Notes under the pieces: generated by a model
Databases searched by the model: none
Told to the model about the DNA's origin: nothing
The model's input: only the letters and a program-made list of their open reading frames with translations
Source of the DNA: Gemmatimonadota bacterium
GTDB lineage: Bacteria > Latescibacterota > UBA2968 > GCA-2709665
Length of the DNA stretch: 64,000 nt
Direction: 5' to 3'
NCBI GenBank assembly: GCA_028874335.1
Contig: JAPPJY010000017.1
Span: forward strand, 62,001-126,000
Made by a program: the position numbers and the translations under genes
Part shown: positions 1 through 64,000 of the stretch, piece by piece
Layout of the letters: each line of letters opens with the position of its first letter
Numbering within the stretch: position 1 is the stretch's first letter

Positions 1-1
1 C

Positions 2-403
2 TTGGACAAGGGTCCGGTCACTACTGAGGAAGCAGCCAAGGGCCTTCAACATTGTGCCGCTCTTATCATGGACGATAGCTTGCCTGAGGAAGCTGGTTAT
101 GAGAAGATGAAGAGCTTAGTCAGGGCGGCTCTTGGCAAGTCGCCTGGGTCCTACAAATCGAAGGCGACCGTAAAGATCGGTGAGGGAAACGGAGACGTCC
201 ACGAACGCGTTTCGGCAATCCGGGGAGTGTATCTCGACCTTGACGTGCGCAGGCGCCTCGTATCCGTAAGCATAAATCCCCGAAAAGTCAGAGAGAGACG
301 CGAACTGATGCGGTTCGTCGGAGCAAGTAAAGATCCCGATCCCCATGTCTCCACCAGGCACGATGACTACCTGGCTTCGGAGGATCCCCATGGCACTCGC
401 TGA
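2..403 (+). CDS. Antitoxin-like protein upstream of PIN toxin (5' partial)
   Basis: The reading frame is open from the left edge, so the true start is probably outside the window. About 133 residues are visible and the stop overlaps the PIN gene start by 14 bases, the usual arrangement of a VapB-type antitoxin with its VapC toxin. The C-terminal stretch (MRFVGAS...HVSTRHDDYL) resembles the acidic tails I know from small proteins preceding PIN genes. I see no clear ribbon-helix-helix or AbrB domain in the first 100 residues, and codon bias is weak. The role as antitoxin rests mainly on position and overlap. It could instead be an unrelated hypothetical protein. Confidence 0.5.
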   Translation: MDKGPVTTEEAAKGLQHCAALIMDDSLPEEAGYEKMKSLVRAALGKSPGSYKSKATVKIGEGNGDVHERVSAIRGVYLDLDVRRRLVSVSINPRKVRERRELMRFVGASKDPDPHVSTRHDDYLASEDPHGTR

Positions 404-806
404 TCGGGTGTTGATAGACACGTCGGCATTCTTCGCCCTCCGTTCTTCAACCGATCTGTTTCATGCCAGGGCCAATGGTACATACGAGCAATTGATCGAC
501 AGAGAGCAGGAGTTGTGGACAACATCCTATACTGTGGTTGAAACAGTCGCCCTTCTGCATCGCCGTCTGGGCTTTGAGGTCGTATTGGAATTCTCCGAAT
601 GGCGTCGCCAGGCGAATTTACAGGTGATCTGGATAGACAGGCGAATGCACGAGGAAGCCTGGGAACGCTATGTCGGTGATGAGGGGCGAGGATTGAGCTT
701 TGTGGATTGGACAACTGCTGTTGCATCTCGCGAGATGCAAGATGCCCCGGTGTTTACGTTTGACGCGGGTTTCGCAAACGTGGGGCGACCGGTAGTTCCT
801 CGTTGA
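390..806 (+). CDS. PIN-domain ribonuclease toxin (VapC-like)
   Basis: A 138-residue protein, the usual VapC length. PIN-fold acidic residues are in the expected order: D10 in LIDTSAFFAL, E51 in the TVVETVALL helix, D106 in LSFVDWTTA, and D125 in VFTFDAGF near the end. PIN toxins of this kind are Mg-dependent RNases that cut tRNA or rRNA and are held inactive by the cognate antitoxin. I prefer the start at 390 over an in-frame start 45 bases upstream, because 390 begins directly at the conserved first strand and overlaps the upstream gene, suggesting translational coupling. The catalytic set is complete, so the toxin is probably active. Confidence 0.85.
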   Translation: MALADRVLIDTSAFFALRSSTDLFHARANGTYEQLIDREQELWTTSYTVVETVALLHRRLGFEVVLEFSEWRRQANLQVIWIDRRMHEEAWERYVGDEGRGLSFVDWTTAVASREMQDAPVFTFDAGFANVGRPVVPR

Positions 807-1023
807 TTCACTGACGGATAGCGTCGAATTGCAGCAGTTTTGTCAATGGAGACCGCATATTGCGCAGAGGCATGGGCAGCCACATATTCGGCTGCCGTTT
901 CTGTTTGGGGATCACTTGGCGCTGCTGACCATCAGCGTCGAATGCAAGAGCCGGGCGTGTTCTGCTGTATCGAGAAGCAGCTAGGGAAGCTGTAAGCCTT
1001 CAGCTCTCAGCAGTCAGCATAAA
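807..1023 (+). other. Intergenic stretch without a gene
   Basis: No supported reading frame. Near 997-1019 lies a fragment of repeat family B (a run of short CAGC-containing units such as CTCTCAGCAGTCAGC) that recurs at 4.4, 9.55, 11.7, 25.0 and 42.1 kb. Confidence 0.6.
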
Positions 1024-1153
1024 GCGGGAAGACGTAGCCCGAAAGAGGGGAGAGATCACCTGCCTTGTGAGGTTTCTTCTCGTGCCGGAGGCAAGGAGGA
1101 ATATTATATCGGGCGAAGATTTCTTCTCCCGTCTACCCTCTCACGTCTCACCG
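1024..1153. repeat. Interspersed repeat family A, copy 1
   Basis: About 130 bp with imperfect terminal inverted repeats (left GCGGGAAGACG..., right ...CACGTCTCACCG) and an internal hairpin in which TGCCT pairs with AGGCA around a smaller stem. Five more copies are in the window (1348, 5899, 10190, 25369, 42389). It carries no gene and looks like a MITE-type or structured intergenic element. Confidence 0.8.
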
Positions 1154-1162
1154 TCTTTAGGT

Positions 1163-1341
1163 GACCTCTCTCCCCGGCCCTCTCTCCCGCGGGAGAGAGG
1201 GTGCAAGGCTGGACATCGTGTGCCGGGCCTGTATAGGTACTTTGATTGATAGGATATCGCTACCCGGCACATTTGCAGGCCCTGCCCATCTTCCCATCAC
1301 CGTTCCCCCTTCCTCTCAGGAAGGGGGTTAGGGGAAAGGTC
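1163..1341. repeat. Interspersed repeat family H, copy 1
   Basis: Begins GACCTCTCTCCCC and ends with the near-inverse AGGGGAAAGGTC. Each end carries its own hairpin: a CTCTCTCCC...GGGAGAGAG stem on the left and CCCCCTTCCT...AGGAAGGGGG on the right. The full-length homologous copy is at 11770-11949, and left halves alone occur inside the B-type repeats at 9.6, 25.1 and 42.2 kb. Confidence 0.7.
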
Positions 1342-1347
1342 TTAGAA

Positions 1348-1478
1348 GCGAGAAGACGTAAGCCGGGAGAGGGGAGAGATCACCTGCCTTGTGAGGTTTC
1401 TTCTCGTGCCGGAGGCAAGGAGGGATAAAATATCGGGCAAGGATTTCTTCTCCCGTCTACCCTCTCACGTCTCACCGC
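1348..1478. repeat. Interspersed repeat family A, copy 2
   Basis: Nearly identical to copy 1 through the central segment GAGGTTTCTTCTCGTGCC, and separated from it by one family H element, so two A copies bracket H. Confidence 0.8.
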
Positions 1479-1482
1479 ATTT

Positions 1483-1502
1483 GGGCGACCGGCCGGTCGC
1501 CC
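1483..1502. repeat. Perfect 20-bp palindrome (end module of family C)
   Basis: GGGCGACCGGCCGGTCGCCC followed by CCTAC. The same palindrome, two bases shorter, lies at 10353-10370. Both directly follow a family A element. It is a variant of the hairpin that forms each end of the family C elements at 4.5, 4.7 and 50.8 kb. Confidence 0.65.
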
Positions 1503-1562
1503 CTACAAAAGCAACGCCGCACGCCACACCTTCAGTATTGTTACCTCTGAAAGACACATCTC

Positions 1563-2765
1563 ATGGCTAAACAGAAACAGGTAAAGATCGGGATCGTGGG
1601 GCTGGGGCCGCGGGGCAGGCTGTCGTGGATGAAGAACCTGTTGCGCATCAGGACGTGCCGTGTGACGGCGCTCTGCGACAGGGTGGAGGCGCTTGTGGGG
1701 CAGGCGTACCGGGAGGCCGGCGATCCGGATATCGCGTGTTTTACCGACTATGGCGAGATGCTGGCGAAGGCGGACGTCGACGCGGTGGCCATTGTAACGG
1801 CGCCGCACGACCAGCCGGATCTGATCTGCCGGGCGATGGAGGCGGGGAAACACGCGTCCTGCGAAGTGTCGCTCACGTATGATATGGATGACTTATGGCG
1901 GGTTGTGGTGGCCGTGGAGCGCAGCGGGCTGAAGTTTCAGATGGCCGAGCAGGTGATGTACCACCCGTTTGTAAAAGCCTGGCGCAAGCTGGTCGAGGAG
2001 GGCGAACTCGGCCGCGTCGTCTTCGCCCAGGGGCAGTATCTTCACTGGATGACGCCGGACCGGTTCTGGGTCGACTCCGGGACGGGCGAACGTATCCACC
2101 TGGACGATGCAGGGGATCATCCGAGGGCCGCGAAGAGCAGAATGTGGAACTGGTTTCCGCACCCGATTCTGTACCTGGCCACCGACCTTGGCCCCATCCT
2201 GACGGTGCTTCAGGACCGGGTGACGAGGGTGACCTGCATGGGAACGCGTCAGGAAAGTTATTATTACGAAGGCATCCCGGCGTCGGATATCCAGGTGGCG
2301 CTGATGCAAACGGAAAAGGATACGATCATCCGGATGGCGGCCGGGTTTACGTATGCGACGCCCAGGGACCATCACTGGTGGCACCTGGAAGGGACCCGGG
2401 GAAAGGTGGAGACCGCCCGCTCCGCGGAGATATACGGCGGCGCCGGCGGCGTGGACACGCCGAAGATCTGGCTGGAGAGCTCCGGAGAGGAATCGATGCG
2501 GGAGGCGGAATGGAGATATTCTCCGGAAGACCTTCCGGAGGAAGCCCGGGGCAGCGGGCACGGAAATATGGACTACTTCGCGCTTTCCTCGTTTCTGGAC
2601 GCCATCCTGGACGATTCGGACCCGCCGCTGAACGTGTACCGGTCGGCGGATCTGACGGCGCCGGCCATTGTGGCCGTGCAGTCCGTGGAGCAGGGGAACG
2701 CGTGTCTGGAAGTGCCGGATTTCAGGCCCTCGGAAAAAAGGAAGGCTGGCAATTATCCAACTTAG
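1563..2765 (+). CDS. Gfo/Idh/MocA-family protein, GH109-like subgroup
   Basis: 400 residues. The N-terminal Rossmann fold starts with KIGIVGLGPRGR (G10-x-x-G13-x-G15), followed by the family's C-terminal alpha/beta domain. Canonical oxidoreductases carry EKP after the second half of the Rossmann fold. Here the site reads EVSLTYDMDDLW, close to the EVP...EECW pattern I associate with GH109 NAD-dependent glycosidases, and the C-terminal GSGHGNMDYF also resembles the GH109 HGGMDF motif. Paralogues at 38838 and 44655 share DHHWW and the PDFRP ending. A role in NAD-dependent glycoside cleavage is plausible but inferred. The start follows the repeat block directly, with only a weak Shine-Dalgarno sequence. 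Confidence 0.85.
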   Translation: MAKQKQVKIGIVGLGPRGRLSWMKNLLRIRTCRVTALCDRVEALVGQAYREAGDPDIACFTDYGEMLAKADVDAVAIVTAPHDQPDLICRAMEAGKHASCEVSLTYDMDDLWRVVVAVERSGLKFQMAEQVMYHPFVKAWRKLVEEGELGRVVFAQGQYLHWMTPDRFWVDSGTGERIHLDDAGDHPRAAKSRMWNWFPHPILYLATDLGPILTVLQDRVTRVTCMGTRQESYYYEGIPASDIQVALMQTEKDTIIRMAAGFTYATPRDHHWWHLEGTRGKVETARSAEIYGGAGGVDTPKIWLESSGEESMREAEWRYSPEDLPEEARGSGHGNMDYFALSSFLDAILDDSDPPLNVYRSADLTAPAIVAVQSVEQGNACLEVPDFRPSEKRKAGNYPT

Positions 2766-3470
2766 CAAGTCCGCCGTCTGACCCTGTACGTTATGAAAAT
2801 CCACTGCTGTCCAGGAACCGTGGGATTCTCAGAGATAGGGGTCGAACAATGGCTACAATTCGCGATCTTGTACGGGTTTTGCCCGGAAGACGGAAACCAG
2901 GTTGCCATCGGTCGGTGTTTGTTGCATCGCATGGCATTCTGAGCGGGGTCGATGAATCTCTCGCCCCGTCCGTCCCACGCTGCAGGCGGACGTGCCGCCT
3001 CTCAGGTATCGACACGTGAAAATCGCAATGGGATGATCCGATGCTGCAGTAGATCCTTCGTCGGCCTGAAGGCCTCCTCTGGATGACAACGGGAAGCCAC
3101 GTGCATGACAATCGTCGAACATGTCATTCTGAGCGCGCTGGCCTCCTCAGGATGACATGTTCTGCAAAGGTGTGAGCTCAGCGTTTCGCCAATCGTTATC
3201 GCAAAATATGTCAATCACAGCGCAGCGAAGAATCTCCCGTATTCTCGATTGTACATGTATTGCATGCCGTATGAAGATGAACTTGTGCGCGGACACATCA
3301 GCTGCCTGGAGTCCACCCCAACATGACAGTCTTCTCGAAGGCACGACCGACTCGTTTCGCCAATAACTGTGGACGATTTTTCCAGCCATTTATTTCGCGA
3401 TTATCGTAGTGAATCAAATCCGTTTTTGGACAGTTTTGATTAAGGCCAAAAACCGGCGGGAGGTAATTCA
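2766..3470 (+). other. Intergenic region, no gene, with degenerate repeats
   Basis: 705 bases with no credible reading frame. It contains several pieces of the type CATTCTGAGCG...GAATCTC (2934-2962; 3121-3166 with a TGTCATTCTGAG / CTCAGGATGACA inverted pair; 3222-3240). Similar motifs are common interspersed repeats in many environmental genomes. A second short repeated phrase, GTTTCGCCAAT, occurs at 3182 and 3354. The last 20 bases hold the GGGAGG ribosome-binding site of the next gene. Confidence 0.55.
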
Positions 3471-4406
3471 ATGCCATCAGATTTTCTGGACCGTCTGAAG
3501 CACGGGCCGATACTTGGCGACGGTGGCTACTTTCTGGAGCTTGAACGGCGGTGCCTGGGAAGTTTCGCCAAAGGCGTACCCTGGGCCGTATTGGACCACC
3601 CTGAGGGCCTGCTCCAATTGCACAGGGAGTTCGCGCTCGCGGGCGCCGAGGTGCTGCAGGCCATGACTTGGGGCGTGGGCAGGATGGAACGGGATGAAGA
3701 GGTGCACCGTACCGCGGTCGAGCTTGCACGGGAGGCCGCCGGCCCGGACCGGTTCGTGGCGGGTACGCTCAGCCCCTCCGGAATCGGATCGTACCGGAGG
3801 CGGTCACCCCTTTCCGCGCGGGAAAAGAGCGAGGCGCAGGCGTTCTTCGAACGGCGGGTGGGACAGCAGACGGCGGCGGGCGTGGACCTGTTCATCGTCG
3901 AGACCTTCTACTCGGTGGAAGAGGCGTTGTTGGGCTTAGCCCCCATTAAAGCCGCCGGCGTGCCAGCCGCGGTGGCGTTCACCTATAAGTCGGGGGAGTA
4001 TACCGCCGACCGGCATCTTCCGGATGAAGTCGCGAAACGGCTCGTGGACGCGGGCGCCGATGTCGTGGGCGTGAATTGCGGGCGGCCGTGGTACATGTAC
4101 CGGGATATCATGCGGAAGATGATGGACGCCGTTTCCGTACCCGTCTGCGCCCAGCCCCTGGCGTACGTGCTGGAGAACGGCGCGGAGTATACCCGGGAGA
4201 TCGCCTCGGGATCCAGCGTTCATTTCGAGCTCCGCCACCAGCCCCGGCGTGAGATGGCCGACTACGCGAGGGATGCCTGGGATATGGGCGTCGGTCTCAT
4301 CGGCGCGTGCTGCGGGGCCCTTCCGTATCACATCCGGGCGATGGCGGAGGCGATCGGAAAACCCACGTCGATGCCGGATCAGCCGGGACCGTATCAACTA
4401 CTGTAA
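3471..4406 (+). CDS. Homocysteine S-methyltransferase family protein (divergent)
   Basis: 311 residues forming the (beta/alpha)8 barrel of the Zn-dependent homocysteine S-methyltransferase/BHMT family, which moves a methyl group from a small donor to homocysteine or a related thiol. The zinc ligands are present: C203 in VGVNCGRP and the C280-C281 pair in IGACCGALPYHIRAMAEA. The N-terminal GPILGDGGYFLE is the usual first strand. It is the most divergent of the six paralogues here, with a different donor-side insert (SGIGSYRRRSPL) and a longer loop at 230-255, so the methyl donor probably differs. A strong GGGAGG site lies 9 bases before ATG. The methyl donor cannot be read from the sequence. 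Confidence 0.88.
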   Translation: MPSDFLDRLKHGPILGDGGYFLELERRCLGSFAKGVPWAVLDHPEGLLQLHREFALAGAEVLQAMTWGVGRMERDEEVHRTAVELAREAAGPDRFVAGTLSPSGIGSYRRRSPLSAREKSEAQAFFERRVGQQTAAGVDLFIVETFYSVEEALLGLAPIKAAGVPAAVAFTYKSGEYTADRHLPDEVAKRLVDAGADVVGVNCGRPWYMYRDIMRKMMDAVSVPVCAQPLAYVLENGAEYTREIASGSSVHFELRHQPRREMADYARDAWDMGVGLIGACCGALPYHIRAMAEAIGKPTSMPDQPGPYQLL

Positions 4407-4414
4407 AGGCGGTG

Positions 4415-4640
4415 ACAGGAAATGCAGCTCTCAGCCATCAGCGGTCAGCCAAACCAGGTTAGCGGTTGGGCCTGGCGAGATAAATTCACTGTTACCAACG
4501 CCATTATTTGGGCGCCCACAAGAGACGCCCCTACGAATGCAACATCGGCGCGAAACCCTAAAAGTTCAATTCGTTGACGTCTGGTTTTGTAGGGGCGTCC
4601 CTTGTGGGCGCCCGGCCATCGGCGTTACCTCTACGGTCGA
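4415..4640. repeat. Composite repeat B+C, first unit
   Basis: A run of CAGC-rich B units (about 4422-4456) is followed by a family C element at 4509-4613. C has terminal inverted repeats GGGCGCCCACAAG.GACGCCCC / GGGGCGTCCCTTGTGGGCGCCC around an AT-richer core. The whole unit is repeated in the next 210 bases. Reading frames through it are typical repeat translations, not genes. Confidence 0.75.
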
Positions 4641-4850
4641 AGCCGTCAGCCATCAGCGGTCAGCAATCAGCTAGACCCGGTGTACGATACGGCCAGGCGA
4701 TATCAATTCACGGTTGGCGGCGCCATTATCTGGGCAACCACAAGGGTTGCCCCTACAGATGCAACATCGGCGCGAAACCCCAAAAAGTTCGATTCGTGGA
4801 CATTTGGCTTTGTAGGGGCGTCCCTTGTGGGCGCCCGGCTACTCGCGTTA
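4641..4850. repeat. Composite repeat B+C, second unit (direct repeat of the first)
   Basis: Same order as 4415-4640: B units at about 4643-4672, a shared spacer (AATTCAC.GTT..C..CGCCATTAT), then a C element at 4732-4838. Its left end reads GGGCAACCACAAGGGTTGCCC while its right end keeps the CGCCC version, so each end is self-complementary although the two ends no longer match each other. Confidence 0.75.
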
Positions 4851-4925
4851 CCTCGACCTCTCCCCACATAAAAGGGGCTTTTGGGGGTGGCGCAATTCAA
4901 CTCCTGTAGAGAGGAGAATTGAGAT

Positions 4926-5840
4926 ATGCCCGGGAATCTAATGGACATGTTGAACGAAGGGATCGTTCTGGGCGACGGCGGGATGTTCCTGGAGGCGAAC
5001 TGGAGAGGTTACGATGTACCAGGCATCATCGGTTCCCACCCGGATGCGCTTCAGCAGATCCACCGGGACTTTTACAATTCGGGATCGGAGGTACTCCAGG
5101 CGCTGACGTGGTTTACCTCGGGCGCTCAGCTGGAGGAGAAATACGGATGGGGAGGCCGTGTGGACGACATCAACAGGACCGGGATTCGCGCGGCCAAGGA
5201 GGCGTCCGGCTGGGAGGCGCCGGTCGGCGGCTGTCTCGTCACCACGATGAAGGGCTCCCGGTTGGGAGACAAGGCGTACAATCCGGAGGATCCTTCGTCG
5301 GGCGCCCGCGCACAGGCCGAATGGGAAGAGCAGATCGCGATTCTCGTCGACGCCGGCGCCGACTTTCTGATCCCGGAGACGTTCTTCCGTCTGGACGAGA
5401 TGCGCCTGTGCGTGGAAAGCTGCAAGAAGACCGGCCTGCCCACGATGGCGCTTGTGGGCATCGGCAGCGATAAGGCGACTCAGGACGGCGCCAATGCGGC
5501 GGAATGCGCCCGCGCCCTCGTGGGCGACGGCGCGGATATCGTGGGGACCGTCTGCATCGGTGATCCGGACCAGATGCTGCCGACGGCGCTCGAGATGCGG
5601 GAAGCGGTGGACGTGCCGATCGCCTGCCAGCCGAAGGGATTCAGGCAAATGGCGGCTACCGAAGGCGTCAGCTACGCCGTCCGCCGTCACCGCAACGGCG
5701 TCACGCCTGACGAGATGGCGGCGTTCGCGCTGAAGGCGAGGGTGGAAGGGATCAACTTCGTGGGGTGCTGCTGCGGCGCGGGTCCATCCCATATCCGTGC
5801 GATGGCCGAGGCGTTGGGGAAGCCGGTGCGAACCGGGTAA
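4926..5840 (+). CDS. Homocysteine S-methyltransferase family protein, tandem copy 1
   Basis: 304 residues. Zinc ligands are C210 (IVGTVC) and C282-C283 in FVGCCCGAGPSHIRAMAEA, and the N-terminal VLGDGGMFLEANWRGYD is typical of this paralogue group. Copy 2 begins 1144 bases downstream and is nearly identical, including the leader GTAGAGAGGAGAATTGAGAT that provides the ribosome-binding site. A 339-base stretch (5313-5651) is base-for-base identical to 6457-6795 while the flanks differ. The gene presumably transfers methyl groups to homocysteine or an analogue. Why two copies are kept is unknown; dosage or slightly different donors are possible, since differences cluster at residues 95-130 and 240-275. 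Confidence 0.88.
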   Translation: MPGNLMDMLNEGIVLGDGGMFLEANWRGYDVPGIIGSHPDALQQIHRDFYNSGSEVLQALTWFTSGAQLEEKYGWGGRVDDINRTGIRAAKEASGWEAPVGGCLVTTMKGSRLGDKAYNPEDPSSGARAQAEWEEQIAILVDAGADFLIPETFFRLDEMRLCVESCKKTGLPTMALVGIGSDKATQDGANAAECARALVGDGADIVGTVCIGDPDQMLPTALEMREAVDVPIACQPKGFRQMAATEGVSYAVRRHRNGVTPDEMAAFALKARVEGINFVGCCCGAGPSHIRAMAEALGKPVRTG

Positions 5841-5871
5841 GTCTCGGGAGGACCTCATGAGCCAGATGGGC
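5841..5871 (+). pseudogene. Duplicated remnant of the transglutaminase-like gene start
   Basis: The bases after the copy 1 stop (TCTCGGGAGGACCTCATGAGCC, then AGATG) match the leader and first codons of the gene that follows copy 2 (TCTCGGGAGGATCCCATGAGCC at 6987). Similarity ends after about 31 bases. This is what a tandem duplication that included the beginning of the downstream gene would leave. Confidence 0.7.
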
Positions 5872-5898
5872 GCCGTGTCCGTGTCAACTGCTGTAAAG

Positions 5899-6030
5899 GC
5901 GGGTAGACGTAAGACGTAAGAGGGTAGAGATCACCTGCCTCGTGAGGATTCTTCACGTGCCGGAGGCAGGAAGGAACAACATATCAGGCAAGGATTTCTT
6001 CTCCCGTCTACCCTCTCACCTCTACCCACA
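5899..6030. repeat. Interspersed repeat family A, copy 3
   Basis: Sits between the two tandem methyltransferase genes. Its inner stem is perfect here (CGTGA with TCACG), whereas the other copies carry different but still pairing arms. Confidence 0.8.
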
Positions 6031-6069
6031 TCAGGGGAATTCAACTTCTGTAGAGAGGAGAATTGAGAT

Positions 6070-6984
6070 ATGGCGGGGAATCTAATGGAAATGCTCGAAG
6101 AGGGAATCGTCCTCGGTGACGGCGGGATGTACCTGGAGGCGAACTGGAGAGGTTACGATGTACCCGGCATCATCGGCTCCCACCCGGATGCGCTTCAGCA
6201 GATCCATCGGGACTTTTACAATTCGGGTTCGGAGGTGCTCCAGGCGTTGACGTGGTTTACCTCGGGCGCTCAACTGGAGGAGAAATACGGATGGGGAGGC
6301 CGCGTGGACGAAATCAACAGGACCGGGATTCGCGCGGCGAAAGAGGCGTCTGATTGGGAGGCGCCGGTAGGCGGCTGTCTCGTCTCCACGATGACCGGAT
6401 CCCGGCTGGGAGACCGGGTTTACAATCCGGAGGATCGTTCGTCGCACGCCCGCGCGCAGGCCGAATGGGAAGAGCAGATCGCGATTCTCGTCGACGCCGG
6501 CGCCGACTTTCTGATCCCGGAGACGTTCTTCCGTCTGGACGAGATGCGCCTGTGCGTGGAAAGCTGCAAGAAGACCGGCCTGCCCACGATGGCGCTTGTG
6601 GGCATCGGCAGCGATAAGGCGACTCAGGACGGCGCCAATGCGGCGGAATGCGCCCGCGCCCTCGTGGGCGACGGCGCGGATATCGTGGGGACCGTCTGCA
6701 TCGGTGATCCGGACCAGATGCTGCCGACGGCGCTCGAGATGCGGGAAGCGGTGGACGTGCCGATCGCCTGCCAGCCGAAGGGATTCAGGCAAATGACGGA
6801 TACCGAAGACGTCGGCTACGCCGTCCACCGTCACCGCAATGGCGTCACGCCCGACGATATGGCGGCGTTCGCACTGAAGGCGAAGGCGGAAGGGATCAAC
6901 TTCGTGGGCTGCTGCTGCGGCGCGGGTCCATCCCACATCCGTGCGATGGCCGAGGCGCTCGAAAAGCCGGTGCGAGCCGCGTAG
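6070..6984 (+). CDS. Homocysteine S-methyltransferase family protein, tandem copy 2
   Basis: 304 residues, same domain and zinc ligands as the gene 1144 bases upstream (C210 and C282-C283). Differences from copy 1 are few: MAGNLMEMLEEG at the start, SDWEAP for SGWEAP, SHARAQ for SGARAQ, and TDTEDVGYAVH for AATEGVSYAVR. The leader is the same GAGAGGAGAATTGAGAT. It is followed after 16 bases by the transglutaminase-like gene, with which it probably forms a transcript. The pair appears to be evolving in concert, since the central third is identical at DNA level. Confidence 0.88.
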   Translation: MAGNLMEMLEEGIVLGDGGMYLEANWRGYDVPGIIGSHPDALQQIHRDFYNSGSEVLQALTWFTSGAQLEEKYGWGGRVDEINRTGIRAAKEASDWEAPVGGCLVSTMTGSRLGDRVYNPEDRSSHARAQAEWEEQIAILVDAGADFLIPETFFRLDEMRLCVESCKKTGLPTMALVGIGSDKATQDGANAAECARALVGDGADIVGTVCIGDPDQMLPTALEMREAVDVPIACQPKGFRQMTDTEDVGYAVHRHRNGVTPDDMAAFALKAKAEGINFVGCCCGAGPSHIRAMAEALEKPVRAA

Positions 6985-7000
6985 TTCTCGGGAGGATCCC

Positions 7001-8128
7001 ATGAGCCGGATGTGTCCTGGTGAATTCCGAGTCGTCTCCTATAACGTCCCGGACTTCAGCGGGGACTATAGGTGCCACGATTACGGGGACCCGCATGCGC
7101 CGAGAATCGCGCGACTCAGGGAGAAGTACGGGCTTGAAAGCGTCGTGGCGGGCTGCGGGACGGAATTCGAGGGGTTTCTGGCCCTGAAGCGATGGGTCCG
7201 CAAACAATGGGACCACGGGCTCTGGTACAACCGTCCGGAAGTCGACGACGGCCTGGGGATTCTGGAGGCCGTGAGCAGCGGGGAACGCTTCTTCTGCGGT
7301 TCCTACGCCCGGGTTTTCGTGGATGCGGCAACCGCGCTCGGCTGGCCGGCGCGGCGGGTGGCGGTCTCCATCGAAGATTGCGAGGCGCCCCGGGACTACG
7401 CGATGTGGAACGTGGGGCACGCGGTTGCGGAGGTCTGGTCCAACGAATACCGGAAGTGGGTGATGATGGATCCCGATATCAACGTCCACTACGAGCGGGA
7501 CGGTACGCCGTTGAACGCGCTGGAGATCCGGGAGGCGTGGCTGGACGGCGTTGCGGATGAGGTTGAAATGGTGCAGGATCAGCCGGAATTCGCCACTCCC
7601 GACGCCAGGCACGTCCGTCTCGCGCTCCGCGACCCCACCTGCCGGAAGGACTATGACGAGGAGGTCAACCGCCATTTGTTCGCGAGGTTCCTGCGAAACC
7701 GGGTGATGGACTACTACGCCCGGGTCCGGGTTCTGACGGACCGCCTCACCCTGGAATGGGTGGATCGAAGGTGCCTGCCCACGTTCGTGAGCAACTTCAG
7801 ACCACTCGGCCTCGTTCGATTGACCTCCAGTCTTCCCGATGTGTACTGGACGGTGAATCTGGTGCGCATTTCGACGCATCCGTCCTGGGATGAGGAGGGG
7901 GCAAAGCTGGCGGTAACGCTTTCGCACTGTATGCCGTTCTTCGATCACTACGAAATCCGCTTCGACGACGGGGTCTGGCAGCGGTGCGGCGAGCGTTTCG
8001 ACTGGCCGATGCGGGAGGGGGTCCAGTCGCTGTCATGCAGGGGCGTGAATTCGATGAAACAAACAGGCGTTCCCAGCCGGATCGCGGTGGCGTACGCCCG
8101 GCCGCCGGAGGGAACCGGATATTACTAA
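7001..8128 (+). CDS. Transglutaminase-like (papain-fold) domain protein
   Basis: 375 residues. The transglutaminase-like triad is visible: C99 in RFFCGSYARVFVDAA, H140 in MWNVGHAVAEVW and D157 in KWVMMDPD. In bacteria this fold usually acts as a protease or amidase, and some members cross-link. No signal peptide or membrane segment is seen, so it is likely cytoplasmic. The C-terminal 200 residues are not recognised. The start at 7001 follows GGGAGG by eight bases; an in-frame start 60 bases upstream would lie inside the methyltransferase gene and is less likely. The short leader after the methyltransferase stop suggests co-transcription. The substrate is unknown. Confidence 0.75.
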   Translation: MSRMCPGEFRVVSYNVPDFSGDYRCHDYGDPHAPRIARLREKYGLESVVAGCGTEFEGFLALKRWVRKQWDHGLWYNRPEVDDGLGILEAVSSGERFFCGSYARVFVDAATALGWPARRVAVSIEDCEAPRDYAMWNVGHAVAEVWSNEYRKWVMMDPDINVHYERDGTPLNALEIREAWLDGVADEVEMVQDQPEFATPDARHVRLALRDPTCRKDYDEEVNRHLFARFLRNRVMDYYARVRVLTDRLTLEWVDRRCLPTFVSNFRPLGLVRLTSSLPDVYWTVNLVRISTHPSWDEEGAKLAVTLSHCMPFFDHYEIRFDDGVWQRCGERFDWPMREGVQSLSCRGVNSMKQTGVPSRIAVAYARPPEGTGYY

Positions 8129-8132
8129 CCAG

Positions 8133-8273
8133 GATTCGTCGGTTTTCGGGGACGTTAAATCGAATATATGCAAGTAGATAAAGGCGATTAGAAGGCGGAT
8201 TACCAGGATACACCAGGTAACTGAGCGTGAACGGAGAAACTGTCCTTCCGGACGACCTCAATACCCCGTTTTG
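8133..8273. repeat. Interspersed repeat family E, copy 1
   Basis: About 140 bp. Its reverse complement matches 47239-47378 at roughly 85% by eye, including the phrase ACCTGGTGTATCCTGGTAAT and a GTCC...GGAC hairpin. In the other copy that hairpin is followed by six T and looks like a terminator. Nothing coding is seen between 8129 and 8403. The T-rich stretch 8315-8345 may hold a promoter for the next gene, but no convincing -35/-10 pair could be placed. Confidence 0.75.
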
Positions 8274-8403
8274 CACCAATACCTTCTGTGCCTTTTGTGC
8301 TTTTTGTGGCCAATTTGACTGTTGTTTTTTTAATTTTGGTTAAGGTTGATACCATCCATCACGCGAGCGCGTGTCGTTGAGACGCCTACGGGGGAAAGTT
8401 GGA

Positions 8404-9534
8404 ATGATTTCAATCGCGGCTGATTTCGAATGCGGAAACGCGAAGCATATCCGGCAGATCGCAATCGACCGGTTCCGGCTCGAGGTCATTGGAGACAAGC
8501 CGACCTATTGTTACTACTTCTGCTTCGACGTCCGGAATGACGGGCCCGCATCGGCTGTGACCGTTGAAGTGTGGCCGGACTCGCGATTCGGTCCGGAGGG
8601 ATTCGTGGTCAGCCTGCCGACCACGGTGTGGGTCGCGTCCCGGGGCGACGGTCGATTCAGGCCGCTCGACCGCGAACGGGTCCGGAATACGGAGGAACCG
8701 CTCTTGATCCGCCTGAATCTGAAGGCAAACGAGACGATTCGGGTAACGAACGCATGGCCCGCGCGCTACAGCGATACGCAAGACGCGCTCCGAAGGCTGG
8801 CGGATGAACGCGGGGACCGCTGCGAGGCATTTACCATTGGCGAATCGGTGCAGGGGCGGGACATCACCGGAATCCGGACCGGCGCGCCCGGCAAGCCCCG
8901 TATTCTGTGCGTGGCCGGGCAGCACGCGGTCGAATTCTCGGGCACGTGGGGGATGCTTGGCATTGCGGATTTCATCACGTCTCTCGTTCCCGACGCCGTC
9001 GCTCTCCGGGAGCGGATACAGGTGGAGGTCCTGCCGGCGGTCAATCCCGATGGGAACGCTGCGGGCAGGAACGCGTTCAACGCCGAGGGGTTCGACATGT
9101 ACCGGTCATTCGGCGAAGACCCGGCGGCGGAGGCGCCAGAAGCCCACGAGAGCCGCTTGCTATGGGACATGCTTGTAAAGGACCGGCCGGCGCTGTGGAT
9201 GAATATCCATGCGTTCGTGGGCTGGCGGGAAAACGGAGAATACCCTTACGACGGATGGTACGAGGTGGTCGATCCCGTCTTCGAGAATTCCAATCGGGCC
9301 AGGCAGTACCAGGCTCTTTGCGATACGATGCGCCTGGAGACCGACGGCATGTCCACGCACGGCAGGGCCAACGTGCATCGTGAGAATACGATGTGCTATC
9401 AGATGGCCCGGAGGCTTGGCATCCCCAGCGTATTCTATGAGCTCAACGTCGCCACGGCAGGGCCGCACGGCGCCGCCAAACGCGCGATCCACGTGTTCAA
9501 ACGGGCGGTACATACGCTGCTCAACAGCAAGTAG
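8404..9534 (+). CDS. M14-family zinc carboxypeptidase
   Basis: 376 residues. Zinc ligands are H174 and E177 in AGQHAVEFSG and H269 in MNIHAFVG. Substrate-binding NPDG (214-217) and R222-N223 follow, and FYELN near residue 345 supplies the catalytic glutamate. The first 120 residues form a beta-rich domain like the N-terminal domain of cytosolic carboxypeptidases (CCP/AGBL type), so the protein is closer to that subgroup than to secreted digestive enzymes. No signal peptide is visible. The start at 8404 follows GGGGAAAG; an upstream GTG at 8371 is possible but less likely. It may act on peptides or peptide-like amides; the substrate is unknown. Confidence 0.85.
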   Translation: MISIAADFECGNAKHIRQIAIDRFRLEVIGDKPTYCYYFCFDVRNDGPASAVTVEVWPDSRFGPEGFVVSLPTTVWVASRGDGRFRPLDRERVRNTEEPLLIRLNLKANETIRVTNAWPARYSDTQDALRRLADERGDRCEAFTIGESVQGRDITGIRTGAPGKPRILCVAGQHAVEFSGTWGMLGIADFITSLVPDAVALRERIQVEVLPAVNPDGNAAGRNAFNAEGFDMYRSFGEDPAAEAPEAHESRLLWDMLVKDRPALWMNIHAFVGWRENGEYPYDGWYEVVDPVFENSNRARQYQALCDTMRLETDGMSTHGRANVHRENTMCYQMARRLGIPSVFYELNVATAGPHGAAKRAIHVFKRAVHTLLNSK

Positions 9535-9551
9535 GTGGGAAGGCGCAGGAG

Positions 9552-9790
9552 AAGCTATCAGCTATCAGCCGTCAGCTGTCAGCCAGAAACGAAAAGCAAA
9601 AGGCGGGAACCAAATTCAAAAACCACCTCTGCCCCCTGCCGCCCAGACCTCTCTCCCCGGCCCTCGGGCAGAGCTATCAGCTATCAGTGGTCAGCTGTCA
9701 GCCAAGAGTGGTTTCTGTTATGGATACGCATTGGGAATCACCGAAATCTCTACCGCTACATGGGCAACCACAAGGGTTGCCCCTACAAAT
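9552..9790. repeat. Repeat cluster: two B units plus half of a C element
   Basis: Two B runs (AGCTATCAGCTATCAGCCG... at 9553 and 9672) are separated by the CTCTCCCCGGCCCT phrase of family H. They are followed by the single hairpin GGGCAACCACAAGGGTTGCCC at 9762-9782, which is one end of a C element without the other. The whole region 9535-10400 carries no gene. Confidence 0.7.
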
Positions 9791-9885
9791 TCAAATAGAG
9801 CGTGTCCGGTGGTTGCGTGGGGGGTTTGTTCGCGGCAAAAAGCGCGCCGCTCACCAGCAGCCTCGGACGCCAGAACCACGCGTCC

Positions 9886-9918
9886 CCTGTTGTTCCGATA
9901 AACCACCGGAACAACAGG
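9886..9918. repeat. Orphan 12-bp perfect inverted repeat
   Basis: CCTGTTGTTCCG and CGGAACAACAGG flank the nine-base loop ATAAACCAC. No poly-T follows on either strand, so a terminator is unlikely. It does not match the other repeat families in the window. Bases 9919-10189 hold nothing I can name. Confidence 0.6.
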
Positions 9919-10189
9919 TCACCCGCTGCGCGGGCGGAGGCAGGTTCTCCGTGTTAATCCGTACACCTCTGTTGATCGGAAGTTCCGCGAAGGATCGAAG
10001 GCCACCCAAATACCGTTTTGGCCACTGAGGAGATTCACGGAAAAACCGGCCCCCTGCCGAATCGCGAGAGTGGAAAAAGGACGTAAGAAATAGAAAAATA
10101 AGAATTTATCAGAAAAGAGCCGACTTGCAAATGACAAATCCTTTTTTGCCTTTCTGGTCAAAATCGTGCCTACGGCGTGTTCCTAAAAA

Positions 10190-10370
10190 GCGGGGAGACG
10201 GAAGACGGGAAAGGGTAGAGATCGGATGCCGTAAAGGGATTCTCTTTATGCCGCAGGCAAGTCGGAGGAACAAATCGGCAAGGGCTTCTTCTACCGTCTA
10301 CCCTCTTACCTCTACCCGCATTTTTTCTACGCTCTACGTCTCACCGCCTTTTGGCGACCGGCCGGTCGCC
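10190..10370. repeat. Interspersed repeat family A, copy 4, plus 18-bp palindrome
   Basis: The A element spans about 10190-10320 and has the most divergent inner stem (TAAAG pairing with CTTTA), still fully complementary. It is followed by a second partial right end (CTACGTCTCACCGCC) and the palindrome GGCGACCGGCCGGTCGCC at 10353-10370, the same order as at 1348-1502. Confidence 0.75.
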
Positions 10371-10400
10371 CCTACTGAATTCGTGTGACCACAGGAGTCC

Positions 10401-11672
10401 ATGATGGACCCGAACAGACGTGACGTTCTTGAAAAGTACCTGTCTCGAGACTGGTATTCGGAAAAGGCGAGACAGGGCAAGATGGAGCGATACCTGGAAT
10501 GGATGGCGCGCCAGGAAAGGCCGCCCATGCGGGTTGCCGGACCCGACCGGGGCGCCCGTGTCTTGAACGTGGGGGTGGTCGGCATGGGACGGGGCCGGTT
10601 CATGGCGAAATTGTGCGATCTTTTTGACCGGAGTCGGACCGTGGCGGTATGCGACGAGGTCCCGGACCTGGCGGAATACGTCGCCGGCGAGATCGACATT
10701 CCCAGATCGTACCGGCGGTACGAAGACATGCTGAAGGACGACGAGGTCCGCGTGGTCGTTGTGGAGACGGGCACGGACCGGCACGGGGAGCATGCAATCC
10801 AGGCGTTGCAGGCGGGCAAGCACGTCTTTGTGGAAATGCCCCTTGCCGTCACCCTGGAGGAATGCAGGGCCATCGTGGATCTGAGCGAGGCAACCGGCCT
10901 TAAGGTGCAGATGGGCAACCAGTTGCGGTGGTATAACCGGTACGAAGCCCTGAAGAAGCTGTGCGTGGAGGGGGAGTTCGGCAAGGTGCAGTACGTGGAG
11001 GCGGAGTACAACTGCGACTACCGGCGGAGGAAGCGGTATTGGGTAGACCGCGAGCGCGAGGTGGGGATGCCGGCCGACAGGGGGTGTGAAGGGGGCATCG
11101 AGCCGCCGCTGAACGCGGCCGTGCATACCACGTTCGACACGTCGCGCTGGCTGCTGGGTGACGAGCAGATCGTCGATGTGGAAGCATTCGGGATGCGTGG
11201 CACGAGCTTCGTCGAAGGCAGCCCGCAGGAGGGATTCGGCGGGATAGCCGGCGACGGCTTCGACAGCGCGGTGGCGCTGATGAAAAGCGAGAGCGGCGTG
11301 ATTATCAAGGCGCTGCAGAGCTATGGATTCCGCCGCCCCCACCTGAACTATCTCGCGCTCTACGGAACGCTGGGATGTTACGAAGGCGAGCGGCGCAACG
11401 AGGTCGGTTCCGGGTACGTCCACCTTCCCCACCGGTTTCTGAATACCGTGGAATCGGGCGATGGATGGATGGAGCTGCCCCTCATAACGGGATCGGGACC
11501 CGGACACCAGGGGGCGGAATTCGATATGATGCTGGACTTCTTCGACGCCATCGTACGCGACCGCCGCCCGCTCATCGACGCGGTCCAGGCCGCGCGTTCG
11601 TGCGCTCCCGCGATCTGCGGTGAACTCGCGGCCGCGCGAGGCGAACGGGTAACGGTTCCGCAGTTTCCGTAA
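10401..11672 (+). CDS. Gfo/Idh/MocA-family oxidoreductase
   Basis: 423 residues. A 50-residue N-terminal extension (YLSRDWYSEKARQGKMERYL) precedes the Rossmann fold that begins VLNVGVVGMGRGRFMAKL. The EKP site reads VEMPLAVTLEECRAIV, so the catalytic lysine is replaced by methionine. The EEC that follows again recalls the GH109-like branch. The C-terminal domain contains the usual beta-sheet (YLALYGTLGCYEGER) and ends with the helix found in Gfo proteins. No signal peptide or twin-arginine motif is seen. Tandem ATGs at 10401 and 10404 follow CAGGAG; either could be used. It stands alone between repeat blocks, so its partner genes are unclear. Confidence 0.83.
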   Translation: MMDPNRRDVLEKYLSRDWYSEKARQGKMERYLEWMARQERPPMRVAGPDRGARVLNVGVVGMGRGRFMAKLCDLFDRSRTVAVCDEVPDLAEYVAGEIDIPRSYRRYEDMLKDDEVRVVVVETGTDRHGEHAIQALQAGKHVFVEMPLAVTLEECRAIVDLSEATGLKVQMGNQLRWYNRYEALKKLCVEGEFGKVQYVEAEYNCDYRRRKRYWVDREREVGMPADRGCEGGIEPPLNAAVHTTFDTSRWLLGDEQIVDVEAFGMRGTSFVEGSPQEGFGGIAGDGFDSAVALMKSESGVIIKALQSYGFRRPHLNYLALYGTLGCYEGERRNEVGSGYVHLPHRFLNTVESGDGWMELPLITGSGPGHQGAEFDMMLDFFDAIVRDRRPLIDAVQAARSCAPAICGELAAARGERVTVPQFP

Positions 11673-11689
11673 AGCGGGTAGACGCAAGA

Positions 11690-11949
11690 GAAGCTATCAG
11701 CTATCAGCTGTCAGCTATCAGCCAAAAAAGAAGGGCAAAGTCAAAATCCACCTCTCCGCCGGCCCCGCAGACCTCTCCCCCCGGCCCCCTCTCCTAAAGG
11801 AAAGGGGGAGAAAACCGGGGCTTCGCTTGCCGGTCTTCCAATAGATGCTCTGGTTGATAGGACAGCGCCATCCCGGCACTGTCGCAATCTTATAACATCA
11901 ACCCATGACCGTTCCCCCTTCCTTCAGGAAGGGGGTTAGGGGGTAGGTC
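11690..11949. repeat. Repeat B unit followed by full family H element (copy 2)
   Basis: B units (AAGCTATCAGCTATCAGCTG...) at 11693-11722, then H at 11770-11949. H starts GACCTCTCCCCCCGGCCCCCT and ends AGGGGGTTAGGGGGTAGGTC, which are imperfect inverted repeats, with a CCCCCTTCCT/AGGAAGGGGG hairpin at 11914-11935. Bases 11950-12059 show no gene. Confidence 0.7.
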
Positions 11950-12059
11950 TCGTTCCGGAGAAGCAAGAGGACGCCACCACGCCACACCCGGTTTCGCGCC
12001 CTCATTCGTGATCCAATTCTTTCTAACTGTTAGCGAGAGTCCGGCTTCGAGGGTGTTAT

Positions 12060-13781
12060 ATGGGAAGGTTGTCAGCTCTTCTTCCTTTTTCCTTCTTCCT
12101 TCTGATTCTTGGCGGCGGGGCGGCGTACGCGGAGACGCCCCGTTTCGTCGACGTGACGGCGTCATCGGGCATCGACTTCCGGCACGTCCACGGCGGGACG
12201 GGGGAGAAGTACTTCGTGGAAACGATGGGGGCGGGCGTCGCATTCCTGGACTACAACAACGACGGCCGGCTGGACGTATTCGCCGTCAACGGAGGGACGC
12301 TGCCCGGCTATGCCGGACCTCCCCCCCGGAACCGGCTCTACCGGAACGCCGGCGGGGGTCGCTTCTCGGACGTGACGCGGTTCGCGGGCGTGGGCCAAAC
12401 GGCCTACGGCATGGGCGTCTGCGCCGGGGACTTCGACAACGATGGAAACGACGACCTCTACGTGACCTGCTACGGGCCCAACAGCCTGTTCCGGAACAAC
12501 GGCGACGGGACGTTCAGAAACGTGGCAGCCGAGGCCGGCGTGGCCGGCGATGCCGCGTGGAGCGTGGGGTGCGCCTTCCTGGACTACGACGCGGATGGAT
12601 TCCTGGACCTCTACGTGGCCAACTACGTCGAATACTCGACCGCCTCCACGGAGACAGGGCTGAGGCCCTACGTTTCCCGTGCCGCAAGTCTCTCGGAGGA
12701 AGGTCGGTTCTATCCGCATCCCGACAACTTCAAGGGGGCGGCGGACCGCCTGTATCGCAACAACGGCGACGGGACGTTTAAGGATGTCACGGAACCGGCG
12801 GGCGTCTACAATCCCGGCGGCAAGGGGATGGGGATGGCGTGCGCCGACGTCGACGGTGACGGCGCCGTGGATGTCTTCGTGGCCAACGACATGACGCCCA
12901 ATTTTCTCTATCTGAACCAGGGCGACGGGCGTTTTGTGGAGAAGGGACTTCTGTCGGGCGTGGCCTACAGCGGGTCGGGCGAGCTCCAGTCCAGCATGGG
13001 CGCGGACTTCGGCGACTTCAACCGGGACGGCCGCCTGGACCTGGCAGTCACCAATTTCAGACTGGAGGGCGCCGGGCTCTACCGCAACGAGGACGGCGCG
13101 CTGTTTATGGATATCTCATCGATTTCGGGGATCAGGACCCCCACGCTTCGCCACGTTGGATGGGGTATGGGGTTTCTGGACTACGACAACGATGGCTGGA
13201 CGGATCTTCTAATGGTGCACGGCCACGTGCTCGACAACGCCGACCGGGTGGGAAGTGTCTACCGGCAACCGGCCATCCTGATGCGAAACAGGGGCGACGG
13301 CCGGTTCGTCAACGTCACTCGAGAAGTGAAGGACGATCTGTCCATACCGGTTCCCGGCCGGGGCGCCGCCTTCGGGGACTACGACAACGACGGCGACGTG
13401 GACGTGTTCATCCTGGCAGTGAACGGTGCGGCGCGGCTGCTGAGAAACGAGGTGGGTAACCGGAACCGCTGGCTGAGGATAAAGCTCGTGGGAGCAGCAC
13501 GAGGGAATCAGAAGCATCCAGGCGGCGCCCCCCGCAGGTCCAATCGCAACGGCATCGGCGCCCGCGTGACGGTCTGGGCCGGCGGCGGCCGGCAGGTCCG
13601 CGAAGTCCGGAGCGGATCGAGCTATCTGTCGCAGAACGACTTCCGTCTCCATTTCGGACTCGGTAAGCACGTGGCGGCCGATTCGGTCACGGTCCGGTGG
13701 CCGGGCGGCACGGTGGACCGGTTGGGGAGCATTGCATCCGATCGGGAGCTCGTCGTGAGGGAAGGAGAAGCGGGTCCATGA
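12060..13781 (+). CDS. Secreted FG-GAP/ASPIC-UnbV (CRTAC1-type) protein
   Basis: 573 residues. The first 24 form a signal peptide (…GGGAAYA|ETPRF). At least seven FG-GAP/VCBS calcium-loop motifs follow, such as DYNNDGRLDVF, DFDNDGNDDLYV, DVDGDGAVDVF and DYDNDGDVDVF, consistent with a beta-propeller. The last ~90 residues are an ASPIC/UnbV domain (NRWLRIKLVG ... NGIGARVTVWAGG ... VTVRWPGG). Members are extracytoplasmic, presumably adhesive or ligand-binding; no enzyme activity is established. The stop overlaps the start of the solute-binding protein gene (ATGA), so this protein is probably co-translated with the ABC transporter and may help capture its substrate. The start has only a weak ribosome-binding site. 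Confidence 0.88.
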   Translation: MGRLSALLPFSFFLLILGGGAAYAETPRFVDVTASSGIDFRHVHGGTGEKYFVETMGAGVAFLDYNNDGRLDVFAVNGGTLPGYAGPPPRNRLYRNAGGGRFSDVTRFAGVGQTAYGMGVCAGDFDNDGNDDLYVTCYGPNSLFRNNGDGTFRNVAAEAGVAGDAAWSVGCAFLDYDADGFLDLYVANYVEYSTASTETGLRPYVSRAASLSEEGRFYPHPDNFKGAADRLYRNNGDGTFKDVTEPAGVYNPGGKGMGMACADVDGDGAVDVFVANDMTPNFLYLNQGDGRFVEKGLLSGVAYSGSGELQSSMGADFGDFNRDGRLDLAVTNFRLEGAGLYRNEDGALFMDISSISGIRTPTLRHVGWGMGFLDYDNDGWTDLLMVHGHVLDNADRVGSVYRQPAILMRNRGDGRFVNVTREVKDDLSIPVPGRGAAFGDYDNDGDVDVFILAVNGAARLLRNEVGNRNRWLRIKLVGAARGNQKHPGGAPRRSNRNGIGARVTVWAGGGRQVREVRSGSSYLSQNDFRLHFGLGKHVAADSVTVRWPGGTVDRLGSIASDRELVVREGEAGP

Positions 13782-15739
13782 CTCTCCGGAGCACGGATTG
13801 GCGAACGGGCGTCATTTTCGCAGTGCTTGCGGCGGCGCTTTCCTGTGTACCGGCGCATGCCGGCCGTCCCAGGGAGATCCGGTACATCGGGCCGCCGGTG
13901 AGCACGTTGAACAGCTATCTGTATACGGGTGGGATGTACGCGCAGATTACGCTTGGCACGAAGGAGGGCCTGGTGCAACTGGGGCCGGAAGGCGGGCTCA
14001 TTCCGGCGCAGGCGGAACGATGGGAAATCTCCGAAGACAGGCTGACGTATACGTTTTTTCTGCGGCGGGACAATCGCTGGTACGACGGCACGACGGTAAC
14101 CGCGCGGGACTACAGGGCCGCCTTCATCTATCAGATGGAACCCGGACGCGAAAGCAAGTGGCTCTGGGATACGCCGCTGCAGTACGTGGTCAAGGCGATG
14201 GATTTCAGAAACGGCGCGGCGCGGGAGGACGAGGTGGGTGTGGACGTGCCGGACGACTTCACGCTGCGCTTCCGTCTCGCGAGGCCGTATCCCGCTTTCA
14301 TGAACGCGATGGTCACGGGAAGCATGTTTCCCATTCACCGAGGCTCACTTGAGAAGTACGGAGACGCGTGGCACAAGCTGCCCAACTACCAGGGGAATGG
14401 ACCGTACCGGATCGTGGAGTGGGAACTCAACTCCCACATCATCCTGGAGTCGAATCCGAAGTACAATCTGTCCAGGGGCAATCTGGAGCGGATACACAGC
14501 CGTTTCGCGGGCAGACCGCTGGAAGGTTATCAGAGCGGAGAGATCGACTTCGCACTGCTGCCGTCGATCGCCGATATCTACTACGCCAGACACCATCCCG
14601 AACTGAGCGACGAACTGGTCCTGACGCCCACGAGCGGACTCTCCTTCGTTAAATTTCTGTTCTCGAAGCACCCGGTCTACTGGGACGCCCGCGTTCGGCG
14701 GGCGATTGCCCTCGGTTTCGACAAGCGGCGGATCGTGCAGTCGATCTTTCTCGGACGGGAGACGCCGATGTATATGCTCTCCACGCCCGCGATGCCGGAT
14801 TGGGACCCCGGATTCGGGATGAGATTCGACCTCGAAGAAGCCCGGCGCCTGCTGTCCGAAGCGGGATATCCGGGCGGGAAGGGCATTCCGGAGTCGGTGA
14901 TTCTGATCCCGTCGTACCTGGCGCCCGAGATGGTGTCGCAGTTCGTGGTGATCGCCGCCATGCTGGAAGAAAACCTGGGCATCCGGTTCAGGATCGACAA
15001 TCAGGAACTGGGGGTGTACGCCGACAAACGGGTTTCCCTGAATCCATCGGATTATGCGGGGTTTTGCTTCGCGGCCTCGGGAGCGCCGTGGCCGAATCCC
15101 ATCTACGGCACCCAGTGGATCGAGAACATCCAGTGGACGGACGATCCCGGGGTCTACGGGGTCTGGTGGGAGGGGCAGCGACGAATCCTGCAGATCCGGT
15201 CGGGCATGATCAAGCTCGAAGGCGGGGAAAATCACTCCGATTTCGAGCCGGTCCGCCGGCGAATCAGGGCGTACGCGGACTCGGTGATGTCGCTCTTTGC
15301 GAACGGCAGACACGGTCCGCACCTGCGCAGGCAGGCGGAGGAGGCGATGAGCGGCTGGCGGCAGACCGCGGACGAGATTCTGCGGACGGCGAGCGGGCCG
15401 GATGCGGACCTGGAATGGTGCTGGAAGGCGCTCAATGTCACGCTTCTCCAGGCCCGCCAATACTATTTCCAGTGGTCGAACACCAGCGACCTTCGCTGGC
15501 GGCTGGAGCAGATGCGTCAGGAAGCGCATCACGCGCGGGACCCGTCCCGCCAGGCTGAGATCAACCGCGAAGTGCATCGTCTGGTACAGGCGTTCAGCTG
15601 GGATTTCCCGCTCCACGTCGCGAATGCCACCGCTCTGGTCAAACCCTACGTGAAGGGATTGAAATTCTGCGCCTACTGGTGGGCCAATCCCATGTATCTG
15701 AAATGGATCGATATCGATGACAGGAGTCAGCAACTGTAA
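13778..15739 (+). CDS. ABC transporter extracellular solute-binding protein, family 5 (peptide type)
   Basis: 653 residues. The signal peptide ends near residue 28 (VPAHA|GRP). The family 5 pattern follows: GTKEGLVQLGPEGGLIPAQAERWEISEDRLTYTFFLR and TVTARDYRAAFIYQM early, then the NYQGNGPYRIVEWE stretch. Family 5 proteins deliver oligopeptides, nickel or oligosaccharides to DppBCDF-type permeases. At 653 residues it is longer than typical DppA (about 535), with an insert around 475-545 that contains a charged helix. Permease genes follow after 30 bases. Given nearby carbohydrate genes, the substrate could be an oligosaccharide rather than a peptide. Confidence 0.9.
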   Translation: MTLRSTDWRTGVIFAVLAAALSCVPAHAGRPREIRYIGPPVSTLNSYLYTGGMYAQITLGTKEGLVQLGPEGGLIPAQAERWEISEDRLTYTFFLRRDNRWYDGTTVTARDYRAAFIYQMEPGRESKWLWDTPLQYVVKAMDFRNGAAREDEVGVDVPDDFTLRFRLARPYPAFMNAMVTGSMFPIHRGSLEKYGDAWHKLPNYQGNGPYRIVEWELNSHIILESNPKYNLSRGNLERIHSRFAGRPLEGYQSGEIDFALLPSIADIYYARHHPELSDELVLTPTSGLSFVKFLFSKHPVYWDARVRRAIALGFDKRRIVQSIFLGRETPMYMLSTPAMPDWDPGFGMRFDLEEARRLLSEAGYPGGKGIPESVILIPSYLAPEMVSQFVVIAAMLEENLGIRFRIDNQELGVYADKRVSLNPSDYAGFCFAASGAPWPNPIYGTQWIENIQWTDDPGVYGVWWEGQRRILQIRSGMIKLEGGENHSDFEPVRRRIRAYADSVMSLFANGRHGPHLRRQAEEAMSGWRQTADEILRTASGPDADLEWCWKALNVTLLQARQYYFQWSNTSDLRWRLEQMRQEAHHARDPSRQAEINREVHRLVQAFSWDFPLHVANATALVKPYVKGLKFCAYWWANPMYLKWIDIDDRSQQL

Positions 15740-15769
15740 TCGGGAGCGGTCCCGATACGGAGAATCGTT

Positions 15770-16747
15770 ATGGTGATGTTCTTCTTCCGCCGGGTCGGTC
15801 AGATCTTCGTGAGCCTGATCGCGATTCTGATCATCACGTTCTACCTGATGCACGCCGCGCCGGGCGACTTCTTCAATATCGAACGGCTGATGAACCAGCA
15901 GATAACGGGCAGCCGGCTGAGCCAGTTCGAGGAGAAGAGCCAGACGCTCATGCTCTGGGAGGAACGCTACGGCGAGAATACGCCCGTCTGGGAGCAGATC
16001 CTGATCTATCTGCGGCACGCGGCCGTTCTGGACTTCGGACCCTCATTCCGCTACCCGGATACGACCATCCAGGAAATGATGACGAAGGCCTTCCCGCGGA
16101 CGTTCGTCCTGGCCTTCTCGCCGATGCTCCTTGCCCTCCTGATCGGCATACCCATGGGCATCGGGGCGGCGCTGTACCGGAACACGTGGATCGACCGTAC
16201 GACCATGTTCGTTTCCATGCTGGGCATCTGCATCCCGTCCTATGTCATCGCCCTGCTGGTGATCGTCTTCTTCGCCGTGTCGCTTCAGCTGTTTCCCACG
16301 TCCGGATGGGGGACCTGGGAGTACGCGGTGCTTCCGGTGATGGCGATGGTCTTCCAGCCGGTTGCAGGCATCGCCAGGTACGTCCGGGTGAGCCTGATTA
16401 AGGAGTTGGGCGAGGATTACGTGCGAACGGTCTTCTCGAAAGGGGGAAACCGGAACAAGGCCGTCTTCCGCCACGCGTTGCGGAATTCGCTGATCCCCCT
16501 GCTGACCATCACCGGACCGCAGTTCGCCAATCTGATGGTGAGTACGGCGTTTATCGAGGAAATCTTCAATATCCCTGGCCTGGGCAAGCTGTTCGTGGCC
16601 GCCGCCGGAACCCGCGACTATCCGATGATCATCACGTCCACCCTGTTCTTCGGATTCCTGATCATGCTGATGAACCTGCTGGTGGATATCGGGTACGCGC
16701 TGATCGATCCGCGCATCCGGGCGAGTTATAAACAGAACAGGGGATGA
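15770..16747 (+). CDS. ABC transporter permease, DppB/OppB type
   Basis: 325 residues. The first membrane span (VGQIFVSLIAILIITFYLMHAAPGDFF) carries the APGD sequence typical of DppB/OppB first permeases. Five more spans follow, and the cytoplasmic coupling loop reads YVRTVFSKGGNRNKAVFRHALRNSLIPLLT, the EAA-type loop that contacts the ATPases. It pairs with the next permease in a heterodimeric channel in the inner membrane. It lies 30 bases after the solute-binding protein and 21 bases before the second permease, clearly one operon. Confidence 0.92.
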   Translation: MVMFFFRRVGQIFVSLIAILIITFYLMHAAPGDFFNIERLMNQQITGSRLSQFEEKSQTLMLWEERYGENTPVWEQILIYLRHAAVLDFGPSFRYPDTTIQEMMTKAFPRTFVLAFSPMLLALLIGIPMGIGAALYRNTWIDRTTMFVSMLGICIPSYVIALLVIVFFAVSLQLFPTSGWGTWEYAVLPVMAMVFQPVAGIARYVRVSLIKELGEDYVRTVFSKGGNRNKAVFRHALRNSLIPLLTITGPQFANLMVSTAFIEEIFNIPGLGKLFVAAAGTRDYPMIITSTLFFGFLIMLMNLLVDIGYALIDPRIRASYKQNRG

Positions 16748-16768
16748 CCCTTTAGAAGGAGATGACGC

Positions 16769-17668
16769 GTGGCTGCATTGAATCCGTCCGACCGTCTGCT
16801 GTCGGATGCAGATGAGTCGTCGCCTCCGCCGCGGATTTCGTACTGGGGCGCCGTCTGGCGGCGATTCGCCTCGAACCGTCTGGCGGTGTTGAGCCTGGGG
16901 TTTGTGATCGCGATGGTTCTGGCAGCGGCCCTGGCGGACACCATCGCGCCGTACGGGTATAACCAGATCGACCTGGACAACGCGTACCAGCCGCCGTCCT
17001 GGCGGCACATCGCCGGGACCGACGAGGTGGGGCGTGATATCTTCAGCCGTCTGATCTTCAGCCTTCAGACGGCCCTGGCCGTCGCATTCGGCGCCACCGT
17101 GATTTCGGTGGCGATCGGCGGGCTTATCGGCGCGGTCGCGGGGTACGCGGGCGGTGTCGTGGACAACGTGCTGATGCGGTTTACGGACGTGATGTACGCG
17201 TTCCCCGGGTTCCTGTTCAGCATCATCCTGGTGTCCGTCCTCGGCCGCGGCATCGTGACGATCTTCATCGCCATCGCCGCCACAAGCTGGGTGGGGTTCG
17301 CCCGGCTGATGCGCGCCCAGGTCCTGTCCATCAAGAACCTCGAATACGTGGAGTCGGCGCGCGCGCTCGGTGCAACCCACCGGTACGCGATCCGGCGCTA
17401 CGTGCTCCCGAACTCGTTCGGCCCGCTGATCGTCGCCATCGCCTTCATGGTTCCCGGCCTGATGATGACGGAGTCGGCGCTGAGCCTGCTCGGGCTGGGC
17501 GTGATGCCTCCCCGGCCGAGTTGGGGGGTCCTGATCCAGGTGGGGAGCCTGAATTTCAGGGCCTTTCCCTATCAGCTCACGTGGCCGGCCGCCACGTTCG
17601 CGCTCGCGCTGTTGTCATTTACGTATCTGGGCGACGGGCTGAACGACGCGTTCAACCCCAAAGAATAG
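16769..17668 (+). CDS. ABC transporter permease, DppC/OppC type
   Basis: 299 residues with the DppC/OppC N-terminal pattern: a first span near residues 38-60, then HIAGTDEVGRDIFSRLIF, the conserved GTD..GRD..SR signature. The EAA loop is EYVESARALGATHRYAIRRYVLPN. It partners with the upstream permease. An AAGGAGATG ribosome-binding site precedes the GTG start. The ATPase gene follows after 27 bases. Confidence 0.92.
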   Translation: MAALNPSDRLLSDADESSPPPRISYWGAVWRRFASNRLAVLSLGFVIAMVLAAALADTIAPYGYNQIDLDNAYQPPSWRHIAGTDEVGRDIFSRLIFSLQTALAVAFGATVISVAIGGLIGAVAGYAGGVVDNVLMRFTDVMYAFPGFLFSIILVSVLGRGIVTIFIAIAATSWVGFARLMRAQVLSIKNLEYVESARALGATHRYAIRRYVLPNSFGPLIVAIAFMVPGLMMTESALSLLGLGVMPPRPSWGVLIQVGSLNFRAFPYQLTWPAATFALALLSFTYLGDGLNDAFNPKE

Positions 17669-17695
17669 GTCCCACTGAGTTTGCGAGGCGCGCCG

Positions 17696-18652
17696 GTGTC
17701 CACTCTCCTCGACATCCGTAATCTGAAGACGTACTTCTATCGCCGCGACGGCGTGGTGCGGGCGGTGGACGGGATTTCGTACGAGGTTGGGGAAAGGGAG
17801 AGCGTGGGAGTCGTCGGGGAAAGCGGCAGCGGCAAGAGCGTCAGCATGCTGTCCGTTGTGAGACTGATCGGGGGGCGTGGAAAGATCGAGGCCGGCGAGG
17901 TGGTCTTCGAGGGACGGAATCTGCTCCAGCTGGACGAGAGTGCGCTTCAGGAAATTCGCGGCAACGACATCGGGTTCATCTTTCAGAATCCCCAGACGTC
18001 ACTCAACCCCACGATGCGCAGCGGTCCGCAGATCGCAGAACCCGTTTTGTGGCACGGTCGGGCCGACAGGAAGCGTTCGTTCGAGCGCGCCGTTTCTCTG
18101 CTGGAAGAGGTGGGCATACCCGCGCCGGCGTCGCGTTACCGCAACTACCCGTTCGAACTGTCGGGCGGGATGAAGCAGCGCGTGATGATCGCCATGGCGC
18201 TGAGCTGCGAGCCGAAGCTGATGATCGCCGACGAACCCACCACGGCGCTGGACGTCACCACTCAGGCGCAGATCATGGATCTGTTGAACAGGATGAAGGC
18301 GTCCTACGGCATGTCCACCGTGCTGATTACGCACGATTTCGGCCTGGCCGTGGAGTTCAGCGACAGGATCGTCGTCATGTACGCGGGCACGGTTGCCGAA
18401 ATCGCGCCCGTCCGTGATTTTCTGAATTCCCCCAGGCACCCGTACTCCATCGGGCTGCTGGAAAACGCGAAGATGGTCCGGGGGCGTCTGGATACCATCC
18501 CCGGGCAACCGCCTGACATGACCCGGCCGCCTTCCGGTTGCCGCTTCCATCCGCGCTGCCCACGCGCGACAGACCGGTGCCGTGAGGAGCACCCCGGAGT
18601 GACCCGGATATCCGACGACCACGCCGTCTACTGCTGGCATTATGACGCGTGA
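17696..18652 (+). CDS. ABC transporter ATP-binding protein, DppD/OppD type
   Basis: About 318 residues. Walker A GESGSGKS, Q-loop FIFQNPQTSLNP, signature LSGGMKQRV, Walker B LMIADEPTTALD and the switch histidine in LITHDFG are all present. The C-terminal extension has the oligopeptide-ATPase cysteine motif (CRFHPRCPRATDRC), which in related proteins binds an Fe-S cluster or stabilises the dimer. I chose the GTG at 17696, spaced correctly from GCGAGG; a TTG five codons upstream (17681) is the alternative. The partner ATPase gene is 2.6 kb further on, separated by a gene on the other strand. Confidence 0.92.
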   Translation: MSTLLDIRNLKTYFYRRDGVVRAVDGISYEVGERESVGVVGESGSGKSVSMLSVVRLIGGRGKIEAGEVVFEGRNLLQLDESALQEIRGNDIGFIFQNPQTSLNPTMRSGPQIAEPVLWHGRADRKRSFERAVSLLEEVGIPAPASRYRNYPFELSGGMKQRVMIAMALSCEPKLMIADEPTTALDVTTQAQIMDLLNRMKASYGMSTVLITHDFGLAVEFSDRIVVMYAGTVAEIAPVRDFLNSPRHPYSIGLLENAKMVRGRLDTIPGQPPDMTRPPSGCRFHPRCPRATDRCREEHPGVTRISDDHAVYCWHYDA

Positions 18653-18660
18653 TGGCGTTA

Positions 18661-20988
18661 TCAAAAATCATTTAGCAACCCGGCCCGGTCCGCGTAGTCG
18701 AAGAATCGAAGCAGATCGCGCCAGATGACGCTGATGGAGTCGCCTGTCGCGCGGACGACCTCGCAGCCGAATCTCGTCTTTTCGAAATGACCGACGGACG
18801 GGAAGGTCGAAATCATATTCATTTCCATGTCACGCAGACCGGCGTGCACGTACTTCTCGTCACCGGTGAGTTCCCACGCGTAGCCGATACTTTCCCGGAG
18901 GGCGGAAAAACCGATGTAGCTCATCGGCGTCTCGTTTCCCGGCATGGACAGATAGAGGCCTTCCGGCGTGCGAACGTCCTCGCTTGCCAGAAAGTCGCAC
19001 AACCTCAGGAACGAGTCCATGCTGAGGGGATTTCCGAAGGTCTGATAGTGGTATGCCAGCCCGGTGGCGGCGATGCTCCCCATCACCGCCTGCTGGTAGG
19101 GGATGGGGCCCCAGCCGCCGCTGCAGCCGCCGTTGGGTTCCAGCGGGTCCGGTCCCTCGGTAAAAGAAGCCGCAATCGTCTCCGCAACCTCCGCGTACCG
19201 CTCTTCCTCCGTTGCCCGATACACGCTGCACAGTGCGATCAACGGCCACCCCCGGTCCCGTGCGCCGCGCCGCCCGCCGCCGCCCGCCACCTTCCTGCAG
19301 ATCAGATCCGCCACGCCACGCGCGGATTCCAGCGCCGGCGTATACCCGCAATAATAGTAGTAGGACAGAAAGCCCTCCGCCCACATGTGCGAGAGGTGGC
19401 AGTTGGGCTTCCCGTCCGCCCCGACGTGGTAGGCGCCATGGGAGGTCCATCCGCCCTGTTCGTCGAAGTGATCGTCGAAGTGGATGATGTCCAGGTCCAT
19501 CACGTGCCGGATCGCGGATTCGAAGGCGTCGAGATAGAGGTAATTGCCGGTACGAACAAGCTGGAGATACACGGTCTGGCCGAAGTCGTGCTCACAGTTG
19601 GCCATGAAATCCAGACGTCCCCAGGATGCGCTCATCAGCTGCTCGTAGTCGCCGTAGTCCATCATCCCCAGGCGCCGGTCGTATCCGAGGAATTGCTCGA
19701 ATTCCAGGCGGAACTTCTGTTCGATTCCCCGGTATTTCTCCGGCTGATAGCGGAACACGGGCCCGATCGCCCCGGAGTCGATAAACCAGTCCGGAGAAGA
19801 GAAAACCACGGGAAACTGATACGCGAAGTGCCAGTCCGCCAGCCGCGCATTGGCGGCGCCCGCCGTGTACGCCCGCAGCTTGACCTGATGCGACTTGGCC
19901 TGTCCCTGGAAGATCGCGAGCGGACCCGCCGCCTCGGGCCAGAGATCCAGGACGATTTTTTCGGCGTCCGCGGAAAACCCCTTGGGCCACTGCTGGACGA
20001 ACTTCCGGACCGAGGCCGCGACCCCGCCTTCGCCGTCCCCCGCGGAAACCCACCCGTGCGACCGGCCGATCTGCGTCTCGCCGTCGTCCACGTCGGCGTC
20101 GATCATGGCGTCGTACATGGCCGTACGCGGGGCGTCGGTCAGCAGCCCGCGTATCGGCCTGGCCGACGTGATCAGGCCCTCGTTCCCCACCGTGGCGATG
20201 GGACAGGTCGCGAATTCGTTTGCGCCGCCGACGGCGTGTTCCACGACTAGCCGCACTGCGCGCAACTGCCGCAGGCGCGGACTTTCCAGGTCCACGCTCG
20301 GGGTACCGATCCCCTGGGCCAGTTTCCGCCGTTCCGGAACGTCCCGGTAGGGCTCGTCGTGGATGAACTGGTACTCCACCTCCAGGTCCTCGGCGCCCGC
20401 GAATACCGTAATCCGGAAAACGAGTGAAAACAGCTTTCGACCGGCCTCGTCACGGTGCGTGCCCTTCCTGCTTACCACCAGCATCTTTCCGGTGGATCTC
20501 TCGATGCGGGGTTCCCCATCCAGACAGCTCGAGAATGCGACGCCCGCTTCGTTTTCGATCTGTGCGCTGACCGACCGGATACAGGCCCTGTCTCTCCTGC
20601 TGCAGTCGACCAGAAACGCCTTTCCGGAAGCGGGAAGCACAAATCGCAGAACGCCGTTGTCGACCTCGATTCCCGACTCGGTTTCTGAAACCGTAATCCC
20701 GGGACCCGTATCGGGTTCCGGCGAGTCGTCCGCCCACGTCAGCCCATAGTGCTTCCGTCCATTGCGGTCAAAGTGTACCGGAAACTGAAGCAGCACCCAC
20801 TTCAGGGACCCGTCGGGCCATCGGGCCAACACTTCCGAAGCGAGAGGCAGGACCCGGCCGGTCTCGTCTTTCAGGGTCAGCCTCCCGGAATCCGTCAGAG
20901 ATCCCTCCGGGAACGGGAGCCCCCTGCACAGCCACTCTCCTTGGCGCGGCACCCGGATTTCATTCGCCAGCGTGATATCTACGGCCAT
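18661..20988 (-). CDS. RIFT-barrel protein, rhamnogalacturonan-lyase-like (PcRGLX/YetA type)
   Basis: 775 residues, no signal peptide. The first ~90 residues (EIRVPRQGEWLCRGLPFPEGSL ... WPDGSLKWVLLQFPV) match the N-terminal RIFT-barrel domain of the exo-rhamnogalacturonan-lyase/YetA family. A beta domain follows, then from about residue 400 a helical (alpha/alpha) barrel with YYYYCGYTPALE and GGWGPIPYQQAVMG. Such proteins cleave pectin-type disaccharides in the cytoplasm or periplasm. The gene is on the minus strand inside an otherwise plus-strand ABC transporter operon; its stop lies only eight bases from the end of the first ATPase gene. An AAAGGA ribosome-binding site precedes its ATG. Catalytic residues were not identified, so lyase activity is inferred. 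Confidence 0.75.
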   Translation of the reverse strand: MAVDITLANEIRVPRQGEWLCRGLPFPEGSLTDSGRLTLKDETGRVLPLASEVLARWPDGSLKWVLLQFPVHFDRNGRKHYGLTWADDSPEPDTGPGITVSETESGIEVDNGVLRFVLPASGKAFLVDCSRRDRACIRSVSAQIENEAGVAFSSCLDGEPRIERSTGKMLVVSRKGTHRDEAGRKLFSLVFRITVFAGAEDLEVEYQFIHDEPYRDVPERRKLAQGIGTPSVDLESPRLRQLRAVRLVVEHAVGGANEFATCPIATVGNEGLITSARPIRGLLTDAPRTAMYDAMIDADVDDGETQIGRSHGWVSAGDGEGGVAASVRKFVQQWPKGFSADAEKIVLDLWPEAAGPLAIFQGQAKSHQVKLRAYTAGAANARLADWHFAYQFPVVFSSPDWFIDSGAIGPVFRYQPEKYRGIEQKFRLEFEQFLGYDRRLGMMDYGDYEQLMSASWGRLDFMANCEHDFGQTVYLQLVRTGNYLYLDAFESAIRHVMDLDIIHFDDHFDEQGGWTSHGAYHVGADGKPNCHLSHMWAEGFLSYYYYCGYTPALESARGVADLICRKVAGGGGRRGARDRGWPLIALCSVYRATEEERYAEVAETIAASFTEGPDPLEPNGGCSGGWGPIPYQQAVMGSIAATGLAYHYQTFGNPLSMDSFLRLCDFLASEDVRTPEGLYLSMPGNETPMSYIGFSALRESIGYAWELTGDEKYVHAGLRDMEMNMISTFPSVGHFEKTRFGCEVVRATGDSISVIWRDLLRFFDYADRAGLLNDF

Positions 20989-21238
20989 GAGACGGTCCTT
21001 TCAGTATCGATCCGATGTGTGTACGCGGTCACGTCGTTCCCGGGGCGTCCGCACCCTGATTGTGCTTGCATCCGGGGGTACCCGGGCCTACTTTTCGGCG
21101 TCGTACCGGGGATGCCGGGAACAAATCGAAACGCATGAAGTTGCAGTTCCAATATACGTCGCGTTTTTTCGGGTTTCAAACCCTATTCCCGATCTCCACA
21201 CCAAAACGGCGATGCATTCACGGGCGGGACAGAACACG

Positions 21239-22198
21239 ATGCCTGAACCGTTGTTGCGGGTAGAGGACCTGAAAATGCATTTCCACCAGGGCCGGGACGT
21301 GGTGAGGGCCGTGGACGGGGTGACGTTTCAGATCCGCAGCAACCAGACCTTCGGCCTGGTTGGAGAAAGCGGCAGCGGCAAGTCGACCCTCGCCCGCGCG
21401 GTCCTGCGACTGTACGAGCCCACCGCGGGGCGGGTGTATTTCGAAGGACGGGACGTGAGGGCGCTGTCCGGCAGGGAACTGCGCGCGCTGCGGCGGAAGA
21501 TGCAGATTGTCTTTCAGGACCCGCTGGCGTCCCTGAACCCGATGATGAGCGTGGGCGCCATCGTGGGGGACGCCCTGAAAATCCACAGGGTGGGCACGAA
21601 GCGGGAACGGGAGGAAGAGGTGGGCCGGCTGCTGGACCTGGTGGGCGTGGGGCGGCGACTGGCGGACACGTTTCCACACGAGTTCTCCGGTGGGCAGCAG
21701 CAGCGCGTCGCGATCGCCCGCGCGCTGGCCCTGAAACCGCAATTCGTGATCTGCGACGAGCCGGTCTCCTCGCTGGATCTTTCCATCCAGGCGCAGATTC
21801 TGAATCTTCTGGAATCCCTGCAGGAACGCTTCGGTCTGGCGTACCTGTTCATTTCTCACGATTTGAAAGTCGTTGAACACCTCTCGGACGTCGTAGGCGT
21901 CATGTACCTGGGGAAGCTCGTGGAGGTCGGCCCGACGGAAGCGCTGTACGGGCGTCCCCGCCATCCGTATACGCAGATTCTGCTGTCGTCGGCGCCGCGT
22001 CTGGACCCGGATGCACAGTCGGAGCGGATCATCCTGGAGGGGGAGGTGCCGAGCCCCATCGATCCCCCGACGGGCTGCGCGTTTCATCCGAGGTGCCCTT
22101 ATCGCATGGACCGGTGCAGCCGGGAGACGCCGCAGCTGACGCAGGTCGAGACGGGACATCAGGCCGCGTGTTTTCTCGCGGAAGGAGGAATCGAATGA
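21239..22198 (+). CDS. ABC transporter ATP-binding protein, DppF/OppF type
   Basis: About 319 residues. Walker A GESGSGKST, Q-loop IVFQDPLASLNPMM, signature FSGGQQQRVAIARAL, Walker B FVICDEPVSSLD and H-loop FISHDLKV are intact, with the oligopeptide-type cysteine tail (CAFHPRCPYRMDRC). It is the natural partner of the ATPase gene ending at 18652. The reading frame is open far upstream, but recognisable family sequence starts at MPEPLLRVEDLKMHFHQG, so I place the start at 21239; an ATG at 21212 is possible. The 250-base divergent gap upstream should contain promoters for this gene and for the minus-strand gene, but none is obvious. Confidence 0.92.
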   Translation: MPEPLLRVEDLKMHFHQGRDVVRAVDGVTFQIRSNQTFGLVGESGSGKSTLARAVLRLYEPTAGRVYFEGRDVRALSGRELRALRRKMQIVFQDPLASLNPMMSVGAIVGDALKIHRVGTKREREEEVGRLLDLVGVGRRLADTFPHEFSGGQQQRVAIARALALKPQFVICDEPVSSLDLSIQAQILNLLESLQERFGLAYLFISHDLKVVEHLSDVVGVMYLGKLVEVGPTEALYGRPRHPYTQILLSSAPRLDPDAQSERIILEGEVPSPIDPPTGCAFHPRCPYRMDRCSRETPQLTQVETGHQAACFLAEGGIE

Positions 22199-23466
22199 AA
22201 CCGGAACGGGTTCACGTGACGTATGCGCAGCCGGAGTCGCCGCGTTTTGAGGTGGAGATGATTACGGATACGGCGGGCCACCTGCAGACCGGAGGCAGCG
22301 GCGCGAGCTGCTGGGGGTACAACCAGTCCAACATCGTCCGTTCGGGCGACGACGTCTATGCGCTGAGCTGGCGGGATGATATGACGCTGGTGGTGTTCAG
22401 GCGCGTCGGCGACGGGCGGTGGGAGGCGAGCGACCCCCTGCCTCCTGTGCCGCAGAACGGCAACCTGCTCGTTGACCGCGCCGGGCGGCTGCACGTGATC
22501 GCGGGCGAGAACGCCAGCTACCACGCCATCTTCGATCCGCCCGGACAGGTCGAGAGGTTCACGATTCAGGAATACGCCTCCGCGGACAGCCGCTTCGGCG
22601 CGTCGATCGACGCCGACCGGATCTTCGTCGCCGGCGGGCTGCCAACCATGGCCTGGTACGTGCTGGACCCGGAAACGGGCTATCGCCCGGCGGCGTCGGG
22701 CAGCGTGACACACGAGCGGAACCGCGGTTACAACTTCGTGATCCTCAACGGCTCCGAGGCGCACTCGATTTCCAGCGACGACTATTTCCTGGCGGGCGAG
22801 CAGTTTCCCAACCAGACGATAAAGCTGAGGGACCGGGAGACCGGCGAGATCAGTATGATTGAGACGCCCCGCGGCATCTACCCGGTCCTGAAGGCCTATT
22901 ATTACTACTGTCCGGACGTGTTCGAATCCCCGGAAGACTGGCGGATGACGGTTATCAGCGACGTTTCCGATACCTTCGACGGGCGCGCCAGGGGCACGAC
23001 CGATCATCAGGACCTGATGATGGATATGCAGGGGCGGGTGCACTTCACGTACTACGAAAACCGGCAGCCGGCCACCACCGTGTGGGCGGGCCGCGGGCAG
23101 GACCCCGGGAACAGCCGGCTCTACCACGCGGTCGGCGAACCCGGCGGGCCGTTCGAACACTTCTGTATGGGCAACTTCAACGGTGGCCGGATCTACCAGG
23201 GGCCGGACGGCCGGTTTCACTACTTCCTGACGCGGGGGGGCAGAGGCAACGCTGAGGGGGTCTGGTACGCCGCAGGCGAAGACGGACGCTGGGACCGGAT
23301 CAGCGAACCGGTTCAGCTGAAAATGCCGTCCCGGCTGTGGCACTTTTTTACCAACACAACGCGTGCCGGCGGAACCCATGCGCCCTTTATAGATTGCTAC
23401 TGGACGGGGCCTATCGAGCAGAACAGCAACGAAGTGTTCTACGGACGACTGACACCTCGCACGTAA
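22195..23466 (+). CDS. Conserved beta-propeller-like protein of unknown function
   Basis: 423 residues. Its ATG overlaps the ATPase stop (ATGA) behind a perfect GGAGGA site, so it is translationally coupled to the transporter. No signal peptide. The sequence has repeated short strand patterns (NLLVDRAGRLHVIAGENA, LMMDMQGRVHFTYYENR, GPDGRFHYFLTRGG), each a turn with a [D/P]-x-x-G-R dipeptide, as in BNR/sialidase-type propellers. There is no complete sialidase Asp box. Coupling to the transporter suggests a role in processing the imported compound. The fold is inferred; the function is not known. Confidence 0.6.
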   Translation: MKPERVHVTYAQPESPRFEVEMITDTAGHLQTGGSGASCWGYNQSNIVRSGDDVYALSWRDDMTLVVFRRVGDGRWEASDPLPPVPQNGNLLVDRAGRLHVIAGENASYHAIFDPPGQVERFTIQEYASADSRFGASIDADRIFVAGGLPTMAWYVLDPETGYRPAASGSVTHERNRGYNFVILNGSEAHSISSDDYFLAGEQFPNQTIKLRDRETGEISMIETPRGIYPVLKAYYYYCPDVFESPEDWRMTVISDVSDTFDGRARGTTDHQDLMMDMQGRVHFTYYENRQPATTVWAGRGQDPGNSRLYHAVGEPGGPFEHFCMGNFNGGRIYQGPDGRFHYFLTRGGRGNAEGVWYAAGEDGRWDRISEPVQLKMPSRLWHFFTNTTRAGGTHAPFIDCYWTGPIEQNSNEVFYGRLTPRT

Positions 23467-23518
23467 AATGCAGGACGCGGATTCCGGGGTCGGGCGCCGT
23501 CCGCGCCCACCGCGTCGA

Positions 23519-25003
23519 TCAATTTTCCCCAAGGCGGGACAGGTCCGCGAGGGCCGCTTCGTCCGAAGGGTCCAGCGCCAGGACGCGCTTCAGCGTGCGC
23601 CGCGCCTCATCCAGTCGTTCCGCCCGTTCGTATAGCGCCGCCGCCCGGCCGAACGCGGCGGCGGCGTCCCCGGTCCGCCCCATGGAAGCGTAGGCCCGAC
23701 CGAGGCGATCGTGCAGTTCGGGGTTTTCGGGTTGGCGCAGCGCCGCACGCTCCAGAACGTCCAGCGTGTGCGCTCTCCTGGACAGCCGCTCGAATTCCGC
23801 CAGTTCCCGTTTCCCTTCCTCGTGACGTCCCTGAAGCATGAAGGCGCGCCCCAGGCCGTAGCGCGCCCGCGCGTGATCCGGGTCCAGCGCGATCACCCGC
23901 CGGAATGCCGCCTCCGCTTCGGTCAGGCGGCCCATCCTCAGCAGAACGTCACCCATCCCGAACCAGGCGCCCGCGTGTGACGGCGCGTACCGGACGGCTT
24001 CACGATACGATTCGACGGCTTTCCGGTCCTCCCCGAGCGCGGCATATGCCTCCGCGAGGGCCGAGCGCGCGTCCGCGAAGTCGGGCGCCAGCCGGATTGC
24101 CCGCTTGAACGCCGTAACGGCCTCCGTGGTCCGACCCAGGACCATCAGCGCCCGGCCGAGCAGGAAGGGCGCGTCGGGGTTCGACGGGTCCGCTTTTTCC
24201 GCCCTCCCGAAGGCGTCGGCGGCACCGGAAGCGTTGTCTTTCGCGGCTTCGACGTCCCCCACCCCGAGCCACGCGGCGGCGGACGCGGGCTCCAGCGCGG
24301 CGGCGCGGCGATATGCATCCAACGCCGGGTCAAGGTAGCGCTGGCGTTTATAGTAAGCCGCCAGTTCCAGCCAGGCGGGCAGAAGGTCGGGTTTCAGGCC
24401 GACGGCCCGCTTCAGGGCCGTTTCACCATCCCTGCCGTTGCCGAGCTTCAGCTCGACGGCGCCCAGCCGGTAATGAAGCTCGGCGCTGCGTGGCGCCAGC
24501 GCCGCGGCCCGCCTGAATGCCGCCGCCGCCGCGGCGAGGTCGTTTCGCGCCACCGCGAGAAGACCGAGTGCCCTGTGCGCGTCCGGCAGGTGCGGCGCAA
24601 GGTCCGCCGCGCGCTGATAGGCGCGTCCCGCATCCTGCAGCCGTCCCATGCGCTGATAGACGGCGCCAAGGACGACGTGGGTGTGCCGGAAATCCGGTTC
24701 CAGACGGGAAGCGCGTTCCAGCATCTGTGAGGCGTCTTCCAGCCGGCCCATCTGCGCGCGAAGGATGCCGAAATTGTGCCAGACCTCCGCCGATTCAGGC
24801 GCCAGTTCAGCGGCCCGCGCCATTTCGCGCGACGCGTCTTCCAGCCTGCCCGCACCGGCGAGTTCCAGCCCGGCCTCCAGCGCCCGCCGCGCGGCGGGCG
24901 GCATTTCCGTTGCCGCACCGGTGACGTTCAGGAACAGCGTTGCGGCGAAGACAATCGCAAGAAATAAAGGCGCCTTCAGTACGCGCCCGCCGGCCCGCTT
25001 CAT
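23519..25003 (-). CDS. Exported TPR-repeat protein
   Basis: 494 residues. A hydrophobic N-terminus (VLKAPLFLAIVFAATLFLNVTGA) is a signal peptide or anchor. The remainder is almost entirely tetratricopeptide repeats, about a dozen units, each with the W-LG-Y-A-P spacing, for example AEVWHNFGILRAQMGRLEDA and ARYGLGRAFMLQGRHEEG. TPRs are protein-binding scaffolds; the periplasmic location is inferred. It converges with the propeller gene and faces the repeat block at 25 kb. AGGAAAGGA precedes its ATG. No partner can be named, although other TPR proteins in the window (34284) sit by outer-membrane genes. Confidence 0.85.
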   Translation of the reverse strand: MKRAGGRVLKAPLFLAIVFAATLFLNVTGAATEMPPAARRALEAGLELAGAGRLEDASREMARAAELAPESAEVWHNFGILRAQMGRLEDASQMLERASRLEPDFRHTHVVLGAVYQRMGRLQDAGRAYQRAADLAPHLPDAHRALGLLAVARNDLAAAAAAFRRAAALAPRSAELHYRLGAVELKLGNGRDGETALKRAVGLKPDLLPAWLELAAYYKRQRYLDPALDAYRRAAALEPASAAAWLGVGDVEAAKDNASGAADAFGRAEKADPSNPDAPFLLGRALMVLGRTTEAVTAFKRAIRLAPDFADARSALAEAYAALGEDRKAVESYREAVRYAPSHAGAWFGMGDVLLRMGRLTEAEAAFRRVIALDPDHARARYGLGRAFMLQGRHEEGKRELAEFERLSRRAHTLDVLERAALRQPENPELHDRLGRAYASMGRTGDAAAAFGRAAALYERAERLDEARRTLKRVLALDPSDEAALADLSRLGEN

Positions 25004-25034
25004 CAGATCGGTCCTTTCCTGTCGTCAGGAAAAA

Positions 25035-25152
25035 AGCTATCAGCGATCAGCTAAAAAACGAAAAGCAAAGGTCGAAAACCAAAGGCAAGACCAAGAGCAA
25101 CCCCTCCGCCCGGCCCCGCAGACCTCTCTCCCACCGGGAGAGAGGGAGGAAA
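25035..25152. repeat. Repeat family B with left half of family H
   Basis: B units (AAGCTATCAGCGATCAGC) are followed by a purine-rich spacer (AAAACGAAAAGCAAAGG) and the CTCTCTCCC...GGGAGAGAG hairpin. The whole 25004-26017 interval is gene-free and almost filled with repeats. Confidence 0.7.
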
Positions 25153-25185
25153 ACAAAGAAGCCATGACATGATCTTCCAATATCC

Positions 25186-25341
25186 GGAGCGAGGGCATCC
25201 CTGCCCTCGTACTTCGTGCAGCCGACCAATTTGCACACCACGAGCCTATCCTATTGCTTCCCTTCCATGCGAAAACACGTCTCGTTATACGGCCCCGGGA
25301 CCTCGCGAATCAGCCGTCGAGGGCAGGGATGCCCTCGCTCC
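25186..25341. repeat. Repeat family D, full copy with 24-bp terminal inverted repeats
   Basis: The left end at 25186-25209 (GGAGCGAGGGCATCCCTGCC, then CTCG) is the exact reverse complement of the right end at 25318-25341. The 108-base core has no reading frame. It has the layout of a MITE. No target-site duplication is obvious. Confidence 0.75.
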
Positions 25342-25368
25342 CGGGGGACCTGCCCCCAACCCTCAAAA

Positions 25369-25500
25369 CCGGGTAGACGTGAGACGGAAGAGGGTAGAGA
25401 TTGCCCGCCTTGCGAGGTTTCTTCTCGTGCCGGAGGCAAGTAGGAATAACATTCCGGGCAAGGATTTCTTCTACCGTCTAACGTCTGCCGTCTCCCCGCC
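25369..25500. repeat. Interspersed repeat family A, copy 5
   Basis: Follows the D element after 27 bases. The left arm GGGTAGACGTGAGACGG pairs with the right arm GTCTAACGTCTGCCGTC allowing mismatches. The inner stem is GCGAG/CTCGT. Confidence 0.8.
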
Positions 25501-25620
25501 TTTCGAAAAAGGGCAAGGGAAAAGAGGACGTTCTGTGGTGGCGAGATACGGATCCGTCACCGGAAAAGATACGTAAGGACCTCGAACGGGCACAGACAAA
25601 AACCATACCCACATCGAGGA

Positions 25621-25716
25621 CCTATTGCTTGCCTTCCATCCGCAACCACATCTGGAGTGACGGCACAAAGGCCTCGCGAATTCGCCGTCGAGGGCAGGGA
25701 TGCCCTCGCTCCCGGG
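25621..25716. repeat. Repeat family D, truncated copy (right end only)
   Basis: Matches the right two thirds of the D element at 25186, from CCTATTGCTT through CTCGCTCCCGGG. The right terminal repeat (25689-25712) is intact and the left one is missing. Confidence 0.7.
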
Positions 25717-25857
25717 AAAGGCAATCGCGACTTCCTGATGACCTACCGCGGGTGTGTGGTTTTTCGTTCCACCGCTCAACTTGACCTGGGCAGCAGCGGA
25801 TGCAGATCTTCGTTCAGTTGATTTAATCCGAACTATAAAACGCAGTCAATTTTCTAT

Positions 25858-25885
25858 TTGTTTTCTGTTAGCCCAGAATTATATT
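25858..25885 (+). promoter_or_regulatory. Candidate sigma-70-like promoter for the envelope block
   Basis: TTGTTT (25858-25863), 16 bases, then TATATT (25880-25885), in an AT-rich patch that stands out from the GC-rich surroundings. The next gene starts 132 bases downstream and is the first of a long plus-strand envelope gene series. The -10 matches consensus at five of six positions, the -35 only at its TTG. This bacterium's true promoter consensus is unknown. Confidence 0.35.
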
Positions 25886-26017
25886 CCGTATTGGTGAGAT
25901 GCTTCAGGGATGGCCGTCGACGGATACCTGAGGCGCTTTGTCGAATGAGGGAATCCATCTTTACAAGCAAGTATACAGGTCGAATTGTAGCCGTAGTTCG
26001 AAAGGAGGTCCGAAGTT

Positions 26018-26755
26018 ATGAAGGCAACGGGCATTCTCAGATTGGCGCTCGTCCCGGTCCTGGGTGCGTTTATTCTGTTCGGACTCGGCATCACGTCCGC
26101 TCCGCATGCGCAGGACATGCGTTACGCGCTCGGCGTCCACGGATCCATGTTGCGGCCTGCCGGGCCGCTCAAGGGTTGGTACAATATTTCGCCGGCGTTT
26201 GTCGGGCAGTTGACGTACCAGGTGTCCGACAGAACGATGACGGAAGTGGAAGTCACGTACTCGCCGCTGACGGACGCCGGTCTGTCCGACCGGCAGTTCA
26301 CCTGGCACAACGGTCTCGGGGCCGCGAACGGGTCCAGGATCAAGAGTCCCGGCGCCGAGGCGAATATGTGGATCGGCGGCATCGTGGTCAACGGATTGCG
26401 CAGTCTCAAGCCCGACCAAGTCGGGCAGAGCGTTCCGTACATTGCTGCCGGCATCGGGTTCCTGAGGTATACCCACGAGGTTTCGGGTCTGATCTGGCCG
26501 GGGCAGGTGGGCGAACAGATCAGGACGGATGCGCAGGGCATGGTGGAAACCACGGTGGACGAGGACGTGGCGCTGTCGATCAACACCGGACTGGGCTTCT
26601 ACCGGCGCACGTCCGACCAGTTCCTGGTGGATTTCAGGGTCCGCTGGAACGTATCCATGGGCGAATTGAGGCCCTACGAAGACTGGGAACTGAAGAAGAC
26701 GTTTCCGATTTTCAGTTTCAACCTGATGGTCGGCGTCAAGTACTTCATGCGATAA
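26018..26755 (+). CDS. Outer-membrane beta-barrel protein, small
   Basis: 245 residues. The signal peptide ends near residue 31 (TSAPHA|QDMRY). The mature part alternates polar and hydrophobic residues in strands (YALGVHGSMLRP, FVGQLTYQVSDRTMTEVEVTYSPL, FLVDFRVRWNVSM) and ends FNLMVGVKYFMR, an aromatic-rich last strand typical of OmpA/OmpW-type barrels. AAAGGAGG precedes the start by seven bases. The stop abuts the next gene's ATG, so the two are coupled. It could be a porin-like partner or structural barrel for the CXXCH protein that follows. Confidence 0.72.
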   Translation: MKATGILRLALVPVLGAFILFGLGITSAPHAQDMRYALGVHGSMLRPAGPLKGWYNISPAFVGQLTYQVSDRTMTEVEVTYSPLTDAGLSDRQFTWHNGLGAANGSRIKSPGAEANMWIGGIVVNGLRSLKPDQVGQSVPYIAAGIGFLRYTHEVSGLIWPGQVGEQIRTDAQGMVETTVDEDVALSINTGLGFYRRTSDQFLVDFRVRWNVSMGELRPYEDWELKKTFPIFSFNLMVGVKYFMR

Positions 26756-27421
26756 ATGAGCGCCCGGACCGCAGCGTTTGTGCTCATACTCGTATTCCTG
26801 GTCCGCCCGGAAACCGAGGCCCGGCCCAAAAGGGTGTTTCAGGTCCCCAACGCCAACGCGGCCCGGTGCCGCACCTGCCACCTGGACCGGGGAAGGACAA
26901 CGACCAGGCTGGACATCCCGCTTTCCGAGTCGACGCATGAAGCCGTAGACGAAGGCGACGAGATCTGCGCCAGTTGCCACACGTACACGGGCGGCGGGGG
27001 TCCACTGAACGCCTTCGGAGTGACGATAAAGAGCGGGTTTCTGTCCCAGGCCGGGTATTCCGGAAACGTGGTGTGGGGGCCAAGCCTGGCGCTGCTCGAC
27101 TCCGACCGGGACGGATTCACGAACGGCGTGGAACTCGGCGATCCGGCAGGCGCATGGCGGGTCGGCGATCCGGCGCCGGGACGGATCCTGTCGTTGAGCA
27201 ATCCCGGAGTCTTCAGCAGCGTTCCCGTGACTTCGCGGCACCGGTCCGACTTCAACGCGGACGGCAAGGTCGACTTTGCGGACTTTTCAAGCTTCGCCGC
27301 GGCATTCGGAAGGAGCCGGGGCGACCCGGAATTCAATCCGGTTTTCGACCTGAACGGAGACGACACCATCAACTTCCAGGACTTTGTCAGCTTCGCGGGG
27401 GACTTCGGCGCGGGCGAATGA
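26756..27421 (+). CDS. Exported protein with two CXXCH motifs, temptin-like domain and dockerin-like repeats
   Basis: 221 residues. The signal peptide (VLILVFLVRPETEA|RP) is followed by two CXXCH sites, C38-C41-H42 and C71-C74-H75, which would bind c-type heme. Then comes a temptin-like segment around 82-134 (LNAFG..., LALLDSDRDGFTNGVELGDP). Residues 163-218 carry two EF-like dockerin repeats (DFNADGKVDFADFSSF and DLNGDDTINFQDFVSF). The start directly follows the upstream stop. I infer a periplasmic or surface electron-transfer or docking protein. The heme assignment is not certain, because the cysteines could form disulfides or bind metal. Confidence 0.65.
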   Translation: MSARTAAFVLILVFLVRPETEARPKRVFQVPNANAARCRTCHLDRGRTTTRLDIPLSESTHEAVDEGDEICASCHTYTGGGGPLNAFGVTIKSGFLSQAGYSGNVVWGPSLALLDSDRDGFTNGVELGDPAGAWRVGDPAPGRILSLSNPGVFSSVPVTSRHRSDFNADGKVDFADFSSFAAAFGRSRGDPEFNPVFDLNGDDTINFQDFVSFAGDFGAGE

Positions 27422-27557
27422 ATCCGTCTCCGGAGCTCCGCTTGAATCTACTTCAACCGGTTTGTCAACAGGGAGCACCGCCTATGGAGAGGATCGCAAG
27501 ACAAGGAGAGTACGACGGTCGGATCTTACACGGATCTATCAGCTAAGGAGTTGGCGT

Positions 27558-30500
27558 ATGAGGCGTGGATTTTTGGTTTTGGGCATCATTACGGCGCTAT
27601 GCCTGCTGGCGGAGCCGGCGCAGTCCCAGACCTTCTACGGCAAGATTACCGGACAGGTGACCGACGCGGACGGCGAGACCCTGCCCGGAGCCAACGTCGT
27701 GGTGGAAGGGACGCGCTTCGGAGCGACGTCCGACAGCGAAGGGTATTACGTCATTATCGGTGTCGAGCCCGGGCTATACACCCTGAAGGCATCGATTGTC
27801 GGTTACGAGGCGGTGATTCGGGAGCGGGTCAAGGTGGCCGCGGGCCTGACAACGGTGTCCGATTTCACGCTCCGGGAATCGGCGCTGGAGGCCGCGGAAA
27901 TCGTCGTGAGGGCCGAGCGGCCCCTGGTGGAGGTGGACCGGACGTCCAGCGAGGCGAAGATATCCTCGCAGGAGATCGAACAGGTCCCCATCATCAGAGG
28001 CGTCAGGGAGCACCTTCAGTACGCCGTGGGTACAAACGTGAACGACAGTCCCGGCAACGGCGTGCGCATCCGGCATATGAGCTATTATTCGATGCGCGCG
28101 GCGCAGACCTGGACCTTCGACGGCATCGAGTTGATGAACCTGGACACGTCGCAGCAGACGGGTGTCCGGCAATACACGAACCTGCCGGTAACCGCCGTCG
28201 GGGAGATGGGGCTGGTCAGGGGCGGGGCGGACGCCTCGCAGGCCTCGTCGCCCGCTGGCGTGGTGAACATCATCAGCAGGGAGGGTACGCGGATTTACCG
28301 CGGCGGCCTCGACCTCCGGGTGGAATTGCCCGGCAAGCGGCACCGCGGCGCCAACATATACGACGCCACGCCGGGGCAGCGCGGCGGGGCGAACGGGTAC
28401 TGGCGCGACAGGCTGCAGTGGAACAACCCCGAATGGGTGAACGAGCAGGATGCGGAAACCGGACAGCAGATCCACGTCAAGCAGGACTACGAGAGTTCGG
28501 TCGGACATTTCGTGGAGGGATGGGTCAGCGGACCTCTGGGCGAGAACGCCACGTTCGTGGTGAGCGGTAAAACCAGCCGCGCCAAGATCAATCTGCCCGC
28601 GCCCACGCTGACGGGGCTGCGGCAGCACAGCATCTTCGGAAAAATCAGCTTCACCCCGTCGCCGAACCTCAAGGTCAAGTTGGGCTTCAATCAGTCCAAC
28701 GAGCCCACGTTCTTCGGCGACGCCAACCGTTCGGTGGGGGGCAACCTCTTCCTCATCAACGGCACGACCGGTTACCAGCAGAACCGGGTCAACCGGATCT
28801 TCTACGTAACGGGCACCCAGAGCATCAACCCCCGGATGTTCCACGAATTCCAGGTGGGGTACTACGGCACGAAGACGGACCCGGGTGAAGACGTGGACGC
28901 CACGACAACCTCATGGCGAAGGGACAAGCTGGGCCAATTCAATATAGATCGGGAACGAAGGCGCATCGTCGTGGAAGACAACAACAGGTACAGCTTGCGG
29001 TACGACTTCACCGGTCAGCTCACCCGGCGGAATCTCTTCAAGGCCGGTTTCGTGTTTCAGAACATGAGCAATCTCAACTGGGACTACAACCGGTCCAGCG
29101 CGACCAACGCCACGCTCAAGATCATGGCCGGCAACAGCGAGCCCGGCAAGCGGTATACGGTGAACCGTCTGGCCGCTTACGTGGACGAAAAGCTGGAGTT
29201 CCAGGGCCTCGTACTGCATGCTGGCCTTCGCTTCGACAGCTTCTGGGGCGGGCCCGAGCGGACGCTGTCCGGCTTTATGAAGGCACTGCCGGGCTGGAGG
29301 ACCTACAAGGCCTGGCGCACGGGGCGGGTGCCGCTGGCGAAAACGCGGCCGATGACGAGCCTGTCGCCGCGGATCGGTCTGTCCCATCCGATCACCGAAC
29401 GGTCCACCGTGCGGTACTCATACGGCGTGTACTACAAACCCCCGCAATTCTCCCTGCTGTGGCTGGAACCCTGGACCACGTCCGACGCCCAGAACCACCC
29501 CGAACTGGACGACGTCTGGTTCGATCTGAACTGGATCGGCGGCGGGCAGTGGCGGCTCGACGGCGGCTATCAGAACCCGGGGGGGTTGCCGAGCACCGCC
29601 GAGTTCGAGGTGACCGGGGAGTGGAACTTCGTCAGCGACTTCGTAATGGAGCTTTCCACCTACTACCGCCGGACCGAACGGGTTGGTTCGGGCGGGGTGC
29701 ATCGGTTCTCGGATCCGGTGCAGACCCTTACCTACGTGGGTCACCGCGGTCCCAACGCCCGCCTGGAAACCAAGGGTATCGAGATGGGTTTCACGAAGGC
29801 ATTTTCCAACAACTTCTCATTCCGGGTGGGTCTGGACGTGAGTTGGGTGCTCTTCAACTGGTCGGGCGGTTCACAGCTTCAGGTTACGACGTTTCCGGAC
29901 TCCAACTTCATTGCCAGTGCGAAATACTTCTCGGTCGATGCGAATGACGAAATTGTTCGTCTAACCGACGATGAAATCCGGACGATCGGCCACAGGGCGA
30001 ACGAGGCGATCCGCAAGAAACAGGCGGACGGGACGACTTTCGTTGGGGGGTGGGGCACGAACCGGCTCGATGCGATACGTCCCTGGAGCGAATATCCCGG
30101 CCTGAGCGAATCAGAGAAGCAGGAGATGCAGAACCTCTGGTTCGAGGACGTCTGGCGCCAGGTGGACGCGTTCCGGGGGCAGCCGCCCACCACGAATGCC
30201 TCCTTCCAGTTCCTCTGGTCCACGCCGATGGACTGGGGGCCGGGCGAAGAAATCGGCGGCGCCAAGATCCTGGGTGGCATCCAGGCCAACGTGGTCTGGC
30301 GGCTGGACAACGGGCGGCAGTTCCAGATCACGCTTCCCGGGACGAGCGTGCAGACCGTCCGCAACCGTCCGATTTTTGTCCGGACCGACCTCAACTTCCA
30401 GAAGTCGTTCAGGATCGGGGAAACCACCCCCACGTTGTACGCGGAGGTGTTCAACCTGTTCAATACCTTCTACGACGGCTCCTCCGGCTCCAACTATGTG

Positions 30501-30620
30501 CGCTGGGGCCTGAAGAAGCCCACGCCGAACGACACCAATTACCTGAAGTACGGCGACTCGAATTTCAGGCGCGGTGGAACGCCGAGGTACGTGAATGCGG
30601 GCGTGCGGATCGGTTTCTAG
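27558..30620 (+). CDS. TonB-dependent receptor with carboxypeptidase-regulatory N-domain
   Basis: 1020 residues. The signal peptide (LCLLAEPAQS|QTFYG) is followed by a CarboxypepD_reg domain at 26-100 (GKITGQVTDADGETLPGANV ... GYYVIIGVEPGLYTL). A plug domain around 115-270 contains DGIELMNLDTSQQ and the PAGVVNIISREG motif. A 22-strand-type barrel makes up the rest, ending YVNAGVRIGF. The architecture is that of SusC-like/Oar-like receptors importing large ligands across the outer membrane with TonB energy. TAAGGAG lies before ATG at 27558; upstream in-frame starts are unlikely because the signal peptide begins here. The TonB C-terminal protein at 38108 could energise it. No SusD-type gene follows. 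Confidence 0.9.
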   Translation: MRRGFLVLGIITALCLLAEPAQSQTFYGKITGQVTDADGETLPGANVVVEGTRFGATSDSEGYYVIIGVEPGLYTLKASIVGYEAVIRERVKVAAGLTTVSDFTLRESALEAAEIVVRAERPLVEVDRTSSEAKISSQEIEQVPIIRGVREHLQYAVGTNVNDSPGNGVRIRHMSYYSMRAAQTWTFDGIELMNLDTSQQTGVRQYTNLPVTAVGEMGLVRGGADASQASSPAGVVNIISREGTRIYRGGLDLRVELPGKRHRGANIYDATPGQRGGANGYWRDRLQWNNPEWVNEQDAETGQQIHVKQDYESSVGHFVEGWVSGPLGENATFVVSGKTSRAKINLPAPTLTGLRQHSIFGKISFTPSPNLKVKLGFNQSNEPTFFGDANRSVGGNLFLINGTTGYQQNRVNRIFYVTGTQSINPRMFHEFQVGYYGTKTDPGEDVDATTTSWRRDKLGQFNIDRERRRIVVEDNNRYSLRYDFTGQLTRRNLFKAGFVFQNMSNLNWDYNRSSATNATLKIMAGNSEPGKRYTVNRLAAYVDEKLEFQGLVLHAGLRFDSFWGGPERTLSGFMKALPGWRTYKAWRTGRVPLAKTRPMTSLSPRIGLSHPITERSTVRYSYGVYYKPPQFSLLWLEPWTTSDAQNHPELDDVWFDLNWIGGGQWRLDGGYQNPGGLPSTAEFEVTGEWNFVSDFVMELSTYYRRTERVGSGGVHRFSDPVQTLTYVGHRGPNARLETKGIEMGFTKAFSNNFSFRVGLDVSWVLFNWSGGSQLQVTTFPDSNFIASAKYFSVDANDEIVRLTDDEIRTIGHRANEAIRKKQADGTTFVGGWGTNRLDAIRPWSEYPGLSESEKQEMQNLWFEDVWRQVDAFRGQPPTTNASFQFLWSTPMDWGPGEEIGGAKILGGIQANVVWRLDNGRQFQITLPGTSVQTVRNRPIFVRTDLNFQKSFRIGETTPTLYAEVFNLFNTFYDGSSGSNYVRWGLKKPTPNDTNYLKYGDSNFRRGGTPRYVNAGVRIGF

Positions 30621-30681
30621 GTATGTATCTGACGCCGGGGCGGCGCGGCTGCCCCGGCGCAAACAGGCGGGGAGAAAATCA

Positions 30682-33210
30682 ATGAGACGCATAACCATCA
30701 TTACAGGCGCACTCCTGATCGCAGGCGCGTTCTGGCGTCCGGCCGAGGCCCAGCGGGCGACCATCTCCAACCTGGCCGGTGAATCGCTGACGCCCCGGCA
30801 CCTCGCGCGCGGCACCCTTTGGCACAGCTTTCTCAGCACGGGCGCCGAAGGGGCTCGGCCGGTGGAAGGAAACTATGCCGGCCTCTATCTGGATCTGGCC
30901 TATCCGGGGTTCGCGCTGATCAGCTGGGGGGGCGGCGGAACGAACGACTTTTCCGCCTACTACGGGGAACAGCGCAGCGCCGGGAGCATGCACGTGGATC
31001 TGACGTCGCACAACGGCCGCGGCCACGGATGGTGGATCGCCACCAAAGTGAACGGCGAGGCCGCGGTGAGTTGGGCCAACCCCCTCATATCGGCGATGGA
31101 AGAAAGCGAAGACGTCGTGGCGATGGCGGTGGATCCCAGCGTGGACTTCAGGGGCAAGTACGCGGGGCTGGGCAGCGACGTGGTCAGCCCCAATTCGGGG
31201 CGATCGATGGCCAACTGGTGGCCCGGCACCGGGGTGGAGCTGGATGCGCTGGAACCCAGGGAAATCCTGAATTACCGCATCGGCCAGTACAACGACGTTT
31301 CCACCGACAATTTTCCTGAAGACATCGTTCTGAGCAAGTGGACCACCGGGCTGGGCATTACGGGTGAGAAGGCGGCCTTTGCGTGGAACCACCCGGACTA
31401 CGACGATTTCGTGATCACCGAGTGGGTATTCGAGAACACCGGGGATACCGACGGCGATCGCTCAGCCGACCTCGCGGGCGGCGGGCACAATCTCTCGAAC
31501 GTCTATTTTTCCTTCCATCACCGGTTCCTGCCGTCATCCGCGGGCGTCTCCCGGGTCAGTTACAGGGCGTATTATTCCGACTACGGCACGGGAGACGGGT
31601 GCAGCAGCAATTTCGGACCCCTGGACAATTCCCAGGACGACAAGATCAAGTATACGGAGGCGCCCAATTACGACGGTCCTGCATCCGCGCGCGGCCTCCG
31701 GCTGACGTACCAGTACGACTGGGACAACTTCTGCCTGACAGGGCCGCTGGCGGACGATATCGGCGATCCGTACCGCTCCGAACACAGGTGCGCGCAGTGC
31801 ACGTTCCCGAGTCTTATCGGCGTCGGGGACATCACGTCGCCGGCATGGATCGGCAAGGCCCCGATCGACGTGGATCCCACGGACGGGTTCGTGGGCGATA
31901 CGGAGAACTACGAGGCGCCGAAGGTTCCTGAGCAGCCGTTCTCGTACAACTTCTTCCATTTTCTGTACCGGTATCCGTCCAGCGCGGCGGCCGCCGTCGG
32001 GTTACTCACGGACGAACCGAACCCGAATGAGATGAACCACGAGACGCTCTACCAGATGCTGATCAGCACGCCGGAACCGTCCTATTTCAACGAGCCGCTT
32101 CTGGAACGCCCGAGCAGGGGTTCGGGAAATCCCAACCTGGGCGTGCCGCTGCTCCCGATTCCGGCGGTCCCGTCAGGTCCAATGCCGTATATGCCCATCC
32201 CCACCTGGGAGTGGGAGGGCAGGCACGGCATTGCCGCGGGCTACACCCCGTTGGAGACATACGGCCCCTATGACCTGGCGCCCGGCCAGAAGGTGAAGTT
32301 CGTGTTTGCCTACGTGGCGGCCGCACCGGTTACGGAGAACTTCCGGGCTTACCAGAAGTCGGGAGACACCAGCGAACTCAAGAAGGAAGAGAACGGCGCC
32401 GCGTTCACCAATCTGCTCAACCACCTCAATAAAGCCAAGGAGGCCTATGCGCTGGGTTACGACCTGCCCAACCAGCCTCCCGACGTGGACGCGACGGTGT
32501 CCTCTTCCGAGAACGCCCGCAACCTGATTACCTGGAAGGGCGACCCGGAGAAGTCGATCAATCCGGATACCGGGCAATCCGACGTGGCGGGCTACCGCGT
32601 CTACCAGTCCGAGACCCAGCCGGGCCTCTGGAAGATGATCCAGGACGTACCGGCGAACGGCTCCGCGGAATACGCGTACGAAGACACGGAGTCGCTCGCG
32701 GGATTCCAGTATTATTATGCCGTGCGCTCCTACCAGGGCAGCGCCAATTCCGGATTCGCCAGCCGGGTTACGGGCGCCACGGTGGAGGGCGGTGTCCGGG
32801 CCTACGAATCCGGAATCGGAGACGTTTCCACGTACTATCTGCCCCCCTCGGGAGCGGCGCCCGACAGCCCCGTGCAGGTGCCCACGGCCAGCGCGGACCG
32901 GCTGGAAAAGGATATCCTCATTGTGCCGAATCCGTACATCCCCGAGTCGCCGCACACTTACGAGGGCTCAACCAAGATCCGCATCCTGAATGTCCCCAGG
33001 AAGGCCAAGATCAGGATCTTCTCGGTAGCCGGCGACCTGGTGGGCGAAGTCGACCACGATTCGCAGACAGAGGGCGAAGCAGCCTTCTTCCAGTTCAACA
33101 GAACGCACATCACGCAGTTGACCTTCGGCGTGTACTTCGTCACCGTCGAGTCCCTGGTGTCGGAATCCCAGGGACAGGTGAAGGGCGCCAAGCTGGTCAT
33201 CATTCGCTAA
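30682..33210 (+). CDS. Large secreted protein with fibronectin-like region and sorting-type C-terminus
   Basis: 842 residues. The signal peptide ends near 23 (RPAEA|QRATI). The main body (30-600) is not recognised; it is rich in aromatic and acidic residues (WWPGTGVELDALEP, FSFHHRFLPSS). Residues about 605-700 look fibronectin type III-like (VAGYRVYQSETQPG ... FQYYYAVRSY). The last 100 begin ILIVPNPYIPE and end GVYFVTVES...KGAKLVIIR, much like a Por/type IX secretion C-terminal sorting domain. It lies between the receptor and a PorV-like barrel, so it is probably a surface ligand-binding partner of the receptor. There is no lipobox. The specific function is unknown. Confidence 0.65.
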   Translation: MRRITIITGALLIAGAFWRPAEAQRATISNLAGESLTPRHLARGTLWHSFLSTGAEGARPVEGNYAGLYLDLAYPGFALISWGGGGTNDFSAYYGEQRSAGSMHVDLTSHNGRGHGWWIATKVNGEAAVSWANPLISAMEESEDVVAMAVDPSVDFRGKYAGLGSDVVSPNSGRSMANWWPGTGVELDALEPREILNYRIGQYNDVSTDNFPEDIVLSKWTTGLGITGEKAAFAWNHPDYDDFVITEWVFENTGDTDGDRSADLAGGGHNLSNVYFSFHHRFLPSSAGVSRVSYRAYYSDYGTGDGCSSNFGPLDNSQDDKIKYTEAPNYDGPASARGLRLTYQYDWDNFCLTGPLADDIGDPYRSEHRCAQCTFPSLIGVGDITSPAWIGKAPIDVDPTDGFVGDTENYEAPKVPEQPFSYNFFHFLYRYPSSAAAAVGLLTDEPNPNEMNHETLYQMLISTPEPSYFNEPLLERPSRGSGNPNLGVPLLPIPAVPSGPMPYMPIPTWEWEGRHGIAAGYTPLETYGPYDLAPGQKVKFVFAYVAAAPVTENFRAYQKSGDTSELKKEENGAAFTNLLNHLNKAKEAYALGYDLPNQPPDVDATVSSSENARNLITWKGDPEKSINPDTGQSDVAGYRVYQSETQPGLWKMIQDVPANGSAEYAYEDTESLAGFQYYYAVRSYQGSANSGFASRVTGATVEGGVRAYESGIGDVSTYYLPPSGAAPDSPVQVPTASADRLEKDILIVPNPYIPESPHTYEGSTKIRILNVPRKAKIRIFSVAGDLVGEVDHDSQTEGEAAFFQFNRTHITQLTFGVYFVTVESLVSESQGQVKGAKLVIIR

Positions 33211-33220
33211 GGAGGTCGCC

Positions 33221-34195
33221 ATGAGGCGCATATATCGGATCGGCTTTGCGGCGCTTGTCGGCGTCCTCTTGCTGGGCGCCCCGGCGTTGGCCGACATCTC
33301 CAACCAGACCCCGGTGGGCGAGACCTACGCGGCCTTCCTGGAAATTTCCCAGAGCGCGCGCGCCGCCGGGATGGGCGACGCGTACGTGGCCGTGGCGGAC
33401 GACATCAATTCCGTGTTCTGGAATCCCGCCGGGCTCACGGCCATGACGCCCAATCGGCTGCAGTTCGCATTCACGAACACCAGGTGGCTCCTGGAGTCCC
33501 AGTTGAACTCCGCGGCGATCGGCGTCAATACGGACTACGGCGCCCTCGCCCTGAGTCTGGTGGCGTTCAATACGGGCGATATCGAAGAAACCACCATTTT
33601 TAATCCGGAGGGAACCGGCCGGATCCTGGACACCGGAAGCTGGGCGGTGGGCGGGGTCTATGCCAGGCAGTTTACCGAGCGCTTCTCGGTGGGATTCCAG
33701 GCGCGGGTGATCGAGGAAAAGCTCGACACGGGTTACGATTACCGCGTTTTCGACCTGGCGGTCGGCACTTTCTACCATACCGGATACCGGAGCCTGCGCA
33801 TCGGCATGTCGCTGCGCAACTTCGGGAAGGACCTCGTACTCCTCACGGACGAAGCCATCAAGGGCAAGATGCCGGTTTTCTTCAGCATGGCAACCGCGGC
33901 TGAGGTCTACGGGGAACGCGGGGAAGACGTCTCGCTGACCGGCGCGGTCGAGGCGCTCTACAGCGTGAGCGTCGAACGGCGGATGCACGTGGGCGCCGAA
34001 CTCTGGCTGCGGAACATCGTCGCGCTTCGGGCCGGTTACAAGCTGGGCTACGACGTGCAGGACGTTACCGCCGGGGCGGGCGTCCGGATTCAGCGCGGGA
34101 TTCATCACGTGCAGGCGGATTTCGCCTACGTGAAGTTCGACCATTTTCCCGATAACGGCGCGACCCTGCGGTTTTCCGTAACCGGATCGTTCTGA
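33221..34195 (+). CDS. PorV/PorQ-family outer-membrane protein
   Basis: 324 residues. The signal peptide ends PALA|DIS at 24. The next stretch, TYAAFLEISQSARAAGMGDAYVAVADDINSVFWNPAGL, is the hallmark N-terminal segment of the PorV/PorQ family, where AGMGDAYVA and NPAGL are the best-conserved parts. Strand-like repeats follow, ending FSVTGSF. In Bacteroidota PorV is an outer-membrane shuttle of the type IX secretion system; in other FCB phyla the role is less clear. The gene follows the large secreted protein by ten bases behind AAGGAGG, which suggests the two products act together. Confidence 0.88.
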   Translation: MRRIYRIGFAALVGVLLLGAPALADISNQTPVGETYAAFLEISQSARAAGMGDAYVAVADDINSVFWNPAGLTAMTPNRLQFAFTNTRWLLESQLNSAAIGVNTDYGALALSLVAFNTGDIEETTIFNPEGTGRILDTGSWAVGGVYARQFTERFSVGFQARVIEEKLDTGYDYRVFDLAVGTFYHTGYRSLRIGMSLRNFGKDLVLLTDEAIKGKMPVFFSMATAAEVYGERGEDVSLTGAVEALYSVSVERRMHVGAELWLRNIVALRAGYKLGYDVQDVTAGAGVRIQRGIHHVQADFAYVKFDHFPDNGATLRFSVTGSF

Positions 34196-34225
34196 CCGAA
34201 CAGAAGCGCAATTCGAATGAACCGC

Positions 34226-34263
34226 CAGGCGGCTTTGTTTCGCGACAGGGCCGCCTGTCTGTT
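34226..34263 (+). terminator. Candidate rho-independent terminator after the PorV-like gene
   Basis: CAGGCGGC (34226-34233) pairs with GCCGCCTG (34250-34257) across a 16-base loop and is followed by TCTGTTT. The stem is strong, the T-run imperfect. It would close the envelope operon that starts at 26018. Confidence 0.5.
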
Positions 34264-34283
34264 TACCGGGGAGATGTCGGTAC

Positions 34284-37055
34284 ATGAAAGATCGACAATG
34301 GCGGTGTGTTCGCCTGTTGTTGGTTTCTGCGCTGATCATCGCCTTGCAATGGCCGGTTAACGCGCCTGCCGCCGGAACGTCGTTGTCTGAACTGGATGCC
34401 GTGTACGCAAGGGGCCTGAAAGCCCGTGACGTGCCGGCGGTGGTGGCGGCGGCGAAGGCGTTGGAACGGGCTCTTGTCGACCATCCGGACCACGCGGGAC
34501 TCGTTCTGAACCGGGTTGGCATGCTGTACCTGCGGGTGGGCAGAGCTCGGGACGCGCGCTCGGCATTTGAACGGGCGGTGGGATTCGACCCGAAGCTGGC
34601 CACGGCGCATTGCGGCCTCGGACGGGTGGCCCTGGAACTGGAAGGAGACCCCGAAGCGGCGTTGCCTCATCTGGAAGCAGCCCTGGTGGCCGATCCCACG
34701 TATACATGGACGCACACGTATCTGGCGCGGGCCCTGGCTCAGGTCGGGCGCCAGCTTCTTGTAGCCGGCGCCCCGGACAGTGCGCGCACGGCGTTTGAAC
34801 GGGCGGTTGGATTCAATCCGAAACAGACCACCGCGCATAGCGGCCTGGGCAGGCTGGCGCTCGAACAGGCGTCCGACCCGGAGGCGGCGCTGCCGCATCT
34901 GGAAGCCGCACTGAGCGCCGATTCCACCCATGCCGAAGCGCACTACCTGCTTGCCAGGGCCTACCAGGAAACCGGGCGCCCGGGGGCGAGGCAGGCCGCG
35001 GACCGGGCGCTTCAGTACAACTCCAGGTATGCGCCCGCCCATCTGCTGCTGGCCGAATCACACCGTGAGGAGGGAGACCTTCATGGCGCGATGGTCTACT
35101 TCGAAAAGTACCTGGAGCTGAAGCCCGCGGACCAGGAAGGGGCGCTGGCATTTGCCGGAGAGTTGCTGGAAAACGGAAGATTCAAAGAGGTCGAAACCCT
35201 CACGTCACTGATGTCCGACGACCTCGCGCTGCCGCTGCTGGCGCAGGCGCTGATGGCGCGGGGCGATTACGAAGGCGCCCTGCGGGGGTTCAAGGTTTAC
35301 GTCGAAAGTCTGGAACCGGAAGAACAGGCGCTTTACCGGGACATCTCGCTGGTGGGTCTGCCGCATGAAATCGATGCGTATCGCAACACCCCCCCCGAAA
35401 AGCGGGCCGCGTTTCTGCAGCGCTTCTGGCTCCGCCACGACCCGTTCAAGGCCTCACGGGGCGCGATGCGTCGCGCCGAGCACTATCGTCGGGTATGGTA
35501 CGCGAGGACAAATTTCGGAACGCTGAAGTGGCCCTGGGACCGCCGCGGCGAAGTGTACATCAGGTACGGGGAACCGGACTACCGCTCCTCCTCGATCCAG
35601 CCGAATCCAAAGATCCCGCCGGCGGTCGAACGTGTGCAGGACAATATGGCCTACCAGCTGTACGGCACTCAGGGCGTGGGCATCAGCTACGTAGGACCTG
35701 TCTTTCCCGTCCGAACCGATCTGGGATCCTTTCTGGAGCCCAGCGAGGACATCCGGCGCGACCTGCAGGCTGCTGTAATCGAGGAGCTCGATCTGGCCGT
35801 GTTTGCACCCGATCAGGCCGAACCGGGCGCCGATGGCAATCCCGCCGCGTCACCGCAGCAACTGATAGATCTCGAAGACTCTCCCATAGAGGCCGGCATC
35901 GATCTGGATCCCGAATTCGCGATCGGGCTGAGCGGATGGAAGCCGGTAACGACGGGGCACAACTGGGCGTCGGTGCCCTGGGAGGTCTGGGTATATGCGG
36001 GCGTGGGAAAGGGACTGGAAGTCGCCTTCACGGATGAACGGAACTCCGGCGTATACGACTATGCGCCAGTCCCCGGTGTAAGCAGCCAGGATCTCAAGAA
36101 CCTCGATGAAGACCCCCATGTGGGGCAGATGGCCTATGTGCGGCTCATGCAGCGGCTAACGGAACTGGCGCCTGCAACCCGTGTTGCGTCCGTGTCGCGC
36201 GAGGAGCCGGAGTACTTCAGCGTATCGGGATTCGAGGCGCTCGACTTCAGCTACGACGTGGTCACTTTCCGTGGCAAGAACGGCGGAACGGAAATCCAGG
36301 TCAACGTCGGCATTCCCATTGAGCATGTCGCGCTGCCCGGGGATACGGACGACGACGTGATGGTGAACCGGCGGGTCGCGCTGATGGACGTCCGGTACAC
36401 GAAGGTGCTGGCGCTGCAGCAGGACCTGGAGGTGCCCGTCTCGGGGCGGCGGCGTGACCGTGCCCTTCTGGACCGGGTGGATCTCCTGGATGTACTGCCG
36501 GGGGACTACGAACTGGCCCTGCAGGTGCAGCGGCACAACACGAATCGGCTACAGGCGTATTCGCAGAAGCTCGCGGTGGAAGATTACTCCGGTGAGGGTC
36601 TGAAGCTGAGCGATCTGTTCGTGGCGCGTCAGGTGACGGCCGTGATGCCCGGGTCCGACCCGAAGTTCGTCCGCGGCAAGTGGAACGTCACACCGCTGCC
36701 TTCGCATGTCTTCGACGCGGGGCAGCACGTGTTTGTCTTCTTCGAAATCTATAATCTCACGCCGGATGAATTCGGGGCGACGCGTTACGAGGTGGTTTAT
36801 GAGGTTTACAGCACCGATGAGAGGGGCACCAGCCTCTCACGCCTCTCGACAAGAGTCCTGGGGCGGTCGGAATCGGCTGTGACCGTACGCTACGAACAGA
36901 CCGGGTCCGAGGCGTCGGTATCGGACTACGTGGCGCTGGACATCGGAGAGACCGCCGCCGGGCGCCGCAGGGTCAGGATGACCGTAAAGGACATGAACAG
37001 CGGACAGCGGGCAACCAAGGAAGGCCGCTTCTGGGTCAGGGAAGCAACGCAATAA
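34284..37055 (+). CDS. GWxTD-like protein with N-terminal TPR repeats
   Basis: 923 residues. The signal sequence (LLLVSALIIALQWPVNAPA) is followed by TPR repeats through about residue 320. An 80-residue TPR unit is internally duplicated: two AFERAVGF[D/N]PK segments lie 233 bases apart and remain very similar at DNA level. Around residues 411-432 the sequence FGTLKWPWDRRGEVYIRYG, followed by EPD, matches the GWxTD family's DRGRIYIxYGEPD core, with the GWxTD signature itself altered to KWPWD. The C-terminal 400 residues are beta-rich. GWxTD proteins are exported and of unknown function in several Gram-negative phyla. It follows a terminator-like hairpin, so it may have its own promoter. Confidence 0.78.
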   Translation: MKDRQWRCVRLLLVSALIIALQWPVNAPAAGTSLSELDAVYARGLKARDVPAVVAAAKALERALVDHPDHAGLVLNRVGMLYLRVGRARDARSAFERAVGFDPKLATAHCGLGRVALELEGDPEAALPHLEAALVADPTYTWTHTYLARALAQVGRQLLVAGAPDSARTAFERAVGFNPKQTTAHSGLGRLALEQASDPEAALPHLEAALSADSTHAEAHYLLARAYQETGRPGARQAADRALQYNSRYAPAHLLLAESHREEGDLHGAMVYFEKYLELKPADQEGALAFAGELLENGRFKEVETLTSLMSDDLALPLLAQALMARGDYEGALRGFKVYVESLEPEEQALYRDISLVGLPHEIDAYRNTPPEKRAAFLQRFWLRHDPFKASRGAMRRAEHYRRVWYARTNFGTLKWPWDRRGEVYIRYGEPDYRSSSIQPNPKIPPAVERVQDNMAYQLYGTQGVGISYVGPVFPVRTDLGSFLEPSEDIRRDLQAAVIEELDLAVFAPDQAEPGADGNPAASPQQLIDLEDSPIEAGIDLDPEFAIGLSGWKPVTTGHNWASVPWEVWVYAGVGKGLEVAFTDERNSGVYDYAPVPGVSSQDLKNLDEDPHVGQMAYVRLMQRLTELAPATRVASVSREEPEYFSVSGFEALDFSYDVVTFRGKNGGTEIQVNVGIPIEHVALPGDTDDDVMVNRRVALMDVRYTKVLALQQDLEVPVSGRRRDRALLDRVDLLDVLPGDYELALQVQRHNTNRLQAYSQKLAVEDYSGEGLKLSDLFVARQVTAVMPGSDPKFVRGKWNVTPLPSHVFDAGQHVFVFFEIYNLTPDEFGATRYEVVYEVYSTDERGTSLSRLSTRVLGRSESAVTVRYEQTGSEASVSDYVALDIGETAAGRRRVRMTVKDMNSGQRATKEGRFWVREATQ

Positions 37056-37124
37056 TCGGAAATGATGTCCGGGGTGGCGGACCCGGGGGAGATCGTCTCC
37101 GATCAGAAGGAGGAAGACCGCGAG

Positions 37125-38000
37125 ATGGCCGACGATGTGATGGAAATGCTCGGCGAGGACGTCGTCCTGTGCGACGGCGGCATGATTCTGGAAGCCAGGT
37201 GGCGCGGGTACGACACGCCGGCGGCGATCGTGGAACATCCGGACGCCATCCGGCAGATCCACCGGGACTTCCTGAACGCCGGCTCCCAGGTGCTCGAAGC
37301 GGTGACCTGGTTTACGTCACGGTCCCAGTTGGATCGTCATTTCGGATGGGGCGGCCGGCTCGACGAGGTGAACCGGATGGGCGTGCAGCTTGCGAAAGAA
37401 GCGTCTTCCGGGACGGCGCCGGTGGGCGGATGCCTGGTCTCCACGCGGACCGGGTCCTGGGAGGGCGATCCGATATTCGATCCGGAAGACCCCTCTTCCA
37501 GGGACCGGGCGAAGGCGGAATGGGACGAACAGATCGCGATTCTGGTGGACGCGGGAGCGGATTTTCTCATTCCGGAGACGTTTCATCGCCTCGACGAGGT
37601 GCTGGTCTGCCTGGAGTGCTGCAATAAGACGAGCGTTCCGACCATGGTATTCCTGGGTATGAGCCGGACGACGGAAGACGGCGCCACCGCTGCCGAGTGC
37701 GCCCGCGTACTGGCCGGAGAGGGTGCCGATGTGGTGGGTCTGGTATGCAACGGAGCGCCCGAGGGGATGTTGAATCTCGTCACCGAGATGCGTCAGGCGG
37801 TGGATGTGCCCGTCGCGTGGCAGCCCAATGGGTTCGGTCCGGGCGGAAAGGACACCCGTGTACCCCTGGACGTGATGGCCGGCTGCGCGGCAAAGGCGAA
37901 GGCGGAAGGGATCAATCTCATCGGTGCATGCTGTGGGGCGGGCCCGAACGTGATCAGGGCGATGGCGCGGGCATTGGGACGCGCGCCCGAAGCCGCCTGA
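37125..38000 (+). CDS. Homocysteine S-methyltransferase family protein (module 1)
   Basis: 291 residues. The zinc ligands are intact: C208 in VVGLVCNGAP and C269-C270 in LIGACCGAGPNVIRAMARA. N-terminal VVLCDGGMILEARWRGYD places it with the copies at 4926, 6070 and 43642 rather than with 3471. The internal loop around 235-250 is about 13 residues shorter than in the 4926/6070 pair, so the substrate pocket probably differs. I chose ATG 37125 because AAGGAGG lies 11 bases upstream; an earlier in-frame ATG at 37062 has no such site. It heads a series with a TonB protein, a GH109-like Gfo protein and a DUF6785-type membrane protein. Confidence 0.88.
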   Translation: MADDVMEMLGEDVVLCDGGMILEARWRGYDTPAAIVEHPDAIRQIHRDFLNAGSQVLEAVTWFTSRSQLDRHFGWGGRLDEVNRMGVQLAKEASSGTAPVGGCLVSTRTGSWEGDPIFDPEDPSSRDRAKAEWDEQIAILVDAGADFLIPETFHRLDEVLVCLECCNKTSVPTMVFLGMSRTTEDGATAAECARVLAGEGADVVGLVCNGAPEGMLNLVTEMRQAVDVPVAWQPNGFGPGGKDTRVPLDVMAGCAAKAKAEGINLIGACCGAGPNVIRAMARALGRAPEAA

Positions 38001-38107
38001 GCCGGCGTTATCCGAACTGTCTCCTGTCGTTGGTGGATGGTCGCCGCGAACCATAAACGCGTGTTGTACCCAGGTACGCCGGCCGTGCAGGCAGCGTGGA
38101 GTGTACA

Positions 38108-38818
38108 ATGCCACAACAGCTGCCTCCCAGACCCTGGATTACCGGCAGGATTATCCGGACCAGACGTCCCGAAGCGGACTTAAAGGCGCAGTACCGGAAG
38201 GTCTTCCCCCTGTGCATCGGGATCTCGCTCGCCCTGCACGCGGCCGTTGCGTTCACCTTCCCGGCCTTCAGCCTCCGTACGCCAACCCCCGCAAGACATC
38301 CGATTTTCATCCAGGTAACAGAGGTGCCGGAGACCCGACAGGGCATCAGGCTGCCGATTCCCGTAAGGCCGGCCGTGCCCCTCGAAACGGATAGCCGCGA
38401 CCTGCTGCCCGAAGAGATATCCGTTGACGCGACCGCCGAACTCGAATTCGATGCGGTGCCCATACGCCTCACCGCGCCCCGGGACTCCCTGGCTTCGGCG
38501 CCCTTCGGGGACGAGGACGTGGATGGAGAAGTCGTCCTCCCCGCCCGGCTTGTGGAACGGAAGCCGAGGCTCCTCGAACAGGTGGAGCCGGCGTATCCGG
38601 AGGAAGCGCGGCGGGCCGGCCTGGAGGGCGTCGTCCTGATGGAATTCACCGTGGGAAAGGACGGCCGGGTCAAGGACAGCGCTGTTCTCAAGGGGCACGA
38701 GTTGTTTCACCAGGCTTCGCTCGATGCCCTCTCAGGTTTCCGATATCTCCCCGGGTACCAGAACCGGGAGGCCGTTGAAGTGCGTATGTATATCTACATC
38801 CGGTTTCAACTCGACTGA
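38108..38818 (+). CDS. TonB-family energy transducer
   Basis: 236 residues. A single N-terminal membrane span (VFPLCIGISLALHAAVAFTF) is preceded by basic residues. A proline-containing linker (PIPVRPAVPLETD) follows, then a TonB C-terminal domain (PRLLEQVEPAYPEEARRAGLEGVVLMEFTVGKDGRV ... GFRYLPGY). This domain contacts the TonB box of outer-membrane receptors. No exbB/exbD genes are nearby. The likely client in the window is the receptor at 27558, 7.5 kb upstream. A GTG at 38096 is a possible alternative start; the ATG at 38108 has GGAG in position. Confidence 0.88.
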   Translation: MPQQLPPRPWITGRIIRTRRPEADLKAQYRKVFPLCIGISLALHAAVAFTFPAFSLRTPTPARHPIFIQVTEVPETRQGIRLPIPVRPAVPLETDSRDLLPEEISVDATAELEFDAVPIRLTAPRDSLASAPFGDEDVDGEVVLPARLVERKPRLLEQVEPAYPEEARRAGLEGVVLMEFTVGKDGRVKDSAVLKGHELFHQASLDALSGFRYLPGYQNREAVEVRMYIYIRFQLD

Positions 38819-38837
38819 AGTATGCGGAGGGGCGTAC

Positions 38838-40034
38838 ATGGACGAAATTCGCATTGGGATCGCGGGACTCGGCAACCGCGGCCTTCACTGGATCCGTCTG
38901 CTGCAGAATATCCCGGGCTTTCGCATCGCTGCGATATACGATTGGATCGAACCGCTTCAGGAACGGGCCCTCGCCGAAATCTCGTATCGCGACGACGTGA
39001 CGGCGTTCGGCGACTGGGAGGATTTCCTCGCATACAGTCACATGGACGCTGTGGGCCTGGTGGTGCGGCAGCCGGAGGTCGGGCGCATGGCGGCGGAGGC
39101 CCTGGAAGCGGGCAAGCACGTGAACAGCGAGGTGCCGGGTGCGTACAGGATGGAGGAGTGCTGGCGCATCGTAACGAATGTGGAACGGACGGGGCTGGTC
39201 TACAGCCTGGCGGAGCAGACGCGGTTCTGGGGGTTCGTGGACGGATGGAAACGCCTCGTGGACGAAGGACGCCTGGGCAGGATCACCTATGCGGAAGGTC
39301 AGTACGTGGGGTATTACGGCACACACCAGTTCTTTCAGGACTACAGCACCGGGAAACAATATTCAATTGAGGAGTTGCCCGACCATCCCGAGGCCAGCCC
39401 CACGTTTCCCCACGAAACCCCGCCGATTATCGCTTCCTCCTACGATCTGAGCATTCTGTTGAAGATCCTGGACGATCGGGTGACGGAAGTCACGGCGATG
39501 AGCACGAAGCGGCCCAGCTATGCGCATCCTCAGATTCGAAAGCCGGATATCCAGGTGGCGCTGATGAAGACCGAAAAGGATACGCTGATTCGAATGCTGG
39601 ACGGGCACACGCAGCCTCGCCCGCACGGAGACCACCACTGGTGGCAGATGATTGGCACGAAGGGCAGCCTGGAGTGGCGGCGGTCGCGCCGTGAGATGCC
39701 GAAAGTCTGGTTCGCGGACGCGCAGATGAACGACTGGACGGACGTGGATTGGGGCTTCGAACGTACCGACGCGCCGCCGGAGGCGCGAGGAAGCGGCCAC
39801 GGCGACGCGGATTCCTACGTGCATATGCACTTTCGCGACGCGGTCCTCGAGGAGAAGCCGCTGGATTTCGACGTGTACAGGGCGATGGATACGGTTGCCG
39901 CGGCGGTTCGGGCCATTGACTCGATCGAGGCAGGGAGCCGGTTGATGCGGGTTCCCGATTTTCGCCCGAACCGGGACCGGGCGACAGGCGAGCTTCCGGC
40001 GGACCCGGGCGGCGTGGGGTTGCGCGTAGGGTAA
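38838..40034 (+). CDS. Gfo/Idh/MocA-family protein, GH109-like (module 1)
   Basis: 398 residues. The Rossmann start is RIGIAGLGNRGLHWIRLL. In place of EKP the protein has SEVPGAYRMEECWRIV, which corresponds to the EVP..T.EECW segment of GH109 NAD-dependent N-acetylhexosaminidases. Other conserved elements shared with the paralogues at 44655 and 1563 are PHGDHHWW followed by GT.G, then RGSGHGDAD and VPDFRP. The 44655 protein is very similar throughout. ATG 38838 follows GGAGGGG; the longer in-frame extension would overlap the TonB gene. The DUF6785-type gene starts 15 bases after the stop. Cytoplasmic and NAD(H)-binding; glycosidase versus oxidoreductase activity is undecided. Confidence 0.85.
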   Translation: MDEIRIGIAGLGNRGLHWIRLLQNIPGFRIAAIYDWIEPLQERALAEISYRDDVTAFGDWEDFLAYSHMDAVGLVVRQPEVGRMAAEALEAGKHVNSEVPGAYRMEECWRIVTNVERTGLVYSLAEQTRFWGFVDGWKRLVDEGRLGRITYAEGQYVGYYGTHQFFQDYSTGKQYSIEELPDHPEASPTFPHETPPIIASSYDLSILLKILDDRVTEVTAMSTKRPSYAHPQIRKPDIQVALMKTEKDTLIRMLDGHTQPRPHGDHHWWQMIGTKGSLEWRRSRREMPKVWFADAQMNDWTDVDWGFERTDAPPEARGSGHGDADSYVHMHFRDAVLEEKPLDFDVYRAMDTVAAAVRAIDSIEAGSRLMRVPDFRPNRDRATGELPADPGGVGLRVG

Positions 40035-40049
40035 TCAGATGGGGGATCC

Positions 40050-42053
40050 ATGGCCAACGCCGGAACGGCGGAAGCGCGGCAACAGCATCCCGTGCGAAAA
40101 GGCGTAACGACGCGCGCCGTCGTTTTCGGGCTCGGGCTTTCCGTAGCCGTCAATCTGCTCGCCAATACGATGCGTTACGTTCAGCACGGATCGTACATGG
40201 CCATCAGCCTGATCCCGATGGGCGACCTTCTTCTCTTTCTGGTGTCCATCCTGATCTGCGCGGCGCTTGCCCGCTGGTTCGGCCGCCGGTTCGTGCTGGC
40301 GCCCGCGGAGTGGATCACGATTTTCGGCATGGGCCTGATCAGCGCCATGGGCCCCACCTATGGGATCAGCGGGTATCTTGTGAGCCAGATGGTGGCTCCC
40401 TACTACTTCGCCACGCCGGAGAACAGGTGGTCGGAGTTCCTGCACCCGCATCTTCCCGGCTGGTTGATCTCAACGGACGAACAGCGGTCCATCACCATGT
40501 TCTTCGAAGGGCTCCCGAACGGGATGTCCATTCCCTGGCACGACTGGTGGGGGCCGCTGCTGTGGTGGTTCGTATTTGTCGCCGTCCTGGGTTTCGCCTG
40601 CGTCTGCGTGTCGGTGATTCTGCATCGCCAGTGGGCGGACCACGAAAAACTGGTCTATCCCGCGCTGACGCCGGTCCTGGAGATGGCGAACCGGAGCGGG
40701 ACAGGGGCGCGCGTCCTTCCGGAATTCATGAAGGGAAAGGCGTTCTGGGCGGGGTTCGGACTCACGTCGGGGATCTTCTGGCTGAATATGGTGCACTGGT
40801 TCTATCCCACCTTTCCGAGGGTGATGAACACCCGCATGAACTATGTCTGGGACCTCCTGCCCAAACAGTATCCTCCGTTCTGCATCTACCTGAGCGTCTT
40901 CGTCATCTGTTTTTCCTATTTCGCCAATCTTGAAGTACTCTTCAGCATCTGGTTCTTCGACATTCTCTATATGTTTGAAGCCGGCCTTCTGAATCGACTC
41001 GGCGTGGTGGCGACGTCCCCGCACTACGGTTCCGGCCCGTACAACCTCACGAGCTACAAGTTCCAGACGGCGGGCGCCTTCGCGGCGCTGGTGATCTGGT
41101 GGCTCTGGATCTCCCGGGGGCACCTGCGCGAGGTCTTCCGGAAGGCGTTCCGCCCCGGCGGTTCCGCCCTGGACGACAGCCGGGAGTGGATATCCTATCG
41201 TACGGCCGTTTTCGGGCTGGTCGTCTGCATCGTCTACATTGTGGCCTGGCTCGCGCGGATCGGCATTGAGCCGGGAATGATCCTGGTTTTGACGCCGGCC
41301 ATGTTCATCGCGTACGTGGGCGTGGCGAAGGTCGTCGCCGACTCGGGACTGGTATACGTCGATCCGCCCGCGGTGGCCTGGGACTATGCGCTGTTTGCGC
41401 TGGGCGGGGCGCACAGGCTGAACCCCTCGACGAACGCCGCCTCCAGCCTGCTGCCGTTCACGGTCAACCACCCCAGGAGTTTCGCGTTGCCTATGATCGC
41501 GCAGGTGAACCGCTTGGGCGATTTTCTCCCTGAAGGCAAGCGGCGTTTTTTCTGGGGAATCTTCGGGGCGTTCATGGTCGGTACGGTGGTTTCGACGCTC
41601 CATACTGTATGGCTGGCCTACACCATGGGCGGGTACAATTTTCAGCCGAACTGGCTGATTCTTCACGAAGGTGAATGGCACTACGGCCTTGCGGTGGACG
41701 CGCTGCGCAACCCCCGGCCGATCCTTGCGGTGGAATACTGGCTGTTTCTCGCTGGAGTCGTTATCATGACCGCGTTGAACGTCATGCGATTCCGGCTGCC
41801 CAGGTGGCGGCTGCACCCGGTAGGGTTCGCGCTTTCGGGCACGATATTCGCCAGGTTGGAGAGCCTGACGCTTCTGGTCGCGTGGCTGATCAAGTTCCTC
41901 ATGCTCAGGATCGGCGGCACGGCGTTTTACCGGCGATCGCTGCCCTTTTTCATCGGGATTCTGACGGCGTACATCATTGCGGTAATCGCGGGCACGGTGG
42001 TGGACGCCATCTGGTTTCCGAATTCGGGTCACAGGGTTCACAGCTGGCATTGA
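40050..42053 (+). CDS. Polytopic membrane protein, DUF6785/DUF6784 type (module 1)
   Basis: 667 residues with about twelve or more hydrophobic segments, e.g. VVFGLGLSVAVNLLANTM near 25-42 and FLVSILICAALA near 63. Conserved polar stretches shared with the paralogue at 47418 include GISGYLV..M..P.YFATPENRW, HRQWADHEKLVYPA and FTV.HPRSF. These I associate with the DUF6785/DUF6784 family, which looks like a secondary transporter related to oligopeptide transporters; no substrate is known. Translation is probably coupled to the GH109-like gene 15 bases upstream, suggesting import of that enzyme's substrate or export of its product. Confidence 0.75.
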   Translation: MANAGTAEARQQHPVRKGVTTRAVVFGLGLSVAVNLLANTMRYVQHGSYMAISLIPMGDLLLFLVSILICAALARWFGRRFVLAPAEWITIFGMGLISAMGPTYGISGYLVSQMVAPYYFATPENRWSEFLHPHLPGWLISTDEQRSITMFFEGLPNGMSIPWHDWWGPLLWWFVFVAVLGFACVCVSVILHRQWADHEKLVYPALTPVLEMANRSGTGARVLPEFMKGKAFWAGFGLTSGIFWLNMVHWFYPTFPRVMNTRMNYVWDLLPKQYPPFCIYLSVFVICFSYFANLEVLFSIWFFDILYMFEAGLLNRLGVVATSPHYGSGPYNLTSYKFQTAGAFAALVIWWLWISRGHLREVFRKAFRPGGSALDDSREWISYRTAVFGLVVCIVYIVAWLARIGIEPGMILVLTPAMFIAYVGVAKVVADSGLVYVDPPAVAWDYALFALGGAHRLNPSTNAASSLLPFTVNHPRSFALPMIAQVNRLGDFLPEGKRRFFWGIFGAFMVGTVVSTLHTVWLAYTMGGYNFQPNWLILHEGEWHYGLAVDALRNPRPILAVEYWLFLAGVVIMTALNVMRFRLPRWRLHPVGFALSGTIFARLESLTLLVAWLIKFLMLRIGGTAFYRRSLPFFIGILTAYIIAVIAGTVVDAIWFPNSGHRVHSWH

Positions 42054-42081
42054 TGGGCCTCTCCGCCCGACCCTTCACCGG

Positions 42082-42345
42082 GCTGTCAGCGATCAGCCGT
42101 CAGCTGTCAGCTAAAAGCGAAGAGCAAGATCAAGATCCGCCGCTCCCCACCGCCCAGACCTCTCTCCCCGGCCCTCTCTCCCGCGGGAGAGAGGGAGGAA
42201 AACCGGCCTCACACAGAGACACGAAGGCACGAAGGGACACAAAGAAAACCGGGACAGCGACAAGCCGGGCAACCACAAGGGTTGCCCCTACAATTGCAAC
42301 GACGGCGTTCCGAGGGCAGGATGCCCTCGATCCGGGGGATCGGGG
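42082..42345. repeat. Repeat cluster: B, half H, family F, half C and short D
   Basis: B units at 42082-42112, the CTCTCTCCCGCGGGAGAGAG hairpin near 42176, and family F (ACACAGAGACACGAAGGCACG) at 42208-42243. One C-end hairpin (GGGCAACC acaa GGGTTGCCC) follows at 42267-42287, and a D end (CGAGGGCAGGATGCCCTCG) at 42311-42329. Five families lie end to end in 260 bases, with no gene in 42054-42583. Confidence 0.7.
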
Positions 42346-42388
42346 AGACGAGAGGGGTGAGAGGACCGCGCCCCGCCCCACCACCTGG

Positions 42389-42514
42389 TGAGAAGGAAGC
42401 CGTGAGAGGGTAGAGATCGCATGCCGATTGAGAATTCTTCTCGTGCCGTAGGCAAGCAGCGATAACATACCGGGCGAGGATTTCTTCTACCGTCTTACCT
42501 CTTGCGTCTACCCG
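42389..42514. repeat. Interspersed repeat family A, copy 6
   Basis: The left arm is degraded (AGAAGGAAGCCGTGAGAGGG) and the right arm clear (TCTACCGTCTTACCTCTTGCG). The outer TGCC/GGCA hairpin is kept. Confidence 0.7.
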
Positions 42515-42583
42515 ACTTTAGGGAATGCAAATCAGCCACTTGTGTAGACTGTTGTGAGAAGATATCAGGAAAGGAGTCGCTTT

Positions 42584-43519
42584 ATGCCGGAGTCCATATT
42601 AGAGACGCTTGATGGTGGCTTCGTGCTGGCCGACGGGGGAAACGTGGAGGAATTGAGGCTCCGGGGATACTCGGCGCCATTCGTACTCGAAGACTTCCCG
42701 GACGCGGTGCGGCTGGTCCATCAGGATTTCTTCCGCGCCGGCGCCGGCGTGATCCGAACCCTGACGGGCCGGTGTACGCGAACCGGGCTTGGCGCACGGG
42801 AGAACGGAAGTGCGGCCGACCGGGTCGACGAGATGAACCGGACGGCCGTTGCGCTGGCGAAGGGTGCGGCAGGAGGGGAGGCGCTCGTGGCCGGAACACT
42901 GGCGCCAACGGGAGCCTTTCAGGCTGAAGACGCGGGTTGTGCGGACCGCGCCCGGACGGAGTGGGAGGAACAGGCCGTCATATTGGCGGACGCGGGTGTG
43001 GATCTGCTCGTCTGCGAGTCATTCGACCGGCTCGACGAGGCGCGCCTGGCCCTGGCTTGCTGCAGGAACACCGCCTTGCCGGTTGTGGTGTCGGTGGACG
43101 TCGCATTGCCCGAGGGAAGATTGAACAAACCGGCGCTTCGCGAGGATGAAGTGACCGCCGACGGCGTCGCGCCGGCCGAGTGCGCGCGCGTACTGGCAGG
43201 CGACGGCGCAGACGTCGTGGGCGCGGGCGGCATGCGTGAACCGGAGGACCTGTGGCCCGTGGTGCTGGAGATGCGGAACGCGGTGGACGCGCCGATCGCC
43301 TTTCTGCCGAATGGATATCGCACGTGCAGGGCGCACTGGGAGCACATGAGGGAAGGCATGCACGTCTACGGGATTGAAATGGGGCAGTACGCGTTGAAGG
43401 CGGTCGCCCACGATATCCGCTTCGTGGGCGGATCGGACGGCGTGGTGATCCGGCTCCTGCGTTCGATGGCGCAGGCGCTGGATTGCGAACGGATACACAT
43501 CGAACTCCGCCCGCGATAG
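42584..43519 (+). CDS. Degenerate homocysteine S-methyltransferase paralogue lacking zinc cysteines
   Basis: 311 residues, clearly homologous to its neighbour at 43642: LADGGNVEELRLRGYSAPF at the start, LVCESFDRLDEARLALACC in the middle and APAECARVLAGDGADVVG. All three zinc ligands are gone. The first cysteine (IVGLVC) is glycine 215 in VVGAGGM, and the CC pair (IGACCGAGPSHIR) reads VGGSDGVVIR, with S284-D285. The frame is uninterrupted and codon use is normal, so it is translated. It cannot work by the standard zinc-thiolate mechanism; a regulatory or binding role, or a different chemistry, is possible. AAAGGAG precedes ATG 42584. Confidence 0.8.
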   Translation: MPESILETLDGGFVLADGGNVEELRLRGYSAPFVLEDFPDAVRLVHQDFFRAGAGVIRTLTGRCTRTGLGARENGSAADRVDEMNRTAVALAKGAAGGEALVAGTLAPTGAFQAEDAGCADRARTEWEEQAVILADAGVDLLVCESFDRLDEARLALACCRNTALPVVVSVDVALPEGRLNKPALREDEVTADGVAPAECARVLAGDGADVVGAGGMREPEDLWPVVLEMRNAVDAPIAFLPNGYRTCRAHWEHMREGMHVYGIEMGQYALKAVAHDIRFVGGSDGVVIRLLRSMAQALDCERIHIELRPR

Positions 43520-43641
43520 CGGGCAACGAAAGGATTGGCGCCCGGCGTGCCGGGGATCGGGCAGGAGGAATACGGAAACCGATCGGCCGCGTTGGGTCGT
43601 ATATTGGCACCCAGGTATGATTTCAGTACAGGAGGGCCAGG

Positions 43642-44559
43642 ATGGGCATGGACATATTGAAGAGGCTGGATGAGGGCGTCGTTCTGAGCGACGGGGGAAT
43701 GATCATCGAGGCCAGGTGGCGCGGGTACGATACGCCGGCCATGATCCTGGAAGATCCTGATGCGCTGCGCCAGATCCACCAGGATTTCTTTCGGGCCGGA
43801 TCCCACGTGCTGCAGGCGCAGACCTGGTGGACCAGCCGGTCGCAACTCGAACGCCGCTACAAACCGGGCGACACACCGAGCGGTGAAGGCGCGCGTCTGG
43901 AGGAAATCTCCCGTACCGCAATCCGGCTGGCCATCGAGGCCTCCGGCGGCGAAGCCCTGGTCGCCGGCTGCCTGAACCAGACGGCAGCGGGGTCCTGGAC
44001 GGGGCCGTACATCTACCAGCCCGACAATGCCCGGGCGCGCGAGCGGGCGTGTGCGGAGTGGGACGAGCACATTTCCTGGATGGTGGACGCGGGCGCCGGG
44101 CTTCTCATACCGGAAACGTTCGCGCGGCTGGACGAAGCCCGGCTGTGCCTGTCGCGCTGCAAGAAAACCGACGTGCCCGCGATGGTGCTGATGGGCTCGA
44201 GCAGCCGGACGCACGACGGCGCCACGCCGGCGGAGTGCGCGAGGGTCCTGGCGGACGAGGGCGCGGATATCGTCGGCCTGGTCTGCTCCGGCGACTCGAT
44301 GACCATGTGGCCGGGGGTCCAGGCGATGCGGGAGGCGGTGGATATCCCCATCGCCTATCAGCCTCAGGGTTATCGCAATGCAGGCCCCAATAATTCAGTC
44401 ATTCGCGAGTCGATGATCGTCTCGGGCAGCGAGATGGCCCAATACGCGTTGAAGGCCAGGGCCGAGGGTATCAACTTCATCGGCGCGTGCTGCGGCGCGG
44501 GCCCGTCGCACATTCGGGCGATCGCGCAGGCGCTGGGCTGCGAGCGGAATCCGGTTTAA
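43642..44559 (+). CDS. Homocysteine S-methyltransferase family protein (module 2)
   Basis: 305 residues. Zinc ligands C215 (IVGLVCSGD) and C283-C284 (IGACCGAGPSHIRAIAQA) are present. VLSDGGMIIEARWRGYDTP is nearly the same as in the gene at 37125. It has an eight-residue insert at 74-84 (KPGDTPSGEG) and a long loop at 245-265 absent from that copy. It follows the zinc-less paralogue by 122 bases and precedes a GH109-like gene, giving the same order as the first module. AGGAGGGCC precedes the start. Confidence 0.88.
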   Translation: MGMDILKRLDEGVVLSDGGMIIEARWRGYDTPAMILEDPDALRQIHQDFFRAGSHVLQAQTWWTSRSQLERRYKPGDTPSGEGARLEEISRTAIRLAIEASGGEALVAGCLNQTAAGSWTGPYIYQPDNARARERACAEWDEHISWMVDAGAGLLIPETFARLDEARLCLSRCKKTDVPAMVLMGSSSRTHDGATPAECARVLADEGADIVGLVCSGDSMTMWPGVQAMREAVDIPIAYQPQGYRNAGPNNSVIRESMIVSGSEMAQYALKARAEGINFIGACCGAGPSHIRAIAQALGCERNPV

Positions 44560-44654
44560 TGCGGTTGCCAGGGGGCTCTTCATCCGCGCGGCAGCTTCTG
44601 CCGGCGTCGGCGCAGAAATGCCCCCGCGTCACTACAAAACGACGGAGGAATTCT

Positions 44655-45875
44655 ATGGATGAGATCAGAATAGGCGTTGCCGGGCTGGGCCACCGCGGGC
44701 TGCACTGGATCCGGCTGCTTCAGAGCGCCCCGGGTTACCGGATCACGGCCATCTACGACTGGATCGAGCCGCTCCAGGAGCGGGCGCTGGCGGAGATTGC
44801 CTATCGCGACGACGTGAAGGTGTTCAGCAACTACTACGATTTTCTGGCGTACGATGGGATGGACGCGGTGGGTCTGGTGGTAAGGCAGCTGGAGCAGGGA
44901 ACCATGGCCGCAGAGGCGCTTGAGGCGGGCAAGCACGTCAACGCCGAGGTGCCTGGGGCCCATACGATGGAGGAATGCTGGCGTATCGTCACGAACGTGG
45001 AGCGGACGGGGCTGGTGTACAGCCTGGCGGAGCAGACGCGGTTCTGGGGGTTCGTGGACGGCTGGAAGAAGCTGGTGGACGACGGGATGCTGGGAAAGAT
45101 CACGTACGCGGAAGGACAGTACCTGGGTTACTACGGCACCCATCAGTGGTTCCAGGATTACAATACCGGCAAGAATTACCCGGTTGAAGCGCTTGCCGAC
45201 CACCCGGATGCCGAACCCGCCAGTCCGCAATACCTGCCGTACATCATCTCCGCTTCGTACGATCTGAGCATATTGCTGAAGATCCTGGACGACCGCGTGA
45301 TCGAGGTAACGGCAATGAGCACCAGGCCGCCCAGCTATACGACGCCGGAGATGCTCAACGCGGATATTCAGGTGGCGCTGATGAAGACGGAGAACGACAC
45401 GCTGATCCGGATGCTGAACGGGTTCAACCAGCCCAGGCCGCACGGTGACCACCACTGGTGGCAGATGATCGGCACGAAGGGAAGCGTGGAGTGGCGGCGG
45501 TCCGGAAAGGAAAAGCCGAAACTGTGGCTGGCGGACACGCAGATGAACGACTGGATGGAGGTCGACTGGCAGTACCGGCGGACCGACGCGCCCCCGGAGG
45601 CGCGGGGAAGCGGCCACGGCGACGCCGACTACTACGTGCACATGTATTTCAGAGACGCCATCCTCAAGGGAGAGGCGCTCGAGTACGACGTGTACCGGGT
45701 GATGGACTCGATGGCCCCGGCGGTGCTGGCCGTGGATTCGATCGAGGAAGGCTCCAGGGTCGTCAGGGTCCCGGACTTCCGGCCCGGCGCGGATCGTCCC
45801 TCGGGACAGATGCCGGCGGATCTGGGCGGGATCGGTGGGCGCATTCACCTGACGAAGATGCCGGGGAGGCAGTGA
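44655..45875 (+). CDS. Gfo/Idh/MocA-family protein, GH109-like (module 2)
   Basis: 406 residues, a close paralogue of 38838. RIGVAGLGHRGLHWIRLL begins the Rossmann fold, AEVPGAHTMEECWRIV replaces EKP, and PHGDHHWWQMIGTKGS and RGSGHGDADYY are conserved. The C-terminal tail is about eight residues longer (GGRIHLTKMPGRQ). GGAGGAATT precedes ATG 44655. Its stop overlaps the next start by one base (TGATG), so the FG-GAP protein is coupled to it. The strict conservation between the two copies argues for the same chemistry on different substrates. Confidence 0.85.
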   Translation: MDEIRIGVAGLGHRGLHWIRLLQSAPGYRITAIYDWIEPLQERALAEIAYRDDVKVFSNYYDFLAYDGMDAVGLVVRQLEQGTMAAEALEAGKHVNAEVPGAHTMEECWRIVTNVERTGLVYSLAEQTRFWGFVDGWKKLVDDGMLGKITYAEGQYLGYYGTHQWFQDYNTGKNYPVEALADHPDAEPASPQYLPYIISASYDLSILLKILDDRVIEVTAMSTRPPSYTTPEMLNADIQVALMKTENDTLIRMLNGFNQPRPHGDHHWWQMIGTKGSVEWRRSGKEKPKLWLADTQMNDWMEVDWQYRRTDAPPEARGSGHGDADYYVHMYFRDAILKGEALEYDVYRVMDSMAPAVLAVDSIEEGSRVVRVPDFRPGADRPSGQMPADLGGIGGRIHLTKMPGRQ

Positions 45876-47209
45876 TGGCGCGTTTCGATTTACGGGCGTT
45901 CTGGCCGGGAATGGTCGCGGCCGTTGCCTGCGCCGTCGCCGTACCCGCCGCCGCCCAGGTCCCTCCCGAGATTCTGGCCCTCAGCCCCGATGTCAGGGGA
46001 TTGGGCGCCGATGCGGCCGCGAAATGGAGGTCCGTCGATCTGCGTGACGGCGAGGGCGGAACGCTCGCGGGGACCAATTCCTACGGCATACACGCGGCCG
46101 ATTTCGACCGGGACGGCGACCTGGACCTCGTCGTGGCCTTTCAATCGGGCGGGGAAAAGATCCCGGACGAGGACCGTGAGTACGGCACGGTCTATTGGCT
46201 GGAGAACCTGGCCGCCCCGCCGGATTCAGGATTGGCGTTTCGTATCCATCTGCTGGATGACCGGCAGGTCACGCCGAAAGACGCCGTTGTGGTACGTCGC
46301 ACTGCCGGAGGGAGCACGGCCGTCGTGGTCCCGTGCTATTTGTCGGGCGAGACCGTGATATACGAGACGTCCGATGGGGAGCGTTGGACAAAGCTCAGCC
46401 TCAGGTCGAAAGCGCTCGAGCTTCCGGTCAGGGCCGTGGTTGCGGACGTCGACGGAGACGACCTCGACGACATTGTAGTCACCTCCATCTCGGAGTCGGG
46501 CCGCAAAGTGGGGTGGTTTCGTCAGAACAGCAGCGAATCGGAGCCCTGGGAAGCAATGCCGATTCGCGTGAACCTGCCTCCCATCATCGGCGTGGACGCG
46601 GGCGACGTGGACCTGGACGGGGATTTGGACCTTGTGTGCGCCTCTGAGTACGCGTCCCGGCCGTTTCTCCTGATCAATACCGATGGAAAGGGGACCGACT
46701 GGAAGCGGGATTCCATCCGCGTGGAATCGCCCGATTCGGTGCGGCGATGGGTCGCGCGCTTTTCCGACAAACCCCTCTCCCAGGTCCACGCGCGATTTGC
46801 GGACCTCGACGGGGACGGGGACCTGGACTGTGTCGAGACCAGTCTCAGAAACGGGTATCTGGCATGGCGGGAGCGCCTGGGATCCGGGAAGGAGTGGAAA
46901 TTCCATAAGATTACCGGTGGCCTCGGCCACGCGTATTCCTTCGACATCGGAGACGTGGACAGGGACGGGCGATTGGATATCGTGGTGCCCTCCGAAGGGG
47001 GAGACGGGGTCTACGTATTCCGGAACGTCAGGGGAGATGGAACCATGTGGGAGGCGACGCGCCTCGGCGAAGGCGAGGGCCTCAACTGGCCGAATATCGT
47101 CCGTCTCGCGGATCTGGACGGTGACGGTTACGACGATGTCATGTCCACGGATTGGGGGACCAGGGCCGTCGTCTGGATCAATCCGTTAGCCCCAATTCGT
47201 AGAAAATAG
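45875..47209 (+). CDS. Secreted FG-GAP/VCBS-repeat protein
   Basis: 444 residues. Signal peptide MVAAVACAVAVPAAA|QVPPE. Calcium-loop repeats of the FG-GAP/VCBS type follow: DFDRDGDLDLVVAF, DVDGDDLDDIVVTS, DVDLDGDLDLVCAS, DLDGDGDLDCVETS, DVDRDGRLDIVVPS and DLDGDGYDDVMSTD, together giving a propeller. No ASPIC domain is present, unlike the protein at 12060. It would be exported and could bind glycans on the cell surface. It sits inside the module between the GH109-like gene and the DUF6785-type gene, and a terminator-like hairpin follows. Confidence 0.85.
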   Translation: MARFDLRAFWPGMVAAVACAVAVPAAAQVPPEILALSPDVRGLGADAAAKWRSVDLRDGEGGTLAGTNSYGIHAADFDRDGDLDLVVAFQSGGEKIPDEDREYGTVYWLENLAAPPDSGLAFRIHLLDDRQVTPKDAVVVRRTAGGSTAVVVPCYLSGETVIYETSDGERWTKLSLRSKALELPVRAVVADVDGDDLDDIVVTSISESGRKVGWFRQNSSESEPWEAMPIRVNLPPIIGVDAGDVDLDGDLDLVCASEYASRPFLLINTDGKGTDWKRDSIRVESPDSVRRWVARFSDKPLSQVHARFADLDGDGDLDCVETSLRNGYLAWRERLGSGKEWKFHKITGGLGHAYSFDIGDVDRDGRLDIVVPSEGGDGVYVFRNVRGDGTMWEATRLGEGEGLNWPNIVRLADLDGDGYDDVMSTDWGTRAVVWINPLAPIRRK

Positions 47210-47238
47210 CAACGCGGCGACGCGACGAAGACCACGTG

Positions 47239-47378
47239 AAACGGGGCGTAAAGGTCGTCCAAAAGGACGTTTTTTCCGTTCACGTCCAGTGACCTGGTGT
47301 ATCCTGGTAATCAGCAGTCTAATCGCCTTTATCAGCTTGCATATATTCGGTTTTACGTCCCCGAAAAATGACGAATCA
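47239..47378. repeat. Interspersed repeat family E, copy 2
   Basis: The inverted counterpart of 8133-8273. It carries the phrases ACCTGGTGTATCCTGGTAAT and GCATATATTCGGTTTTACGTC. Its hairpin region looks like a functional terminator. Confidence 0.75.
47256..47275 (+). terminator. Rho-independent terminator (inside repeat E)
   Basis: CGTCC, loop AAAA, GGACG, then TTTTTT: a compact stem with an uninterrupted T-run 47 bases after the FG-GAP stop. It is embedded in the mobile-looking repeat E. Confidence 0.65.
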
Positions 47379-47417
47379 AGGTCGGCTCCCGCAAAGGATG
47401 ACCATGAGTAACGTATC

Positions 47418-49397
47418 GTGAGAGGCGAGAAACAGCCGGAAGCGCGGGTGACGCTTCGGTCGATCGTAATCGGTCTGTGCATTGCGATGGCCATGAGCGT
47501 GCTGGCCTGTACGGCCCGTTACATCCAGAAGGGGTCGTACATGATGGTCGCCCAGATTCCGATGGGCGTGCTGCTGCTGTGCCTTTTGTCGATTCTGGGA
47601 TGCGCCTTGCTCGCCAGAAGGTTCGGGACCGCTTTCGTTCTGTCGCCGTCTGAATGGATCACGGTCTTCAGCATGGGGGTCATCAGCGCCATCGGGCCCA
47701 ACTACGGGGTCAGCGGGTACCTGGTGGGCATGATGGCGTCCCCGCACTATTTCGCGACGCCGGAGAACCGGTGGACCGAGTACCTCCACCCGCACCTGCC
47801 TGGATGGCTGATCCCGACGAACGATAGCCGGGCGATGTCCTGGTTCTATGAAGGGCTGCCGGGTCGAGCGTCGATTCCCTGGGACGTCTGGGGACTTCCG
47901 CTGATCTGGTGGCTCGCTTTTGTTTTTGTGCTGGGTTTTGCATGTATCTGTATTTCCGTTCTCCTGCACCGCCAGTGGGCCGACCATGAAAAGCTGGTGT
48001 ACCCGGCGCTGGCTCCGGTTCTGGAGATGGCATCGCGGGCCGGGTCCGGAGAGAGGTGGCTACCGGAGTTCATGAAGGGGAAGGTGTTCTGGGCCGGATT
48101 CGCGCTGACGTCGATCGTCTTCTGGTGGAACATGGTCGCCTGGTTCTACCCGATGGCCCCCAGCTTCCCCACGGCAACCGGTCGCTTCATCTGGGACCTC
48201 CTTCCGGAAGAGTATCCTCCGTTTTTCATCTTTCTCAGCACACCCGTCATCTGCTTTTCCTATTTCGCGAGCCTCGACGTGCTCTTCAGCATCTGGTTCT
48301 TCGACTTCGTGTACATGATCGAAGCGGGCGCGTTGAATCGCATAGGAATCGTCGCCACATCGCCGCACTACGGTGCAGGGCCCTATACGACCACGACCTA
48401 CAAATGGCAGGCGGCCGGAGCGTTCGTGTCGCTGGTTTTCTGGTGGATCTGGATCTCCCGGCACCACCTGCGCGAAGTCGTCCGGAGCGCACTTCACGCG
48501 CGCGGGTCTTCGCCCGGCGTCGGCCGGGAATTACTCTCCTATCGGGCAGCGCTGATCGGCCTTCTGGGCAGCTGCGTTTACATCGCGGCTTTTCTGGTGC
48601 GAATAGGGGTCGAAGCCGGGATGATCGCCCTGCTGATTCCGACGATGTTCATCGCCTATCTCTTCGTGGCCAAGGTCGTGGCCGATTCGGGCATCATCTA
48701 TATCCAGCCGCCCGCGTCCGCATGGGAACTCTCGGGCGCGCTGGTTGGCGGCGCGGGAGCCCTGAATGCGTCCACGCGCGCGACCTTCGGCATGCTGTCA
48801 TTCACCGTCAGCCATCCCAGGAGCTTCATCATGCCGCTGGTCGCGCAGATCAACCGCCTGGGCGATTTCGTCGGAAGGGACAAACGCCGGCTGTTCTGGG
48901 GCGTGTTCGCGGCATTTGTCGTGGGGGTGATCAGCTCGACGTTGTACACGATCTGGCTGGGATACCACGTGGGCGCCTACAATTTCCGACCCAACTGGCT
49001 GATCATCCACGAAGGCGAATGGCAGTACGGGATGACCGTAAACGAGATCCTGAACCCGGCGAGGATGCAGGCGATCGATTACTGGTTTCTGCTGATCGGC
49101 GCCGTGGCGATGGTCCTTGTGAATCTGATGCGCTACCGGTTCGCCAGGTGGCCGTTACACCCGATCGGGTTTGCGCTGTCCGGCATCCCGGCGGCGCGCC
49201 GCATGGGGTCCACGCTCCTGGTGGCATGGCTGGTGAAGCTGATCATGCTGAAGACGGGCGGGGTGGCGTTCTACCGGCGGTCGATGCCGTTTTTCCTGGG
49301 GATGCTCGTGGGATACATCCTCGCCGTGACGGCGGGGATGGTCGTGGACGCAATATGGTTTCCGAATCGGGGGCACGTCGTCCACAAATGGTATTGA
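47418..49397 (+). CDS. Polytopic membrane protein, DUF6785/DUF6784 type (module 2)
   Basis: 659 residues, a paralogue of the protein at 40050. Shared landmarks are GVSGYLVGMMASPHYFATPENRW, HRQWADHEKLVYPALAPVLEMA, VVADSGIIYIQPPA and FTVSHPRSFIMPLVAQINRLGDF. About twelve or more membrane spans; probable transporter. The start is a GTG that overlaps the stop of a five-codon reading frame (ATG 47404, TGA 47419-47421). AAAGGATG lies before that ATG, so ribosomes may load there and re-initiate at the GTG. Alternatively a frameshift has separated the original ATG. The terminator upstream may uncouple it from the rest of the module. Confidence 0.75.
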   Translation: MRGEKQPEARVTLRSIVIGLCIAMAMSVLACTARYIQKGSYMMVAQIPMGVLLLCLLSILGCALLARRFGTAFVLSPSEWITVFSMGVISAIGPNYGVSGYLVGMMASPHYFATPENRWTEYLHPHLPGWLIPTNDSRAMSWFYEGLPGRASIPWDVWGLPLIWWLAFVFVLGFACICISVLLHRQWADHEKLVYPALAPVLEMASRAGSGERWLPEFMKGKVFWAGFALTSIVFWWNMVAWFYPMAPSFPTATGRFIWDLLPEEYPPFFIFLSTPVICFSYFASLDVLFSIWFFDFVYMIEAGALNRIGIVATSPHYGAGPYTTTTYKWQAAGAFVSLVFWWIWISRHHLREVVRSALHARGSSPGVGRELLSYRAALIGLLGSCVYIAAFLVRIGVEAGMIALLIPTMFIAYLFVAKVVADSGIIYIQPPASAWELSGALVGGAGALNASTRATFGMLSFTVSHPRSFIMPLVAQINRLGDFVGRDKRRLFWGVFAAFVVGVISSTLYTIWLGYHVGAYNFRPNWLIIHEGEWQYGMTVNEILNPARMQAIDYWFLLIGAVAMVLVNLMRYRFARWPLHPIGFALSGIPAARRMGSTLLVAWLVKLIMLKTGGVAFYRRSMPFFLGMLVGYILAVTAGMVVDAIWFPNRGHVVHKWY

Positions 49398-49607
49398 TTC
49401 CCTGAATAGCAACCCGGATGGGCTTTTTCGATGGGCTGGCAGATGCCCATTCCCTAAGCGGTCGTCTCGCGTCTTTGCGCTTGACAGGAGGTGACCGGAT
49501 ATTAACTTGAAGAACGAGTAAGGACACCGATGAAGCACGGGAAATGCTTGAGTTATTGACGATTCGGAAAGGAGGAAGGGCGCGTTTTTCTCCCGCGTAA
49601 AGAGGGG

Positions 49608-50777
49608 GTGTTTGCGCCCGGTTTCATGGAAATTCGAGAGGTGCCCTTCGGATCCATGGGAGGGGTCTATGAGCAGGACGACGTCGATGCGGTCAACCGG
49701 CTGCTCGCTGGCGTTGCTGAGTCGGAAGGCACGTTCTTCCCGCTCCCCGAAGAGAATGACTTTCAGAATGCGTTCGCCGCGCACGAGGGCGCCCGAAAGG
49801 CGATAGCGGTCAACTCCTGCGGTACGGGCCTGGACTGCTGCATGATGGCGCTGGACGTCGGCCCGGGCGACGAGGTGATAACGACCCCGCTCACCTTTGT
49901 CTGCACGGCCGGTACCGCCATTGCCAGGGGCGCGCGGGTGGTGCTTGCCGACGTCGACCCGGTGAGTCTGAATCTGGACCCCCGGACGGTAAGGGAGAAG
50001 ATCACGGAGCGCACCCGGGCGATCATTCCGGTGCACTTTGCCGGCCTCGCCTGCGACGTGGACGCATTCGACCGGATTTCCGGGGAGACGGGCGTTCCGG
50101 TTATTTACGATGCGGCGCACGCGGTCGGTACCAGATTCCGGGGGGAGCCCGTCGGCGGACGGGGAAAGGCCTCGTGTTACAGTTTTCAGAGCAACAAGAA
50201 TATGACGTGTCTGGGGGAGGGGGGCGCGGTGACCACGGACGACGAGGATTTCGCGGAACAGGTCCGGCAGTTGAAGACATTCGGATACGTCTACGGGGGA
50301 AGCGGGACACGGGTGGTCCGGGTCGGGTTCAACTACCGGATGACCAAACCCCAATACGCGGTTGGGCTAACCCAGTTGGCCAAGATCGACCGTGTGATTC
50401 AGGACCGCCGCGACCGGATGGTCCGTCTCAACGCGCTGCTGGCCGACGTCGACGAGGTCATTCTGCCCGCCGGACACGGCCCCGATCACGGGAGCCATCT
50501 GCACGTGATCCGGCTGGACACCGATGCCGTGGAGTTCAACACGGACGCGTTCGTCGCTCACCTGAAAGATCGATATCAGGTGGGAACCGCAAAGCACTAC
50601 CCGCCGCTGTGGACCTGGGACGCCCTTCAGGAACTCGGGTACAACGGCGACGGATGTCCGGTCGCGGCCAGGGTCTGCGAACAGGTCGTGAGTACGCCGG
50701 TGTTCCCGGGTACGACCGATGAGGATCTCGAATATATCGCCTGGGCGATCAAGCAGACGATTTCGGATTTGGGCTAG
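49608..50777 (+). CDS. DegT/DnrJ/EryC1/StrS-family PLP aminotransferase
   Basis: About 389 residues. The PLP-binding lysine is K197 in SFQSNKNMTCLGEGGAV, the usual SF...K..T.GEGG site of the family, and D168 in IYDAAHAVG pairs with the cofactor nitrogen. The family makes amino sugars by transamination of nucleotide-linked keto sugars, or acts on related cyclitols. Start choice is uncertain: GTG 49608 follows AGAGGG closely, and ATG 49626 (MEIREVPFG) is equally consistent with family length. Next on the strand is a Gfo/Idh/MocA gene, an association common in amino-sugar synthesis (oxidation then transamination). The nucleotide sugar is unknown. Confidence 0.9.
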   Translation: MFAPGFMEIREVPFGSMGGVYEQDDVDAVNRLLAGVAESEGTFFPLPEENDFQNAFAAHEGARKAIAVNSCGTGLDCCMMALDVGPGDEVITTPLTFVCTAGTAIARGARVVLADVDPVSLNLDPRTVREKITERTRAIIPVHFAGLACDVDAFDRISGETGVPVIYDAAHAVGTRFRGEPVGGRGKASCYSFQSNKNMTCLGEGGAVTTDDEDFAEQVRQLKTFGYVYGGSGTRVVRVGFNYRMTKPQYAVGLTQLAKIDRVIQDRRDRMVRLNALLADVDEVILPAGHGPDHGSHLHVIRLDTDAVEFNTDAFVAHLKDRYQVGTAKHYPPLWTWDALQELGYNGDGCPVAARVCEQVVSTPVFPGTTDEDLEYIAWAIKQTISDLG

Positions 50778-50788
50778 TACCAGAATCC

Positions 50789-50893
50789 GGGCGCCCACAA
50801 GGGACGCCCCTACAAATGCATCGTCGGTGCGGAACCCGGAGAGTTCAATTCGTGGATGTTTCGTATTGTAGGGGCGTCCCTTGTGGGCGCCCG
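50789..50893. repeat. Interspersed repeat family C, full copy
   Basis: The terminal inverted repeats CGGGCGCCCACAAGGGACGC... and ...GCGTCCCTTGTGGGCGCCCG are 27 bp and perfect, around a 50-base core that shares AGTTCAATTCGTGGA with the copies at 4509 and 4732. It fills nearly all of the gap between the aminotransferase and the next gene. Confidence 0.8.
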
Positions 50894-50915
50894 TAATAAA
50901 TGCCTGGGAGGGATG

Positions 50916-51911
50916 ATGGACAACGTGAGGTGGCTTCTGGTGGGCGCCGGGGATATCGCCCGGAAGCGGGTTGCCGCGGCCCTGGCGGGTTCCTCGAATT
51001 CGGAACTGGTGGCGGTGTGCGATATGGTACAGGATAACGCCCGCGCGCTGGCGTCCGAATACGACCTGTCCGAAGTCTACGCCAATCTGGATGAGGCCCT
51101 GGAGAAGACGTCGGCGGACGCGGTCTACGTCGCAACGCCCGTGTGGCTGCACGTGCCTCACGCGGTTCAGGCCCTCGAAGCGGACAAGCACGTGCTTGTG
51201 GAAAAGCCCCTGGGCGTGACCGGCGAGGAATGTGCAAGCGCTATCCAGGCGGCCGGGCGCAGCGACAGGCTGGCCGGGTGTTCCTATTTTCGGCGGCTTT
51301 TCCCGGCGTATCTCCAGGCGCGGGAGATGATCCGGAACGGCGAATTCGGCCAGGTCCTCCTCGTACGCATCGTCTACTTTTCCTGGTTCAGCCCCGCGGA
51401 TGACGATCCGAAACGCTGGCGCGTCTTCCGGGAGCGGTCCGGCGGCGGCCCGATCAGCGATATGGGCACGCACATGTTCGACGTGATGATCGGGCTCCTG
51501 GGGATGCCGGTTTCGGTTTACGCCCGGTGCGAGAACCTGGTGCAGAAGTGGGACGTGGAGGACTGTGCGAGCATCGTCATGAAACTTGATAGCGGCGCAT
51601 TGGTCACGGCGTCATTCAGCTGGAGTTCGCAGACCTGGCGGCACGAGTTTGAGATCGTCGGGTCCGAGGCCAAGGTGTACTGGCATCCCTACGATTCGGG
51701 CGAGGTCGTCAAGACGGTGGGCCGGCAGGTGGATACGCTGGAACTGACGCCCGACGACAACGTACACGGCCCGGTCGTCCAGGATTTCGTCGACGCGGTT
51801 CGGGATGGCCGCCAGCCGGTCTGCCCGCTCGGCGAAGCGGCGAAGACCAACGCGCTGCTGGATGCGATCTATCGCTCCGCGGTGGAGCATCGCGAGGTCC
51901 GTTTGGGTTGA
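50916..51911 (+). CDS. Gfo/Idh/MocA-family oxidoreductase (canonical)
   Basis: About 331 residues. WLLVGAGDIARKRVA begins the Rossmann fold, and LVEKPLGVTGEECASAIQ carries the intact EKP motif, so this is the only paralogue in the window with the catalytic lysine. SDMGTHMFDVM supplies the conserved D...H segment of sugar dehydrogenases. It is likely an NAD(P)-dependent oxidation or reduction of a sugar or inositol, in the cytoplasm. Paired with the DegT enzyme upstream it could form a keto-then-amino step. Two adjacent ATGs (50913, 50916) follow TGGGAGGG; the second has better spacing. Confidence 0.9.
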   Translation: MDNVRWLLVGAGDIARKRVAAALAGSSNSELVAVCDMVQDNARALASEYDLSEVYANLDEALEKTSADAVYVATPVWLHVPHAVQALEADKHVLVEKPLGVTGEECASAIQAAGRSDRLAGCSYFRRLFPAYLQAREMIRNGEFGQVLLVRIVYFSWFSPADDDPKRWRVFRERSGGGPISDMGTHMFDVMIGLLGMPVSVYARCENLVQKWDVEDCASIVMKLDSGALVTASFSWSSQTWRHEFEIVGSEAKVYWHPYDSGEVVKTVGRQVDTLELTPDDNVHGPVVQDFVDAVRDGRQPVCPLGEAAKTNALLDAIYRSAVEHREVRLG

Positions 51912-51980
51912 GGGCACTCTTTCCTAAAGCGGCGGCGTGCAGTTCAACCGGCAAGGCGGAAGCCCGCGCGACCCTGGATC

Positions 51981-52000
51981 ACTCCCCCTTGAGGGGGAGT
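51981..52000. repeat. 8-bp stem hairpin without T-run
   Basis: ACTCCCCC TTGA GGGGGAGT. It is followed by GAGCCTGTCGAAGGGTCGAAC, a phrase resembling a widespread intergenic repeat. It could stop transcription after the oxidoreductase gene, but no poly-T follows. The rest of 51912-52154 shows nothing coding. Confidence 0.5.
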
Positions 52001-52154
52001 CGCAGAAGCCGAGCCTGTTCCATGAGCCTGTCGAAGGGTCGAACAGCAGGCGACGGCTGATGCGGTGGGGGGATGTCAATGCTCTTTGTGCAGAAACACC
52101 AGCGTTGGATCCTCGACCCGTAACGGTCTCGTCGCCACGCCACCAGGAATGCCC

Positions 52155-53969
52155 ATGAAGTCGATTCTGATCGTCAAGCCGGATGACAACCTCGAGCACG
52201 ACTTCGCGGCGGAGATCCTGAAGGCCGAGGGACTGTTTCATTTCAAGGTCCTCTCGCAGAGCGAGTTGGATCCGACTCGCCTGAAGGATGCGGCCGTGGT
52301 GTTGACGCTTCGTGGGGCGTTCGGACGGCGGGCCTCCGGGATTCTCTTAGAATACCTGCGCGGTGGCGGTCGGCTGCTCGGGGTGATGCCGGGCGGCGAC
52401 CTGGCGGAACGGCTGGGCCTGAAGTGCCGCGTTGTGGTATCCACCCAGAAAACGGACCCCAACAAGCCGGCGGCCGCGGAGTCCACGGCAGACGAGCCGG
52501 AGGTGGTTACGGATGGACGGATCGTGGTGCATCCGGCCTCGGGACTTGCGTTGCCGCCAGAGCCTCTATACTGCCCGCGGGACACCGCGCTGAGCATTTC
52601 GTGCGACGGCGAGGAACTGGCCGCGCTGATCGACGACCTGGGCAAGCGCAGCGGTCCGGCCATCGTCCGGAAGCGCATCGAACGGGGCAGGGCGTTTGTG
52701 CTGGCATACGACGTGGTCGGGGCGGTGCTGCGGCTGAGGCACGGCACCTGGGCGCTGGAACAGCAGGCCGAAATGCTGCCGCTGCGAGGGCCGAGGCATG
52801 TCTTCGGGCTGATCGGGATCGCAGAGCGTCACTCCCGGCAGCACCCGCTGGCGGATATTCACCAGGACCTGTTCCGGGAGTTGCTGCTGGACCTGCACGG
52901 CGGCGGCATCGTGCCCCGCGTCTGGCACATGCCCGATGCGCGGCGCGTGGCCGTCTTCTTCAAGTCGGACGGGTGCGGGGAGGAGGGGGCCCCTTTGGGC
53001 ATGGACCTGGCGGAGCAGTACGGGCACAAGCACAATTTCTTCAGGGCGCCGGTGAGCCGGTACGAGGGGAAGTTGGTCCGAGAGTGGCAGGACCGGGGCC
53101 ACTTCATGTCAATTGAGGTGGATATTTTTCCGCTTACGTACAACCGCCTCCTGGAAGAGCTCGACGACGGGGTACACGAACGCATCCGCGAGGAAATGGA
53201 AGCCCAGGCGCGTCGATTTACCGACGAAGTGGGTCTGCCGGTCACCGACGTCGTGATCCACGGTTGCCAGTGGACTGGGGCCCGGACCGCCTCGATCCTG
53301 ACGGACAACGACTGGCGGATGCCGTTTCACTTCTGCGGCCACGATCCGCGGATGAACCGGTACGACTTTGGACCTTTCTCGCTGGCGTCGGCCATGCCCA
53401 TGCGCTATTTCGACCCGGACGAGGGGCTGCTGGACCTGTTTCTCCAGCCGTGTACTTTCGACGATTCGCAGAGCATTACGGAACCGGGCGTCGGCACGCT
53501 GGGACTGAGCCAGGTGGAGTACGCTGAGGCGGCGGTCCGCTGGGTCGTGGAGTCCCGGGATCGCTGGCACGTGCCGCATATCGGGACCTTTCACCCGTGC
53601 TATCTGATCCGGCCCAAAGGCGATCCGCGCCGCACGTTCGAGGCGGCCAATATCGTGTACGCGTCCCTGGCGGCGATGGGCATCGAAACCGGCAGCCTTC
53701 AGGAGTGGTCCCGCTTTGTGCAGGCGCGGGACGCGTTGCGGGTTGAACTGCTGAGTTCCTGCCCGGAACGGACGGTTGCCAGACTGACGGCTGCTGAGCC
53801 GATCGAGGGCCTTACGATGATCGCGGAGGGAGGCGGGGATGTCTCGCGCGTGCTTCTGGACGGCCGTGAGCAGTCCCCCTTGACGCTCGAAGTGGAGGGG
53901 CGCCGCTGTCGTGCCGTCGTGTTGTCCCTGGACCGGAACCAGGAAGCCGAACTGGCAATGGTGGCCTGA
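52155..53969 (+). CDS. Two-domain protein: GATase1/ThuA-like N-domain plus deacetylase-like barrel
   Basis: 604 residues, no signal peptide. The first ~210 residues (MKSILIVKPDDNLEHDF..., AVVLTLRGAFGRRASGILLEYLRGGGRLLGVMPGG) resemble class I glutamine-amidotransferase-like/ThuA domains without an obvious catalytic cysteine. The remainder aligns in layout with the protein at 57211, where a polysaccharide-deacetylase (NodB-like) barrel follows. Here the metal-binding Asp pair is FFKSDG and the HxxxH site is replaced by SIEVD, so it looks like a divergent or non-catalytic version. AGGA precedes ATG 52155; an ATG two codons upstream is possible. The next gene follows by 28 bases. Confidence 0.55.
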   Translation: MKSILIVKPDDNLEHDFAAEILKAEGLFHFKVLSQSELDPTRLKDAAVVLTLRGAFGRRASGILLEYLRGGGRLLGVMPGGDLAERLGLKCRVVVSTQKTDPNKPAAAESTADEPEVVTDGRIVVHPASGLALPPEPLYCPRDTALSISCDGEELAALIDDLGKRSGPAIVRKRIERGRAFVLAYDVVGAVLRLRHGTWALEQQAEMLPLRGPRHVFGLIGIAERHSRQHPLADIHQDLFRELLLDLHGGGIVPRVWHMPDARRVAVFFKSDGCGEEGAPLGMDLAEQYGHKHNFFRAPVSRYEGKLVREWQDRGHFMSIEVDIFPLTYNRLLEELDDGVHERIREEMEAQARRFTDEVGLPVTDVVIHGCQWTGARTASILTDNDWRMPFHFCGHDPRMNRYDFGPFSLASAMPMRYFDPDEGLLDLFLQPCTFDDSQSITEPGVGTLGLSQVEYAEAAVRWVVESRDRWHVPHIGTFHPCYLIRPKGDPRRTFEAANIVYASLAAMGIETGSLQEWSRFVQARDALRVELLSSCPERTVARLTAAEPIEGLTMIAEGGGDVSRVLLDGREQSPLTLEVEGRRCRAVVLSLDRNQEAELAMVA

Positions 53970-53997
53970 CGCCGAGTGTAGATGAGAAGGAGGAGCG

Positions 53998-55242
53998 ATG
54001 AAGTTCGCACCCAGGCCGGAGAACGACTTTGCGGATTATATCCGGACGTACTACGAAGCGTGCCGTTATCACTGCGACAAGATCGAAGCGATCGCGGGCA
54101 AGTGGATGTTCCGGGACCTGCTGCCGGGCATGAGCGATTTCGACACGCGCTTTATCGTGAACGACGGCATGACGGTGGACGACTGGTGCGAGTTGTCCAC
54201 GATCATGGGGGAGACGCACCTGAGGCTGTGCGAGAAATATCCCTGCTGGGCGCGGAACTTCGAGCACCTGCCCGGGGTGAATCTGACGTGGTCCGAACTC
54301 ACGTCGGAGCGGAACTACTATCCGGAATACCACCAGTGGACGTACTATCTGACCGAAGATCAGAAAAGGCTTGGCGCCGCACTGGACACCCTAGCCCGCA
54401 GACCCTGGGACGAAAAGGACGAGTATTTTCATCTGAAGAAGTTCTGCCTGTATTTCGGGCGCTACAACCGCACGATCGATCCCGCAATCAACCTGGGCGT
54501 CCACGAGAACAAGTATCCCCTGCACAGCAGGATCATGCACTATTTCAATCCCCCGGTCCACTCGGCCGTCTGCATACTTGAGAAGCGAAATATATGCGGC
54601 AAGCTGGACGCGTACGAGATCGCGGAAAGGTACTTTACGGGGCTGCGATGCTGGGATCTGATCAGGGAGATCCTGCACGCCCAGTATGAGATACCCAAAT
54701 GGTACGAGGAGCCACACGTTTCACGGCTGGAGGACGCGCTGGAAGATGCGCTGGGGGAAATATTGGGACGGTTGAGGGACGCGGTGACGCTGATTCCCGA
54801 GGAGGCGGGCGCGGATATCGGCGCGTGGAGAGCGGCGCTTCAGGAGGTGCCGGTGGACCCCGCGCTGGTCATTTTCGACAATGCCAAGTTCTCGCGCCTG
54901 ATGAAGGGCCGCCTCCACTTTTACGGCCACGCGCCGGCCCACTTCGATACCACCTGGCTGATTCAGAATGAACTGGGGAGGATTGGCAACAGCTTCTTCC
55001 GGATGCCGTTCCGCACGTTCTGGAAGATCAGGACGGGCGAGACGGTGCACGATCCCGTAACGATCCTGGATGAACTGAAGGGTGACCTCCTGTCTCCGTC
55101 GGAGGTGAAGGGCACGAAGGCGTTCGCACGGTTGACGCCGGACGAGTGGGAAGTGGGTAAGGAGCACGAGATCGCGGCGGACATCGTGGAGGTCTTCGAC
55201 GAATTCTTCCGGGCGTTGAACAAGATCAGCGAGGCGGTATAG
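53998..55242 (+). CDS. Protein of unknown function (possible nucleotidyltransferase-fold)
   Basis: 414 residues, mostly helical and charged, rich in Trp/Tyr. No signal peptide or membrane span. The only motif I can point to is LLPGMSDFDTRFIVNDG near residues 41-57, which recalls the G-x-SD-x-D core of polymerase-beta-type nucleotidyltransferases. The preceding glycine-serine pair of that family is absent, so this is weak. Expressed between a deacetylase-like gene (28 bases upstream) and a propeller gene (59 bases downstream), with AAGGAGG before ATG. Probably part of a small operon acting on an unknown carbohydrate. Confidence 0.45.
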   Translation: MKFAPRPENDFADYIRTYYEACRYHCDKIEAIAGKWMFRDLLPGMSDFDTRFIVNDGMTVDDWCELSTIMGETHLRLCEKYPCWARNFEHLPGVNLTWSELTSERNYYPEYHQWTYYLTEDQKRLGAALDTLARRPWDEKDEYFHLKKFCLYFGRYNRTIDPAINLGVHENKYPLHSRIMHYFNPPVHSAVCILEKRNICGKLDAYEIAERYFTGLRCWDLIREILHAQYEIPKWYEEPHVSRLEDALEDALGEILGRLRDAVTLIPEEAGADIGAWRAALQEVPVDPALVIFDNAKFSRLMKGRLHFYGHAPAHFDTTWLIQNELGRIGNSFFRMPFRTFWKIRTGETVHDPVTILDELKGDLLSPSEVKGTKAFARLTPDEWEVGKEHEIAADIVEVFDEFFRALNKISEAV

Positions 55243-55301
55243 GTGTCAGTGGGAGGCGGAGTTCCGTGATACCGCCGCCTTGGAATTGAAAGGAGAGTCA
55301 G

Positions 55302-56444
55302 ATGCAGATCAGGGCGCTCAGATTGCAGGACGTGGACTACGGCAACCAGTGGGACGACGAGATCGAGGACCGCTGGGAATACGACGATTTCAGGGCGGAT
55401 TCGGCCTGGCGCGAGGGCTGGATCAGCATGGACAGCGTGTATCACAACGCGGAGGATGACCGCGTCTATCTCGGGATCACATCCTTCAACGCCGATATCT
55501 TCCGCGCGTACGATCGCGCAACCGGAGCGTTCGAGGATCTGGGGTACGGCAAGGTGGCCGATCCATTCGACGCCAAGTTTCACAGGTCGCTGGTTCGGTG
55601 GGAGAAGGACGGCTGTCTGTACGGGGCAATCGCGCTTCTGCACGATATCGACCGGTACTGGGAGGCGCCCGGCGGGGCCATCGTCAAATACGATCCGGCG
55701 ACCGGCGATATCCGGAAACTGGGAGTTCCCATGCCGCATATGTACATCCAGTCGATCTGCCTGGACCAGGAGCGCGGCGTGATCTACGGGATGACGTTTA
55801 CGCCGGAGCGGATGTTCCGGTTCAACCTCGCGGACGGCCGCTCGGACGATCTGGGGCCGATCAGCAGCGGGATGGAAATGGCACAGGGCGAGAACGTCGA
55901 GCTGGACGACGACGGGTGTGTGTGGTGCGGCTGGAGCGTCACGCGGGCGTGGCAGAATTTCGCGGGCGTGGACCGCAACCGGCTGTGCAAGTTCGACCCG
56001 GAAACGGACAGGATCGCGTATTTCGACGCCGGTCTGCCCAAGCCGGACGGCAGCTACGGATACGAGCGCGTGGAGGGGCTTTTCAACCTGGGCGGGGGCC
56101 GGATGTACGCCAGCGGCGCGAACGGGTCGATATACCGGATCGATACGGAAACCGGGATGGGCACGTATCTGGGCACGCCCGTTGCGGACCGCCGCAGCCG
56201 GCTGACAACCCTGCAGCCCGGCCCGGACGGGGCCGCCTGGGGCGTGACGGGGCGGGACGGGAAGTGCGAGGTGATCCGGTTCAACGCCGACTCGGAGTCG
56301 TGGGACCTGCTGGGGCCGGTATCGGACGGAGACGCCCACTGCTGGCAGGTGCACGATGTTGCCGTCACGCCGGACGGGACGATCTACGCGGGCGAAAACG
56401 ACAGCCCCTACCGCAGTGGATATCTTTGGGAGATCAAGGTTTAG
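55302..56444 (+). CDS. Beta-propeller protein of unknown function
   Basis: 380 residues without a signal peptide. Repeating blades can be read from patterns such as YHNAEDDRVYLGITSFNADIFRAYDRATGAFEDLG, CLDQERGVIYGMTFTPERMFRFNLADGRSDDLG and VAVTPDGTIYAGENDS. Each has an inner strand, then an aromatic turn and a [F/Y]DP.TG-type linker, as in YVTN or SMP-30-like propellers. AAAGGAGAG precedes ATG. It is the last gene of the plus-strand group from 52155. Lyase or lactonase activity is possible in this fold, but no catalytic set was identified. Confidence 0.6.
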   Translation: MQIRALRLQDVDYGNQWDDEIEDRWEYDDFRADSAWREGWISMDSVYHNAEDDRVYLGITSFNADIFRAYDRATGAFEDLGYGKVADPFDAKFHRSLVRWEKDGCLYGAIALLHDIDRYWEAPGGAIVKYDPATGDIRKLGVPMPHMYIQSICLDQERGVIYGMTFTPERMFRFNLADGRSDDLGPISSGMEMAQGENVELDDDGCVWCGWSVTRAWQNFAGVDRNRLCKFDPETDRIAYFDAGLPKPDGSYGYERVEGLFNLGGGRMYASGANGSIYRIDTETGMGTYLGTPVADRRSRLTTLQPGPDGAAWGVTGRDGKCEVIRFNADSESWDLLGPVSDGDAHCWQVHDVAVTPDGTIYAGENDSPYRSGYLWEIKV

Positions 56445-56456
56445 ATGGAACAACCT

Positions 56457-56500
56457 GTTCTCACACAAAGACACAAAGGCACAAAGACACAAGGGGACAA
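56457..56500. repeat. Interspersed repeat family F, copy 2
   Basis: CTCACACAAAGACACAAAGG plus CACAAAGACACAAGGGGACA. The related copy is at 42208-42243. The remainder of 56501-56740 shows no gene or clear promoter. Confidence 0.6.
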
Positions 56501-56740
56501 CCACGAGAGATTGTTCAAGGTCTTCGTGCAAAGAATCGCAGAGTCCTGTAGAGAGTACGGGGATCGCCATCCCAGCGCATTGACAACGCATCCATTGAAC
56601 TGCTGGTACCCGTAAGTGTGCAGTGAGTGGCCAGAAATCCAGGTTGTATCGTTGAGCTGTTGTTCAGATCCGAAAAATTCTGGATATGGGTTCGTCCGAC
56701 CGGTCTTTGTATAAGCGGGGCGAGCGCATTGGAGTTACCG

Positions 56741-57049
56741 ATGACAGAGATGCTGCAAAACAAGCTGGACGCCATCACGGAAGCTTGCGAACGCCATGGC
56801 GTGATCCGATTGGATGCGTTTGGGTCCGCTCTTCGCGATGAGTTTCAGCCCGGCAGGAGCGACGTGGATCTCCTTGTCGAACTCGGCTCGATGGAACCCT
56901 ACGCTCGAGTCGATGCCTACTTCGGCCTGCTTGAAGACCTGAGGGCCATCCTGGGTGAGCAAGTCGACCTTGTCATTTCAGGCGCGGTGAAGAACCCCTA
57001 TATCGCTCGCGAGATTGCGCGTACGAAGGAGTTGTTGTATGCCGCGTGA
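56741..57049 (+). CDS. mntA: MntA-type minimal nucleotidyltransferase (antitoxin of HEPN/MNT pair)
   Basis: 102 residues, the family's usual length. The catalytic core GSALRDEFQPGRSDVDLLVE has G28-S29 and the D41-x-D43 pair, with a third acidic residue at D76 (QVDLVI). MntA proteins add AMP to their HEPN RNase partner to neutralise it. The next reading frame begins inside the end of this gene (ATG 57039, 11-base overlap) but is cut short after 26 residues, so the toxin is missing. The ATG at 56741 was chosen because the recognisable helix starts there; a second ATG lies three codons on. Confidence 0.88.
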   Translation: MTEMLQNKLDAITEACERHGVIRLDAFGSALRDEFQPGRSDVDLLVELGSMEPYARVDAYFGLLEDLRAILGEQVDLVISGAVKNPYIAREIARTKELLYAA

Positions 57050-57119
57050 CGTGCGATCCTACCTGTCGGACGTGATCGAGGCCTGTGTTGCGATCACTAA
57101 CGCTTTACACAAAGGGTAA
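57039..57119 (+). pseudogene. Truncated HEPN toxin remnant (MntA partner)
   Basis: 26 codons (MPRDVRSYLSDVIEAC..., then TAA) that match the very start of HepT-type HEPN proteins, where PRD.R.YL.DI.EAC is conserved. The rest of the 110-residue domain, including the R-x4-6-H RNase motif, is absent from all frames of the following 80 bases. It overlaps mntA by 11 bases as in intact pairs. Confidence 0.7.
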
Positions 57120-57210
57120 CCGTCCAGTTGACGGCCTGTCGGGTTAGAAATCAACGGAGCAATTAACCGATTTCAGTCCGAAATTTCGACTCAACATTAT
57201 GGAGATATTC

Positions 57211-58947
57211 ATGGCTTCAGGCAGCGGACGGGTGCAGCGGGAACGACATACCAGTGCCGGTAACGGCGCGTTGCTGGTCGTGATCGACAGCGGCGGGTCG
57301 TACTGGGAGCGGATGATCGTGGATGAGACGGTCCTGACGGCGCTGGCGCATTTCGGTATGCCGTATCGGTTGCTGGATCTGGCAGAGGAGCGGCCTACGG
57401 CTGAAGCGTTGGGCGAGTGCGCAGGCATCCTGCTGGCGCAGAACGGCTTGGGCGCGTCGTTGACCCGTTCCGAGACGGGTCTGATTGCGGACGCGGTTCG
57501 TAGTGGCGCGGGGCTCGTCAATTTCGACTACGACCTGAGAGGATATAAGGGGCCCCTCCTGGAGATATTCGGTTTCGACCGGATCAACCCGCATCCATAC
57601 GCGACCGATACCGTGCGGATGCAGGAACGGGATCACTATATCACCGAATTGCAGTCACCCGGAGAATTCCATACGTTCGACCGGATGGTGACGGCGATCG
57701 CCGCCGAAAAGTGGGCCGATTCCGTGGTTCCGCTCGCGGACGGAATTCTGGGAAAGGAGCAGCTGATCTATATCCGGCACCTCGCGCCCTGGAGCGCGTT
57801 CGAACCGCGCAACTATCCCCTGGCGTTCGCCACGGAATGGGGGGAGGGACGTGCGGTGCAGTTCACTCTGAATTCCAGGGTATGGCGGAACGCGTTCTAC
57901 GGCCATGCCCGCGGGATGGACGACCTGTTCTGGCGGTCTATCGTGTGGACCGCACGTAAGCCGTTCGCCGCCAATATGATTCCGCCATTCGTCACCATGT
58001 CTTGGGACGATTGCGAAGGACGGCACGATTTCGCATTCGCCGATATCGCGAACAGCTACGGGTTCAAACCGATGCCGTCCCTGTTCATCGCGAACGTACC
58101 GGAACGCCTGCTTCCCAAAATCCGGGCCGGAATGCAGAGCGGGGAAATCCACTACAACACCCACGCGCTGGACTATTACCGGCTACTGATCTACAATTTC
58201 GGAAAGGGCGAGTGTTCGCGGGAGGAACTGGAGTCCAACTTCGCCTTTGCGGACGCGTTCTGGAAGCGGGTGGGAGCGTATCCGGGCCCGACGTTGCGGT
58301 TCCACTGGGGGGAATACGGAGTCAGGGCGCTTCCCTTCCTGAAGGAGCGCGGCCACCGGTTTTTCTGTCCGGCACTGCAGACGGGGCTGCACAAGGCCGA
58401 TATGTGTTTACAGGACGGGTTCTGGCCTTACGGATTGCAGACGTGTTACTACGACTATCTGCCCGACGACCACGACTTCTTCGCCTTCGCGGCCATGCTT
58501 GCCCGTCATCAGGAGGATTTCCTGACGGGATGCACGTCCTATCTGCGCGAGAACGAAAGAACGGACGTCGAAAAGGCCGCCGGCAATGCGGCCCTGCAGA
58601 TCCGCCACGGGCTCCGCGCCGGATTCTACGCGGAGATCGTGACCCATGAGCAGAAGTTCGACGCCGTGACCATGGAAGAATGGGACCGCATTCTGGCCCG
58701 CACGCGTACGATGACGGCCGGCTACGAGAAGATCTACGCCAGCCACGATGAAATCGGCCACTATCTGCAGGGAAAGGACGGGGTCCGGCTCGAGCAGGTA
58801 TCGACGGACGGAGCGGCGTTGCGGTATACGCTGGGGGGCAGGACCTCGGTACCGTTGCGTATTTCGGAGTTTCGAAACGAAGGCGACGCCGTTGTGCGCG
58901 AGTACCGGGAGGTCGGCGCATTTGAGGGACGCGCGCCGGTCGAGTAA
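57211..58947 (+). CDS. GATase1-like plus polysaccharide-deacetylase-like protein
   Basis: About 578 residues, no signal peptide. The N-domain (residues ~20-240) has ALLVVIDSGGSYWERMIVDETV and GILLAQNGLGASLTRSETGLIADAVRSGAGLVNFDYD, a GATase1/ThuA-like fold. From ~265 a NodB-type barrel follows: FVTMSWDDCEGRHDFAFADIANSYG has the DD metal motif, and IHYNTHALDYY the HxxxH-like site. Metal-dependent removal of acyl groups from sugars is plausible. GGAG at 57202 suits ATG 57211; ATG 57199 is the alternative. The protein at 52155 is a divergent relative. The gene lies before a dedicated deacetylase gene 39 bases further on. Confidence 0.65.
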   Translation: MASGSGRVQRERHTSAGNGALLVVIDSGGSYWERMIVDETVLTALAHFGMPYRLLDLAEERPTAEALGECAGILLAQNGLGASLTRSETGLIADAVRSGAGLVNFDYDLRGYKGPLLEIFGFDRINPHPYATDTVRMQERDHYITELQSPGEFHTFDRMVTAIAAEKWADSVVPLADGILGKEQLIYIRHLAPWSAFEPRNYPLAFATEWGEGRAVQFTLNSRVWRNAFYGHARGMDDLFWRSIVWTARKPFAANMIPPFVTMSWDDCEGRHDFAFADIANSYGFKPMPSLFIANVPERLLPKIRAGMQSGEIHYNTHALDYYRLLIYNFGKGECSREELESNFAFADAFWKRVGAYPGPTLRFHWGEYGVRALPFLKERGHRFFCPALQTGLHKADMCLQDGFWPYGLQTCYYDYLPDDHDFFAFAAMLARHQEDFLTGCTSYLRENERTDVEKAAGNAALQIRHGLRAGFYAEIVTHEQKFDAVTMEEWDRILARTRTMTAGYEKIYASHDEIGHYLQGKDGVRLEQVSTDGAALRYTLGGRTSVPLRISEFRNEGDAVVREYREVGAFEGRAPVE

Positions 58948-58986
58948 TATACTGTGAACTATCTTCAAGCAGGGAGTTGGAAAGAA

Positions 58987-59907
58987 GTGACGGAAATCTT
59001 CTTCAACATTCAGGTCGATTGTGAATCCACGCAGCGCAGTATCGACGATCCGGCGCTGGGCGAACGGTCGATTCGGGGATTGGGCGAAATCTTCTCGCAG
59101 TCCGGCGCGAAGGGGACGTTTGTCGTGATCCCGTCGGACATGAAGGTGCATTCGGGCGTGTATCGCGAACTCGAATCCGAAGGCCACGAGGTGGGCCTGC
59201 ACGTGCATCCGGCGGAACAGGGTTACGAAGAGTTCCTGGGTGTGTACGGGTTCGAGGAACAGGTGGCGATTCTGAAGGAGGCCGTGGATCAGTTCGCCGA
59301 TTCGATGGGCCGGCCGCCCGTCGTATTCACCCCAGGCTATTTTTCGGCCAACGACCATACGTTTCCCGCGCTGGAAGCGCTGGGGTTCACGCACGGCACG
59401 GTGTCGATGCCAACGCGAAACCTTCCTCATTGCGCCTGTGTATGGGGCGGTTCGCCACTGGATATCCACTACCCGCACCGGTACAATCGATCCCTGACGG
59501 GTGACGTGAATTTCGTGGATATACCGACCACTGTGGACGTCGACTCGCGGATGTGGGGCGGGGCGCACCCGCAGGATCTGCGCATTGAACTGGTAGACGC
59601 CAAGAACCACTGGTATACCATTCAAAAGAACGTGAAACGACAGATCGACAGCGGAAGCGACATACCGGTGAAGTACCTGAAAGCGCTCACGCACAATATC
59701 TTCGATTACGGCGATGCGCGGGACTTCCGCAGGGAGACGATGCAGGGCGTGGTGGCGGCGGCGAGGGAGATATGCGAAAAGCAGGGCTGCGCTCTAGTCC
59801 CGGCGACAGCGGCGGAGATCGCCGAATCCTATCGGGCGGCGGTTCCCCTGCCCGATAGCGGCCTGCGACTGAATCTGGACACGAGGGGACGTTCGGCCTG
59901 GACCTGA
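58987..59907 (+). CDS. Polysaccharide deacetylase family protein
   Basis: About 306 residues. EIFFNIQVDCES carries the first acidic metal-site residues (NodB motif TFDD-like), followed by GAKGTFVVIP and GHEVGLHVHPAEQGYEE with the HxH of the metal site. PVVFTPGYFSANDHTFPALEALGF is the motif 3 region. Members remove N- or O-acetyl groups from glycans with Zn or Co. No signal peptide is visible, so it may act in the cytoplasm on oligosaccharides. I prefer GTG 58987 behind GGAAAGAA; GTG 58954 is the alternative. It converges with the amidohydrolase gene on the minus strand. Confidence 0.8.
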   Translation: MTEIFFNIQVDCESTQRSIDDPALGERSIRGLGEIFSQSGAKGTFVVIPSDMKVHSGVYRELESEGHEVGLHVHPAEQGYEEFLGVYGFEEQVAILKEAVDQFADSMGRPPVVFTPGYFSANDHTFPALEALGFTHGTVSMPTRNLPHCACVWGGSPLDIHYPHRYNRSLTGDVNFVDIPTTVDVDSRMWGGAHPQDLRIELVDAKNHWYTIQKNVKRQIDSGSDIPVKYLKALTHNIFDYGDARDFRRETMQGVVAAAREICEKQGCALVPATAAEIAESYRAAVPLPDSGLRLNLDTRGRSAWT

Positions 59908-59934
59908 AAGCGGCGCGTGTTGATGTGCAGTGGG

Positions 59935-60780
59935 TTAGCCGAGGTTCAGGATGGAGAGACTGTCCCGATAGATTACCGATTCGATTTCGTCGGCGTCCAG
60001 GCGGGGCAGCGCGGTGCCCTCGAGCATACGGTTCAGGCTGCGGAGGCCGGCCAGCGATGCATCGACGGTGGTAAAGGGATAGTCCGTGCCGAAGAGGAGT
60101 TTGTCCCAGACGCCGTATTCCTGGACGAGCATCAGGCTGTGGTAGAGCTGGAACGGGCGGTAGTGCAGGGCGCTGACGTCGGCATAGACGTTGGGGTGTT
60201 TTCGGATAACCGCGACGCATTCGCCTTCGTAGGGGTGCCCCAGATGCGCGAGGATGATCTTTACGTCGGGAAAGCGAATGGCGACGGGATCCAGGTGGCG
60301 GGGAAGCGTACATTCCAGGGGCGCCTGGGCCACAAAGGTGGTTCCGGTATGCAGGAGTACGGGCAGGCCGTGATCCCGGGCGTAACGCCAGAGCGGCTCC
60401 ACGGAAGGGTCGTCGGGCCTGAAGCCGGCGTACATGGAGAGTAGTTTAATTCCCTTCAGGCCGAGATCCTGATGGCCGACTCTCAATTCATCCTGCCAGC
60501 CTTCCTGGGTGGGATCGACCGAAAGGAAGCCGATGAGCGCATCCGGGTTCCCGGCTACGGTTTCGGCGACGTAGCGATCGTCCACCCAGATACCGCTCAG
60601 TCTGGCTTTTCCGCCGAACGCGATTGTGCGTACCGGTACCCCCGCGTGCTGCCGATAGTCCTGATAGCTGGTGGTGAGGTCGACCTCCACGTCGCCCCGG
60701 GCGCGCATGGCCTGGCGCCTGAACTGTTCGGTGAAGTGCTCGGGATACCGGAAGACGTGGGCGTGTACGTCGATTATCAT
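59935..60780 (-). CDS. Amidohydrolase-2 family metal-dependent hydrolase
   Basis: 281 residues. The metal-binding residues of the TIM-barrel amidohydrolases are in order: HxH at H6-A-H8 (DVHAHV), H in VLLHTGTT, H in IILAHLGHP and D in LFGTDYPF; GLKGIKLLS is another conserved-looking stretch. Decarboxylases and lactonases of this subfamily share that layout, acting on sugar lactones or aromatic acids. It is the third gene of a minus-strand operon (heparinase-like, AraD1-like, this), 10 bases after the AraD1-like gene. In that setting a sugar-acid lactonase is my best guess. Confidence 0.87.
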   Translation of the reverse strand: MIIDVHAHVFRYPEHFTEQFRRQAMRARGDVEVDLTTSYQDYRQHAGVPVRTIAFGGKARLSGIWVDDRYVAETVAGNPDALIGFLSVDPTQEGWQDELRVGHQDLGLKGIKLLSMYAGFRPDDPSVEPLWRYARDHGLPVLLHTGTTFVAQAPLECTLPRHLDPVAIRFPDVKIILAHLGHPYEGECVAVIRKHPNVYADVSALHYRPFQLYHSLMLVQEYGVWDKLLFGTDYPFTTVDASLAGLRSLNRMLEGTALPRLDADEIESVIYRDSLSILNLG

Positions 60781-60790
60781 TCAGGGACCT

Positions 60791-61801
60791 TCAAAGCGGT
60801 TCGACTCGGACCAGGGTTTCTTCATCCGGTTCGATCCGGAGGGGATTCTTCAACGGTCTTCCGAAGCCGTTCCATGAGATGGCCATGACGTCTCCGTCTT
60901 CCAGTTCGACACCCGCGCCGAAACTGAAGGCGTCGGCGCCGAAGAAGAAGACGTGCGCATCGTCCGGGCGGCGGTGCTGGGGGTACTTGAAGTGGTGATG
61001 CTCCAGGTTGGGCAGACTGTGCGACATGTTGGCCTCACCCGTCGCGATGGTTCTGGACCAGACGACGCTTCCGTTCCGTTCAATGGCAACTTCCCCGCCG
61101 ACGTTCTCAAAATCGGGATCGAGGAGGAGTTCCGGACCGAGGGAGCAGGTGCGAAGCTTCGACGGCGCCAGATACAGGTAGTTTTTCTTTTCGGTGACGT
61201 GGTCTGAGAATTCGTTGCCGATGGCAAGGCCGATGCGCCTGGGGTTGCCTTCCGAATCGATAATGTACGCCCCGGCGACTTCGGGTTCTTCGCCGCCGTC
61301 GCCCGCGAAGGCCGGCACGTCCAGGGGTTCGCCGTGCGCGCGCAGGATGGATCCGGTTCCCTTGTAGAACCATTCGGGTGAAACACCGACGTCTCCGGAC
61401 TCCGGTCTGCCCCCCTGAAGGCCCCATTTGTAAATTCGCATGCTGTCGGTGATCTGCGTTTCGCCGCCCCCGTCGGGTTCGTGCATGGCCTGCCGGTTGT
61501 CAACGCTCGCCCTGTGGGTCAACCCCGTGCCGGCCACCAGACAGCGGGTGGGTTCCCCAGGGTGATCGAACGCGGGCAGAAGCGTCCATTCCGACCGGCC
61601 GTGGTAGATCGCGTCGTAATCCTGGAAGTTCCTTCCGAGCTTTGATTCAATCTCCGCAGCCAGCGCGACACCTGACTGCAGAACGAAGCTCGCCAGACCG
61701 TGAATGGAGGTGTGTCCGTCGATCAGGCGGCATCGGTCGCCGTCGACCGCGGCGATCCGCCGTCCCGCATCGGGATGCATGATCTGTACGAGTCTGAACA
61801 T
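60791..61801 (-). CDS. AraD1-family (GguC-like, FAH-superfamily) protein
   Basis: 336 residues. Recognisable AraD1/GguC stretches are WTLLPAFDHP, VAGTGLTHRASVDNRQAMH, WFYKGTGSILRAHGEPL and RIGLAIGNEFSDHVTEKKNYLYLAPSKLRTCSLGPEL. The FAH-fold acidic cluster E-x-x-E (GGEEPEVAGAYII) and the N-E-F-S-D-H segment are in place. Members near sugar-acid genes act as 2-keto-3-deoxy acid dehydratases or hydrolases (L-arabinonate type). It sits in the minus-strand operon with a heparinase-like lyase, 42 bases downstream of that gene, fitting catabolism of the released uronic or aldonic acid. Confidence 0.83.
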   Translation of the reverse strand: MFRLVQIMHPDAGRRIAAVDGDRCRLIDGHTSIHGLASFVLQSGVALAAEIESKLGRNFQDYDAIYHGRSEWTLLPAFDHPGEPTRCLVAGTGLTHRASVDNRQAMHEPDGGGETQITDSMRIYKWGLQGGRPESGDVGVSPEWFYKGTGSILRAHGEPLDVPAFAGDGGEEPEVAGAYIIDSEGNPRRIGLAIGNEFSDHVTEKKNYLYLAPSKLRTCSLGPELLLDPDFENVGGEVAIERNGSVVWSRTIATGEANMSHSLPNLEHHHFKYPQHRRPDDAHVFFFGADAFSFGAGVELEDGDVMAISWNGFGRPLKNPLRIEPDEETLVRVEPL

Positions 61802-61843
61802 CGGAGTACCCGGTGTCAGTATGCGTCCGCTTCCGGATGCTGA

Positions 61844-63952
61844 TTACAGGTTGCGCTCGGTGAGTCCTGCCCGGTTCGAGCTGATCAGAGGTGATCCGTT
61901 ATAGACGACGTCTCCGCCGTCCAGTACCGCAACGCGGACCGGTCGCTCGTCCCGTAATGAGAGAACGCAGACCCTTCCGCTGAAGGACAGGCCGTCGCAT
62001 GCAACGTCTTCGCCTTCCCAGCCGTAGACCACCAGATCGTCCCGGTCGCCGCCTCGGATCCGGACGCCGCGTGCGACTTCCGGGCGACAGGTCTTTCCGC
62101 CGATGCTTGCCGCGCGTCTGGACACGTTGACGTCCTCCGGTTCCGATTTGAACGGAACGAGCGCGACGTCGTACACAACGGCATTTGCGCCTTCGCCCCG
62201 GACCCATTTCTGCAGACCGATCCAGTAGCGGTTGGGGTATCTTCCGGGTGTGCCGTCCCGTGCCTCGTACGAGGTCCCGCGACGGACGTAGTGAATCTCC
62301 GAGGGTTTTGCGGGGACGACCTGCAATCCCGGCCGTCCCGCGGTGAGCATGCGGCTTCGGCAGCCTTGCCACCTGGCTGGGGAGTGGAGGTACCAGGTGT
62401 AGGCATGGTGCTGGGGACCTTCAAAGACGGCGTCGGATACGAGGAAATAGTCGGGTTTCAGAAATGTGACGCGGCGCTCGACGCGGGTGGCGTATTGCCC
62501 TTCCCAGGCCCGGTGGATTGCTGAAAAATAGTCCAGCGTTTTTCCGGTCGCCCAGGCGACGTCCTCGCCGCGGTGATGGGCGCGGTCCATCGGCGCGTCG
62601 TTGACCACAAGCTGGTTGTGGGCCTGGGGAGAACGGAAGTACTGATCGAGCGGGTTGTCGTAGGGCCCCCAGCGGGTGGCCTCTACGGCCAGCGGCTCAC
62701 CGTGCGCGTAAAGCTCGAAATCGAGCAGGTCGTTGTGGGTATGGCCGCCGCCCCACGGTCCATAGTTGACGATCAGATATCGGGCATCCTTGTTCCAGTC
62801 CGAACGCATGACGGCAAACCCCGACGGCCGTCTGTCTATGGACGTATAGTCGGGTTCCTTCGGCCGGATTCGAGAACCGGACTCGATCCGGTCGCGCACC
62901 GGCCAGAGGTATCGGCCGTCTCCGGTAAGTTCGGAGGCTCGCCGCAATATGCCATCCTGCGGCCCGATCCCTCCGTCGTTGAATCCCTGGGACTCGCCCA
63001 GGGGGGAGGTGGTGGACAGGAACCAGTCGTACATCCGTACGAGGCCGGCGCGCAGGTCGGCTTCCATCGTGATGTAAGGGATCCTGTCCGAGAACGTCAG
63101 GAGATCCTCGCTGATGCGGGTACACCACGAGCCATAGCCTGAGGCGCGTTCGTGGTGGCAGCCGTCATCATAAAAGTCCCTGTCGACGTGCTCCAGGAGT
63201 CGCTTCACGCCGATTTTGACCCAGCGTCGCGCCTCCCTGAATTCCGGGAAGAGGCCGCCGGCATAGACGAGCGCCCACGAGCCGCACATCTGCCAGTTCC
63301 CGCTGCGGTAGCCTTCCTCTTTTTCAAGGAGATAGAGCCAGCGTCCCGCGCCCAGAATGGATTTCAACATGCGTCGATGGGTGACGGGCCTCAGGATGCC
63401 GGTGGACCGATACGCGAAGTAGTGATCGATGAACCGGGGTGTGCGGCCCCCCAGCCCGAGTTCGTAGAAAATGACGTCGTAGCGGGCGGGGTTGTCAATA
63501 CTGTTGCGCTGCTCGTACCACTGGTTGAACAGGTCGTCGAAACATTCCACGTAGCGGGAGTCGCCGGTCTGCCCGAAAGCGACCCGCAGACAGTCGGACC
63601 ATCCCCAGTAGTGGGTCCCGTAGATGCCCGAGCGACCCCAGTTCGCGTTGAAGTCGACGGTCTTTCCAAACTTGTACGTCAGGTCGTGCCAGCCCTGAAT
63701 CTCGTGCGCGACGACTCGTTCGGCCTCGCGAACCCGTTCCGGGTCCGGCTTGTCGCCGGATGGCGCAACCATATTGAGGGGCTCTTTCCGTGCGGAAAAG
63801 TAATCGCCCCAGGCCGCGGCCGCCTGCTTCCATTTCCCTGCCTTCACCGCTTTTCGGACGGGCTTCAGGTCCGCACCCTTCAGGTCGATCGCGGCGAAGA
63901 GGTCCTTGTTGGAGATGGAACGCATTCTTGAGCGGCTGATTTCAGGAGGCAT
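61844..63952 (-). CDS. Heparinase II/III-family polysaccharide lyase
   Basis: 702 residues. A helical toroid fills the first ~380 residues (WHDLTYKFGKTVDFNANWGRSGIYGTHYWGWSDCLRVA, SGNWQMCGSWALVYAGGLFPEFREARRW, DGCHHERASGYGSW). A beta-sandwich C-domain follows, with FAVMRSDWNKDARYLIVNYGPWGGGHTHNDLLDFELYA and the HNQLVVND stretch, the heparinase II/III signature. The N-HE and H-x-H residues suit lyase catalysis on uronic acid polymers (heparin, alginate or related). No signal peptide is visible, so the substrate may be imported oligosaccharide. Start: ATG 63952 behind GCGAGG; a GTG 24 bases upstream is less likely. It is the first gene of the minus-strand operon at the window edge. Confidence 0.88.
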   Translation of the reverse strand: MPPEISRSRMRSISNKDLFAAIDLKGADLKPVRKAVKAGKWKQAAAAWGDYFSARKEPLNMVAPSGDKPDPERVREAERVVAHEIQGWHDLTYKFGKTVDFNANWGRSGIYGTHYWGWSDCLRVAFGQTGDSRYVECFDDLFNQWYEQRNSIDNPARYDVIFYELGLGGRTPRFIDHYFAYRSTGILRPVTHRRMLKSILGAGRWLYLLEKEEGYRSGNWQMCGSWALVYAGGLFPEFREARRWVKIGVKRLLEHVDRDFYDDGCHHERASGYGSWCTRISEDLLTFSDRIPYITMEADLRAGLVRMYDWFLSTTSPLGESQGFNDGGIGPQDGILRRASELTGDGRYLWPVRDRIESGSRIRPKEPDYTSIDRRPSGFAVMRSDWNKDARYLIVNYGPWGGGHTHNDLLDFELYAHGEPLAVEATRWGPYDNPLDQYFRSPQAHNQLVVNDAPMDRAHHRGEDVAWATGKTLDYFSAIHRAWEGQYATRVERRVTFLKPDYFLVSDAVFEGPQHHAYTWYLHSPARWQGCRSRMLTAGRPGLQVVPAKPSEIHYVRRGTSYEARDGTPGRYPNRYWIGLQKWVRGEGANAVVYDVALVPFKSEPEDVNVSRRAASIGGKTCRPEVARGVRIRGGDRDDLVVYGWEGEDVACDGLSFSGRVCVLSLRDERPVRVAVLDGGDVVYNGSPLISSNRAGLTERNL

Positions 63953-64000
63953 GGATCGAGTCCTCGCACCTTGCACGTCAGGGACGCAACAGCGGCTGGA

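Follow-up and report, generated by a model that had tools for sequence, protein, structure and literature searches.

A genuine, narrowly distributed operon of homocysteine S-methyltransferase (HMT), GH109-like Gfo/Idh/MocA and DUF6785 genes was found in Latescibacterota, which are uncultured aquatic bacteria. It has one unexpected feature, an HMT that has lost its zinc ligands, and the GH109-like proteins offer a hint as to mechanism, having lost the leaving-group acid. The linkage of these genes is real and is restricted to part of one phylum. Since the gene run is conserved and the zinc-less HMT is kept by selection, a real pathway probably underlies it. Tentatively, we read the block as a conserved catabolic operon for a glycoconjugate in some Latescibacterota, in which HMT would salvage or remove a methyl group.

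The operon lies in a 64-kb stretch of DNA (the window; G000:C19:62001-126000) from a 5.43-Mb Candidatus Latescibacterota genome, in which genes were called by codon usage and families were assigned with Pfam. The source genome (G000) was compared with three genomes of the same genus (G001 to G003), one from another genus within the family (G004), and a Lake Baikal genome from another family (G021). Between 33 and 60 kb, every gene of the window is on the plus strand and gaps are mostly short. Downstream of a gene for a TPR protein (34383-37055), which also adjoins the block in G001 to G004, are genes for an HMT with an intact zinc Cys triad (37062-38000), a TonB C-terminal domain (TonB_C) protein with one N-terminal transmembrane segment (38108-38818), GH109-like copy 1 (38838-40034), a polytopic DUF6785+DUF6784 membrane protein (copy 1; 40050-42053), the zinc-less HMT paralogue (42584-43519), and its tandem partner with the triad intact (43642-44559). 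These are followed by GH109-like copy 2 (44655-45875), an exported FG-GAP repeat protein with a signal peptide, whose gene overlaps the stop codon of copy 2 (45875-47209), and DUF6785+DUF6784 copy 2 (47418-49397). The same run continues with a DegT/DnrJ/EryC1 aminotransferase gene (49608-50777; also in L024, L026, and L028), a Gfo/Idh/MocA dehydrogenase gene whose product has the EKP lysine (50856-51911), and a member of a GATase-like and NodB/Agd3-like deacetylase family (52149-53969). Near the start of the window, also on the plus strand, are a third GH109-like gene, about 40% identical (1563-2765), and three more HMT genes with intact zinc triads (3471, 4941, and 6085; 3471-6984).

The gene order, families, and paralogue counts given in an earlier sequence-only reading were confirmed by these gene calls and Pfam assignments. 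That reading described two runs of the same layout; the sixth HMT gene, at 42584, is located between them. Each run does contain the accessory envelope gene ascribed to it, but its position differs, with TonB before the GH109-like gene and FG-GAP after it.

The set TonB, GH109-like, DUF6785, HMT, HMT, GH109-like, FG-GAP showed conserved synteny across five genomes from the same family (G000 to G004). The order in G001 to G004 was TPR, TonB, GH109-like, DUF6785, zinc-less HMT, intact HMT, GH109-like, and FG-GAP. The second DUF6785 gene and DegT come next in the same-genus genomes, and the G004 contig stops before them. Core intergenic gaps in G004 (L058/L091) were 29 to 184 bp. Synteny was partial in the Lake Baikal genome (G021; L061/L094), where the DUF6785 and GH109-like genes are followed directly by a beta-propeller-like gene and then by the zinc-less HMT and the intact one. 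The sister family f2 had few or no HMTs of the block's type. In G001, the block's intact HMT reads as two overlapping open reading frames (L026:9697-10613), which could be a genuine break such as a frameshift or an artifact of assembly. Identified by its zinc-less HMT, the block was present in 6 of 64 Latescibacterota genomes, and among the phyla compared, HMT linkage of GH109-like genes was seen only inside Latescibacterota. The synteny across G000 to G004, and in part in G021, supports the earlier proposal that the three families are conserved as a linked set, and the block is not accidental.

Named kin of the GH109-like gene with the same neighbors were Candidatus Latescibacterota metagenome-assembled genomes (RHO1_bin_28, RHO3_bin_7, 277c_44, and Plut_88899), some deposited as Gemmatimonadota, and a Lake Baikal metagenome-assembled genome. 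By our reading of the isolate names, several of the Latescibacterota genomes are sponge derived. A paper on sponge Latescibacterota (PMC12993501) makes no mention of GH109, homocysteine, or betaine. No relatives were found in the viral contigs searched.

Trees, built by a quick method with SH-aLRT support only, gave different histories for the repeated genes. Copies 1 and 2 were 75% identical for the GH109-like proteins and 62% identical for DUF6785, and both copies of each family formed separate orthologous groups across relatives, so both gene families underwent early duplication. Zinc-less HMTs formed one group and intact HMTs another, each including the Baikal genome; the duplication that gave rise to them is therefore older than the divergence of the two bacterial families. 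HMT 37062 grouped with L095 and L090 and was not sister to 43642. It was absent from the block in G001, G002, and G004 (L026, L028, and L058) and present in G000 and G003, and it is a later, lineage-specific insertion between the TPR and TonB genes. Thus, the HMT-first order described for both runs is not general, and duplication of the whole HMT, GH109-like, and DUF6785 unit was rejected because 37062 groups with L095 and L090. When the trees were compared by module, as had been suggested, the GH109-like and DUF6785 paralogues had codiverged and the HMTs at 37062 and 43642 had not. Since HMT 37062 belongs to a separate subgroup and is found in the block in G000 and G003 alone, the repeated triple module reflects duplication in one half and coincidence in the other.

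All six HMTs scored above the PF02574 cutoff (103 to 140 bits versus 22). Five of the six share the fold and the zinc and homocysteine residues of BHMT, MmuM, and the MetH N-domain, with equivalents of BHMT D26, E159, C217, C299, and C300 present. In the sixth (42584-43519), the positions of the zinc ligands C217, C299, and C300 are occupied by G, S, and D (G, G, and E in the Baikal copy), and the E159 and D26 equivalents are mostly retained. The reading frame is open in all six genomes in which this gene was found, which are exactly those carrying the block, and the gene always adjoins an intact or recently broken HMT. Its dN/dS was 0.11 to 0.22, versus about 0.10 to 0.12 for the intact neighbor (five genomes), indicating purifying selection. 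These values and the open frame led us to reject a decaying pseudogene. The simplest reading is that the zinc-less HMT is a conserved pseudoenzyme with a putative partner function. Together with the intact HMT it would constitute a methyltransferase pseudoenzyme pair, and no report of such a pair was found in the literature searched.

The window HMTs differ from BHMT in the deletion of residues 40 to 44, including Trp44, and in the replacement of Tyr160 by Thr. Trp44 and Tyr160 are donor-site residues in the BHMT structure, and their absence led us to reject a glycine betaine utilization operon. Known enzymes of the HMT family use onium donors or methylfolate or cobalamin and not sugar ethers.

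GH109 enzymes ranked first in a profile search of solved structures with the GH109-like proteins. The closest solved kin, the GH109 alpha-N-acetylgalactosaminidases (6T2B and 2IXA), likewise lack the EKP lysine, but they are very distant in sequence, and the Pfam GH109_C model gave at most a subthreshold match (19.1 bits versus a cutoff of 27 for the 44487 open reading frame; none for the other copies). In GH109, His404 serves as the C3 acid/base, Tyr226 as the C2 base, and His259 as the acid/base for the glycosidic bond (PMC10755693); the numbering was verified by counting residues in the printed alignment of 6T2B, whose chain numbers differ by 25. Across 58 alignment rows, in which some genes are represented redundantly, the Tyr226 equivalent was Tyr in all 58, the His404 equivalent (in a GGHGG loop) was His in 57 with one gap, and the His259 equivalent was His in 32. 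At the His259 position, every copy of the 38838/44655 type and the Baikal copy L061:13388 have Tyr; another copy from Baikal has Phe, and the 1563 type has Thr. Because of the redundant rows and because the losses probably represent only two evolutionary events, the correlation of His259 loss with HMT linkage is suggestive and not statistical. No signal peptide or transmembrane segment was seen when the block's enzymes were subjected to such prediction. Glycosidic cleavage, as envisaged in the sequence-only reading, is doubtful because the leaving-group acid/base is Tyr in the module copies. Judged by these residues, the proteins are GH109-like and should probably not be classed as GH109 glycosidases.

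Elsewhere, GH109-like genes mostly had neither HMT nor DUF6785 nearby. Outside this lineage they pair with a gene for an Agd3/NodB-like carbohydrate deacetylase instead; relatives of the window gene 52149-53969 often adjoin them in Chloroflexota, Gemmatimonadota, Zixibacteria, Microlunatus, and other Latescibacterota. The model of one homologue, L075 (pLDDT, 85), folds like carbohydrate deacetylase Agd3 and NodB enzymes and matched Agd3 (6NWZ) with a Foldseek E value of 4.9e-12, although L075 is a distant homologue, about 23% identical to the window protein. The presence of a deacetylase neighbor in several phyla suggests that the GH109-like family ancestrally acted on substrates of the N-acetylated sugar class.

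A transport, cleavage, and methyl-transfer pathway for a methylated compound, as first suggested for this locus, is possible. In a catabolic operon, the exported FG-GAP and TonB proteins would help in uptake of the glycoconjugate, and DUF6785 would carry it across the inner membrane. Following the GH109 mechanism, cytoplasmic GH109-like enzymes would use bound NAD to oxidize C3 of the sugar and would remove the proton at C2. Lacking the leaving-group acid, they may act on a substrate with a good leaving group, or they may be redox enzymes, epimerases, or lyases; the loss would be in keeping with a substrate whose leaving group can depart without protonation. The intact HMT would transfer a methyl group to homocysteine, most plausibly from an onium group, and the zinc-less HMT may be a retained partner or regulatory subunit. 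The most specific form of this proposal, that an active HMT, its zinc-less partner, and a His259-less GH109-like redox or elimination enzyme remove a methylated group of the onium type from a glycoconjugate that has been imported, is decidedly unlikely.

The adjacent DegT and EKP-type Gfo genes (49608 and 50856) could indicate biosynthesis instead. The cluster would then build or remodel a surface amino sugar glycan and would not serve import and catabolism: DegT and the Gfo dehydrogenase would add an amino group, deacetylases would trim the product, the GH109-like protein would act as an oxidoreductase or epimerase, and HMT would regenerate methionine for methylation. Deacetylase-like genes are indeed part of the run. 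However, no glycosyltransferase, flippase, or NDP-sugar gene was seen in it, TonB and FG-GAP are a better match for uptake, and in most other phyla GH109-like genes adjoin deacetylases without DegT. We consider a role in surface glycan synthesis unlikely.

It is similarly improbable that the HMTs serve sulfur metabolism or methionine salvage in general, have no connection with the sugar enzymes, and simply happen to lie in the operon. Such a role would agree with their best NCBIfam resemblance, which is to the HMT domain of bifunctional HMT/MTHFR at a score far below the cutoff, and with the unrelated genes that adjoin other HMT copies. Six copies in a 64-kb window, one of them zinc-less yet conserved, are nevertheless excessive for salvage.

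The DUF6785 proteins are predicted to be transporters from their hydrophobic helices and a weak resemblance to the OPT oligopeptide transporters. The window genes scored above the cutoffs for PF20581 (322 to 342 bits) and PF20580 (61 to 72 bits), and the hydrophobic helices are clear, making the proteins polytopic. The OPT model (PF03169) matched several DUF6785 proteins weakly, with E values of about 1e-4 per genome and below the curated cutoff; the matching proteins L132, L133, L136, and L137 were verified as DUF6785. Comparison of the two profiles aligned 196 columns, with an hhalign probability of 10 to 14%, and a local alignment was seen around R-x-W...E-R-L-x-F-P. An AF2 model from a seven-row alignment had a pLDDT of 36, PDB sequence searches with DUF6785 gave no relatives, and no paper naming DUF6785 was found in the literature searched. 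DUF6785 genes are often located beside TPR, Gfo, or large exported protein genes.

The source genome has 22 DUF6785 genes, a number at which a gene picked at random would have one within 5 kb about 5% of the time. Co-occurrence within this distance, which had been proposed as a check, was observed at 4 of 6 independent loci of the HMT subclade (binomial, about 1e-4, from a small sample of loci that we grouped ourselves). At the exceptions, 4941/6085 and a copy in G005, there is no DUF6785 gene nearby; such loci, lacking DUF6785 or GH109-like neighbors, count against the catabolic reading, as does the split reading of the intact HMT in G001. One DUF6785 subclade (12 rows; support, 99) has members in three different gene contexts (the block, L090, and L092) that lie close to HMTs of a single subclade, and no HMT is near the closest kin outside this DUF6785 subclade (L034, L035, L122, and L125). 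A coincidental neighborhood, in which three families that are each abundant were merely inherited as a block, is quite unlikely: it would draw on the DUF6785 copy number (class relatives have 4 to over 50 candidates, and most of the class genomes searched have at least 20 copies), on the GH109-like genes elsewhere that mostly have neither HMT nor DUF6785, and on the insertion of 37062, but linkage of the HMT pair, DUF6785, and GH109-like genes spans two families amid rearrangement elsewhere, which refutes its strong form, and the four linked loci also argue against it.

DUF6785 ranks among the families with the greatest expansion in these bacteria. The operon gives it a testable biochemical context, and a methyl donor, if found, would reveal methylated compounds taken up by such symbionts. 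Other genes were also noted in the window. Oligopeptide-type ABC transporter genes (SBP_bac_5, two permeases, and two ATPases; 13778-22198) are broken up by a rhamnogalacturonan lyase-like gene (18661-20988) on the opposite strand. A small protein encoded at 26756-27421 has Temptin C-terminal, dockerin/EF-hand, and weak cytochrome-like matches. The minus strand carries amidohydrolase, AraD1/GguC family, and heparinase II/III-like genes (59935-63976) that probably form a separate set for sugar acid catabolism.
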